Positions 1 to 64,000 of a stretch of DNA of 64,000 nt are shown piece by piece. How positions within the stretch are numbered: position 1 is the stretch's first letter; each line of letters starts with the position of its first letter. The notes beneath the pieces were generated by a model that did no database searches, was not told where the DNA came from, and saw only the letters and a list, made by a program, of their open reading frames with translations. The translations under genes were made by a program, and so were the position numbers. This DNA comes from Zygnema cylindricum (taxonomy: Eukaryota; Streptophyta; Zygnematophyceae; Zygnematales; Zygnemataceae). Location: positions 226,498-290,497 of the forward strand of contig JBBHKE010001552.1 in the NCBI GenBank assembly GCA_037447655.1, given 5' to 3'.

Positions 1-183
1 ATAGGCATCTCTCTGGACAACATTGGCAGCCATGGCTCTAGCTCCCTCTCTAACCTTCGGTGACTGCGACAACTGAGGGAGTTTGAAGAGAAGAGTTAGA
101 GGCACACTGCCTATGCTTCTTTTCTGCATTTTATTTTACATGTTCAGACCTAGAAAATACTAAAAGAACCATTAATTTATACA
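1..183 (-). mobile_element. LTR fragment (copy L0) of the gypsy-associated LTR family
   Basis: The segment matches the last ~170 bases of three other LTRs in the window (ends near 20812, 23828 and 25726). Shared landmarks are GCAGCCATGG near the start, GACTGCGACAA in the middle, and AGACCTAGAAAATAC followed by ATTAATTTATACA at the end. The window begins inside the LTR, so its other end is not visible. Orientation is assigned from the minus-strand gypsy element downstream of copy L1. Confidence 0.7.
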
Positions 184-654
184 ATACACACGTGTAGAAT
201 CCAAAGTAGATAATTCTCCAACAAGAAGGTTACAAAAGTAATTTAAAAAACACCTTTATTTTTGCAATTTCGTCACTTGTCTCTCCATACAATATTTTTA
301 ACGCTTTTGATTGTGTGGGTTTTAAATCTTTATTTATGTTTGGTTGTGGTGCCCTCTCTCGTCCCTTTACTCTCTCTGTACCTTTTTCCTTTGAACAAAT
401 CGATTACATACCAATCGTGTAAGTTTTTTAGTTATTGGTTTGACTATGAAGTTCAAGCTTAACCATACATGTGAAGGTTGAATTAAGAGGTTAAAATTGA
501 AGGAATAAAATAATTTTGACTTGATAAGTTGTTATGGATTTCCCAGTTTCAAAACCCTTATCGATACAAGATGGAAGAAGAATAGTTTAGTTATAGGAGA
601 ATTGTTTCAACGCCTGCCAACGGCTCTCATATGCTCTCATATGCGCTGCAGCAT
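184..654. other. Unassigned AT-rich spacer
   Basis: Nothing recognisable is seen between the LTR fragment and LINE copy A. A 66-codon open frame at 262-462 is T-rich and hydrophobic by composition and has no recognisable domain. Confidence 0.5.
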
Positions 655-1180
655 ATGGCAGTTAATATCGACAATGAGCGATGGAAAAGGTGGTTGATTC
701 TACGCGTTTGGTGGGAGTAGGGCATGAGCCGAAAGAAGAGCCCCAAGAAATGTAAATAGGTTTTTTTACTTTGGAAACAACCTGTGCCAGAAGAGACACG
801 TCACCAACAATAAGGCGCGAGGAGATGGTAAGCGCCACCAAAGCCCAACTACCCAAATATGACGCTAGAGCAACCTTTGCCACGTGAATAAAACTGCAAG
901 CACCGTTGGAAATTGGGAGGCTAACTTGGTCACGGACGATCGCCGCCCCCCCAGCTGTTCCCGGGCAAATTCCATGCCCAAATAGGTGGTGTAACACACT
1001 AGAAAGTTTGTCGTCTAACTCCTTAAGAGAAGACAAAAAGAATGTCGTCGGACATGCGGGCGAGGTCTCCCAAAGGATCTTAGATTTTAAGATGGCTACA
1101 TCACCGAAAGGAACCCCGAGGGTAAAGATAAGAGAGCTCGGTCAACAATAAAAGGCACGAACAAAAGGGAAGATTTGGTT
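655..1180 (-). mobile_element. Degenerate LINE fragment (copy A), post-RT region
   Basis: The minus-strand translation contains LKELDDKLSSVLHHL, VALASYLGSWALVAL and a following SSRLIVGDVSLLAQVV. These align with LSAFDDRLMDVLHTL, VAPTAYLGSWCLVAS and SRFLAGDTPILAAVV in LINE copy B (10.5-12.3 kb). The fragment lies between the RT domain and the C-terminal nuclease domain of that family. No poly(A) or target-site duplication is recognisable. It is clearly decayed. Confidence 0.7.
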
Positions 1181-1589
1181 GATGGGCCAAGAGCTAAGCG
1201 CCACCCTAGGCCATCCTTGGCCATCCTAGCCATCCAGGCCTAGTGTCATCCTAGGCTGGTGCCAACAAAAAAGACCGTCCGATTTCGAGCTGGACGGCCA
1301 AAGCATCTCAGACTGACACGAATCACTAATATCGCCGACTGCGGTCTTCGTCACGGTTTATAGGCCGGACTACATTCAAACCTATTTCTTTCCAGTGTTG
1401 TACGGTATTATTCCGTTGTAGACTTGTAGTGCTGTACGCTACAACTTCCGTTTAATTTTATTTCTCTCCGGACTTCTGCCAAGTTGGGTGAAACTGCTGA
1501 AAGAATCTGCTGTTTGGCGGAACTGCAAGTAACCTGTTCCTGACATCTGGCAGGCCAGCGTCTGAATTTCAAACGTAAGTGGCACTGCT

Positions 1590-10509
<8,920 letters not shown>

Positions 10510-12345
10510 AATAGAGCTAAATATCTACGGAAAGCAACCACGTAAGTCCCCGAATCCCGGAGGAGCACGAGGAGAAAGTTCCGGAACAACCACGCCGTCG
10601 ATCCATTACGGCATTAGACGATTTAGAAGCCAACACCCGTTGTAGGGCCACGGAAAAACGTTGACGATAAAAAGGAGTAAGGACTGAAATAGGAGGGCTA
10701 CCAGGTCCTCGCATCTCGAATGAGCGCCGACCACAAGTACGGAAAAACTCGTCCAAAGCCACACCCAAGCAACCAAATATCTCGACTGCCATCGGAATGA
10801 AGCCATCCGTAGCGTCGCGACGGGCATAATCACGCTCCTTCCTTTTAGCCGCGTCACGGGCAGCCACTCCCACATGACGAGCCGCTTGGTTGGCGACTGT
10901 AGTTGAGGTAGGGTTTTGCCACAACAATGTCTCCAAATGTACGACGCGCACCATCAAGTAATACAAGGTCAATCAGGCGCGAAGGAAGAATGTGAGACAC
11001 CTCTCGACGAACAGAAAATCCCCCCTCAGAAGCGATAGTAGCGATGGTGTCTCGAATCCTGTCGTGCGCCTGGATCAACTCACCCCCGTGGGAGCAACGA
11101 AGCAAATGGACCCCGTCGGGCTCGAGAACGTGGCCGCAGGAGCAAACAAGTGAGCCAAGCAAAGGTGGGTGAGGGAGGCCAAGTCGGAACCTAAGAGCCG
11201 TGGTGAATGGAGCCGGGGTGAAACGAAGAGTAGATAAGATAGGGACAGGCCAATAGCCAAGCTCTAATGCCAGATCCGCCACAAGACAAAAAACGTGCAC
11301 GCGAAGAATTAGAAGGAAGCGCCTGAAGAAACTCGGATTTAATAGCGGCCAACAACCTGATCAGATATGGATTCCTGAACACGCGCAACTGATGTCGTAA
11401 CGAGAGTGGAAAAAATCGGCATGTCCTCAATAGCAGCCGGATGAAGAGAACGTGTTGCATCCAAAGGGACCGCTGGAAGGCGAGCTCACCATCCGAAACA
11501 CGGATAACCACGGCCGCAAGAATAGGAGTGTCCCCGGCAAGAAAACGAGAGACAATAGTGGAAGCAACAAGGCACCAACTCCCCAAATAGGCGGTCGGAG
11601 CAACACGCGCCGTCGAGAGTAAACCCAAACCGCCAGAGACAGGAAGAGAGGCTTAGATGCGTGCCGCATGCCTAGACTCGCGATCAAAAGCTCCACGAAC
11701 CAACAAAGTGTGGAGGACATCCATAAGCCGATCATCGAATGCAGAAAGTGAGGACACAAAGGATGGGGTGGGAGGGGAAGTCCGAGTTAGGTAGGAGGGC
11801 CGGTGAGGGAAACACCGTGTGAGAAGAGCAAAGGCCACCTGGGAATCAAAAAGGTGAGGAAGGTCGTCCACATGGGATAAATCTGTCTGAAGAGCGGAAT
11901 CAAGGAATGTCGTGACGTATCGATCGGAACCAAGTGGGCAACCCAACACACGGATGCCTTCAAAAGGAGGAGGAGTCTGAAAACCAAGAGGGGGAGTGAA
12001 AGGAGGAGGAATAGGACGTGGGGACTAAACAACACACTTAGAGGGATGGACCGAAAGATTGAGTTCGGCCAAGCGAGCCTTGAAAAAGTCATAGGACGGT
12101 ATAACTTGATCCAAAGGACCAATAATATGTGTGTCATCTGCAACTGAACGGAAGAGGCAAGAAGGGTAAGCCGCTGCGGAAGCTCGGAGGGCGCGGTAAT
12201 GGGTTAGGGTTGTCGAGCGTGCCTGATTAACGTAGGGGAAGGGCCCACAGCCCGGAGTCGTCGGCAATTGGAGTCTTGCAAATAAACCCCGAATGCGAAT
12301 GCTTCCCAAAATGATTCTCATGCCCACTGCTGCCCACATCCCTCC
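10510..12345 (-). mobile_element. LINE copy B: RLE-type non-LTR retrotransposon, 5' truncated and frameshifted
   Basis: The minus strand runs from degenerate RT motifs (VADDTHIIGP in place of YADD, ~12150) through a thumb/linker with RVLGCPLGSDRY and VAPTAYLGSWCLVAS. The C-terminal region at 10854-11300 has CSCG, then HLLRCSHGGE, then HDRIRD, i.e. C-x1-C-x9-H-x3-C. This is followed by RLIDLVLLD...FGDIVVAKP, with 12 residues between the two aspartates. That arrangement is the zinc motif and PD-(D/E)XK nuclease of restriction-like-endonuclease non-LTR elements rather than the APE nuclease of plant L1. A downstream block (GFIPMAVEIFGCLGVALDEF) ends near 10517. There are several stops and frame changes. 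The 5' end is lost near 12240-12345, abutting the gypsy element. Confidence 0.82.
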
Positions 12346-12415
12346 ATAGATATGCCTGCCAAATAGGAGAGATGCTGGGACAGGGAATAGGGATGAGCGA
12401 AAGGGGAAGGCGAAA

Positions 12416-12446
12416 GTTATCCCCTCCCCCTTCCTTTCCCCCCCCC
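12416..12446 (-). other. Polypurine tract of the gypsy element (probable)
   Basis: On the minus strand this is a run of G followed by AAAGGAAGGGGGAGGGGA, just 3' of the end of pol. It sits where the plus-strand primer of an LTR element is expected. No LTR follows it: LINE copy B begins within ~80 bases. Confidence 0.55.
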
Positions 12447-12506
12447 CGGCCGGGGAAAGGGATATGGGTCTCGATAATCAGACTGATATCCCAATTTCCC
12501 CCCCTC

Positions 12507-12725
12507 TTAGTCAACCGTGACTAAGATATAAAAACAATTACCCGCTACATTCGCAGTTCCCATAGAACAGGTGCTGGAGGGTAAAGGGTGTGGCTCCCAA
12601 GAGGAGGGGAGACAAGCTGAATGCCAACCCTGACCACACTGATTGCAGACCAACATGTCGTGCAGCTGGGAGGATTGATTGCAAGTTGATGAACTGGAAA
12701 GAGGGTCGGCAAAGTAAGTTAAGTG
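12507..12725 (-). pseudogene. PHD-like zinc finger at the C-terminus of gypsy pol
   Basis: The frame that encodes the integrase C-terminal region ends in DMLVCNQCGQGWHSACL. This matches the second half of a PHD finger (C-x2-C-x4-H-x2-C-L preceded by a hydrophobic pair). A further TCSM follows after ~15 residues, where the last cysteine pair would be. The first cysteine pair is incomplete (a single C in SSSSTCNQSS), so the copy is degenerate or frameshifted. Chromodomains are the known reader at this place in chromoviruses; a PHD-type reader would be a functional alternative for choosing integration sites. Confidence 0.6.
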
Positions 12726-13960
12726 GAAAGTGGGTTTGTCTTCCAATCTCTGAAGATGGCAGGGGGCCACATTGATCTGATTCTCTTTAATTCGTGGACC
12801 ATCCTTTCCCTCTAAGGTAAGAACCCCTTTATTGGAAACTTCGACCACCTTCAAAATTACTCTCCCAGCAAAAATATCCAGCGTGTCCTTCTTCTGTTGC
12901 ATCTGATATACAAAGTCCCCCGGCATAAATCGTCGCTCTCGAGCACATAATTCCCGCTCCGGCGTTGAGAATACCACAACTGATCTCGGTGTTAAGCCGC
13001 TTGCAAATTGCACATGGCGAGAGGCATCTCTCGGTGGAATATCTTGGCTCTGTCGGCGATCAGTTTTTCGACTGTCCCCTTGTCATCTATCTCCGGAGGA
13101 CCACCGACGATCAGTTTTTCGACTGTCCCCTTGTCATCTATCTCCGGAGGACCACCGATTAGGCTGATGAAGCCCCGGGCAAGATGGGATGCCGTCCAAA
13201 TAGAATGAAATAAGGGCTATAGGAGTGGAGAGAAGCCTGCCTGCTAAACCTTTAACCCATAGCCATCCAAGGCACTTTTCTGTCCCACTCCCCCAAATCT
13301 TCTTCAACTGCATATTTTCGTAGTGACCGCTTCACTGTCTGTACGCACCTTTCGGCCAAACCGTCAGCTTGAGGGTGGTCACGGCTGGTCAACCGATGGT
13401 CGACCAGGCATTTTTCCAAGAGGATGGAAAATTATCCGGCGAATTCGGAGCCTTGGTCGGTTAGAACTTCCGCAAGCGCCCCGAATTGGGCTAAAACCCT
13501 TTGCAAAAGGCATCTACAATTTCCTTGGAGTCCTTCCGAGGCAGAACCACCAACTCGATCCACTTGGAAAAATGTTCTATCATGACCAGTACGAAGCGGT
13601 TCCTATGCCTGTTGGTGGGAAGAGGTCCTAAAATATCCAATGATCACCGATAAAACATCCCCCGGATAGGAAGTGAATGAAGCTCAGTCGAGCCCTTTTT
13701 GTCAAAAGCTGCCTTAACTCGATCGCATGAGGAGCAAGTCTGCACAATTCAGTTGACCTCGGTTCCCAACCCATGCCACCAATAAGAGCCCGTAACCAGG
13801 GAAGTGGTCCGTTTTTTGCCCGAAGTGTCCGCATTGCCGATGGAGATTGTAAATGAGAGTTTCTCGGTCAGAGGGGGGAGGAACCACTTTCCTCGTGTTG
13901 TCTGACCATTTCCGAATGAGAACGCCACTATCCCAATCATACGCACCCATCTAGGTCTGT
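12726..13960 (-). pseudogene. Gypsy integrase, fragmented
   Basis: The N-terminal zinc region (H...H, then CSSCDRVK near 13740) is followed by the catalytic core start GPLPTNRHRNRF, VLVMIEHFSKW (~13570-13650). Further core pieces follow in other frames down to ~13200. A basic C-terminal segment (RRFMPGDFVYQMQQKK) leads into the PHD-like finger. A 48-base direct repeat at 13060-13155 interrupts the C-terminal part. At least three frame changes are needed. Confidence 0.75.
13060..13155. repeat. 48-base tandem duplication inside the integrase region
   Basis: Two near-identical copies of a unit beginning CGATCAGTTTTTCGACTGTC and ending CTCCGGAGGACCACC lie head to tail. The length is a multiple of three, so frame is kept. 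Confidence 0.9.
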
Positions 13961-13982
13961 ACTCGGGATAATTAAATGCCAG

Positions 13983-14561
13983 TCAAGTGGGGAAGAGGCG
14001 ACCCATGCTGGATAGATTGGAGAGCATCCAGATGTCGTTTCGTCCTGCCCCTATGGGCCCATGCCCCTCCGCGTCGGCCAAGAAAGTTGACAATTCCCCC
14101 CCAGATTGGGGAAGCCGGATGAAAGCGGAGGATGCTCGAATGATTCCCAGACTGATCTCAGGGTCCTCATCATGCCGATCCCCAGTAGAATCCATGGTAG
14201 AGGGATCAGGATTCCGCCTAAGTCTGTCGACATTCCCATGGATTTCCCCTGCCCTATAAACAATGTCAAAATCATATTCCTGCAGGATAAGAACCCATCT
14301 GACGGGTTTGCCGGTTAACTTACTATTTTCCATGATCCATTTCAGGGGTTGGTGATCCGTGATCAAGGTGAAATGGACTCCGTACAAATACGGCCGGAAA
14401 TGTTGGATGGCCCAAACCGCTGCGAGTAACTCTCCGTGGTAACTGCTATAATTCCCCTCTGCCTTGTTGTTGCTCCGACTGGAGTAGGCCAACACATATT
14501 CAGCTCCGGCATCATCTACTTGAGCCAGAACCGCTCCCAATCCAAAACCTGCTCCAATCAA
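13983..14561 (-). pseudogene. Gypsy RNase H domain
   Basis: A 192-codon frame carries the RNase H signature of Ty3/gypsy elements: FGLGAVLAQVD, EGNYSSYHGELLAAVWAIQ, FTLITDHQPLKWI, then LQEYDFDIVYRAG. The DHQPL aspartate and the early glutamate are present. The domain itself is open, but the frame ends before the integrase. Confidence 0.88.
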
Positions 14562-14709
14562 TATAAAGGAGGAAAGGTCTTTGGTGATTTGGCATCCGGA
14601 GCACGGGGTGCTCCTTCAGAGCATCTTTCAAAAACTGGAAGGAGATCACCTCATGTCGGAGGTAAATGATTTTTCTGTACCCCAAAAATACCTTTGCCCG
14701 GGTGACATT

Positions 14710-15320
14710 TCAAGCCCGCTGTTTAGAGTGCCCGGAGAACGATCTGGACATGCTCCAGGTGTTCCTCAAAAGTCTTTGAGAAGAAAATAACATCATCAAT
14801 ATAGCACCGGGCACAATCGATTCCTCGGAGCGCTTCGTCCATTGCCCGTTGGAACTTGGCCGGTGCATTCTTAAGCCCGAAGGGCATGTAAATCCATTCA
14901 TAAAGTCTGGAACCAGCCCAAAATGCAGTTCTCTCCCTGTACTTCAGTTCCATGACAATCTGGTGGAAACCATTTTTCATGTCCAGGGTGGAATAGATAT
15001 TGGTGCCAGCAAGAGAGTCGAATATCTCTTCCGGAGTAGGCATCGGATACCGGTCGGAGATGGTGGCCGTGTTCAGCATGCGATAATCTCCGCACATCCA
15101 AAAATCTACAGTCTTCCTGGACGAGTCCTTCTTGGGAGGGAGAACTATCGGGGAAGCGAACCCATGAAGTTCGGTACTTTCCTGAACCGATCCGGCTTCC
15201 ACCAAAATCTGGACTTTAGCCGTGATGAATTCCTTTTCCTTCAAACTGAGAGGATACTACTTCTACCAAATAGTGGCCGTCTCGTCGATCAAATCGATTC
15301 GGAGGTGTTCCTTTGTAAAT
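14710..15320 (-). pseudogene. Gypsy reverse transcriptase domain
   Basis: The open frame 14723-15244 contains GFASPIVLPPKKD, the DYRMLN block, STLDMKNGFHQI (motif A aspartate), MPFGLKNAPAKFQRAMD (motif B) and CYIDDVIFFS (motif C). All catalytic aspartates are kept. The N-terminal lead-in lies in the adjoining frame at 15244-15320. Confidence 0.92.
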
Positions 15321-15729
15321 ACCGACATCTGTTTTTGACCATGAGAACACCTGCATGTTTTCGGCCAATAGTTCGGAGAGCCGCGCCTTCTGCTGAGGTT
15401 CCAACTGCTCCCTGAGTGTCTAATCCATTTTCCCAGGCTTTATTGAGCCCAAGCCTCTGACGGTCTACCCCAGAGGTTAATATAGAATTCCAATCCTACC
15501 AAGGGATCTGCCTCTACTCCTCTGGCTAGGACTCTACTGCTGACAACTTCCGTTAAGCTGTCGCCATCTGAGCCGCCGCCCCCCCCTACTGGAAAAACCT
15601 GCGGTGGTGGAATGTGAATTTTTCTTCTCCTTTCTCTCCCCCCCACAAACTGCAAAGTTGCCTGCATCGCTAACAACTAAGGAGCTTGAAGGTAAACAAC
15701 CCTGGATTTCGGGGACTTCAGACTGGAAA

Positions 15730-16790
15730 AGGCGAGTGCATGCTTGAGTACCTATGTGATTGAATTCAAGTCCATACTCTGTCCAATTAGGATGCACTTA
15801 TGAAGCTCTGAGATACATTGTGCTGCCGTTGTGCCTTTATGAATTCCCATCGCTTCTTCCCGTTCTACAATCGTCGATGTTGTTCGGATTCCCGCCTTAC
15901 AGTCAAAAATCATTCCCGCTGCTCCTTTCCGTTAAGCGTGACTTTGAGGGAAAGATACCAAGGTCGGGAGTGCTCTCCGTGGTAATCCTGGTTTGTTGCA
16001 CTGAAAGAAAGGAGAGCGGTCAGGTCGCGTCACAGGGGTGGCCATCCTGCCTTCCCCAAGTATTTGCTGGACCGAATTCTGTGGGTCGGGAATTTGCTTG
16101 TCTAACAGTCGTCGGAGTACTGGAAGCGGGATCACATTGGTCCAATATGCCCTTACTCTGTGTGCACAGGATCCCATCTGTGCGGCGTTAAAAGCCAAGG
16201 GAACTCCTAAAATCCGGGTTACGTGACTCCAACTGTCCGCAACCTGTTTCCTTTGCTCATCTCTCGGGTGAAATTTTCCAGAACGTACCCCACCGGTGTG
16301 TCCTGATGCTGTTTAAGCCACGTGATTAATTCGATCATCCGGTGAAATGTTCCACTTCTGCGGTCATGATGCCCTTTTCCTTGTCGGCTAGGGAGTATCC
16401 TTGACAAGGCCAGCCTACCAACACCAAATCCACTCTTCCCAACCTGGCTAGATGAGGCGCCAAGATGTTGTCTGTATTTTGGGGAAGCCTTAGGTGAGCT
16501 GTGGAAATGGCTTTCACTAGAAGCTGTTGAGGATATACGTGATCAAGCTAGTGGAGACGGTGTTTGCTGACAGCCCGCGCCTCGGGTAATATTTCCACGA
16601 CTGTGTATGACTCTACTAGATATCCTGTTTTCAAAACTGTTTCCAAATTGGAACTAATTCCTGAAAATAGAGATAAAATACGGAGTCCGGAATCGATGAC
16701 TGCCAATGACACCACTTGTCGATTGAACTCCTCGTTACTGGACTTCGGTTTGGAAGCCTTAGACATAGTGCAGAAACGGCTTCCTTCAAT
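15730..16790 (-). pseudogene. C5-cytosine DNA methyltransferase (DNMT3-like) inside gypsy pol
   Basis: The minus strand encodes, in order, motif I ILSLFSGIS (~16670), VVEILPEA (motif II, ~16600), DLVLVGWPCQGYS with the catalytic Pro-Cys (motif IV, ~16410), VGYVLENF (motif VI, usual ENV, ~16280), CAHRVRAYWTN (motif VIII, ~16150), and a C-terminal part with EREEAMGIHKG and IGQSMDLNSI (motifs IX-X, ~15770-15850). Order I-IV-VI-VIII-X is that of DNMT3; plant DRM enzymes have the order rearranged. S-adenosylmethionine would be the methyl donor and cytosine in DNA the target. This copy has one in-frame stop at 16548-16550 and at least two frame changes (near 16340-16400 and 16200). It sits between protease and RT with no sign of a separate insertion. 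Confidence 0.85.
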
Positions 16791-17049
16791 TTTAAGGCTG
16801 AAAATGCCTTATCCACTCCCCACCGGAGTTTTGCTACCTGCAATAATCTATCCTTATATTCTCCTTCCCACCGCTTGGAAATTGGGAATTGCTAGATTTC
16901 TTTGGCGATATCTGTAGAATTGCCAAACAGTTTCGTAGGAGATGATGTAGTGTATACCGGGTAGCAACCAGACACAAGGACATTTGTCTTCCCCCTGTTC
17001 CATAAATCCAAAAGAACCACCACTTTGGTTCCCTCCGGATTTTTGTGGT

Positions 17050-17435
17050 CCAGGACGGTACATTGTTCCTTCCACACACTCAAACTCATGTTGAGTCGGG
17101 TCCAAGTGGCCATTCCCAACAGAATTTTGAATTGAGTTCCTTCCACCACCAAGAAGGGACCTCAATTTTCACCCATTGGCCTCCGTCATCAGCAAACTCG
17201 ATTTCCATGGCCTTGATTATTCCATAGACTGGTTGACTACCGTTGCTTACGGTGCTAAAGCAGATATTCCTTGGGCAGATTTCGGGCCGGAGTTCCTTGA
17301 GCATTTTTTTGCAAAGCAGAGGTGGTAATGAGGTTGGGGAGAGCTCCAGTGTCGACCACGGCGTCTTGGTATCCCCCGTACCTGTTGAGCTTGAAATTTC
17401 CAGTCCGGTTAAGTATAAGAGCCACTTATAAGGCT
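17050..17435 (-). pseudogene. Gypsy aspartic protease (retropepsin)
   Basis: The motif VVDTGALPNLIT at 17330-17365 is the catalytic Asp-Thr-Gly block. About 85 residues later VVEGTQFKILLGMATW gives the second conserved strand (ILLG). It follows gag and precedes the methyltransferase. A frame change separates the two halves. Confidence 0.8.
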
Positions 17436-17514
17436 TTGTAGTCCCTATCCACTATAGGGGTTTTAGGGTCGGTGGACATAAAAACTGCGGTTGGCAGAGT
17501 ATTCTTGTCTACCC

Positions 17515-17575
17515 CCCCCTTTCCAGAGTGGATCTCCTCTCCCCCCTTTCCAGAGTGGATCTCCTCTCCCAGTGC
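17515..17575. repeat. ~25-base direct repeat between gag and protease
   Basis: The unit CCCCTTTCCAGAGTGGATCT followed by CCTCTCC occurs twice in tandem. Confidence 0.8.
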
Positions 17576-17659
17576 CTGAATGAGGATTTCTTCGGGCATA
17601 TTGTGGAAGGTTGCCAGAGTCTTCACGTGTGTGAGGGCATAGGACGAGGTGCCGGACTA

Positions 17660-19545
17660 GCATGATAGTCGGTTTGGTGGAAAGAAGTGTTGCTTTCGGT
17701 GAACATAGGGATGAGTTCGGTTCCTACAGATCCTGATCTTGTCCTTCTTTCTCACTCTTCGAACCGGAATCTGGGATCGGAGGTGTTTGGGGAGTGTCAT
17801 TCTCCGGGCGTTCTGCCATATATCTCTCAAACCGGTCCTGATTGTCCTTTTTCTCTCGTTCAAGTGACTCCTTCTCTCGCTGTTTTTTCTCGATCTGGTA
17901 ATTTTGAAGCCGGGAGGCAATTTAGGTTTGGGAGGAAGAGATGGTGGGTGATTGGGTTTGATTCCTAAGCTGAGGTCGCTCTTCAGCATTACTACCCTGG
18001 GAGTAAATGACAAAGGTCCTGTAGCTTTCCGGTTGTGATCCCTCTGACCCATTTTCTACCTGTCCTGTGTTTGCATCGAGGTGGAATTGCGGAGTTGGCG
18101 GCGGTTATCTCCCACCCCAACATTCCAAGCTCCGGACATGAAGGTTCGGGCATGGTGGGCATTTAGGGGTTCCAAATCCCAGCCCAATAAGTCCTCATCA
18201 TTGGCCCCCGCTGTGCCTTGAAGCTCAAGCTCCGCGAGCTTCTGTAACAACTCTTGTCTATGCTTTTGGAGTCATTGCGCTGATGTGAGAGGAGCAGGCA
18301 GGGAAGAAGATCCCAAGCGGAGGGCAGCGACTCTACAGCCATGGCGGCCAGCTGCTGACTCTGTTGCTGTATGATGATCTCCGGCGTAAGCTGGGCCGGA
18401 GCACTCGGGGCTCGCGCAGGTCTCTCCGGTGTGGATATCAGTTGGTGCCCCTAAGGGGAAAGAAGTTAGAGTGGGAGAAGGTTAACAGTTGTTTCTCCTT
18501 CTCCAGTAAACAAAGCAAATTGCATCATTTCCTTGGGTACTCCATTTTTCCGGAAACATTGTCCTTCTTTGTGCCCCAAAAATCCACAAGCTTCACACTA
18601 GGCCCCCTCGATGGTATATTTACTCCGGATTTCGTTGGAGATTTGAGCGTCATCAAACTTTAAGAGTTTGATTTGTCGCAACTAAGATTGGGACATTTTA
18701 GAGGTTTCGCTCCGTGGAGTTGGACGGTAAGTCTCCTTGGTTATCGGTGTCTTGTCCTCTCCTCTCCCTCCCTTGAGCCTTTCTTGCTGTTTCAAGGTCC
18801 TCTCTGCGCGTTCTTTTTCCCATTCCTTCAGCTTTAGTGCTAGCTCCGATTTCAGTTTCCACCCATGGCCTGGTTGCTCACAATTCATGCAATTGTAAAG
18901 GAACACTCTCTCATCTGCTCCCATTGCTCGCTCTGACCCGCTGTCACCCACTTGCTTCCCTTTAAGCTTCCGCAAAGTTTGAAGCTAGCCTCTTCCTCCT
19001 CATTCAAGGAGGTATCCTCGGCGAATCCTGCAAAATTTGATTGGGCTTTGCCGGTCATGGCCTTCTCCCTTGCCTCATTGTTGAAAATGTGGTCATACAA
19101 TTTCATCGCCACAAGTGAGATTTCCTTTGCGGAAGGATTGATGTCCTGAATTGCCTATCCCGCAATCCAATTATCTAGAGCAGTCTGCCCTGTCAGTCCG
19201 AAAGAATTACGGACAATGATAAAGTATTTAGTTGCCATTACCGGAAGGTCAATTTAGGTTGGAAAGTCGGTTGAAGAGAGTTTGGGGGGTCTCATTCTTC
19301 AAGCATCAGAATTCCCTGAATTCCTTGATTGCTGACTCGTTTTTCTTTGTGTAGAGGAGTCTCCACATGTTCAGCAGAGTGGTACAAGGGTTGGGATTAG
19401 CAACCATGCGAGTTGCTGCTTGGGCTGCCTGAATGGCTTGCGGGTGGTTAACATAGGCACTTCTTTGTGCCTGCGGTTTCATGTCCTGTGTAAAGGTAGC
19501 CTGAGATTCTATGGGCTCCATTGCCACAGAAAATTCGCATATCAA
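17660..19545 (-). pseudogene. Gypsy gag, fragmented
   Basis: The first codon is probably the ATG of MEPIESQATF near 19521, about 200 bases downstream of the LTR. A frame of 79 codons ends at 19306. Later pieces include KEISLVAMKLYDHIFNNEAR (capsid-like) and CMNCEQPGHGW, which resembles a zinc knuckle CxxCxxxGH lacking its last cysteine. A charged KEWEKERAERTLKQQERLKG segment follows. Gag sequences are poorly conserved, so the assignment rests on position plus the knuckle. Confidence 0.6.
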
Positions 19546-19737
19546 AAGAAGTTAATCTAGATAGTGTCAACTCCAAGTTTATATAAAACCAAATGATTAA
19601 CCCCTTGACAGTCACAATCCCATTACAGCTTCACCCCTGTGAATTAAAACTTTCTGTATGCTCAGTTCCACCACAGAATGCAAAGCTAGAATATGAGATT
19701 TGGACACATTCACCCACTTTGACTTTCCCTTAGAAAT

Positions 19738-20812
19738 GCAGCCACCCATTCACACAAAAACTCTGACCGACTACACCGTTGTGTAGCCTAGACTCCCTTG
19801 AGTTTGCAGCAAAAAGAATCACTGAAAATGGTCAACTGAGTTTATAGTTATAGCTGGCCAAAATTTTCCATTTATACAAGGTGCTCTCTGGGAGAGAGGT
19901 GGCTACCTACCCGAAATATTCTAAGTCCTAAACCCCTTTCTAAACCCTCTAGTACTGAGGTACGGACCAATCACATTACTGTATAGTACATAAAGGTACA
20001 GATGCATGTGTACTTTTTGTACGGTCATCGTACGACAAGGCTAAAAAGTCAGCACATGTCCTATTCGGACTCGCTCTTATAATCTCCGGCATTTTTGCCT
20101 CCAAACCTTATCTCTCCACGTGGCGCCAGGTCATGCCGCGTAAAAAAAATGGTACCGTAAAAGAAAGTACAGGTGCTGGAGTATTTTCTGTACGGACATT
20201 GTACGATATTGCCATAATGTGACATTTGTCACATCCAAATTTGTTGTGTTCCGTTCGAGAAATTCCGCAACCAGTACGATGTCGCCATGTGTCATACGGA
20301 GTGGTGATGTCCGCAAACCGCTAAATTATCCTTTCCGTGAAACCGGCGCTAACCACGGCCGTTCGATTTACATCGATATTTATTACAGACCGTCGAAACA
20401 AATGTCCGTACTATTTGTTTCGTCAGGTAATTTAAAGTACTATTGTTTCTATGTCCTATAACCAGTAATCCAGTTAAATAAAATAACTTGGAAGTAACTA
20501 TTTATTTAACTATCAAACCCCATATGTCGTAGCACTAGCCCTAGGATAAACGGATAAAGCTACAGGTTACTGATGACTTGACGGACGGTAGGTACCACGA
20601 TCAATTCCTGGGTCCGTCAACTACCCTTTTAGTAAACCTACTTTTATCTACCCTTGTCTCTCTGTAGGGCTTAGGCAGCCATGGCTCTAGTCCCCTTTCC
20701 AGCCTTTAGTGACTACAACAAATGTGGGGGCTTGGAGAAGGGAGTCAGAGGCAGACTGCCTTTGCTCCTTTTCTATCCTAAGAAAGACCTAGAAAATACT
20801 CAAATATCAACA
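19738..20812 (-). mobile_element. LTR copy L1 (5' LTR of the gypsy element)
   Basis: This is a ~1.07-kb repeat with TG...CA ends, closely resembling L2 and L3. Shared landmarks in order are TAGCAAAAAGAAT-like sequence, CTCTCTGGGAGAGAGG, TACTGAGGTACGG, CATCGTACGACAAGGC, a GTCCGTCA hairpin, GCAGCCATGG and GACCTAGAAAATAC. Its low-coordinate end adjoins the gag leader of the minus-strand element. Confidence 0.8.
20578..20620. other. Hairpin resembling a tRNA acceptor/T-arm minihelix (LTR L1)
   Basis: TTGACGGAC and GTCCGTCAA form a perfect 9-bp stem enclosing a T-arm-like segment (ACGATCAATTCCTGGG). Equivalent hairpins lie in L2 (23556-23599) and L3 (25479-25520). Confidence 0.6.
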
Positions 20813-22860
20813 TAGCCATCACAGGTGTCACCGCCGTCGCAACCAAGTCAGCCTCCGCTTGTAAAACTGCAGCATCAAGGGTTGGATCTGAGATCTTGAT
20901 GCTAGGAGCCATCAATAGAGGTTGACGCTCCTTTTAATCCGCCAACGCCCCTTCGAAAGGTAGTTGACCATCATGGGGAAGAGTGTTGTTTCGAAGTCAT
21001 CCGGAATGGCTCCCTCTGGTACTTGTTTATTTTGGCTTGTGTGAAAGATTTCCACAACAACTCGAAATCGGAAAATGCGATCCCCGAGCTATCTCTGGTA
21101 AAGATTCGGATATTCCCCAATTCCTTTTTTTCCTCTCCAGGGTTGGTGAAATGGGAAGAGGAAGGTCTTGGGCCAATAAACCGGGCGGTGATAACTCCCG
21201 GATTTTCCTGACCGCCGTCTCTCAGAGAAGGTCAGTCCTCCCACTAAGGAAGTACCAGCGCCTGAAAATATGGTTGGAGGAAGGACGTTCCCCACTACTC
21301 CTCTATATCCAGGAGAATATTGTGCCTCTTTGAGCACGGTCTCCACCGATGGAATAGGGAGACGAGGCTTGTTCAAAGGCTTTGGTGGGATGGCCGGTGG
21401 TGGAGACGGAGAAAGAGATGGTGACGGAGACTGCGGAGCCCTTGTGGGGGAAAGTGTTTGTCTCGTGGTTTGCCTCCTAGAGGTCTCGTGAGGTGGAGTT
21501 TCGCAGTTCGAGGAAGGAGAGCGTCGGTGAGGAGGTGAATAGGCAGGTACATTGTATTTGTAGGGCAACACAGACGGACCTTGCGACCCACGGACAGATA
21601 CAGCAGAATAAACGGATGGCAAAGGAGAGGAGGCATGACAATCCCGGGGCCTTGTGGTGCGTCCCGGGGAGTGGGAGGAATAAGGCGGAGGAGGAGAAGG
21701 TGGGAGCTCCGGAGAGCCTCTGGGAGAAGTGGAAGGAGGGTGTTGGCGCCCTTAAGGGAATGTGAATCTTCTCGTCAGGTCGTAACTCCACCAAAGCCTC
21801 CACACTAGTTCACACCTCTACAGAGACAAAGGTGGTCTCTCCCTGAAGAGCCGAAGCGAGTCCTGAAGGTAAATCTGCACCCAAACCCTTCACATTAGAT
21901 CTTGTGTTTCCCTCCCCTTTCCACTGAAGAGGAGGCTCTCGGCTTGGTTCTGAGGACGGAATGTCGGGCTGAGTGTTGGCGAGAGGAGAGGTCCCCGCAG
22001 CTGGGGCTTTTGAAAGTGGCCCTATCTTTAGTGTAGGAGGAATCTTCCCACTAAGAATCCCACTTGTCCTACGCCGATCTTCCCTAATAAGCGTCCATGC
22101 CTTTCGCCTTTCTTCCTCTAAGGCCTCCCAATCTACCGTGGCGGGTCCGGCCCCCGCCGTAGCCTGTCCCTGGGATTTTAGAACCTCCACTAGTTCTTTG
22201 GCTTTAAGAGTTGGGGATGTCTCCTCCTTGGAAGCGGTGCGAATCTCCACTTGCTATCACGGTGGTCAAACCTCTTTCCCCTCAATGGGTCTCGTGCTTC
22301 CCTCTCGATAACCCCTTCTCCTCTGCAAGGCCGCAAAGAGGTACGTCCTCGAGAGGGTCTGCTGGCTGCGGTGTCCTGAGAAAAAGACGGGGGAGGGCGA
22401 GAATAGGGAGCTCTCTGTGACCGGTCCTGCACTGACTGTGAAGAGCTGCTCTCCGAAGAACTGCTCAAAATCTCCACCACCCCTCCCACGGGTCTAACCA
22501 CTCTGACTCGATCTGTCCGAGCCACTCTCTGTACGAACTCCTATTTCACCTTAAGCTCATGGAGGTTGTGACGGGCAAGGAGTTCCTTAATACTTGGGCG
22601 ACATGGATCCGTCAAAACCGCGGGGTCAATCTGAATCTCGGTCCGGGAATTTTAGATCTGGTGTGAAGCCCGGCCTCTGGAAGAGGACCCAAAAGAGGCT
22701 CCCTATGCGCTTGCCTCTTTGGCCGAGCCCTAGGAGACACCTAGTTCCTCTCCTAGGCCTGAGCCCAGTAACTTTGAGACCTCCATAGGACCTCAGAGTA
22801 GGCAGCTCACACGAAGTCTCTATGATAACCCTGACCCCTTTGTGTTTCGGCAAGAATAAC
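20813..22860 (-). mobile_element. Internal region between LTRs L1 and L2, probable gag-like/non-autonomous sequence
   Basis: Open frames on the minus strand at 22190-22525, 21810-22250 and 21089-21622 are rich in proline, serine and arginine. They include PSPSLSPSPPPAIPPKPLNK and a charged stretch, WEALEEERRKAW. They have no RT, protease or integrase motifs and overlap in different frames. The position directly downstream of L2 suggests the gag-side remnant of a second element or a non-autonomous derivative. No function can be assigned. Confidence 0.45.
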
Positions 22861-23828
22861 TGCCACCCTCACACACAAAAACTTTGACCACCTACACGTT
22901 TGTAAAGGCAAGACTCCATTGAGGCAATAGCAAAAAGAATCTCTGAATTTGCTCCCTTGAGTACTAAGTTATTAAAGGTCAAAGTTGACCTTTTGTACAG
23001 AAGCTCTCTAGGAGAGAGGGTCCAATCTATCAAATTTTTCTAAGTCCTATCTCTCTCTAAAACTCTATCTACTGAAGTACGGCACCAATCATAATAATGT
23101 ATCGTACATAAAGATACACTTGTCGTTGTACTTTATGTACGGCCATTGTACGACATGGCCAAAAAATCGACACATGTCAATTTTGGATTCATTCCTGGAA
23201 TCCGCAGAGATGACGTAATCCAATATGATTGTGCCACGTGGCGATTGATGTGATGTCAACAGCAAACCGCCAAAAACCTATTGCGCAATCTGGGCATACT
23301 TCACGGCCGTCCGATTAAGCCGGATTACAATCGTGGTCGTTATAAATACTTGCGTAATATTTGTTTCGCCTTCTAAACAGAATGCGCGGTATCCGTTTCG
23401 GATGTGTCGTACGCCGTACATTACAAACTGTATCTATGTCTAAATATCACGTTGAATGAAGATATCCGACTTGTTAACATTTAAATAACTATTAAACCCT
23501 ATATCATATATCTCTGGTTTATACTAGTTGGCTAAGGCTACCTGCTACCAGCTACTTTGGCGGACGGCAGGTATCAAGTTCGAATCTTGGGCCCGTCAAT
23601 TTTATTTTTTAAAGATCTAATAACCTAATATGCGTCCCCGTCAGGATAGCATAGGCGCGTAAACCTCTGGATAGCCTAGGTAGCCATGGCTCTAGCTTCC
23701 TCTCCAATTTCTCAGTGACTGCGACAAGTTTGAGAGTTGGAGAGAGAAGTTAGAGGTAGACTGCCTCGGCTTCTTTCTTATTTCAATTCAGACCTAGAAA
23801 ATACTTTAAAAGACCATTAATTTCTACA
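22861..23828 (-). mobile_element. LTR copy L2
   Basis: A 968-base relative of L1 and L3 with TG...CA ends. It carries a TATAAATA at 23340, the hairpin with a pol III B-box-like AGTTCGAATCTTGG at 23578-23591, and the terminal block ATTAATTTCTACA. Confidence 0.78.
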
Positions 23829-24770
23829 CTCCCATGATGATAGAGGTAACGAGAGAAATAGTGTTGAATGTAACTAGAGCTCACTTCCAAAAAAGAGAGC
23901 TTCCAGAGTTAAAGCTCCTATCACCTCTAATCCGAGCAGACAAGTGTGGCTTTTCAGTACTGTGTTTTGTCTACGGGAAGTCTATCGCATTTGTTCCCTC
24001 AAAACCCACTTTCCTGAACCAAGGGGTTTCAGCTTACTCCAAAAAGTAACTCCAAAGCAAAGAGAACTCCAGATGAAGACACAAATACACTACCACATAG
24101 AGATATATAAAAACAAATATGATTGGCTTTCCAGATTAAACAATATCACCTTGCCCCAGAAAAGAGAATAAAAGATAGAAAATGTGAAATGTAGCGAAGC
24201 GAGCTCAACATACCCTAACGATCAACGATGAAAATTAGAAAAAGGCGACCACTCTCCCGATAGTATCGTCAAAAGGTATGGTACTCCTGCAACCTTCGGT
24301 GTTCGCAACTCGGAACTGACCAGACTCTTCTCGGTTCCAAACAGCAAAAAGTCCAAAATCACCCAATAAGGAAGATGGTGCCAACTACCCGCCCAGACTG
24401 TGATTTCCACAAAAGACAGATCTAAAACCAAGATGGCAATAGAGTCGAAACAACACAAAGATTCTCCAAAAGAAGGAAATCACAAAAGACAGATCTAAAA
24501 CCAAGATGGCAATAGAGTCGAAACAACACAAAGATTCTCCAAAAGAAGGTTTGTTGGAATTTCTGTTTTCACAGGAGACAGTACTGAATAGCAACCTGTC
24601 TTCTTCGACCCAGAGTGCCTTATACATCAAAGTTTGTCAAATTGCATGTCCAAAAGTCAAAGCTACGCTATTAACCAATGAGCGGCTGCAATTTTGTGTC
24701 CTCCATTGGACTACAGAATACAGGACGCATCTAGATATTATTTAACTAACCCACTTAAAGCCACAACCAC
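23829..24770 (-). mobile_element. Internal region between LTRs L2 and L3
   Basis: There is no recognisable coding domain. A 73-base tandem duplication lies at 24408-24550. L3 plus this region plus L2 has the overall form of a short (~2.9 kb) LTR element without genes, but L2 and L3 differ too much to be a fresh pair. Confidence 0.45.
24408..24550. repeat. 73-base tandem duplication
   Basis: Copies begin CACAAAAGACAGATCTAAAA at 24408 and 24481 and end in CTCCAAAAGAAGG. They are virtually identical, so the event is recent or was maintained. Confidence 0.95.
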
Positions 24771-25726
24771 TGCTGCCCAAAAAGACAAACTGACAATTCG
24801 ACTGCACCCTTGTGCAGCATGGACTCCCTTGAGTCCGTAGCAAAAAGAATGACTGAAAACGGCCAACCAGCCGATAAGTTATAAGGCAGTAAAAATGTCA
24901 ATTTGTACAAACTCTCAAATGGAGAGGTGACTACCTACCAAAAAATTTCTAAGTCATGATTCTCTCTAATAACTTCTATCTACTGAAGTACGCGCCGATC
25001 AGATTACTGTACCGTACCAACAAGTACTACTGCCAGTGTACCTTCTGTACGGTCTATGTACGACAAGGCTATTAAGCGGACGCGTGTCCGCTTTTCACTC
25101 GTCCGTACGTTCCTCGGAATTCCTATGACCGAATGTCATCTCTCCATGTGGCTCCAGGTCATGCCACGTCACAAAACGCCAAAGTGACCACTCCGGTATT
25201 TCGGCGATGATGTGCGTTGTTGGATTTTACGCGAAATGCAATCTTGGCTGTTATAAATACTTGCGCGTCATTTGTTTCGTTGTCGAAACAAAATGCGTGG
25301 TATCCGTTTCGAATTTGTACCGTACTACGTACTTTCTAAAACTGTATCTATGTATGCCTTATACAGTTGCAGTTAAATGGATTTATTCCTCCCTAAAAAA
25401 TATATATATCTATCACATACTATAGCATTTAGCATTGGTCCTAGTCTATTAGGATAAAGCTGACCGCTACCGACCAACTTGACGAACCACAGGTACCGGG
25501 ATCAAATCCCGGGTCCGTCAGGTATATTTCTAGAAACCTACTAAAAATAACTTTCCTGTTGAACTAAGGCAGCCATGGATCAACCACCCTCTCTATCCTT
25601 CAGTGACCACAACAAGTATGGGGGCTAGAGAGAGGAGGTGGAGGCAAGCTGTCCGTCCTTTTCTTTTCCTTTTATACAAACATATTTAAACCTAGAAAAT
25701 ACTCTAGAAATCTATTAATTTCAACA
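24771..25726 (-). mobile_element. LTR copy L3
   Basis: This LTR is 956 bases with TG...CA ends. On the minus strand it is followed after one base by TGGTTGTGGCTTTAAGTGGG, a plausible primer binding site because it starts TGG. It contains TATAAATA at 25252 and the best-formed T-arm-like hairpin (CCGGG-ATCAAAT-CCCGG, 25496-25512). Confidence 0.8.
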
Positions 25727-25929
25727 GCGGCAAGCAAGTGTAATTGAACTGACACAAGACAAAATAATCCGTACTACACTAGGGGCAAAAGGTTCTGCTC
25801 CGGACTACGGCTAGATCCGCCGCCGGAAGTAATTATTCGGTCCACTATTATAAGACAAAGTCTTGAAAGGGACACTAACTTGCCAGACTTTGACCTAACG
25901 TAATTAATGAACAAAAAGTCAGCTAAAGC

Positions 25930-28160
25930 TGAACTAAATTCCTACTGACGGCAACCAGCATAATCTAAATGCAAATCCGGAAAGTTACGTGGCAATCCAC
26001 AATGTACCCCCCACGGGGGCTGGTGGCAAATGGTTCCATGTAACCGGATGGTAATCTTTGAGACAGTATAACTTGGTCGTTCCGCCTCCGTTAAGCGCGA
26101 AACAAAGTGCGTTCCGCTCAGTTGAGAAAATCCAACAATCTGGTCTGACTGGGTGCACTCCTTCCTCCGTACAGTGCTGGCCGTACAGGTGGAAAAGGTC
26201 TCGGAAATCCTTGGAGATATAAAGGTGTGTCTGCCAGTCATGGAGGAAAGTGGGACCAAATCATCATCACTGGAGAAAGAGAGGCTACTGCTTAGAGAAT
26301 AAAAAGCTCTCACAAAAGGAAATATGTGGACAATCAGGGAAGGTGCAGCTATAAGCTCCGAAAAAAATGCATTCCAATCCACTGTATTAAAGGCATTAGA
26401 AACATCTACCTGGAGAACTAACTAATCCGGATGGGCATCTAACAAAGCCCGGATCCTGTGGACCACCGCCTCACAACCCCCCCGGGTTGCCACTCCGAAC
26501 TGATGAGGGGAGAAATAATCATGGAAAGCGGGGTGGAGTTGGATGCAGATGGCGTGGACCACCAATCGGTACAATGCCTGGCCCACTGCAATAGGACGGA
26601 TTCCCCCATTGGGTTTGGTGACAGGTACGAGGCGGGAGGCCGTGAGGAGATCACAAATACGAGATGGGACATTGCCAGTTGCAATAAGGGAACAAACTCG
26701 AAAAAACATATAAAAACCCCGAGCACCAGATTTTGGAGGCAGAACGTCGCGAAATAGCTCATAAACAGTGCCCGAAGGACCCCCCGCTGAAAGATGTGGA
26801 GAAGTAATAAGGGCTTTAGTAAAAGAGTCTCCATCCAAGATAAGACACTCTGTCGGCTCGAAGGTGTGAATAGAGGGGGACTGAGGGGTAGGAGCTGGTG
26901 GAAGAAGAGCCCGAAGAATTTCAACAGTTGCTGCAGATTGAGGAGCAAGATTAAATGGATGGAGGGCCCAAACCGCTCGAGAGAGCTCACCAACTCGACC
27001 CAAATGAACCGCACGACGATACGAAGATGACACATCTGAAGTCCGAGATGTACGACGCGGTGTGAAGGAAGCAGTCGCAACTCGATCGACGTGCTCGGCA
27101 TGAAGGGTCCGCCAATCACCTCAAAGAAAACGTCGAAATCGGGCCATAATTTCTCGGGCCCCGCTACCACCGCCACGGCCCGGTAAGACTAGACCCAAAG
27201 TGAAAACATGAAAAGGAGGTGCCAAGGTCCAACATCCGCGGGATCCGAATAAATACAAGACAAAGGAAGGTGGAGGGCATCATGTACGATAATCCGCTCA
27301 GCCATGGGAATCCGCGTGTATAATCGCGGACCGGGGGCCCCCAAATCATAAGCTCCGAGCACGACTAAATTGCGTACAAATGCCCAATCTTCGCTTGTAG
27401 GTCCGGACGGGAGTATGGCGGAAGAAAGGGTACTAGAGGAAGGGCAGCTGTGGGCTAAAAATTGTTGACAACTCTTTGTATGTCGGGCAATACCGGCACC
27501 GGTCGCGAAATGGTTATGAAACCCGCTACATTTTATCCGTTTTTAGGCTTGTGTGTGAGGTTAGGTGGAGGAGGATAACGAGTGAGAAGGGGCGAGTATG
27601 TACGGCCGGACATGGTCATTGAATGAGAGGGAGAAGCATGGGAAGTGATAGAGGAAGGAAGGAGAAATGGGAGGAGAAAGGGGCCGCTGGGAAATAGATG
27701 GTGGAGGAAATATGGATCGACTCGAATCGTCGGAGATCAAAATCGAGATCTCGGCGGCGTCAAAGGCAATCGACTGAATCCGTCTCGAAGGAGAGTCGAG
27801 AAGATCCGTCGAATGAAAAATCATCGGTTCCGGTCGAAAATCGGCGGAAACAATAAAGTGATCCGCAAAGATTGAAAGGAAAGTCAGGAAGGTAGAATCA
27901 GGAATGGAATAAGAGGAAGGAAAAGGTGGAATTAAAATGGATGGACTTAATGCATCATAAGGAAGGAATAAAGGAAAAGTGTGAAGGTGAGGAAAAGCCG
28001 TCTGACGTTGAATAGAAGGGAAAAGGGATTTAAAATTACTGCGAAAGATGGGGGCGCACCTATGATTTTGCCGTGGGCGTGCAGTTAGCGGCAGGCCGCA
28101 GCGCAGATGCAGAGGTACATGGTGATGTAGGTGTCGTCGCGTAGTGGGGAAGAACAACTT
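25930..28160 (-). mobile_element. LINE copy C: N-terminal region and first half of RT, RLE-type family
   Basis: On the minus strand an upstream frame (28157-27561) is rich in proline and histidine. It is followed after a break by CSGFHNHFATGAGIARHTKSC (~27530), which resembles an eroded zinc-finger region. The RT domain begins with LVPVTKPNGGIRPIAVG (~26620), then HQFGVATRGGCEAVVH (~26490) and motif A LQVDVSNAFNTVDWNAFF (~26400). The RT breaks off before motif C near 25940. Frame changes occur near 27040-27180 and 26400. Copies B and C cover opposite halves of one element type. Confidence 0.8.
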
Positions 28161-28460
28161 AGATCAGGTACATGGTGGGGGAAGGTGCGTCGCGTAGTGA
28201 GGAAGACGACAAACTTCGTCGGAGCTACATGGTGACGTGGAGTGGGTGCCGTCGCGTAGTGGGGAAGAAGACAATAAACTTCAGATCCGTAGGTTCATGT
28301 GACGGAGAGTAGGTGTCGTCGCGTAGTGGGGAAGAAGACGACAAACTTCAGATCCGGAGGTACATGGTGACGGGGAGTAGGTGCCGTCGCGTAGTGGGAA
28401 AGAAGACGACAAACTTCAGATCCGGAGGTACATGGTGACGGGGTAATGGGTGCTGGCCAT
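28110..28460 (-). repeat. Tandem array at the 5' end of LINE copy C
   Basis: About 5.3 copies of a 54-68-base unit are present, each with GTCGCGTAGTGGGGAAGAAG, ACAAACTTCAGATCCGGAG and GTACATGGTGACG. Unit starts are near 28131, 28184, 28246, 28313 and 28381. The last two copies are the most alike. The array lies directly upstream, on the minus strand, of the first LINE frame. Confidence 0.85.
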
Positions 28461-29240
28461 CATGGTGGTTAAGCATGTATTGGGTGTATATTGGATGTCG
28501 AAGTTTGAACCCTAATTTCCTATCAAAGTTGTAACCGATAGTTCTAACTTGGAAGTTGGTTTTGTAAATGGTTATTTCTGTGAAAAAATGGTTGAATTTG
28601 ATTGATAAATCTAGCTAGTGTGTTATTTCCTGTAGTACTACAGATAACAAGGGGGTAAAAGGAGTTTTTTTAAAAAAGCTCAATGGAGAACCATCGTAGT
28701 GTATGGACGCAAAGGAAACAGCTCGAACGAAACCAAACAGTGGGCAAGCTAGCCTAATGTAAAAAGCCAAACAACTAAAAATGGTTGGACACCAGGGAGG
28801 CCAATCCCGCAAAGTGTATGAAAAAGGGCAACACGTTTTCAACCATCAGAAAGAACACCATGACAAAACGTACTCCAAACAACCCACAAACGTCTAAAAC
28901 CAATGAGAAACGAGCCATGTTAATCCCCCAAGCTTGGTGGAGAATGATGTAGGAGGTTTGGGACAAGTAGGCGATACATAGCTGCAATAGGGGAATGATG
29001 AAGAATGGAGGCATACACACGCTGTAGAGCCAAATGTTAGTGAAAAAAATTCGTAAAAAGTCGTGAAGATTGAACTGTGGAGGGGTTTCACTCTGTCCCC
29101 CCCCCCTCCTCTTTGCCCCTCCGTTTTCTCTCTTTCCCCCTTCCCCCTTTTGCCCTCCCCCTTCCCATTCAGGACCCCTCCTTCCCATTCAGGACCCCTC
29201 CTCTCGAAGGACGGCCGACAGTATGGAAAAGTTCATAAGA
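28461..29240. other. Spacer between LINE copies C and D
   Basis: No gene is recognised. Minus-strand frames at 28615-28842 and 28775-29188 have a cysteine/phenylalanine-rich composition that could be eroded LINE sequence. C-rich runs at 29100-29210 include a direct repeat of CTTCCCATTCAGGACCCCTC. Confidence 0.45.
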
Positions 29241-30260
29241 AGCAACGTCCTTGTCCGTCCATCAACCGAAATCTCGACCGCCATTGAAATGATGTCATCC
29301 ATGGGGTCATGACACGCCTCACGCTCCTTCCTCGACCATCGCTATTAGCGGTCGTCCTTCAAACTGAGCATTATGAGAAGATGGTTTACCATCGCGCATT
29401 TTAATAAAGTCGGTATGCGATTGGACCTTACTCTAGCCAGAGTTCTCTGAACCAAGGTCACCAAAATTTTGACAAAGTACCATAGAGCAAGAGAGTGTCG
29501 AAACGCTGCGAATGAACAATATGTGAAAACCTCACGCTGAACAAAAATATCCCTCGCAGAAGAGTTAGTCGCGAAACTGCTGCAAACATTGCCGTGTGTC
29601 TGAATCACCTTTCCCCTCATGGGTATAAGAGAGAAAATGGACACCATCAGGCTCGAGAACACAGGTGTAGAAGCAAACAAGAGGGTCGAGCAAAGGCGGA
29701 TGAAGGAGGCCAAGCCGAAACTCGAGGGCAGAGGTAAATTGATAAGGCGTGAAGAGTAGAGTGGATAGGATGGGTGCAGCCAATAGCTAGGCTCCAAACT
29801 ATAGCCTCTGCAGGAAATAAATTGGGCGTGTGTAAAGTCAGCGGGAGTGTCTCGAGAAGCTTAGATCGAGTGAGGCGACGAAAGGCAACACACATGGATG
29901 GTAGAACATAAAGGTTTTATTCGGCCGTGCGAACTTTGAAAAAGTAGTGCGTTGGAACAACTCAAGGCCGGTGGCATGTGTATCGTCCACCATCGACGGG
30001 AAGAGGCAAGAAGGGAAAGTGGAAGTAAAAGCCCGTCGGGTGAGCAAGGGCAAGCAAAGGTCCCTCAAGAGGAGAGGAGTGACTATCAGTCTTATTTGGA
30101 AGAAAAACCGAGCCACTATCAGCCGAAAAGGAAGATACTTGGCTAGAGAGTAGAAAGCTCGCACGGAAAGGGCGATCTGGACAATCTGTGAGGGGACACC
30201 AATACGCTCGTAAAAATTGACTTCCCAGTCCACCGTATCGGAGGCAGTCCTCCTTTTGGT
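29240..30260 (-). mobile_element. LINE copy D, decayed, RT motif C to nuclease region
   Basis: The minus strand has DTVDWEVNFYE (motif A end), MVDDTHATGL (motif C relative), FRLGLLHPPLLDPLVC and LEPDGVHF, which match copy B. At the nucleotide level 29250-29340 also matches copy B 10770-10840 (ATCTCGACYGCCATYGRAAT, TCACGCTCCTTCCT). The zinc motif has lost cysteines and stops are frequent. Confidence 0.75.
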
Positions 30261-32224
30261 GTTGCTAATAGTGGACTTTGGTTGTTTTAGTCTGCATTGT
30301 ATTATAAATTGAACTGTTGGTAAAGTCGTGAGTTTGAAAGGTTTACTTGACATGCTAGGAAACAAGCCCTTGGGCTTGGAGGTCAAGCAACACGGTGTGT
30401 AGGTTTGGAAATGGGTTAATTCACGAAAATGAAAGAGACAGTGGGAGGAGGCTTCTTTATATGTGTAACTTGAGTTGTATGGTGTAGGCCCATATAGAAG
30501 CAATTATTTTTGTGGGGAGAAAATGGTATTCTGACTCTTGACAACTGAAAAGGTAGATGAAAGTTTAGGAAACTATAGCCTTACTCAGTTTAGTAGCCAA
30601 GTCGATACAGTTAAAGCTGCAGTAGGCAAAATATTGTCGTAAAGGATAATATCAGGTCTTGATGTTCATAAAAATCAATTTATACCATAGAGAGGCTTTC
30701 CATGAATGTTTTGGGGAAAACATGTGCTGCATCTCTGAAAGGGCACAAGATCATATACATAGGTTTTGCTCAAATCTCGATCCATTTTGCATTACAGGTG
30801 ATACATACATTGCACATGATATTCCCCCTCCACAAAAATTAGGAATTGTGTCAAAGAATGGCTCGACAGGAAATCAAAATTGAATTGAAAAAAAAGGAAT
30901 AGAACAATTGATTGTGACATTCAATTTAATTTTGTCAACAAGATCAATTCTGTTCAAGTTTGAACGATCATCCAAACATCAACCGGAAACTGATATAATT
31001 GACAACCATCTTCACTACCGTAAAAAAAAAAGGATGAACAGTTTGCTCGTCATCTCGGTTTATGCTTGTATGAACAATCGCACTCAACAAACAGAGATAT
31101 ACATGTCATGAAAATGTTTTAACAATACCCAACACTCAATGGACCATGTATCTACCATTACTATTAATGTAATATACTCTTACAGGCAATAAACTGAAAG
31201 CAAGTAAACACAAAATCCCCATCACAAACAGATGCGAAAGAGCGCTAGTTTTCGCACTTCCAAAAGGTATATTTATATGAGGTGACATAATGATGATGAA
31301 GATTACATAACCTCCGAAAATAGAACAACCCACTCAGTTGTGCAACCCTAAGAGTGCGTGCCTTTTATTAACTTAAAGTTAACAAGTCGTCGCAAGAAAA
31401 AAACCAGCAACTTGACAAATGTCTCTCATCAAGTTCTCTTTTAGGAGGTAATTTTCACCAAGCCTCCCGTCAAAGTTGCAATAAAAAGGTTGCATTTCCC
31501 TATAAACTATGTTACCACCCATAGATTGCCGGTACAGTTCTGTAGCAAGAAGTAATCAGGTTTATTTAAAAAACCATCTGAGATAGTAAACCATCTGAGT
31601 ATATGGAAACAAAATCAAAAGCATAGCCAAAGTTCCCATAGGGCATCAATTCAAGACAAAACCAGGCAAATGAATTCACCTGGATGCAATCAAACCGAAT
31701 CAGTTTTTTTTAACCCAGTATCATGTCATGTTTAAAAAAAATAAAAATAAAAATGGATATAGCAAAAATGATCCTTGCCTCAGCAGTGAACAAACGGAGT
31801 CTATTTGCAAAATACCTCAGCCCTGTATGTAACAAACCCAACCAATAACCACATTACTTTTACAAAATACTTTCGAGGCAAAAGCATCAAAATTTGCAAT
31901 TTTCCATTGGGGCAAATCTTGATCTAATGGACAAAACTTTCACACCGGACGCAGTCGTCAAGGATATAATATGCCTGACAACTACAAAAAAAACAAATCT
32001 CTAAAAAATAGGTCTCAATGAATATACAGACTGAGAAGCTCGTCCAATGTAACACTGATAACGAAATAAAAGAATTGAGTTTATTGCAAAAAGCCGGGAA
32101 TGACAAGGCACGAAGAAAACCGATGAAAAACCAGCAAAAGAACCCTTGTACACATTTAGATCTCGCCAAAAAATGAAACCGTAAAAACTAAACCGTAATG
32201 AATAAAACCCGTCGTGTGTCACTT
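30261..32224. other. Unassigned spacer, possibly including the 3' UTR of the ankyrin gene
   Basis: Only short open frames without recognisable domains are seen. The sequence is AT-rich. The part nearest 32224 is the likely 3' UTR of the minus-strand ankyrin gene. Confidence 0.5.
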
Positions 32225-34400
32225 TCAGGCCATTATTTGTGAAGCTTCCATCCTTCGAGAGAATTTATAAGCATACTCCAATCCAGGACAATAGTGAAGA
32301 GGGGGATTAAAACGAGGGTCGCAAATATCTGGCGAAAGAAAGGCCCCACACTCCAACAAAAACCGAATTGCCTTCCGGTTTTTCTCTTTTGCAGCATGAT
32401 GAAGTGGAGTCCCTGTCTCAAAAAAAATGTTTTCAATTAATTTCATATGCACCCTACATGAGCAACTCAAATAGACAACAGAAGAAACAACGAAACTCAA
32501 CTCCACGATAACTCACACAAATCAACACTTTTTCAACTCATTCCAGAAAACTTTTGCAAAATGGAGACGAAAAAATGGGTCAACCTTTCGTAAAACCAAG
32601 GCTTTCAGAATCTTTCCCGGGGGGGAAGAAACTACCATTTATACAGCATGAAAGAACAAAACAAAAAAAAAAACCCTGGAAAAACTTCCTCTAAGGTAAG
32701 GTTTGATTTGGTTCGTCAAAGCCAAACCCTCACCGAACCAGGACAAGTTTTACGAACAGAAGCCCAACATTAGGAAATATTTACTGTTCCTTATAAGCAA
32801 AGAGATGACCTCCAAATGAAAGTTTAACAACTTCAACTGGTTTTTTTAACGTACATCCACACGCTCCTTTTGTTTTCGCTTCGATGTTAGCGCCCCGTTC
32901 CAAAAGCAAGTCCATCACCTCAATGTGTCCTCCACTGGCCGCAAGGTGGAGAGGAGTCACTCCGGGAGCTTTAGGGCCTTGAGAAACTTCATTGGCATCA
33001 GCTCCATTATCGAGTAATCTAGTCACCTGTACACAAGGAACCACTATTAGGATTGACAACATTAATTCCAAGCCCATTTTTCTTGGTCTTTTGACCATAA
33101 AATTCACTATTCACCGCTATTATTGTTAACAACATTATGCCAGTCGCAGCTATTTTGGTCAACGATCACAAAATAGTGTTAATCACATTATTTTAGGGAC
33201 CGGACTACAATACGCCACATCTCCCTACACTAAATTAGTACTATGGATTCTAATTCCGTATTTACACTAAAAACTCCTCAACATAGCGATGGTCGGTGTT
33301 GCGTGCATAACAATATTGATTACATTAACAACAATAATCGCATAAACAGCCAGAAATAGTCTACAAATATCTGCAACTAAATTATAATTATTAACATGCA
33401 AATGATCTTATTAGTCTCCTTGCACTTGACAGGGATAAAAAACAAAAACCCTTACAATTAAAACAGAGAAAATAAATAAATGGTCATGGCGGTCAATGGC
33501 GTAAGTCGTCATAGTTCAATAAAATTTCAAAACGTTAGTTATAGATATGCCATAGTGAGAATGTACAAAAATGTAATTGCATGTGGCTCGATTTATGTGC
33601 ATACTAATGGCAAAATTCTGGTGTTTAAATTTAATGTCCAATGGTTGCATAATATGACCACCTATAATGTTTCCATAACTTTTCAAATATTGATACTACA
33701 TGTTGTGTTGCTTTTTATGTCATCTTTAGAAAAAAGCTCGAAAAAAACCCTTTGGTCCTATTGGATGCCAATTTCCACATAGATTCATGCATATCGCAAA
33801 GTTTATGACTAAGATTTTGAATTCTTTTAAAAATGATCCCTGTTATTGGAGACAAAATGACCATGTTTTACGAATCCCATAATTAAACCATTTGTACGGA
33901 TAATGAAGTAAATGCAGAAAGAAAAAAAAGAATGATGTACGAATGAAATGGACAAAGGTATACTTATTTTAGAAATAAAACAATATTTCAGCACTTTAGG
34001 TGGTCAAATCGTGAAACATAAGGTAAAATTTAGACATGAAATACATTTAAAAAAAAAAAAAAAAAACACAATGTCCACGGTACGGATCTTAACCAAAGTG
34101 AGGAAACGACAAATCTATGTCCAATTACCCAAATCTAATCTTCATTTTAAATTTCTCTACCTTCGTTTTTTTGTTTTTTCCTAACATTTTCTACTTTTTT
34201 CCTTTTCAAAATTTATTTCTTTCCCTTCCTTTTCTGTGCGTTTCCCTTGAAATTTTATTTTTTCCCTTCATTTTTCCAAGAAAAGAAAATAAGGACCCTA
34301 GAAAGCTTACCTCTTTAACATCCCCAGACTTGCAGGCGACAAGCAGCGGGGTCCAGCCTCGATCGTCCCTTTGACCGTTTAAACCCCCTTCACCGTTTAA
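32225..34400 (-). CDS. Ankyrin-repeat protein, C-terminal exons
   Basis: Three minus-strand exons join in frame: 34400(approximate)-34311, 33026-32855 and 32412-32225 (stop TGA at 32225-32227). Junctions are GT-AG with phases 0 and 1. The product has consecutive ankyrin repeats: RGWTPLLVACKSGDVKEV, then TRLLDNGADANEV, TPLHLAASGGHIEVMDLLLE, RGANIEA, and a repeat whose GWTPLHHAAKEKN is formed across the last junction. It ends in a non-ankyrin tail with LEYAYKFSRRMEASQIMA. Ankyrin repeats mediate protein binding, so no specific role can be inferred. The first visible exon is not a start exon (no ATG); upstream exons were not found. A MITE lies in the intron between 33026 and 34311. Confidence 0.82.
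33106..33300. mobile_element. MITE in the ankyrin gene intron
   Basis: The left end ATTCACCGCTATTATTGTTA and the right end CATAGCGATGGTCGGTG are inverted relatives. The inside CGGACTACAATACGCCACAT matches the elements at 3750-3950 and 48875-49056. The left end begins about 80 bases upstream (in transcript sense) of exon 33026-32855. Confidence 0.8.
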
Positions 34401-34407
34401 ACCCCTT
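34376..34407. repeat. Short direct repeat at the ankyrin exon acceptor
   Basis: On the minus strand GGGGTTTAAACGGTGAAG is followed immediately by GGGGTTTAAACGGTCAAAG, just upstream of the RGWTPLL codons. Both copies end in a potential AG acceptor. Confidence 0.8.
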
Positions 34408-35298
34408 AATGATCGTTTTGACAAAGACCTCAAAAATATACTTTTCTTACCATTATCATTTTCAACCGACTATAATATTCTCTCAGGACTCGACGCACCT
34501 CCAATAGGCATCCTCACTCTTGCTTCAAAAAAACCGCAGTGGCCTCTAAACATCCCCAGAGAGAGACTGCAGAAGCGACAAATGGTCTGGATCAGGACAG
34601 AGGGAGGGGGACAGGAGCGGAGAGGGGGGAGAGGGGGAGGAAGAGAGAGGAGGAGGAAGACAGAGGGGAAAAACGGGAGGGGGTTAATTTTACAAATATC
34701 TTAGCTTTCACAGTAGATATGTTGTATCTCTGACATTTGGGTACAACAAAACACTTTTTTTTTACCATTCCTATCTTTAAAAATAGATATGTTTTGTAAT
34801 TCTTGAAAGTGAGAGAGATATACTCTTTCTCTCTCTCTCTCTTCTCTCTCTCTCGCTTCTCCCTCTCTCTCCCCTCCCTCTCTCCCTCTGTCTTCTCCCT
34901 CTCTCTCTCTCCCCTCCCTCTCTCTCTTCTCTCTCTCTCTATGTCCTGTTTCAATTTGTCAAACCTCATGTAAGCACCTGTTAAGGAAAAAATTTGCAAC
35001 CTATATCATGTCGTATTGGAGCAATTAAATCTATAAAAAAAAAAAAAAAAAAAAAGGGTAAATCAGATTTTGTTCTAAATTAGCTATTCGTTGTGCTGTT
35101 TTTTCTTGTAACTTTCTTGTTTTTTCGGGTTGTTTTTCTTTTCTTCTTCTTTTTTTTGGGTGGGGATGACGTTAAACAGAATTATTCGGTCTGGACGAAA
35201 TAGTTTTGCAGCGAGCGTTAAAAATTTTGGAACAAAAAGGAAAAGCGCAAATTTTTCGAGCTTCGGTTGCCGAGGACGAAGGAGTAAAATTTTTTGCT

Positions 35299-35337
<39 letters not shown>

Positions 35338-36040
35338 CTTTTTTCTTTTCGCCGAGGCTTGGTTTTGAAAGAGGACGGAGTAAAGTTTTTTGCCTTTTTA
35401 TTTTTTTTAAGTTCGGTTTCCGGGGATGGAGGAGTGTAATATTTCATTTTTTTTTTCCAGCGTTTTTTTAAAATGGAAAGAAATGCGACAAGCTTAATAA
35501 ATGTTTTTAGTTAAGTGGGATTCTTTTTGTATACCGTGTGTTAATATTCTCAAAATCCGAATGTCAGTGATTTTTATATGGGTTTAGTATGGGGTTTTTA
35601 TGGGTTTACAAACAATATTTCCCCATCGAGGTTTGTACCAAAGTATCGAGTCAAAAAAAATGTTGGAATATCGTCTTACGTTTTAATTTTTTTTTAAGTT
35701 TTCAAAAGTTTTACAAGTTTTGTTTCTTTTTGGTTTTTATTTTTGCTTTTGTTTTTGTTTTTGTTTTTATGTTGTATTTGAAAATAGGGTACAACATAGA
35801 GTACACCGTGTCTCGCTATTAACGTTATCAGAGTTAATTTGTTAAAACAAAGTAACTGTTAACTAACTACTTTCTCACTCTCATTACATAAGAGTTATAT
35901 TTTTTTTTACAGCACACCCGTCCGATTTTAAAGTGCACGCAATGAATGGAAGTAAAGTGTTCTTTACCTTTCCATGCGAGATCTTGGACACTCTTTATGT
36001 CACCAAATATAAAACGGGCAACATGAAATAAAACAAAAGC
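34401..36040. other. Spacer with CT-rich tract, poly(T) and a degenerate tandem repeat
   Basis: A CT-rich tract covers 34814-34944. Three imperfect copies of a ~75-base unit (CCGAGGACGAAGGAGTAAAA, then TTTTTTGC and a T run) lie at about 35256-35455, with a ~40-base poly(T) between copies 1 and 2. No gene is recognised. Confidence 0.65.
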
Positions 36041-36054
36041 AAAAAGATCTATGC

Positions 36055-36870
36055 ACCACGAAGGAATAATATTGGAAGAATGTTGTTTGAAGAATACCGT
36101 GCGAAGAATGTTGTCTGAGAATGTTGTGCAAAGATATGTTGTGCAAAGAATGTTGTGCAAAAAATATTGTGCGAAGAATACTGTGGGAAGAATGTTGTGC
36201 GAAGAATACTGTGGGAAGAATGTTGTGCGATGAATTTCGTACGAAGAATATTGTGCGAAGAATACCGTGCGAAGAATATCGTGCGAAGAATACAGTGCAA
36301 AAGGATGTTGCGCAAAGAAAGTGGTGCGAAGAATGTTATGCGAAGAATGTTGTTCGAAGAATACCGTGTGAATAATACTTTTCGAATGATAATGTTCGAA
36401 GAATAATGTGCGAAGAATGTTGAGCGAAGAGTGAGTGCGAAGATTGCAGTGTGAAGGATACAGTGCGAATAATATACTGCGAAGAACACAAGGCAAAGAA
36501 TGATGTGCGAAGAATACTATTCGAACAGTGTTGTTTGCGAATGCTGTTCGAAGAATGATGCGCAGAGAATGCTGTGCGACGAAGGTTGTTGGAAGAAGGT
36601 TGTGCGAAGAAGGTGGTGGGAAGAAGGCAGTACGCTGTTCCAACCACGCCGTTCAAACACCATCCGAAGGACACCGTTCGAATGACACCAATCGAAAGAC
36701 AACGTTCGAACGACACCGTCCAACTGATACTTTTTGAATAATCTTTGAAGAATACTATTTGAAGAATACTCTTTGAAGAATATTTTTTGAAGAATACTCT
36801 TTGAAAAATTATGCTTGGAGGACCTTCTTTGAATAATAACATTTGAAGAATATCATTTGAAACATCCCGA
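36055..36870. repeat. 15-bp minisatellite, ~55 copies
   Basis: The unit is close to GTGCGAAGAATRYYG, drifting to GTTCGAAYGACACC around 36650-36720 and to TTTGAAGAATAYT at 36730-36870. Because 15 is a multiple of three, reading frames stay open on both strands (up to 258 codons on the minus strand). These give pentapeptide repeats such as KNVVRRILCEE or RTTFFAQ, most likely without being genes. Confidence 0.9.
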
Positions 36871-36924
36871 CGAACAAAAAACGCCCTCCTCCAAAGCAAG
36901 AATCGCAGTGGTTCAAGAATATTA

Positions 36925-37325
36925 TCCTATGCTTGAATCAATTCTCTCTCCATTCACAAATCTCTCGCGGGAGCAACAAAGTAAATGGATGTCGTCAAAC
37001 TAAAGAACAAAAATCACATAAGCAAAAAAATGAGAGAGTGAAGTAAAAGTGAATGAGGGAGGACAAGTTTGAACCTAAGGGGGTGTAGCTAATCACGAAG
37101 CTCCAAATTAATACCTCTGAAAGAGAGAAAGTGGGCATGTGGAAAATTAGATAGAATTTACCTCAAGAAGCTCGGACCAAAAGGTGAGGACAACCTTATC
37201 ACAAATTAATTCCTGAACACGCTAGGATGGAGAAAATTGTCAAATCCATTAAAGAGAGAGGAGAATTAAGAAAGCCACCTTGGGCCACGACTCAACAAAG
37301 TATGGAGGGTGTGATGCTAATGATG
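36925..37325 (-). mobile_element. LINE copy E, heavily decayed
   Basis: Nucleotide similarity to copies B and D is visible at GAGCAACRAAGYAAATGGA, TGAGGGAGGMCAAG and GAACCTAAG, and then at the CTCAAGAAGCTCGGA block of copy D. There is no coding capacity. Confidence 0.65.
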
Positions 37326-37496
37326 TCGATAATTTTTAATGGCATCAATGATTTTTAAGATATTTATTGATATTGAATGAATTTATGATCTTAATGATGA
37401 ATTTATGAATGTATGTCCCAGTTTAGAGAAGGATATGTTATATTTGAAACCGCATGATAGCGATGTTAATTTCTAAGTTGTTTACCAAATTTGTGC

Positions 37497-38039
37497 TACA
37501 CCGCCAATCGTTATTAGCGTTGTGTACGCTAATTCCGTCCCGCTTTTTTTTTTTCTATTCTCCATTAGTGTAGTTCATTCTATTTTTTTCTTTATTCTAT
37601 TAAGGGTTATTTTCAGTACGTTGTCTCTTAAATAGAGTGATGTACGGTCAGAGTCAGACCGTACATAAATGTACTTTTTCAAGTTAAAAAGTACAATAAA
37701 TTAGTTTTAGTAACCCAGGACGCATGAGAATGTGCGTTCTAAAAAGGAAAAAAAACCAGGTCGTAAAAAATCCCGCTCGCACATATTCGTCCGACAGCCG
37801 CGTTTCTACCGTGTGAATGTACGATTTGTGTACGATTTGTCAGATTTTGTACGGAGACCTATATTAGTGTAAGCATGTTTGCGACCGACATTTGTTTTTT
37901 CAAAGATCCAAATTACCATAACCAAACAATTAGAATGTATGATTTTTAACAAAATTTTCAAATTCTTAAATAGCGTACACCACGGTAATTATTTTTATTC
38001 GCTAAAAAAACTTACACGCTAATAACGATTGGCGGTGTA
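37497..38039. mobile_element. 543-bp TIR element with 23-bp perfect inverted ends
   Basis: The left end TACACCGCCAATCGTTATTA, continuing GCG, is the exact inverse of the right end CGCTAATAACGATTGGCGGTGTA. Both termini begin with TA, as expected for a TA target duplication of Tc1/mariner-type elements. There is no transposase frame, so it is non-autonomous. The end sequence is a relative of the smaller MITEs in the window. Confidence 0.88.
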
Positions 38040-38384
38040 CCATGGACGTGTTTAAAATGTGTGAGCATTTCGTACGAAGGCTGAAAGAATATCGCCACAC
38101 GTGTGGATTCCCCGAGTAACAAATACGCAAACCCGACGGCACGAAGAACAAAAAAAACAAGATTCTAAATTAGCATTTTGTCGGGTGGTAGGAGGACTAA
38201 TGAGTAATGACAGCTCTTTCTCTCTTTCTATCCTCTCATATCAAACATCCCTTGTTCTAAGGTGGCACCATCATTTAAGGAATTTCAAAGGGGAAACGCC
38301 ACAAACAAATAACACAAACTAAAGAAAATATTTGGTATAAAGCTGACGGCGCTTGTTTCAATTCTCAAATAATAACAATTGTGT

Positions 38385-38525
38385 TGTTGAACGCGTTAGC
38401 CACATCCATCCGAATGACTACGCAATCCGGATATAGATCCAAAAGAGATATAGATCCAAAAGAGCTCGCAGACGATGGACAACTCCCTTATGGCCACCTT
38501 TGCTAATAAAACCTTTGTACGCTTT
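38385..38525 (-). mobile_element. LINE copy F, RT motif A fragment
   Basis: The bases correspond to copy C 26380-26480 (a GCATTAGA-like block, CATCTACC/CATCCATCC, AATCCGGAT). The minus-strand reading gives a relic of VDVSNAF. It is too short and eroded for more. Confidence 0.55.
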
Positions 38526-41510
38526 TGGACTCTCGAGTGGCGTTTACAGTGTTGGCAAAATGTTTTGCTTAACTTTCTCTTTCAAATAGTTGGGCCTTTA
38601 TGCCCCCCATGATTACCACTCGTTTGATTGTCGATAACGTTCATACTCTATCCCAAGTCGTCGTTAAAGCATAATATTGTCTATTAATATTTAATGAGGC
38701 TTATTTATCGCTTGGGGCTCGAAATGAGGTCGCACCTTTTCCATCTTTCATTGTTGATGATAAATTTCAATGGTGGTAACTCGTGTGAAAGCAAAAAATG
38801 TTGAATTTTTAAACTTCGTGGGTTGTACCTTAAAAAAAGCTGCTCACTTGTGTTCGTGTTTAGGCACTATTTAGATATTATTGTAATTCGTCCTTTACGC
38901 TATTTTGTACGGTACCTTAATTAACGTCAAGGAAAAATTAAAATCATGTATCCTATTTGAGGAAAAAAATCAAAATTTTAAGAACCCAAATTAGTGTCGT
39001 TGACACTAATAACGATGCGCGGTGTACTGACAATAAAATTTATGTATTACAGAGGCCTCGGTTAGTCGGTTACATCGCGTATCGTCTGTAAACAAGTTTT
39101 TACATACGTGTTCTGATTTGAGTGGTTCCACGTAGTTGAAGATCAAATCTCTAAAATCGTCAAAGATTTGGGAACAAAATGGAAATCCGTACTTGCGTAT
39201 TACGTACGTGTACTTCGCAAGTGTACCGCGTCAATGTACCTCAAAGATCTCCTTCACTCTGCTGACTTTCAGGAAAAACCGGTATTTCTTTTCGGCAAAG
39301 ATTTTGCGGTCACCTTGTCCGAAGGCACGTGACTTTGGGGACGTGTGAAAATTTTCATTTTTCATCGACGCAGGTGTCTATCGTCCAGTGAACCTGGAGC
39401 GATTGCTTCGCAGTCGAAGACCAAAATGTAATCGGACGTTTTCTGTAATGTTGTTTTCAAGAAACTCACGAAAATATAGTACGGCATGATACGGGCAAGT
39501 ACAAAATTATGTATTAAACCTCAATTTTCGTCTGATGTAACCATACCCTTAGTATATCGTGCAGCATCGAAATAAAAGTAAAGGTACAGTACGCCGTGTA
39601 GCGCTAATTTCTCTCAAAGCTGATAAGCGGAGATACACGGTGTTCTTTACAAATATGATTCCGAGAAATGACACGTGGATATCAAATTCCTATAAAGGAC
39701 AAAATTATGACAGCTATAGATAATCCACCGACTATATAACAGGTGAAACAAACTAGCACGGCGTAAAACGATACAGTACTGTGAGGTACAGTTCAAAGTG
39801 TAACACGCTGGCCGAAAAAATTATGCACTCCCTTCAATTTGACCACGTGGAGGACTGGCGAACAAAGTTCCAGCCTAGACACTAATCGACGATCTAAAAT
39901 CATGCATGAAGTCTCACTCGTGTCAATACTCAATCTTAGATCGGAAAATTAGCACGTGATATAGTCACGTGCAAAGATATTTGTCCGTCGTAGCGAATTA
40001 AAATCGTTCTCCAGGCCGTCACCGTGACATGAAACTACAGTAAAGAATATGGAGCAGTGTACGGAATCAAACCAGTAATAACCCTACGCCGTAAAGCTTA
40101 GCGACACAACTGCTGCACATGCTGTCCACCGACATTCCGACATTCGTACTTGTTCACTTAAGATCCCAAAAGCTCATAGCCAATCACGCTTTAGTATGAC
40201 ATCCTCTTCTAAACAACTGCAAAATACGGTACCCAAAGCTACGTTAGTGAAATACTTTCATACCCGGCTGACGGCGCATCAATATGCGGCGCTGGAGCGA
40301 CTCGGCGCCGAAACCTTCCAGAAAAATGCGCGAACGAGAGAATATTGAACCATTCAATCACTGCCACGTGTGATGTTACAGCCGTACAGAACAGAATCTT
40401 AGAATTCGTATTTTGCGAAGTGCATATTCGCATATTCTAAAAGCTGCTTTCAATCTGCTTTGTTGGCGATCGCGAGGCGACATTTTAGGGAAAGGGGGAT
40501 TCGCATTGATCATAGAAGATGTTCATTACTTTATTTAGAGAGGAGACATGTACGGCAAGTGAATAAAGTCTTAAATGTTTTTATTTATTTTTTTATTCTT
40601 TTTCTTGGTACGAATTTGATCTTTTGAAAGATCGACGGCTGAAACGGCGCGAAATGCAGCCGATATTTTGTACCGTATTTTACAATAGCTATGAAAAAAA
40701 TAGTAAGCGATTACCTTGCAACATAAATTTAGCCGTTAGTTTTTTTTCTATCCTTTACATTGTACGGATTGTCGTAACCGAAAATACGTTATTTTTTTGT
40801 ACTTTTTGTTTTCTGTCGGCGTAGAAATGCGTACCAAGAAAAAACATAGAAGCAGTACTCTTACGTCCCAATCCAATCCCTTGGAAAATCAAATCGGTAT
40901 GGCTGTCTAATGCTCAGATCACCAAAAAAATGCATACAGTACTCATTCTAAGTTGTGACCATTGTTGGCGTATTCTTGTGAGCTCAAACACTATACAAAC
41001 GCAAAATCAGACGCTGAAATGACCTTACAGAGCGAGGGAGAGCAGAGAAACTACAAGCAGGAGGTTGATTAGCAGAGAGTCAGATTTGCAATACTGGTAA
41101 AACATTAGGTTGCCTTAGCTTGCAGTGAATATAGTCTGAGAAAAACAAAGTAGCAGACTCTTACCTAATTTATAGTCAGTTTTTGAACCAGTTCTGTAAC
41201 TAGCTTCTGACCAGTTTACAAGTAATAGACTCTTAGCCAGTTTGTAACCAATTCTTAACCAGCTTTTATCCAGTTCTAGGTTGCTACTCTTAACTAGCTC
41301 TTAACATTTTTTTAACTTTTTAGTCCTCTCCGTTCAGAACACCAGTCCTGCTAGAAGAGATAGTGCTAATACTGGTAATAGAAATTACTAAGAAAGTTGC
41401 AGCTGATCAGTCCTCTTTGAAGAAACAGTACATCAAAACAGTACTAAACCTACTAAAAAGTACTAAAAACGTACTGAAAAAGTTGCAGCAAGTACTAAAA
41501 AGTTGCAGCA
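38526..41510. other. Intergenic DNA upstream of PEPC
   Basis: No gene is recognised. A MITE-type end (ACACTAATAACGATGCGCGGTGTA) lies at 39008-39031. From 39500 to 40100 the sequence is rich in GTAC words. The 300 bases before the PEPC start contain loosely repeated CCAGTTYTTAACCAG-like units (41170-41300) and a repeated AGTTGCAGCAAGTACTAAAA immediately before the ATG, which probably belong to the promoter/5' UTR. Confidence 0.55.
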
Positions 41511-44500
41511 ATGTCGGCTGCTGCTCGTTCAGCTCCTGTGCAAGCTTTGAAGGAGGCGAGAAAAGCCGCCATTCAAACCGACAATGAGTTGAAGTTGATG
41601 GAATCAGATTCTTCTTCTGCCATGCATGCAGCTCTCATGCAGTGCGCAGAGAAAATATCAGATGATGACATACTGCTGGAGGATGATGCACGGTTGCTCA
41701 CATATTTTTTGGAGGTTCTGGAAGATCTGAACGGTCAAGAGATTGCTGAAGCTGTAAGATGAAATTCTTTGTCGGTTTTTGTCGTTTTTGCTTTTTTTCT
41801 GTTGTTTTTTTGTCAACTTTTTCTCGGCATCCTTGCTGTCATATGAGAAATGTATGCTTTTTGGGAGCGATTGCTGAAGCAGAAAGGATATTTTTTTGTC
41901 CTTTTTTTGTCGTGTTTTTTGGTCTGCATCCTCTGACAAAGGTTTTGAAGCTTTTGGCAGATCTGAACTGTCAAGAAATTGCTGAATCAGTGAGATTAAG
42001 AAATTTTATCGTTTGTTTTTTTGTCGTTTTGCGTCCTTACTGACATAATTTCTGGAGGTTTTAGGGAAATCTGAACGGTCAAGTGATATCTGAAGCAGTT
42101 AGATGTTTTTTTTTAGTTTTGTTTCTTATTTTGTTTTGGTCTGGTATCTGTTATGTAATATTGTGCTGGTTTGTTATTTTATCTTTTTGTTTATGCAGCA
42201 ATAACCTATTGCCAGTTTTACATTGTCTGATGTATGCTGTTATTATGTTGAAAAAAAACTGGTTTTCAGTCTGAATTCATGTTTTGTATCAGTCTGCTAA
42301 AAAAATGAAGCTGTACTTTTTGTCCCCTGTATGCTAGAGTTAAATATTGCATTTAAAATTTAAAAATTGAATTTTTCTGTGGTTTTTCTTGTGATTTTTT
42401 TATTTGCTTAGGTCTCAACCGCTTGGCAGTGGGATTTCATGATACCCAGCAGTATGCCTTTGCTCCTTTTATTTTATTAACTTTGTTAAACGTTTATGGT
42501 CGCGTTTATTTTTATGATGATTATTGTTATTATTTTTATTAATATTAGTATTAGTATTATGAATATTTATTGTTACCATTTTTATTATCATTCTTTTTAT
42601 TTTCATATTATTGGCTTGTTGAAGTTTTTTAACGTCATCAAGTTTGTCTTTGAGACTACATTGCTCATTTCCTAGAACATGCATTTTTTTTAATTACAAG
42701 AGCAGCTATATATGTGAAGGTGGTACCTTGGGACACTCGCTTCAAATTTTGTCTATTTACACTGACAAACCTCGCTATTTCTACCCTGTGAAATGTGTAT
42801 ATGTAAATGTAGGTGGTACCTTGCTTCAATGTCTGTGAATTTTATATATTTACTCTGACAAAACTGGCTATTTTTACCCTGTAAACCGTGTATATACAAA
42901 TGCAGGTGGTATCTTGTTATTCTCTCTCTGAATTTCATCTATTTACTCTGACAAACCTTGCTATTTTTATCCTGAAAAATGTGTATGTATAAACGCAGGT
43001 GGTATCATGCTACACTCTTTCGGCCGAGTACAACAAAAACAACAGCGCCGAAGACTTGGAGAAGCTCGAGAAAGTTATCGACGGACTCGGACCGGCAGAC
43101 TCGATCGTCATCGCGAGTGCCTTCTCGCACATGCTCACTCTCACCAATGTCGCAGGTCGGTTTAAACACTTAAAAGTTTTGAAGTTATAGTATTTTTACG
43201 CTTACATCTTCATCAATATTATCACTACATTTCGAGTCAAAATTGACTCCTTGCACATGCCCGCTCTAACCAACATCGCAAATTTGTCTTAATGTTTAAA
43301 CTTTTTCTTGTTTTAAGTAAATTTTTAATGAAATGCATTTGGTTCAAAAGTCTTTTTTGGTTTTTAACTTTTTGACCTTTCTGACTGCATTTACTGACAA
43401 AGTCCAGAAAATGGGTTCAGTTTGAAAGTCAAACTCACTTATTGACTTTTTTCACCTACAATGTACATGAACTGCTGAAAGTTGCTTTTCACCTTTTTCT
43501 TTTTCGACCTTCTTTATCGACGATGTCTGTAAAAGGCATTCAGTTCAAAAGTCAAATTCACTTTTTTGACTTTTTTTACCGTCTCTATGACAATGTATTC
43601 TGACTTACATTGCTTCAATTGGTTGCATTTCCTTTCATTTCATTCCATTTTTTTTTCATTCTTTCACTTTGTTTTTTATTATAATTATTATTATTTTATT
43701 GTTTTGCAGAGGAAATTCAAATGGCCGCTCGCCCTCGCGCCACCAAAAAGACTGGCAGTCTCGATGATGAGGGAAGCGCCCTCACTGAGTCCACAATTAA
43801 GGAAACTTTCGTAAAATTAATACAATTGGGGAAAACAAAGGAAGAAATTTTTGCGGCACTTAAAGAACAAACCGTTGATTTGGTTTTCACGGCCCATCCG
43901 ACTCAATCTATTCGTCGATCTCTTTTGCAAAAGCATTCGAGGTAAGTCTTTCGACGATAAGTGTATGTATTAAAATAAAAGAAATAGAGAATAATAATAA
44001 AAACAATGAAATAAAAGTAGATCACTTCTTAATGCTTGCCTTACAAAGAAAAGAAAATAGATAAAAAGAAAAAAAAAGAAAAAGTAAGGAGCATTTGAGG
44101 TATGTTTCTTGAAGATCAGATACTTTTGTCTTAAAACAAAAGGATATAGGATTAAAAAATAGAATAAAAGAAAGAAATAAAAATAGATCTCTTTTGCAGA
44201 AGCATGCAAGGTAATGTCTTTTCAAGGCAAGAAAATGTTTACCTTTTAAAATTAGAATAAAAAAAACAGGTTTTTTGAGTGCCGGTGAAATAATAACTTT
44301 AGTTTGTGTGTGATATTTTTCCTGAAATTCATAAACTACACCAACCATGGTTATTAAAGTTCGTGAATTATTAGAGTTAACACTTTTTAAAAATTATCTG
44401 CACTAAATATGTCAATGCCACATAGCTCATCCTCTCAACTAAATAGTGTTATGAACACTCGATAATGTTTTTTTCTTAATCTAAGTTTGAGATTGTTTTT

Positions 44501-47500
44501 GACAGGATTCGCAACCTTTTGTCACGACTACATGCGGAGACACTTACAGTTGACAAGAAGGCCGAAATTCTCGAAGCTCTGAAAAGAGAAGTGAGTTTAT
44601 TGATTTATTTATTTATTTGTTCACTAATAATGCATTTGCAGCATTATGACATTCCAACAATTTACTTCTATGCGTTTTCCTTATAAGATTGAATATTTAA
44701 TTTGTTGAAAGTAAATGTCACATTCCTTAAATTTCTTTGGTTTTCTTCTTGTTTACGATTTGAGCCAGATCCAAGCCGCCTATCATTCCTACTTTTGTTT
44801 TTGCTTTAAAATATTGTTGTCAAGAAACATTCTTTGATTGTCCGTAATTAATTTGCTCTAGGTAAATAGTACAATCCTTAACCTTTCATTTCTTCTTCGT
44901 GTTTTTGATTTGAGTCAGATTCAAGCTGCCTGGCGAACGGATGAGATTAGGAGAACTCCTCCTACTCCTCAAGATGAGATGAGGGCTGGTATGAGTTATT
45001 TTCACGAGACAATTTGGAAAGGTCTTCCTCGATTTTTGCGACGTATTGATACTGCTTTAAGCCATATTGGAATTAATGAAAGGCTTCCGTACCAACTACC
45101 AATTATTCAGTTTTCTTCATGGATGGGAGGAGATCGTGATGGTAGGTTTTGCTATCTTCCATATGAAAAGTCAAAGCTATAGTATTGATTTTGTCCTGGA
45201 GTGCAAGAGTACCGCCTTGAATCATTTAGTATTATTAGCACTGTTTGTAAAATTAACACTAATTTGGTGCCTGTTTTTTTGCCTTCTGACCTTCAAATAA
45301 CATTGACGACACTACTTTTTTTTTTCTTAGACTAATTTTTAAACTGTTCAATATCAGCCATTCAGTCAATCAGAACTGAATTTGAGGTAATAACACTAAT
45401 ATGAACCCCTCGCAAATAATTCCTGTTCTCTAAAAACGATTTATCATTTGGGATGGATTAGTGTTATCAATGCATTTTTTTAGAACCGGTCAAATTAATT
45501 TATTATCGGGTATTGTCTTGTCCACAATAGACGTTTTATCGCTATTAATGTTTTTGTTTTTTTTCAGTCTTTAAAAACATTTTTTTCCGCTCAAACTTGT
45601 CGGATTATTAATCTGAAAAGAAAAATTTCTACCTTCCCATTGGCAGTCTCTAAGTGACAGTTGAATAGGTGTGCACGGAGGAAAGTCGGTTTAAGTGGCA
45701 TAAAAAACATTAATCTCTATTAATGATACACAGTTTAGTGTGGTAAAGTTTATGCATATCTGGTGATAACAAAGCTCTATTATTTATATTAGTGCAATTT
45801 TTTTTTCTCCTTAAACAATTAAAACACCAATTGTTTCATTTGTGTATTTTCTCCTAAACCAAGTACTAGTTTCCTCGATTGTGTATTTTCTTCCAAAATG
45901 CAGAAAACACTAATTGCCTTGCCTGTGTATTTTCCCCCTAAGAAAATAAATTTTTAACTGCCTCTATGTATTTTTCGCCGGGCAAAAGCACTTATTGCCT
46001 TGATTGTGTTTTTTCTTCCCAAACAATTCACTAATTGCTTGGTTGTGGTGCATTTTCTCCAAAACAAATAATTCGAATTGATTTTATCATGTATTTTCTC
46101 TCAAAACAGAACATCTCAGACGCTGCAATTTCTGTCCTTCAAAATAGGATTATTTTGGGAGAAGATGGAAGAAATCTTATGTATCCAAGAATAAAAAAGA
46201 AGTCGGTTTTGTCTTTCCGCGTCTTCATTAGGCTGAAGACAATTTTTTTTTGTCTCGTTTGCAGGAAACCCGCGAGTCACTGCTGATGTCACCCGCGATG
46301 TGTGCTTGTTATCACGACTTATGGCGGCAAACCTTTACTTTTCACAGATTGAGGACCTCATGTTTGAGGTATGTCTGCCTTTTTCTCATACAGTAATACT
46401 ACTAATACAGATTCCAAATGCTTTTATCCATATAATAATGATATAGATTCATTTCATTTTCATATGCTTTTGTTCATGTTATAATAACACAGATTCATTT
46501 CATTTTGGTAGTCGCACTTCTTTTCTTCAGTTGAGCCTTTTTTTGCGCCTATACGTACAAAGCTGCATGCTTTCACTCATCTTTTTGAACTTCCTTTTTA
46601 ATATTCATCTAATTTTATTGAGGCGTTTGGGGATTACAGTTGTCCATGTGGCGAGCAAGCGATGAGTTGAAAACTCGCGCCCAGCAATTGCTTTCATCAG
46701 GCCAGAAAAAAGATGTGAAACATTTCATAGGTGAGGCTTTAAAAAGGGAGCACAAAAATTACCATTTACGATGAAGATCAGATGGTCGCTGATAATGATT
46801 ATTAACGCAAAACGTTTAAACGTTTGCTATTATTCCTACACTCACTCGGGCGTTCTTGGTCATGAATCAAGATGAAACTTTTTTTTTTTTACCACTTCAT
46901 TGTGATGAAATCCACAAAACGAGATGATAAAAGCTTCAAAGAAGTAGCCTTCTTTAACATGATACCAATAGGGAGATTCTCACTTAACATTTTTGCGGTC
47001 ATGTTAGCTGAAATCTGACCAAATATTGAATAACATGACCAAAACATGACCAAGAAAATGTATGTGAGAATATGCCTAACGGTGCAGCTTGAGTGGCTGG
47101 TTACCATTTCTACACTAATATCCTCTAGTTTTTGACATGATGATAGTTTCACCTGCAAGAACGTATCTTGTCAGCTGTCATGATGTAGAAAGTCTCACGT
47201 GTTTCGCTTGGTCGTTGGGAGTACATTTATTAGGAGGGATTGTTTTCTTTTTCTCAACAAGAGCACTTTTCTGGTGGTGGAATGTGCATAATTTTGGAAA
47301 GTCGTAGTATTCTTATCAGGAATGATTGTTATTTATTTGTTGTTTTTTGTTTTTTTGCTCAACCAGAGCACTTTTCTGGTGGCAAAATATGCAGATTGGA
47401 AAGATTTTTAGGACAGATTCTCTCTTTTCTTTAAAGGTTCCTTTTTTTATTTTGTCTCAGCAATAGCACTTTTTTGGTGGTACAATCTGCAGAATTTTGG

Positions 47501-50500
47501 AAAGTTGTACCTCCAAGTGAGCCTTACCGAGTGCTTTTAAGTGATGTTCGTGACAAGCTCTGGAATACAAGGGAACATGCCCAACAAATTCTCACATCTG
47601 GGAGATCACTTATTCCCACATCAGATGTGTACACGTCACCCACAGAGGTAAGTAACAACTTAAAAAACTTTTCTAAATGACGTCAAAAGTTATCCTTAAA
47701 GTTTTCCAAGAAGTTTTCCTTACACTCATTGTTCTAGTCTTTGGTAAGGTTGTGTATCCACTCCAAATTAAAACTACAAGAGAGTATTGTAAAATAAAGA
47801 GGGAGACTTTCTAAAGTAGCCTGGTCGATGAAATGGTAATTGTCCTGTTACTTTGGTCACTTTAAAGATTTTTTCGGTTTGCTATGTGAGTCAATGGCTG
47901 GTAACTCTCTGTCTCCAAACACTGTGTATCTATTTAAACATTTTCCAATGTGTAGATATTACCTTTAAATACAGTCGGGAGGAAACTGCAATTGAAAATC
48001 AGGCACCCTGTCACCCTGCCCTTCTCTCTTTTTATTCTCCTAGCCTCCTCTCTCCTCTATGCATCACACTAAAACCTTTAGCCTACTCAACCAAATGAGC
48101 CAAATGGTTGAGAGCATGGGAGACTCGATTTTCTTTGGCTTGGTTGGAATGGTTTTTTGTTTGAAGTTAGTAAGCAGATGATTGGATGCCATTTATGACC
48201 TTACATGTATAGGAAGTGATAACAAAAATAAGTATTTAATTCAACCTGTGTTTGTTTGTGGAACCTTAGATGTTTAGGCCATAATTTTCAATGCCTGCTT
48301 AATTCTACCCGTTTTTCTTTATGGAACCTCCTCTGGGCAGTTGATGGAGCCTCTGGAGCTTTGCTACCGATCCCTTTGTGAGACTGGAGACAAGGCGATT
48401 GCAGACGGTACACTATTAGATTTCCTTCGCCAGGTGGCGTGCTTTGGTTTGTCGCTCGTAAAACTTGATATCCGGCAAGAATCTGAGCGCCATACAGACG
48501 TGGTGGAGGCCATAACCCAGTATTTGGGATTGGGTTCATATCGCTCTTGGTCTGAGGAGAAACGTGTCGCATGGTTAGTCTCAGAGCTTCAAAGCAAACG
48601 GCCATTATTTGGAGCAGATCTGCCCATGACCGATGATATTAAGGATGTTCTTGACACAATCAAGGTAATTACACCGACCATCGTTATTAGAGTTTGTGAA
48701 TTTTTAACTTCAACATTTAATTAGAATTAACTGAAGTAAGGTTATGTTTTGCCACGTGACTCATTATGGGCCACTTAAGTAAGTAGAGTTATTAACGTTA
48801 ATTTGTGATTTTAGGTCAATATGCTACTCACTCAAATTAGAGTGATAAACTTTAACAGTGATGGGCAATGTACACTTCTCATCGTTCCTAGTGTTTGATA
48901 ACACTCTCAGTTGGGGCTTACCGGAAATCTTAAAATAGTGGTAATAATGCTGTTTAAGGGAGTGGAATACAATTCGCCACCCTCTAAATGAGGATTTTAC
49001 TTCCTAATTTGGCATTCACACGAATAATTCATTTACACTAATAGCGATCAGCAATACCCTGACCATCGCTAATTGAGTAAACAACACTAATTTGAATGCA
49101 GTTTTCTTTGAAAATCCATAAATTAGTATGAATAACACAACTTAGTAAGTGGTCCATAATGAGCCGCATCACGCAACCATAATTAGGTGTAGCTAATATT
49201 GAATTCGCTTAAACAGTAATAATTTACTGACTCTAATAGCGAATAATAAGGTGTACGGAAGTGGGTCACAACATCTGCCCTCCGCTGTGTTCCCACGGGT
49301 TTGAAATCAATTACATACTAGCCCATCTTCCGTTTCCGAGTATTGTTGCTAACAAGCAAAAATAATATAGTTCAAAGTGGTGGACAGAATCTGGATGCAG
49401 TTGAGTCAATTGCGTAAGAAAGATATTGAATGCGATTCTTTTCTTATGTTGCGATATGACACCTGTTTTTGCTATCCCCATTTGACCTTCTTGTGACCTG
49501 AATATATACCAGTAAGTTTTTTTTCTGTTTTTCCAAATGTTTAGGTCTTGGTGGAACTTCCTCCTGATTCCTTCGCTGCCTACGTTATTTCTATGGCTAC
49601 CACTGCCTCCCATGTTTTAGAAGTGGAGCTTTTACAAAGGGCATGTGGAGTACAACATCCTCGACGTGTTGTTCCTCTCTTTGAGAGACTGGATGATCTT
49701 AACGGTGCAACAAAGACAATGGAGCTTCTTTTCTCGACTGAATGGTACCATAACCATATCCAGGGGAAACAGGAAGTCATGATTGGTTATTCAGATTCAG
49801 GAAAAGACGCTGGAAGACTTTCAGCTGCATGGGCCATGTTCAAGGCACAGGAGGGGCTTGTGCAAGTTGCAAAAAAATATGATGTCAAATTAACAATGTT
49901 CCATGGTAGAGGAGGAACTGTAGGTAGAGGTGGTGGACCAACCCATTTGGCTATTCTGTCTCAGCCTCCGGAAACTGTGAACGGTTCTTTACGGGTGACC
50001 ATTCAAGGAGAAGTTATTGAGCAGTCATTTGGAGAGGAACTGTTGTGTTTCCGTACTCTTCAACGTTTTACTGCAGGTAATATTTCCCCTCTAAGATCGT
50101 TAGGTAAACAACAGCCAGCATAGAGTGAAGTTAGTATGAATAATACAAATAAAGAGCAGGGTGACGTGGCTGATTTATATTTGCTTCCATATTCTGTGTT
50201 ATTTACACTATCTCCTGATTTTGGCCAAAGATAGTTGACACCGTAGTAATGGGCAGTGTAAATATTTTTTTGTGCTGCATTTCTACCCAAAAAAAAATTG
50301 TCACCAAGCAGGTTCATGATGAGTTTTCGAGTACTTGGAACCTTTTTGGTCTATGGGGAGAGGGGAGAGTTGATTCATGATTATATATCCATTTTCCTGT
50401 TTTATTTGTATTTATTTTGGATTCGTTTTATACTTGTTTTGGATTTGGGAATGGGTAATCAGCTACATTGGAACACGGGATGCATCCTCCAATTTCTCCA

Positions 50501-52624
50501 AAACCGGAATGGCGAAGTCTTATGGATGAAATGTGTTTGAAGGCGACAGAGGAGTACAGGGGGATTGTTTTCAAAGAGCCCAGATTTGTCAACTACTTCC
50601 GATATGTGAGTTTTCCACGTCACTGCTTTAAACTCTTCTGTTTTTTTAACGAAAGTTCTACTGTAGCTATTTTCTTGAATATTTTGGAAGTTACAGAAAT
50701 TAGTGTACGGGGGTGTAGAATTTCTGCATCGTTTTGTTGACTATCAACCCAATTGAAAATCTGGAAAACATTTCTTTTTCCTTGGCTGAAAGTAGTCGAT
50801 GAAAAAGTGCAATAATATCTGTCTATGTGTAGTCATAATTGCAACGCCAGGTTACGGTTTATTTTTCACCCATGTGGTGCTTTGTCTCCCTTTTCTTTTT
50901 CTCTTTTGGATAATTTTTTGGCTCCAAGCCTTAACCGAAAAAAAATGTTTCATGGACCGATCCGATTGACAGGCTACCCCTGAACAAGAGTATGGACGAA
51001 TGAATTTGGGCAGTCGACCATCAAAGAGAAAGCCCAGTGGAGGAATCGAGTCTCTCCGAGCCATTCCCTGGATCTTCGCCTGGACTCAGGTCAGAGTCTT
51101 TTTTTTATTCCTTTTTTTTGATTCCTCGTCCTTTTGACTCCTTGTCAATTTTTATTTTTATTCTATCTTTTCTTCAAATGTTTCTGGGATGTATACACTA
51201 AAATTATGCACGGGCATCAAAAGGGCATGCAGATTGTTATTAACACTGGCTGCAACATATAGTTGTGAACCACACAGTTTTGTAAGCTAGCCCAAAAATT
51301 TAAGAGTTATTTTTCTGGTTTGAATGACGTGGACGATTGTAAACCTCGAGAATAATTATTGTTCACAGAAAATAATAACGAATCATTGTGTATTCTGTTC
51401 ACCAGCAGTAGCAGCAGCAGCAGCAGTCCAGTAGTTTGGCTTACAGTATTTATGAACTCTGTTTGAAATTTAAATTAAAGTTAATCATAAAACAAGAAAC
51501 ATAAAACAAGAAATGCAAGTTGTCTAATTGTCTTCGTGACATGGCCTTGGTAATACAATTTGGAAGGTGCAAAATAGCCACAGTACTAGTGGTGACCTCT
51601 ATAATTTTGTTAGTGCCTTTAAAACACTGATGTATCAATTAAAAACACACACAAATAGGAAGGCAGATATTCCTACAATTAAAACATGAGAAATGAAATC
51701 GTCACAGTTCAATTAAAACAAGAAAATTGATTTTGGGGTTTTTGAATATCTTGTTGCAGACACGATTTCATCTTCCAGTCTGGCTCGGTTTCGGTGGAGC
51801 TATTAAGCATGCCCTGGAGGCCGATCCCAACAATATTAATGTTTTGAAAGAAATGTACGCTGAGTGGCCGTTCTTCCGAGTCACCATCGATCTCATTGAA
51901 ATGGTGTTCTCTAAAGGGGATCCTCGAGTTGCGGCTTTGTATGATCGACTTCTTGTGCCCGATGATTTGCACTTGTTTGGCATAGAGCTTCAAAAGAAAT
52001 ACGAGGAGACAAAGACTCTTTTGTTACAGGTAAGTGATGAATTATCTACACTTTTTTTGGTCGTTGTATCTATTCAAGAGATCCTTTTGAGTGTTTGTGT
52101 TTGTACATGTTATTCGGTTGGAAATGGCATAAGTTTTATTTTTTGCGTTGCACAATTGTCTTGTCGATAACAATAGTGCTGAATTACTTTTAAAAGCACA
52201 TTTAAATTTTTGGGCAGTAGGTGGTGTTCATCATCTCTTCGGTGTTAAGGAAAAAACTAAGAATACCAAATGCTTTATAATTATCCATTTGACATTTTCT
52301 CCCTCGATTTTCCTTTTTTTTATTTATTTTTTGAAATCGCTACAGGTGGCCGGTCATGAGATTTGTTTGGAAAACAACCCAACTTTGCGACAACGACTCT
52401 CGGTCCGCGAGCCCTATATCACTCCTCTGAATGTACACCAAGCATATACTTTGAAAAAAATGAGAACTCCCAATCTTCCCAACGAGTGCAGTTCAAAGGG
52501 AGCCGTCACGAAGTCCTCAGATGTTGTGACTTTGAATGCGACAACCGAATATGGTCCGGGATTGGAGGATACTTTGATCATCACTATGAAGGGTATTGCC
52601 GCGGGTATGCAGAATACAGGCTGA
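41511..52624 (+). CDS. PPC: Phosphoenolpyruvate carboxylase, plant type; 14 exons, complete
   Basis: Cytosolic enzyme adding bicarbonate to phosphoenolpyruvate to give oxaloacetate (anaplerotic feed of the TCA cycle). Exons: 41511-41753, 42999-43155, 43710-43941, 44506-44590, 44919-45141, 46265-46368, 46640-46730, 47493-47647, 48341-48664, 49545-50076, 50463-50605, 50973-51089, 51760-52029, 52346-52624. All joints are GT-AG and in phase, giving 984 residues (plants ~965). Catalytic blocks are present: [46 protein letters not shown], the loop [18 protein letters not shown], and the plant-type C-terminus QNTG. The N-terminus is atypical: the position of the regulatory serine (plant SIDAQLR) reads SAMHAAL in an acidic context. 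Introns carry many MITEs and tandem copies of the splice junctions. The first exon could be preceded by a 5' UTR exon. Confidence 0.96.
41720..42110 (+). repeat. Tandem copies of PEPC exon 1 end plus donor
   Basis: The exon 1 end (GATCTGAACGGTCAAGAGAT, GCTGAAGCT, donor GTAAGAT) recurs at 41960-42000 (GATCTGAACTGTCAAGAAAT, donor GTGAGAT) and 42068-42107 (AATCTGAACGGTCAAGTGAT, donor GTTAGAT). A shorter trace (GCGATTGCTGAAGCAGAAAG) lies at 41866-41886. Flanking TTTTTGTCGTTTTTGC and GGAGGTT are copied too. Confidence 0.88.
42720..43010 (+). repeat. 93-bp tandem repeat, 4 copies, ending in PEPC exon 2
   Basis: GTGGTACC/GTGGTATC occurs at 42720, 42813, 42906 and 42999, exactly 93 bases apart. Each is preceded by an AG. 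Between them lies TTTACTCTGACAAACC, GCTATTTTTA, CCTG and GTGTATATGTA. The fourth copy is the real exon 2 start. Confidence 0.95.
43120..43300 (+). repeat. Copy of PEPC exon 2 end in intron 2
   Basis: The exon end GCACATGCTCACTCTCACCA followed by ATGTCGCAG recurs at 43254-43281 as GCACATGCCCGCTCTAACCA and ACATCGCAA. The donor GT is not kept in the copy. Confidence 0.8.
43916..44235 (+). repeat. Copies of PEPC exon 3 end plus donor in intron 3
   Basis: The exon end GATCTCTTTTGCAAAAGCAT, TCGAG, donor GTAAGTCTTT recurs at 44186-44228 as GATCTCTTTTGCAGAAGCAT, GCAAG, GTAATGTCTTT. A weaker copy (GAGCATTTGAG, GTATGTTTCTT) lies at 44090-44112. Confidence 0.88.
44720..44945 (+). repeat. 150-bp duplication containing the PEPC exon 5 acceptor
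   Basis: The acceptor and exon start GATTTGAGTCAG, ATTCAAGCTGCC (exon at 44919) is preceded 150 bases upstream by GATTTGAGCCAG, ATCCAAGCCGCC (44757-44780). The polypyrimidine region before it is copied as well. Confidence 0.92.
45142..46264. other. PEPC intron 5: MITE and degenerate tandem array
   Basis: A MITE lies at about 45525-45734 (left TTTTATCGCTATTAATG, right TCTCTATTAATGATACACAG). From 45800 to 46110 there are about six imperfect copies of a ~55-base unit, CACTAATTGCCTTGATTGTG followed by TATTTTCTCC. Confidence 0.75.
47240..47515 (+). repeat. ~100-bp repeat, 3 copies, ending in PEPC exon 8 acceptor
   Basis: GAGCACTTTTCTGGTGG, then a TGCA-type acceptor and TTTTGGAAAG, occurs at 47262-47300, 47367-47403 and 47463-47505. 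The last is the functional acceptor (CTGCAG, exon at 47493). The middle copy also has GCAG; the first has GCAT. Confidence 0.9.
48670..49254. mobile_element. Three adjacent MITEs in PEPC intron 9
   Basis: Elements at 48670-48874, about 48875-49056 and about 49053-49254 abut one another. The first starts TACACCGACCATCGTTATTA five bases after the exon 9 donor dinucleotide region (intron begins GTAAT). The second has the GGACTAC/GGAATACAATTCGCCACC core. The third is the same type as the first in the opposite orientation (CCATAATGAGCCGC). Confidence 0.82.
50110..50260. mobile_element. Degenerate MITE in PEPC intron 10
   Basis: The left part TTAGTATGAATAATACAAAT and the right end GTAGTAATGGGCAGTGTA resemble the family in intron 9. 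The inverted ends are eroded. Confidence 0.55.
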
Positions 52625-53479
52625 GAAAAAGGGTTGAGAAAGTGATATCAGTTTGGGTAAAAATGGGGTTTTTGTTAGTCGAGCCAAGTATTATTATAGG
52701 GTATATTGAAGATGTTATGGTAGTCAATTATGTTTCTTGGAAATGCCTGTTTTTGTCTTAGTTCACAACTGCTATTGATAAATTTCTATTTATATTTGTA
52801 ATGGGAGCGCAAAAGTAATACAGAAAGGTTTTTCTATGTCATATTTCCGTGGGGAACTGGTATGCCTTTTTGTGTATCGGATATTCTGATTCAACTTTGG
52901 TATAAAACTTTTAGTCGCAAGTATATTGAATATAATACAACACTATTAATTTTGCCCTCAATCCTGGGAATATTGTATCTATGTTCGGAAACACTTAAAA
53001 AGGTCATTTGTACTAACGATCCCAAGTCAATCAACAATGATCTTTGAAACTTCTGTATCGCAAATACCACTGTTCTTCGATATGAAAAACTGACATCTGA
53101 CAATTTCAGTTCTATGCGCAACTTTGTTTCTCATTTTTGTAAGGATGTACGTCATGAGATTGAAGGTAGATTGATGTATTAACCTCCTAAAACTAATATT
53201 AAGGCGAAAATACCATAAAAAAAAATGTTTTTTGTCATCTTTTGTCGTTAATTTTATTTATGTAACTTTTTGAAGCGGTTCCATTACACCGTCTGTCCCA
53301 AAATGGAAAAACTCCATCATAAGCAAAATTGAATCATCAAAATGCACTAAAGACAATTTTGTCGAGATACATGCGAATATATGTTATAGTGTTCCCAACA
53401 TCTTCATTGGATGTTGTCCAAGAAACATGATTTTAAGTGAAGAGAACTTATAGTTTTCTTAAAGGAGGAGAAAAATACA
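52625..53479. other. PEPC 3' region and spacer
   Basis: This is AT-rich sequence without a recognisable gene and probably includes the PEPC 3' UTR. Confidence 0.5.
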
Positions 53480-54165
53480 GTGTACCACAATTAGAGTTAA
53501 TGTTTTTTTCACCACTTAAAACATCTTTTTACAGTGCACACTTGTCCTATTTTCGAATGGAGGCAGCCAATCGGAGGTGAGAATCTTAACTTTCAATCGC
53601 AGCGGTCAGATTGACACTTGTGCACGAAGAAGTTGTGTTTTTAAGTGGCTAAAAGGACAAAAATGGGACGCTTAACTTGTTAGTTTTAAATTTATGCGAA
53701 GTTTTGAATAAAGACATTCTCAAAAAATTAACAGCCTTCATAATTTTTCTTTAATTATTCTATTTGATATTTTTTTTGTCATTTGGTGAATCCGACTGTT
53801 GGAAGTTGTTCGTACAAACTCATCCCTCTCCAGAACAAAACGAAAAACTTTTGATCTAATGGGAAAATGCCCTAGGAAGATTGCCGAATGACGACACACC
53901 GATTCGACAAGACGGCAAAAATTTGTATGGTACGCCTGTACGCTACACCGTGAATCGCTATTAGTGTTAATGTTTTTTTCACCACTTAAAACATATTTTC
54001 TCCGTGCACACTTGTCGGATTGTCGATCTGACGGTTGCGATTGAAAGTTATGATTCTCAACTTCCGATAGGCGGTCTCAAATTCAAAATCGTAGATGTGT
54101 GTACGGAGAAATAATGTTTTAAGTGGCGAAAAGGTTATCAACACTAATAGCGATACACCGTGTAG
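53480..54165. mobile_element. Two MITEs of the CTACACCG family
   Basis: The element at 53943-54165 has ~50-base inverted ends (CTACACCGTGAATCGCTATT and, inverted, CTACACGGTGTATCGCTATT). Each continues through TAGTGTT to CACCACTTAAAACAT or CGCCACTTAAAACAT. A sister copy at about 53480-53690 shares TTTTTTTCACCACTTAAAAC and GTGCACACTTGTC. These sit between PEPC and the F-box gene. Confidence 0.88.
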
Positions 54166-55330
54166 TTGACATTTTACCATACAATACGTGGAGAGCTGTC
54201 ACGCACAGAATTACAGTACGGGCTTTACTAAATTTGTCGATTAATAAAACGACGAGTACACGATACTATCTGCCTTTAACTTATCATCCAATCGAAAAAT
54301 GTCGGTGTAGAATCTTGCAACCTGATATTTTCAGCTGTGGTAATTGCGTTCGAGTGGATGACACGTGTCATAATTTTGAGGACTTTCCCTGACTCACCAG
54401 GACTTCCAGGACTTCCAAGAGCTCCAATTTACGACAAAAAACATAAATTTGGTGTCACACTTCAAACAAAGTACGGTACATTAGCTGTTATTATCAGATC
54501 CCACGTGTTACAATTTGTCTTTTGTGACAAACTTTTTGTGGTTCGCCGCACACGCCAGAGAGCAGCACAAAGGATAAAGTAAACTGTACGGATCGTAAGA
54601 TTCGAGAAAATATCTGGAGTGGCAGGACACAGTTCAAAATTATATATAGTTATTTACAATTGGGCATACGATATGGATATCGTGTGTATTTTTAGTTAAG
54701 TATCGAACAGAACCAAATAAAATATGGATTTACACGTCATCTTCGGAAGACAAGATTGGTGACACAACGGACCACGTTTGTCGTACTTAATTAAAACTAG
54801 TGACGAAGAAGTACAGTACAGCACTGTACTATTGCGTGAAATTTTACCAATAAAAATAACCAGAAAAAAATACACACATCAAATGCCATAGGCGGTAAAA
54901 TTCTTAAAATAATTACCGGGCAGAAAAATAAAGTAATTTAGAGTGCGGGCAGGTACAGAAAGTCTCGTGAACCTTTGTATACTCTGAATATTTTAGTGGG
55001 AAAACCGTTGACCCTTTTGCCACATGACGTCATAGTCATTCGTCAAACCATGACGAATGACGAATAAAGACGTAAAATTGAGGTGTGAAAGGTGAGACAC
55101 CATATTGCATGCATAAAATATTCATAAAATGCGATTTTTTTATCATGCGAACTAAATACTACAGTATGTACAGCACTGTAGTTGTACCATATGGTAAAAC
55201 CCTAAAAAAAGCCTACTTTTTACTCTCTTTTTTTTTTTTTTTTTCCTACTTCAAATCTATAGCTGCAGAGAGGTACAGATTTCTGACAGGGAATCCAGAA
55301 ACAATATCTAGTTGACAATGATTCTGGCAT
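54166..55330. other. Unassigned intergenic DNA
   Basis: No gene is recognised. Scattered ACGTGTC and GTACGGTAC words occur. A 17-base poly(T) lies near 55228. Confidence 0.5.
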
Positions 55331-55335
55331 ATTCC

Positions 55336-55560
55336 ACGTGTCAAAAAATGTACGGCTACGAGAACTGTTTTCAGTGGCGCCGATTGAACCAGAATCTTCG
55401 ATGCGAATCTCGACCACCATACACATGTTTGTCCTTTGAAAGTTTTTGAACCGCGATTATTTCGCCACGTCATAACTATGATTTTGCGACGTGGCAATAC
55501 GTGCTGTCACGTGTCATAGATGTCACGTGTGAAAAATTTCTTGTCAGTACAAAAAGCAGC
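55336..55560 (+). promoter_or_regulatory. ACGT-core cluster upstream of the F-box gene
   Basis: CCACGTGTC (55335), GCCACGTCAT, GACGTGGCAATACGTGC, TGTCACGTGTCATAG and TGTCACGTGTGAA (to ~55532) put at least six ACGT cores within 200 bases, some as perfect CACGTG palindromes. Such ABRE/G-box words are bound by plant bZIP and bHLH factors. They lie 450-650 bases before the proposed start codon. Confidence 0.5.
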
Positions 55561-55869
55561 TTAAATTCATGACATGAAAAATATAAATAAAACAAAAAGA
55601 AAGATTCTCACTCGCGTGCTAAGTGGCTGCATTTTCTCGGGCAGATTCGATGAAACAAAAAAAAAATACTTTTTAAAAACGTACATTCCACGTCTCCGCC
55701 ACTTATTATCCGCGAATGGCCACACCTGGCACATTCGCACGTGCCAAACAGGCATGTGAAATGTGAACCACGTTGCAGAATACTGATTCTAAGTTCAACT
55801 TCTTTTCATCCTTTTGTTGTCGTCCACATTTAGTCATCAAAGATACAAAAAACTGGTTTCTCCCATCAG

Positions 55870-55960
55870 ATACCCTCTCTCACCCTTTCTCTCTCTCTCC
55901 CTCTCTCCCTCTCTCTCTCTCTCCCTCCCCTCTCTCTCTCTCTCTCTCGCCACACTTTTC
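55870..55960 (+). repeat. CT-rich tract before the F-box start codon
   Basis: Nearly pure CT/CCT sequence ends about 20 bases before the ATG at 55982. It reads open (serine/leucine repeats) and extends the frame back to 55814, but is more likely 5' UTR. Confidence 0.8.
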
Positions 55961-55981
55961 TGCCTGCCTTCGCACGTGTGG

Positions 55982-57466
55982 ATGGAAGCTCTAATTGGCC
56001 GAGACCCAAGTTTTACTTCCAGCCCAATAGAAAGCCTCCCTCCCACTGTCCTCTCCTCCATCCTTACCCTCTCCGCCTCCTCCTCTCCCTCCACCCCCTT
56101 CCTATGCTCCCTCGTTCAGTTTTCCGTCGTGTCACGCGCCTTCCTCTCTGCCGTACGGACGATCCTGTCCGTACGATTTGATGACAGCAATCTTTTCGAC
56201 GCCGATTGCCATTTGGGTTCCGAAGCCGCGGCGAGAATTTCAAAAGTTTTAAATTTTCTCCCTCTCCTCACCGACATTTCTCTCTCTCTCGGAGGGTGTT
56301 CTGTCTCTCCCTCCCCTGTTTCTCTCCCTCTCCTCTCCTCCTCTCCCTCCGCCGCACCCTCGCTGAAATCGCTCCAAATTTCTTTAAAATCCGATTGCAA
56401 TTTCGATTTTAAACAGTGGGAAGCTTTGAGTTTTTTTAAATTTTTGGAAATTTTAGTCGTTCGGGCGGCTTGGGACGGAAAATTTTTGTCCGATTACGGA
56501 GAAACTGATTTTTGCGACGCTCGATTGGACTCTTTGAAAAAATTGGTTTTGGAAAATGTTCGTCTGAGAGACAAAGTTTTGGACAAAATTTTCGAACTTT
56601 GTCCGAAATTGACAAATTTCGAGTATCGACATTCGCTTAGTTTTCAACATTTGAGGAATCCCCACTTTATTTCGTCGAATTTGAAAGAAATTTACTTAGT
56701 AAATCAAAATCCTCATGTTTTTTGTACCTCATTTTGGATCGATTGCGTTACGGTGGATTGCCCTAATTTGGTAAAACTTGTCGTACATCGTACGAATGTC
56801 TTAAAGTTAAAGAATGTCTCAAAATTGCGACAAATCGAATTGATTTCGAGTTCGAATATGGTTTTGGAATACGGAGATGAGAGCGAAGTGAGAGATAAGG
56901 GAGAGAATGGAAAAGACAAATCGAGGGAAGGGGAAGATTCCGAGAAGTTTCCGAAGAAAGTGGAAACCATGGCTCTCGCATACCATTTGATTCCGAAGAA
57001 AAGTCGACAGAATTTGCTTCGGAGTAACGCGAATTTGCTTGAAAAACTTTCCCTTTATCTTCTTTTCAGCGATGCGATTCGAGAAGAAAATAACTTTAGT
57101 CAAAATGTTGAAGCTATTGACAACGAAAGTCGATCAAAAATCCCAAATTTTAGCGAATTAAAGGAACTTGAGCTCTGGTTTTGGGAACCGGATAGTTGTC
57201 CGCTGAAATTTGCGATGACAATTGTGACAAAATGTCCCAAACTGAAAAAACTTACGATCGGTTTCCGAGATTTTACTCACGCTTCTTTTTCGAGTCCGGA
57301 ATGGCAAATCGCAATACCCCATTTTTACAATTGGTGTCCAAACACTGTTCTTCTTCGGTACCACTGTTCGAGTTTCTTGAGCTCTGATTGGTCGAATCGG
57401 TGGGTAAGGAAAGATTTAAAAACCTACTTTAGTTTGCTTTTGAAATCGAAAGGGATGCTCGATTAA
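55982..57466 (+). CDS. F-box/LRR protein, intronless
   Basis: The protein has 494 residues from the ATG at 55982; an earlier ATG at 55814 is in frame but lies before a CT tract. An N-terminal F-box covers residues ~18-62 (PIESLPPTVLSSILTL, then FSVVSRAFLSAVRTI). Leucine-rich repeats follow: LKSLQISLKS, FLEILVVRAAW, LKKLVLENVRL, CPKLTNFEYR, CPNLVKLVVHRTN, LRQIELISSS, LKELELWFWE and CPKLKKLTIG. A charged insert (DKGENGKDKSREGEDSEKF) separates the LRR blocks. F-box proteins join SKP1-CUL1 ubiquitin ligases and the LRRs bind the substrate; which substrate is unknown. The lack of introns contrasts with neighbouring genes. An AATAAA lies at 57718. Confidence 0.85.
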   Translation: MEALIGRDPSFTSSPIESLPPTVLSSILTLSASSSPSTPFLCSLVQFSVVSRAFLSAVRTILSVRFDDSNLFDADCHLGSEAAARISKVLNFLPLLTDISLSLGGCSVSPSPVSLPLLSSSPSAAPSLKSLQISLKSDCNFDFKQWEALSFFKFLEILVVRAAWDGKFLSDYGETDFCDARLDSLKKLVLENVRLRDKVLDKIFELCPKLTNFEYRHSLSFQHLRNPHFISSNLKEIYLVNQNPHVFCTSFWIDCVTVDCPNLVKLVVHRTNVLKLKNVSKLRQIELISSSNMVLEYGDESEVRDKGENGKDKSREGEDSEKFPKKVETMALAYHLIPKKSRQNLLRSNANLLEKLSLYLLFSDAIREENNFSQNVEAIDNESRSKIPNFSELKELELWFWEPDSCPLKFAMTIVTKCPKLKKLTIGFRDFTHASFSSPEWQIAIPHFYNWCPNTVLLRYHCSSFLSSDWSNRWVRKDLKTYFSLLLKSKGMLD

Positions 57467-60077
57467 AAAAAAAAAAAAAAAGTGAATGTTTAATTTGATT
57501 TTGGCTTTTTCTTTTTTGTTTCTTTATTTTTTGTTTTTTTTTTTTTTTTTTTCTCCCTCGCAATTTGCTGCTTTAAGTGTTGTTGTTTTAAGATTTGCCC
57601 TTTTTTTTTTTGAAGCTTTTTTTTTGTGTGGTTTTTTTCTGTGGATTCTGTTATGGCTTTTGGTTTAGGTTCTTTTTTTTTAGTTGCTTTAGGGATAGGC
57701 TTATGAGATATTATATCAATAAATAGAGTCAGTAATTCAGTATTGTACTCATTCTATTGAATTTTTTAAACCCTAAACGCAACTTTCTTTAAACGTTACT
57801 CGGTTTTTTGCTTTAAGAATATATAGATTAGACATTTAAAGGATATTACTTAAGTTTTTTAACAGCATAAGAGAAAAAATAATAACAGTATTAGTGAAGG
57901 TAAAGTTGTTTTGTAGACTTTATAAATTAGAAATAGTGAAAAGTAACTATCCGATTGTCGTTCATTTTTTTCTTTTATAAAGATCTATTTTCACATTTTT
58001 ACTTAGCTACAGGTATTTTTATTTCCCCCCCCCGCCCCTTTTTTTTTGTTGGTTTGTTGGAATATTTTAGTTTTGATGTTTGTCTTCAAATGTCTCTTTT
58101 TTTATTATCTAAAATTCCTTTTTTTTTATTGTTGAATCCTATTTACTGCCATTGAAAATCTTGTTTGAATCTCAATGTTGAATATATATTATTTGTTTCT
58201 AATGTCAAATTCACATTTACAAAAAAGAAAAAAGAAAAAAAAAACTTAAGGGGAAATTTTTTTGTCCACGAACAGACAAAACCAACCTTAATGTGAATGA
58301 TCGGCTTGTCTCCCCAGTTTCTAGTTTTCAAAAAAAGAAAATAAAGAAGCAAAGAACAAAACAAATAACAAGAAAAAAATTGCATAGATGATAAACGCAA
58401 AATCACGTCTTCGTCGTCGTCGTCGTTTTGTCGTCTATTTTTACAATATCTATGATGTTAATTCTCCAAAACATAATATAGTGTTGAAAAACGTTACATA
58501 TGGAACCGCTTATCATAATTTCTCACAAAACAAAACATAAAAGTACTTAATTATAATTTTTCATTGGCCGGAATAATTATTTTCTACCTTTCTCTTCACT
58601 TAAACAGTAAAACAACGAAAAAGTTCCCTATCTTTATTTTTTCACCTCAATAATCTTTCCAAATTTCTATCTTTCATGTGATTTATATCATTTTTTGATT
58701 TGGTTTGAAGTTTCCCTATTGGTCGATTGTTCAATTTTTTTATTTTGTTTTTATTTTTGTTGAATAACAATTTTGTCGGTCTTTGGGCTCAAATAATTTA
58801 TTTATTTTTATTTATTTTATTTATTTTTTCCATGAATGTCTTTGGAAGAGGAGCAAATATTTTTTTTGATGGCCATTGAAAACCGGAAATTTTACGATTT
58901 TCTTTTAAGAACTTAATGAATAGAAGCCATTGAAACCAAATATAAGCTCCATTGAAAGAAAAATTGGACAAAAAAAGATTCAATGAAAATGAAATAATTT
59001 TTTTTCATTTCACCAAAGAGAAAAAAGCGAAAAAGGAGGAAGGAAAATCATGTGTTTTACACAATTTTGTAAAAAACGCATTTTCTTTAATGCCACTTTA
59101 GACACATTTTTTAAGAACATGATTTTGGACAAATACTGTTTTTAAAAAAGTTGATTATGCCCATTTATCTGACCGAAAATAAGGAAACCATTATATACCC
59201 AATTTACGATAATAACCAAAAAAATAATTAATTATGTCGCACCACATTACTACACAATTAATCGCAATTATACCCAGTGTGACAAACTGTCACATATCGG
59301 TTCTGAGCTGGTGCAATGTACCGATTGCATGTGACAAAATCGACGGAAAACATAATGTGTAATATAAATATATAAATATAATATGACATTAATTTGATGT
59401 ACATCAAGAAATTGTCCCAATGTGTACGGATGAGAAACCCTTAACCTTAAGATTGAAACCCTCATGTTGAGAGGCACGAGGGATGAGGGGGGAGGGGGGA
59501 GGTGGGAGGGGGGAGGGGGGAGGGGGGAGGGGGGAGGGGGGAGGGAGGAGGTTGAGTAGAGAGAAATGGAGAGAGGGAGGGGGAGGGCGAGACGGGGGAA
59601 GGGGAGGAGAGGAAAAGGGAGAGGAAGAAAGAGAGTAAGAGAGGGAAAGTGAGACCTCCCTCCCTCCCCTCCTCCCTGCCTTCCCCCATCCCATCCTCAG
59701 AACCTTAAAAAATAAATGTATCCGCACAATTAGGCAAACGAAAAAAAAAACCGAATGTTCGATATACATCGGTAAAAAAAAAACATTCACGCTTTGAAAA
59801 TGTATCACTAGCTCAAAGATATTACATTAAATGTAATTTATATACATTGGTACATCAAACCTCCGTTCATAAAATATGACACACGTCACTATACTAAACC
59901 CTATCCTTAAAAATGCCTACTTATTTAAAAAAACCCTAAAAAAACCTAAATAAAAACCAAAAAAACCCAATTTCTTTAATTCGGAACAATGAACAACTCA
60001 AAAAACCTTCGAAAAAACGACGATTACATTTTTTTACAAACGCAATCTAAACAAAACACAATTTCAAACGATAAAGT
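57467..60077. other. Intergenic DNA between the convergent F-box and CPBP genes
   Basis: The sequence is AT-rich with long T runs (57537-57553, 57601-57612), a TCGTCGTCGTCG run at 58409 and the G-rich array described separately. No gene is recognised. Confidence 0.6.
59485..59560 (+). repeat. (GGGGGGA)n array, G-quadruplex-prone
   Basis: About nine units of seven bases (G runs of four to six separated by A or AGGT) precede a further 100 bases of GGGAGG-type sequence to 59660. The opposite strand is C-rich. Confidence 0.92.
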
Positions 60078-61989
60078 TTATTTAAAGAAGGCTAATTTTA
60101 GAATAACTAAACCATTATACATCCCATGCACAATAATAGGAGCCCAAAGGTTTCCAGTCCATGTGTATACATACCCAAGTACACATCCTAGACCACAAAT
60201 TTGTATCAAAGTACGAATAGAAAGATTATACATGGCAAAAATTAAAGAACTTAAAAAAATAGAAAGGTGTAAATTCATTTTGTTGGCCAACGACGCAAGT
60301 AAAAATCCTCGAAATATTAACTCCTCTAAACAAGGAACGAGGAAAACAATAGTGAAAATCCCCAGTCCGTTGAGAAAATCGCTCATAATCTTGTTGTGTG
60401 TTTGAATTGCCGCATCCATCATTTCAAGCTTCAAAAATTTGAAATAGGAGAGATAGGAGACACAGCGCGGGAGAGTGGGAAGCAGAGAGAGGTAGTGAGA
60501 GGGAGAGCGAGAAGAGAGAGAGAGGGAGGGAGAGAGGGGGAGCGATAGAGAGATATGCACCAAAACCAGTGTAGATTGGAAACAGTAAAAATATTTACCC
60601 AAAAAACTGTCCCATTTTGACAAATCCTACCTGCCAGCTGTCAAAGAGCACGGTGGCGACTATCTGACAGACCACTGACGCAACGGTGGCTCCCATCACG
60701 CCAAGTGGCACCGCTAAAAACAAACCTCGCCGCCCGTACAGCGCACACAGGTCGGCTCGGAACCATTCGCCAGCTGGCAACGACGCATGCTTCGCCAGCT
60801 GGCGACCCAACAGGGAGATGGCGATTGCCAGCTGGACAATGGTGATCAACGCCATCGCCATAGCCTGCACGACACGACACGTCACGTCACATCAGACTGC
60901 GTCACAATATATTCCGCCACGTCACGTCACGTTACATCATGTCATGTCACATCACGGGCGCCACATGGCATGAAATGACATGGCTTTACATCATGTGACG
61001 TCACATCACATCATATGACGTCACGTCACGTCACATCACATCACATAACAATACGTGACGTCACGTCTTTAAGATATAAAAAAAAACATATAGAAAGTAT
61101 CTCTAAACAAGAAAATAAGTTTAGTATGGATCACAACACATTTACTTGCCCAAAATTGACATGCAACTCGTGTTGACCACAACGAACAACACTATGGGAA
61201 AAAAAAAAAAAAAAGCAAGGGTTAAATACAAGTCCCATTTCTTTTAGATGATTGAATTGCCTTAGACTTAAGAGATTATACCAACTTTTCCTTCCCCCAC
61301 TGAAATAAACGATCCATCCACACTAATAGCATTGCTGGTTTAGAATTGGCCCAATCAGAAAAATAAAAAACATGAAAAAAAGTGCTTATTTCCGCACATA
61401 ATGTATCACATTTGTACGAATTTCAATTCAAAAATTGTTAACTTACCATAGTTGGAAAGCTGCGAGATTCTACTCCGAAAATTATGGCGGCCAAGAAAAA
61501 GAGACCAAGAGCAAAACCAATATAACCAAAACTAGTTGTTAGGAACTCCGCCATTACCCACATGACGTCAGCTAAATTCCAAGGACAATTCTTGGGCAGT
61601 GCAGAAAATTTCTCATCGTCTGCCCGAATCGCGTCCGCCCCGTTTTCCTTTTCTTCGACGACAGAATCAACCATGGAAGATGGGGAATTAATAATATTTT
61701 TTTTAGAAATAAATGGGTCTGAATTTGAATCCGGATCCTGTCCAGGTTCATGGAATCCATGGCTTGATTGTACTCTAGCACGAGAGCGAAGAGATATGGA
61801 GGGAGAGGGAGAGGCGAGGAAAGAGGGGACAACGAGAGAGGATGGAGAAAAGGGAGCGTTTCTCTTTCGGAGAAAGTTTCTAAAAGGGAGGAGATGGGTG
61901 GGGGTGTGGAGAGAGGAGCGAGAGAGGGTGGGTAGAATACGGAGTGGGTGTGCATAAGAAGAGAGGGAGGAGGAGGGAAGAGAAGCCAT
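60078..61989 (-). CDS. CPBP-family (CAAX protease-like) plastid membrane protein, motif-2 His replaced by Asn; 3 exons
   Basis: Exons on the minus strand are 61989-61447, 60864-60631 and 60428-60078; all are phase 0 with GT-AG joints, giving 375 residues. The first ~75 residues (MASLPSSSLSSYAHPLRI...) are Ser/Arg-rich and non-acidic, like a chloroplast transit peptide. Hydrophobic segments follow (YIGFALGLFFLAAIIFG, MALITIVQLAIAISLLG, VMGATVASVVCQIVATVLF). Exon 3 holds the family core: motif 1 EELIFR (EExxxR), motif 3 HGMYN (HxxxN). Motif 2, normally FxxxH, reads FAMYN, so a metal-ligand histidine is absent. CPBP proteins are intramembrane proteases or non-proteolytic scaffolds; loss of this residue favours the latter. 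A start at 62052 is also open but would precede the transit peptide. Confidence 0.85.
60880..61075. repeat. Degenerate CGTCA repeat in CPBP intron 1
   Basis: About 200 bases are built from CACGTCA/CATCA/CATGTCA pentamer-like units. Four TGACGTCA palindromes lie at about 60997, 61017, 61060 and nearby. The tract begins right at the exon 2 acceptor. Confidence 0.85.
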
Positions 61990-62090
61990 GTGAAAAGAAA
62001 ATGTATGTTTGACTTTTGGCGTTTTGAAGCCGGGGCCGGCGGACGACAACACGGCGCGCCAAGAATTGTAAGTTTACATTCACTTTCAAA

Positions 62091-62120
62091 GTACGGTACG
62101 GTACAGTACAGTACGGTACA
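62091..62120. promoter_or_regulatory. Six GTAC cores at exact 5-bp spacing upstream of the CPBP gene
   Basis: GTACG, GTACG, GTACA, GTACA, GTACG and GTACA follow one another, starting 102 bases before the CPBP ATG (minus strand). GTAC is the core bound by SBP-domain transcription factors and by the related algal copper regulator. Confidence 0.55.
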
Positions 62121-62213
62121 GCGTCACATCTTGTGCAAATGGACAACCAATCATCTTTCACTTTTGTGGAAGCGCCGACGACTTTCGTACTTTTTCAGTA
62201 TTTCTTCGAAAAT

Positions 62214-62350
62214 GTAAATCGTATGCGCTTCGGCGCACAAAGTACAAGCGACTGTGTTTATGTACGGACACCGACTTTCTTCTAGTGTAAATCGTATGTG
62301 CTTTGGTTGATAAAGTACAAACGATTGTGGTTATGTACGAACACCGACAA
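62214..62350. repeat. 72-bp tandem duplication in the CPBP upstream region
   Basis: GTAAATCGTATGCGCTTCGG (62214) and GTAAATCGTATGTGCTTTGG (62286) start two copies that run through AAAGTACAARCGAYTGTG, TTATGTACGRACACCGAC. Confidence 0.92.
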
Positions 62351-62887
62351 TGGTTTCGACATTTTTATGTCAAACTCCCGCCACGTGTCGTTTTCCATTC
62401 GAAACAGGTACGCACAATTATAATTATTACGCGGATTCGGGAACCGGAGGTTAAAACAGAAAAAAATGTTAAGGTAAACCTTTTTTTTTTTTTTTGGAGA
62501 CACTTCAGAAGTACATTTTTTCAAGTACATGATTTTCGACAATGTGGTGTTAAAATTTTTTTTAATGGCCAGTCATCTGAGCTAAAATAAGGAAACCGTT
62601 ATGTACCCCATGTAAAAAACAATAAATAGCATCGCATTGATACCGGATTAATGGATGCAATCCTGGAAAAATCGAATGTGATCCCCGATTAATCAGATGC
62701 ATTCCTCGATGTAAACCTATAATGTGTAGCATCACATTGCATTAATGCCTATTTATATAATTCGCACCAATCAAAAAAACTTTTGAAAACAACAAGATCA
62801 CACTTTTTTAAAAACCCCAATTCTAAAGAAAAACAATGTTTCACAATATTTCACTATTTCACTTTTTTTTTTTTTTAGTTTAAAAAA
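62351..62887. other. Spacer between tandem CPBP genes
   Basis: No gene is recognised. AT-rich sequence with GCATCACATTGCATTAATG-like words at 62625-62750 and a poly(T) at 62860-62875; it probably includes the 3' UTR of the upstream paralogue. Confidence 0.5.
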
Positions 62888-63247
62888 TTAATGGTGTCCA
62901 TTTATTTGCGCTAGAATTAATAAACAATTATATATCCCATGTACAATAATAGGCGCCCAAAGGTTTCCGGTCCATGTGTATATAAACCCAAATATACATC
63001 CTACACTCCAAAGTTCGAACCAAGAATTAATAGAAGGATGACTAATGGCAAAAAATAAAGAACTTGAAAAAATAGAAAGGTGTAAATTCATTTTATTGGC
63101 CAATGACGTGAGTAGAAATCCTCGATACATTAACTCCTCTAAACAAGGAGAGAGGAAAAGAAAAGTCAAAATCGCCGGTCCTTCGAAAAAAATCTCGTTC
63201 GAAAAAATTACATTTTGTGTTTGAATTGCCACATCCGTTTCTCCAAC
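62888..63247 (-). CDS. CPBP-family protein, last exon of a tandem paralogue (partial)
   Basis: This 360-base minus-strand exon (119 codons plus TAA at 62888-62890) starts after TTTTTGAAG, the same acceptor context as exon 3 of the neighbouring gene. It is clearly paralogous: VAIQTQN versus AAIQTHN, LANKMNLHLSIF identical, YTWTGNLWAPIIVHG identical. All three motifs are intact: EELMYR, FFAISH and HGIYN. Upstream exons would lie beyond 64000 or in the last 750 bases, where none is seen. Confidence 0.85.
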   Translation of the reverse strand, partial: VGETDVAIQTQNVIFSNEIFFEGPAILTFLFLSPCLEELMYRGFLLTSLANKMNLHLSIFSSSLFFAISHPSINSWFELWSVGCIFGFIYTWTGNLWAPIIVHGIYNCLLILAQINGHH

Positions 63248-64000
63248 CTTCAAAAATTCGAAAGAAAGAGAGATTTTAAAGAAATGTTTTGAAGAAACGT
63301 TTTTTGAAATGAAAAAGGATTTAGGCTGACTAGCGGGAAAAAACTAACAACAAAAACAATAAAAATATCAAATAAAAACAAAATCGACAAATGAAAAGAA
63401 AAATGACAAAATGTGAAACTATTTTCTTTTCCTAAATTTTAAATGAAACTGGATTGTCTTTAGGAGTTCAGAGACAAAAAAAATAAATGTCAAGTTAAGA
63501 ATTCTAAAAGATTTTTTCCACTATAAGTGAAATCGGATACATTTATCTTCAAATTTTGTGAAAAGAAGTTAATATCCAACAAAGCTCCTACGACAGAAAA
63601 AAAGAGGAAAAGGGAAGAGATAAAAAAAGAAAAATAAATAAATTACAACAAATGTGCGACAAATGGACAAATCATCCACACCAATTAAAGTGAACAGAAC
63701 TCCTTTGTATATATATTTGCTTTGAGTTTGGTTTTAAGCAATAGTAAATAACTTCAACAAACCTTCATTAACTTTATTTTGTTTGACTTTTCAGGATTTT
63801 TTAGATTCCAGGATTGCTCGATAATTCATTTTCCATTATTGTATAATAATCTTAACCAAATGAATAAAGATATTATTAACTTCAATTTCTGTGGAGGGTT
63901 TTGGGTCACTCGTGAGTTTGAAAATGTTGCACAAAAATATGATCATGTTGTTTTTTTTTTCACTTAGGTCAGCTTATCAAGTTTTGTTGAAAAAAATGTA
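63248..64000. other. Intron or upstream region of the partial CPBP paralogue
   Basis: The sequence is AT-rich with no exon recognised on the minus strand. A short plus-strand frame at 63779-63967 has no known domain. Confidence 0.45.

What the first reader, a model, noticed from the sequence alone, without database searches (positions are those of the whole stretch)
15730..16790. A Ty3/gypsy retrotransposon carries a DNMT3-like cytosine methyltransferase between protease and reverse transcriptase
The minus strand shows motif I (LSLFSGI), motif IV (GWPCQG with the catalytic cysteine), ENF, HRVRAYWTN and a C-terminal EREEAMG...MDLN block, in DNMT3 order. It lies between DTGA protease and YIDD RT on the same strand. 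Methyltransferase-bearing retrotransposons were described in charophytes and dinoflagellates (de Mendoza and colleagues, 2018). Whether this family and this insertion point are among those known is not visible here. The enzyme could methylate the element's own new DNA.
Basis: partly seen in the sequence, partly recalled or inferred. Interest (0 to 1): 0.9.

Follow-up and report, generated by a model that had tools for sequence, protein, structure and literature searches.

The report
Retrotransposon carrying a DNA methyltransferase
A dead copy of a plant-lineage jumping gene that carries its own DNA-methylating enzyme, a rare kind first described in 2018; better-preserved relatives in the same genome keep the enzyme under selection and seem to make it only when the ribosome reads past a stop signal.

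Summary
Window 15.72-16.77 kb (minus strand) encodes a DNMT3-type methyltransferase between protease and reverse transcriptase of a Ty3-type element. This copy is dead: two frameshifts and two stops in the DNMT, a deletion after RT, three nested repeats. It is not a stray insertion: of 21 relatives chosen by RT alone, 20 have DNMT protein sequence at the same place and the 21st is cut there by a repeat. Two relatives keep DNMT-RT-RNase H-integrase-PHD in one frame of about 1,520 codons. DNMT dN/dS is about 0.2. The predicted fold is closest to DNMT3A/3B.

The kind is published: KnitGypsy-Dnmt3 of Klebsormidium nitens (2018) has the same domain order. In what I read I did not see: a UAG between Gag-PR and DNMT-Pol, kept in 25 of 27 copies, which suggests readthrough; a C-terminal PHD finger; relatives in Closterium and Marchantia; a clade with DNMT between RNase H and integrase. 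A second family in this genome has DIRS-like split repeats, as reported for K. nitens. Self-methylation of new cDNA is the likeliest role but is inferred. Eight later paper searches failed, so absence from print is not established.

The parts
12210..26260 (-). Whole degraded element, ends approximate (about 14 kb including three nested repeats; about 11.0 kb in relatives L014 and L015)
   Evidence: Colinear with L014/L015/L057; 3' end CAGGCACGCTCGACAA matches the shared family end; the 5' end is eroded, last match at 26227
20884..22250 (-). gag, N-terminal part, broken frames
   Evidence: blocks matching L014/L015; ORF 21810-22250 resembles their gag-side ORF
18556..18894 (-). gag C-terminal part with two Cys-rich knuckle-like motifs (NCMNCEQPGHGW, CEACGFLGHKEGQC)
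   Evidence: like motifs in L014/L015; no Pfam hit for window ORF 18682-18975
17321..17365 (-). protease active-site motif DAVVDTGALPNLITT
   Evidence: motif only; the ORF given to Pfam, 17086-17304, does not include it and had no hit
16892..16894 (-). In-frame UAG between Gag-PR and DNMT-Pol, followed by CAATTC
   Evidence: TAG in 25 of 27 copies
15720..16770 (-). DNMT3-type C5-cytosine methyltransferase domain, broken in this copy (2 frameshifts, 2 stops)
   Evidence: relative L014
14726..15244 (-). Reverse transcriptase, YIDD at 14780-14806
   Evidence: RVT_1 8e-22; RT of relative L014 nearest to Ty3 RT in the PDB
14640..14641 (-). Deletion of about 205 bp between RT and RNase H relative to L014 and L015
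14199..14561 (-). RNase H
   Evidence: RT_RNaseH 4.8e-30
13351..13805 (-). Integrase: zinc-binding and catalytic motifs, frames broken
   Evidence: motifs; relative L014 has Integrase_H2C2 8.7e-14 and rve 9.7e-12
12534..12677 (-). PHD-like zinc finger at the C-terminus of Pol
   Evidence: PHD 1.6e-4, below the curated cut-off; L014 2.4e-4, also below; 1.5e-9 in family B relative L011
19500..20880 (.). Nested repeat R1 inserted in gag (not part of the element)
22760..23828 (.). Nested repeat R2
24679..25726 (.). Nested repeat R3

Best explanation
This is an old, inactivated copy of a Ty3-type retrotransposon family (called A here) that has incorporated a DNMT3-type cytosine methyltransferase as the first domain of Pol. 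Layout: Gag-PR, UAG, DNMT3-RT-RNase H-integrase-PHD. Shown: place, order, fold class, presence across the sampled family, purifying selection, conserved UAG. Inferred: ribosomes occasionally read through the UAG, so DNMT is made in the same small amount as RT and integrase and enters the particle with them; there it methylates the new double-stranded cDNA before or at integration, so that the new copy arrives already methylated, resembling host DNA or pre-silenced. The PHD finger may steer integration or the enzyme to histone H3. My likelihoods: identity and architecture 0.97; programmed readthrough 0.8; self-methylation of cDNA 0.45.
Against: No activity is shown; the K. nitens domain gave no methylation in yeast, which its authors call inconclusive (PMC5890265, results text). 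CpG depletion in family A is not matched by more TG/CA than in family B and by only slightly more than in flank (1.05-1.06 against 1.06 and 1.00), and family B, which also has the domain, is little depleted (0.79-0.95 in nine copies), so CpG does not clearly support self-methylation. 50 of 91 DNMT pairs were dropped because dS was saturated or too small; the overall RT median of 0.03 (15 of 21 pairs) rests on near-saturated dS (median 1.6) and is not comparable with the DNMT median (dS 0.17). Two of 27 copies lack TAG (TAC, TAA); eight other codons, most of them just downstream, are as conserved as TAG; the 3' context CAATTC is not the full tobamovirus signal as I recall it. L054 and L055 have fast-changing DNMTs (37% and 48%) beside RT starts at 85% and 76%. 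No target-site duplication was seen at two copies.
Confidence: 0.8

Rival explanations
1. A host DNMT3 gene fragment inserted by chance into this one element copy; no element function.
For: In the window alone the domain is broken and no second strong copy is found.
Against: Same place in 20 of 21 RT-chosen relatives and in one frame with RT in P0005 and P0024 from other sources; purifying selection.
Confidence: 0.01
2. The DNMT acts on host chromatin rather than on cDNA: after integration, a PHD-bearing Pol complex methylates DNA around the insertion site to hide or insulate the element.
For: PHD finger at the integrase C-terminus in families A and B and in most type II proteins that reach that far, in family B nearest to PHD fingers several of which, as I recall, read unmodified H3, which recalls the DNMT3A/3L ADD domain.
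Against: No chromatin data. Protease would be expected to cut DNMT from integrase-PHD; cleavage sites not known.
Confidence: 0.25
3. The domain serves in a non-catalytic way (for example as a DNA or RNA binding spacer in the particle).
For: Motif IV Pro is Glu (WECQ 7, SECQ 1) in the 8 family B rows of the tree set and in 19 other rows.
Against: The motif IV Cys is kept in 63 of the 73 retrotransposon rows; the other 10 do not match the search pattern and were not looked into. Glu of ENV and both Arg of RxR are invariant, and the Cys nearly so, in alignment A2 of 15 rows.
Confidence: 0.12
4. The UAG is an ordinary disabling mutation inherited by all copies from one dead master.
For: Copies share ancestry.
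Against: Downstream frames of about 1,520 codons stay open in L014 and L015, which have the TAG, and dN/dS is low; the five codons just upstream have modal fractions of 0.24-0.72, TAG, CAA and TTC 0.92-0.96.
Confidence: 0.1

Closest known systems
KnitGypsy-Dnmt3 of Klebsormidium nitens (de Mendoza et al. 2018, PMC5890265; read: abstract, introduction, results through the yeast assay, discussion, and passages elsewhere; figures and supplements not held)
   Same: Dnmt3-type domain inside Pol of a gypsy-type element; order PR-like motif, DNMT, RT, RH, IN in K. nitens protein P0056; purifying selection on DNMT; the paper's legend gives DIRS-like repeat structure, which I found in family B and in part in family A
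   Different: 37% identity between P0056 and the L014 DNMT; separate groups in DNMT and RT trees; the annotated P0056 runs through PR-like motif and DNMT without a stop, family A has UAG there; PHD finger (P0056 is partial and shows none); over 100 DNMT matches in this genome
SymbioDIRS-Dnmt3 of Symbiodinium (same paper)
   Same: Dnmt3 in Pol next to RT; split direct repeats
   Different: Tyrosine recombinase there; DDE-type integrase (rve) here
Closterium sp. NIES-53/54 DNMT-RT proteins (P0004, P0008, P0010, P0016, P0021, P0022 and others)
   Same: PR motif then DNMT (P0021), DNMT then RT (P0008, P0010, P0016)
   Different: 30-38% identity to the window domain in these six; motif IV GWECQ in P0004, P0008, P0010, P0022
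Marchantia polymorpha proteins P0026, P0029, P0037, P0042
   Same: PR motif then DNMT in one ORF; P0026 also named for a CCHC domain
   Different: P0026 ends after the DNMT (the other three are marked partial); 39-44% identity to L014; own clade with environmental sequences
Environmental and EukProt type II proteins (P0032, P0034, P0040 and others)
   Same: Ty3-type RT, RH, IN, PHD and related DNMT
   Different: DNMT sits between RNase H and integrase; one clade in the DNMT tree, support 99/99, but not one supported clade in the RT tree

Membership tests
DNMT3 C5-cytosine methyltransferases | Sequence and fold closest to DNMT3 rather than DNMT1, DRM, DNMT2 or bacterial enzymes | tested here: met
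   on relative L014; on the window pieces
DNMT3 C5-cytosine methyltransferases | Catalytic Cys of motif IV, ENV, RxR present | tested here: met
   window PCQ, LENF, RVR; WPCQ in 13 of 17 family A rows, 4 without a pattern match
DNMT3 C5-cytosine methyltransferases | De novo methylation activity | not testable with these tools
   needs an enzyme assay
DRM (rearranged plant methyltransferases) | Circularly permuted motif order | tested here: not met
   order I-IV-VI-VIII-X along the strand; the order in DRM is recalled
Ty3/gypsy retrotransposons | RT nearest Ty3; order PR, RT, RH, IN | tested here: met
   (PR by motif only)
Ty3/gypsy retrotransposons | Ordinary full-length LTRs at both ends | tested here: not met
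   no direct repeat found between the ends of L014 or L015; family B L011 has split repeats A-coding-B-A-B. Hence Ty3-type by proteins, not shown to be a canonical LTR element
KnitGypsy-Dnmt3 kind | Dnmt3 domain within Pol, PR-DNMT-RT-RH-IN | tested here: met
KnitGypsy-Dnmt3 kind | DIRS-like repeats A-coding-B-A-B | tested here: inconclusive
   complete in family B L011/L059; in family A three copies show B1 followed at once by A2 (L026, L028, L029), B2 not examined, and L014, L015 end at B1
KnitGypsy-Dnmt3 kind | Purifying selection on DNMT | tested here: met
   (41 of 91 pairs usable)
KnitGypsy-Dnmt3 kind | Common origin of the DNMT with that of K. nitens | tested here: inconclusive
   all retrotransposon DNMTs fall on one side of two animal DNMT3 rows, but no plant host DNMT3 was in the tree
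SymbioDIRS-Dnmt3 | Tyrosine recombinase | tested here: not met
   rve integrase instead, in L014 and L011
Stop-codon readthrough between Gag and Pol | Conserved in-frame stop with open frame on both sides | tested here: met
Stop-codon readthrough, tobamovirus type | UAG followed by CARYYA (recalled) | tested here: not met
   CAATTC in most copies matches five of six bases
Stop-codon readthrough between Gag and Pol | Measured readthrough | not testable with these tools
   needs a reporter assay

The most novel reading that the evidence does not exclude
One old lineage of Ty3-type elements, found here in Klebsormidium, Closterium, Marchantia, this plant-lineage genome and unnamed environmental genomes, carries a DNMT3 enzyme together with an H3-reading PHD finger as a portable reader-writer. 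The enzyme occupies either of two slots (before RT or before integrase), in family A is released only by UAG readthrough, and imposes methylation on the element's new copies or insertion sites, so that the parasite sets its own epigenetic state.
Probability: 0.3. Interest if true: 0.85.

Novelty: new variant of a known kind. Interest (0 to 1): 0.6.

Why it matters
Retrotransposons are usually targets of cytosine methylation. The 2018 paper reported elements with their own cytosine methyltransferase from one charophyte and from dinoflagellates. Here the kind gives over a hundred DNMT matches in one genome, in two families, with relatives in Closterium and in a land plant (Marchantia); [quoted passage not shown] The conserved UAG gives a testable account of how the enzyme's dose is limited, and the second position of the domain shows it has been kept through rearrangement. 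Nearly identical copies (L011 and L012, 99.87% over 7.2 kb) should make the self-methylation question testable by sequencing the host's methylome.

Tried and rejected
R1, R2 and R3 in the window were first taken for LTRs of the element. They are three insertions of another repeat of about 1.1 kb, which also matches inside L025, L028, L029, L039, L047 and L056. A viral-contig scan gave two loci. L001 encodes a 505-aa cytosine methylase among phage-like genes and was dropped as unrelated (judged from its ORFs); L002 was not examined. CpG depletion as proof of self-methylation: rejected as unclear (see evidence against). RT as more constrained than DNMT: a first reading, dropped on rechecking because the RT pairs are near saturation. 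TSDs: none seen by eye at the ends of L014 and L015 (sequences printed); not tested further. Host species: not named by any tool. A PEPC exon fits plant enzymes (5.3e-87, against 1.5e-53 for the most distant listed, 1fiy), and other ORFs match an FBD-type F-box LRR, Rce1 and, just under the cut-off, P450, so probably a plant or streptophyte alga. No plant host DNMT3 could be placed in the tree. RT tree: groups A, B, Closterium and K. nitens match the DNMT tree, but type II RTs do not form one supported clade. Families absent from the Foldseek/VIA rows were not taken as excluded.

Full report
What is there. The minus strand of the window between about 26.2 and 12.2 kb is one degraded Ty3-type retrotransposon. 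In transcription order: gag with two Cys-rich knuckle-like motifs, a DTGA protease motif (17321-17365), a UAG (16892-16894), a DNMT3-type domain (16770-15720), RT with YIDD (14780-14806), RNase H, integrase and a PHD-like finger (12677-12534). The copy is dead: the DNMT lies in three frames with two further stops, about 205 bp are missing between RT and RNase H, and three copies of another 1.1-kb repeat sit inside it.

Is it part of the element. The genome (352.8 Mb, 2,689 contigs) gave 123 matches to PF00145, 123 scored of 782 candidates, all over the cut-off, and 119 matches to the L014 domain, 118 candidates scored of 1,877. Some pairs of rows have equal scores (C895 and C1515; C2179 and C2675) and may be uncollapsed duplicates of one locus. 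An RT search, blind to DNMT, gave 150 matches of 2,877 candidates, the listed ones 77-99% identical to the window RT. 20 of the 21 have DNMT protein sequence directly upstream, three of them only in part (L039, L046, L047); in L056 repeat R is inserted and only about the last 45 nt of the domain remain. L014 and L015 keep DNMT-RT-RNase H-integrase-PHD in one frame of 1,525 and 1,520 codons (domains checked in L014).

Selection. 16 family A loci were given; 14 gave enough DNMT. Median dN/dS of the DNMT is 0.22 (41 of 91 pairs usable, the rest had saturated or too small dS); stop-free copies 0.27 (9 of 21 pairs). Integrase 0.20 (6 of 10), linker between DNMT and RT 0.33 (36 of 36), near 0.5 in four of the five close pairs printed. 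RT has 0.03 (15 of 21 pairs), but at a median dS of 1.6, near saturation, so it cannot be set against the DNMT median (dS 0.17). In the three close pairs printed for both domains DNMT is 0.13, 0.25 and 0.12 and RT 0.10, 0.23 and 0.08. Family B: DNMT 0.08 and RT 0.02, each 3 of 21 pairs. So the DNMT has been kept by selection, in close pairs about as tightly as RT.

The stop codon. In the 27 family A copies that aligned across the Gag-PR/Pol junction the same codon is TAG in 25, TAC in L044 and TAA in L051. Copies under 80% identical to L014 keep TAG in 14 of 16. In the 25 copies TAG, CAA and TTC have modal fractions of 0.92, 0.92 and 0.96, against a mean of 0.61 for 55 other codons, and the five codons just upstream have 0.24-0.72; eight codons, most of them just downstream, are as conserved as TAG. 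Frames are open on both sides of it in L008/L015 and L027. I read this as programmed readthrough that makes DNMT a Pol-level product. The tobamovirus signal as I recall it, UAG CARYYA, is matched in five of its six bases after the stop.

A second family. Family B (L011 and others) has gag, a PR motif, DNMT, RT, RNase H, integrase and a full PHD finger in one 2,395-codon frame in L011. Its repeats are split: A (L011 1-880) is repeated after the coding region (100% over 434 bp; 96.8% with L059), and B (L011 9138-9379) is repeated after the second A (L059 513-755, 99.6%). That is the A-coding-B-A-B arrangement; the 2018 paper's legend says the repeats of the K. nitens element have the structure of a DIRS element. 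In family A three copies (L026, L028, L029) show the 3' end followed at once by a new 5' start; L014 and L015 end there without it. L011 and L012 are 99.87% identical over 7.2 kb but do not match over the first 2.7 kb, which suggests recent movement; an assembly duplicate with a rearranged end is not excluded.

Relatives. Protein searches gave 65 proteins. By domain positions, 13 of 65 have DNMT before RT (K. nitens P0056, Closterium, environmental), 17 of 65 have RT and RNase H before DNMT (type II; 15 of these 17 also show integrase after it), and 35 show no RT beside the DNMT. The DNMT tree of 55 rows (20 of 75 rows dropped as near-duplicates, decayed, long or redundant) puts type II in one clade (99/99), window family A with P0005, P0024 and P0025 (97/83), Marchantia with environmental rows (97/98), Closterium with P0047 and P0051 (97/95), and K. 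nitens with P0002 and P0030 (100/100). The RT tree (42 rows, short search) repeats the A, B, Closterium and K. nitens groups but leaves type II unresolved. The DNMT and RT have therefore travelled together within these groups; whether there was one acquisition cannot be said without host DNMT3 rows.

Mechanism. A Pol-borne DNMT3 under purifying selection, present at Pol dose, fits methylation of the new cDNA, as de Mendoza and colleagues proposed for SymbioDIRS-Dnmt3 from its position and its activity in yeast. For this family it is inference. CpG observed/expected is 0.60-0.69 in nine family A copies and 0.79-0.95 in nine family B copies, which does not give a consistent signature. The PHD finger of family B is nearest to fingers of PHF12, BAZ2B, WSTF, KDM5 and PHF21A, several of which, as I recall, read unmodified H3; this suggests, no more, a reader-writer pair.

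Novelty. The kind is known since 2018. I did not see the UAG junction, the PHD finger, the second position or the Marchantia and Closterium members in what I read: PMC5890265 (abstract, introduction, results through the yeast assay, discussion, and passages; not its methods in full, figures or supplements), PMC12344493 (passages), PMC6453930 (passages), PMC6338049 (passages), and the listings of searches. Eight later paper searches failed, so this is not a claim that they are unpublished.

Noticed in passing
window 19500-20880, 22760-23828, 24679-25726, and 8-183: Repeat R of about 1.1 kb, about 60-77% identical between copies, nested in the element three times; also at or in the DNMT region of L025, L039 and L056. 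Nature unknown (non-autonomous element or solo repeat).
   Followed up: partly
G000:C961:71950-72465: A family A RT (87% identical to the window's) reported inside an open frame of 5,743 codons; its sequence was not obtained.
   Followed up: no
P0032, P0034, P0040, P0041, P0043, P0045, P0046, P0048, P0049, P0050, P0053, P0055, P0057, P0059, P0060, P0061, P0064: Type II elements: RT and RNase H before the DNMT, in 15 of these 17 with integrase after it.
   Followed up: partly
P0026, P0029, P0037, P0042: Marchantia polymorpha ORFs with a PR motif followed by DNMT: DNMT3-bearing retroelements in a land plant.
   Followed up: partly
family B loci and many relatives: Motif IV reads WECQ (once SECQ) instead of WPCQ; the Pro next to the catalytic Cys, nearly invariant in C5 methyltransferases as recalled, is replaced by Glu.
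   Followed up: no
L054, L055: RT starts 85% and 76% identical to the family but DNMT only 37% and 48%: relaxed or replaced DNMT.
   Followed up: no
P0006, P0063: P0006 has a G-patch domain after the DNMT; P0063 is listed with PF05869 (a Dam adenine methylase, as recalled) beside the DNMT.
   Followed up: no
window 10702-12106 and 29190-29962: Two similar stretches (about 61%) with open frames that look like another retroelement; not checked against families.
   Followed up: no
window 24408-24549 and 28232-28434: Short tandem arrays (73-bp spacing, two copies; 67-68-bp spacing, three copies).
   Followed up: no
G000 rows C895/C1515, C2179/C2675 and C839/C2519: Pairs of rows with the same scores on different contigs, perhaps uncollapsed haplotypes, so match counts are not counts of independent insertions.
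   Followed up: no
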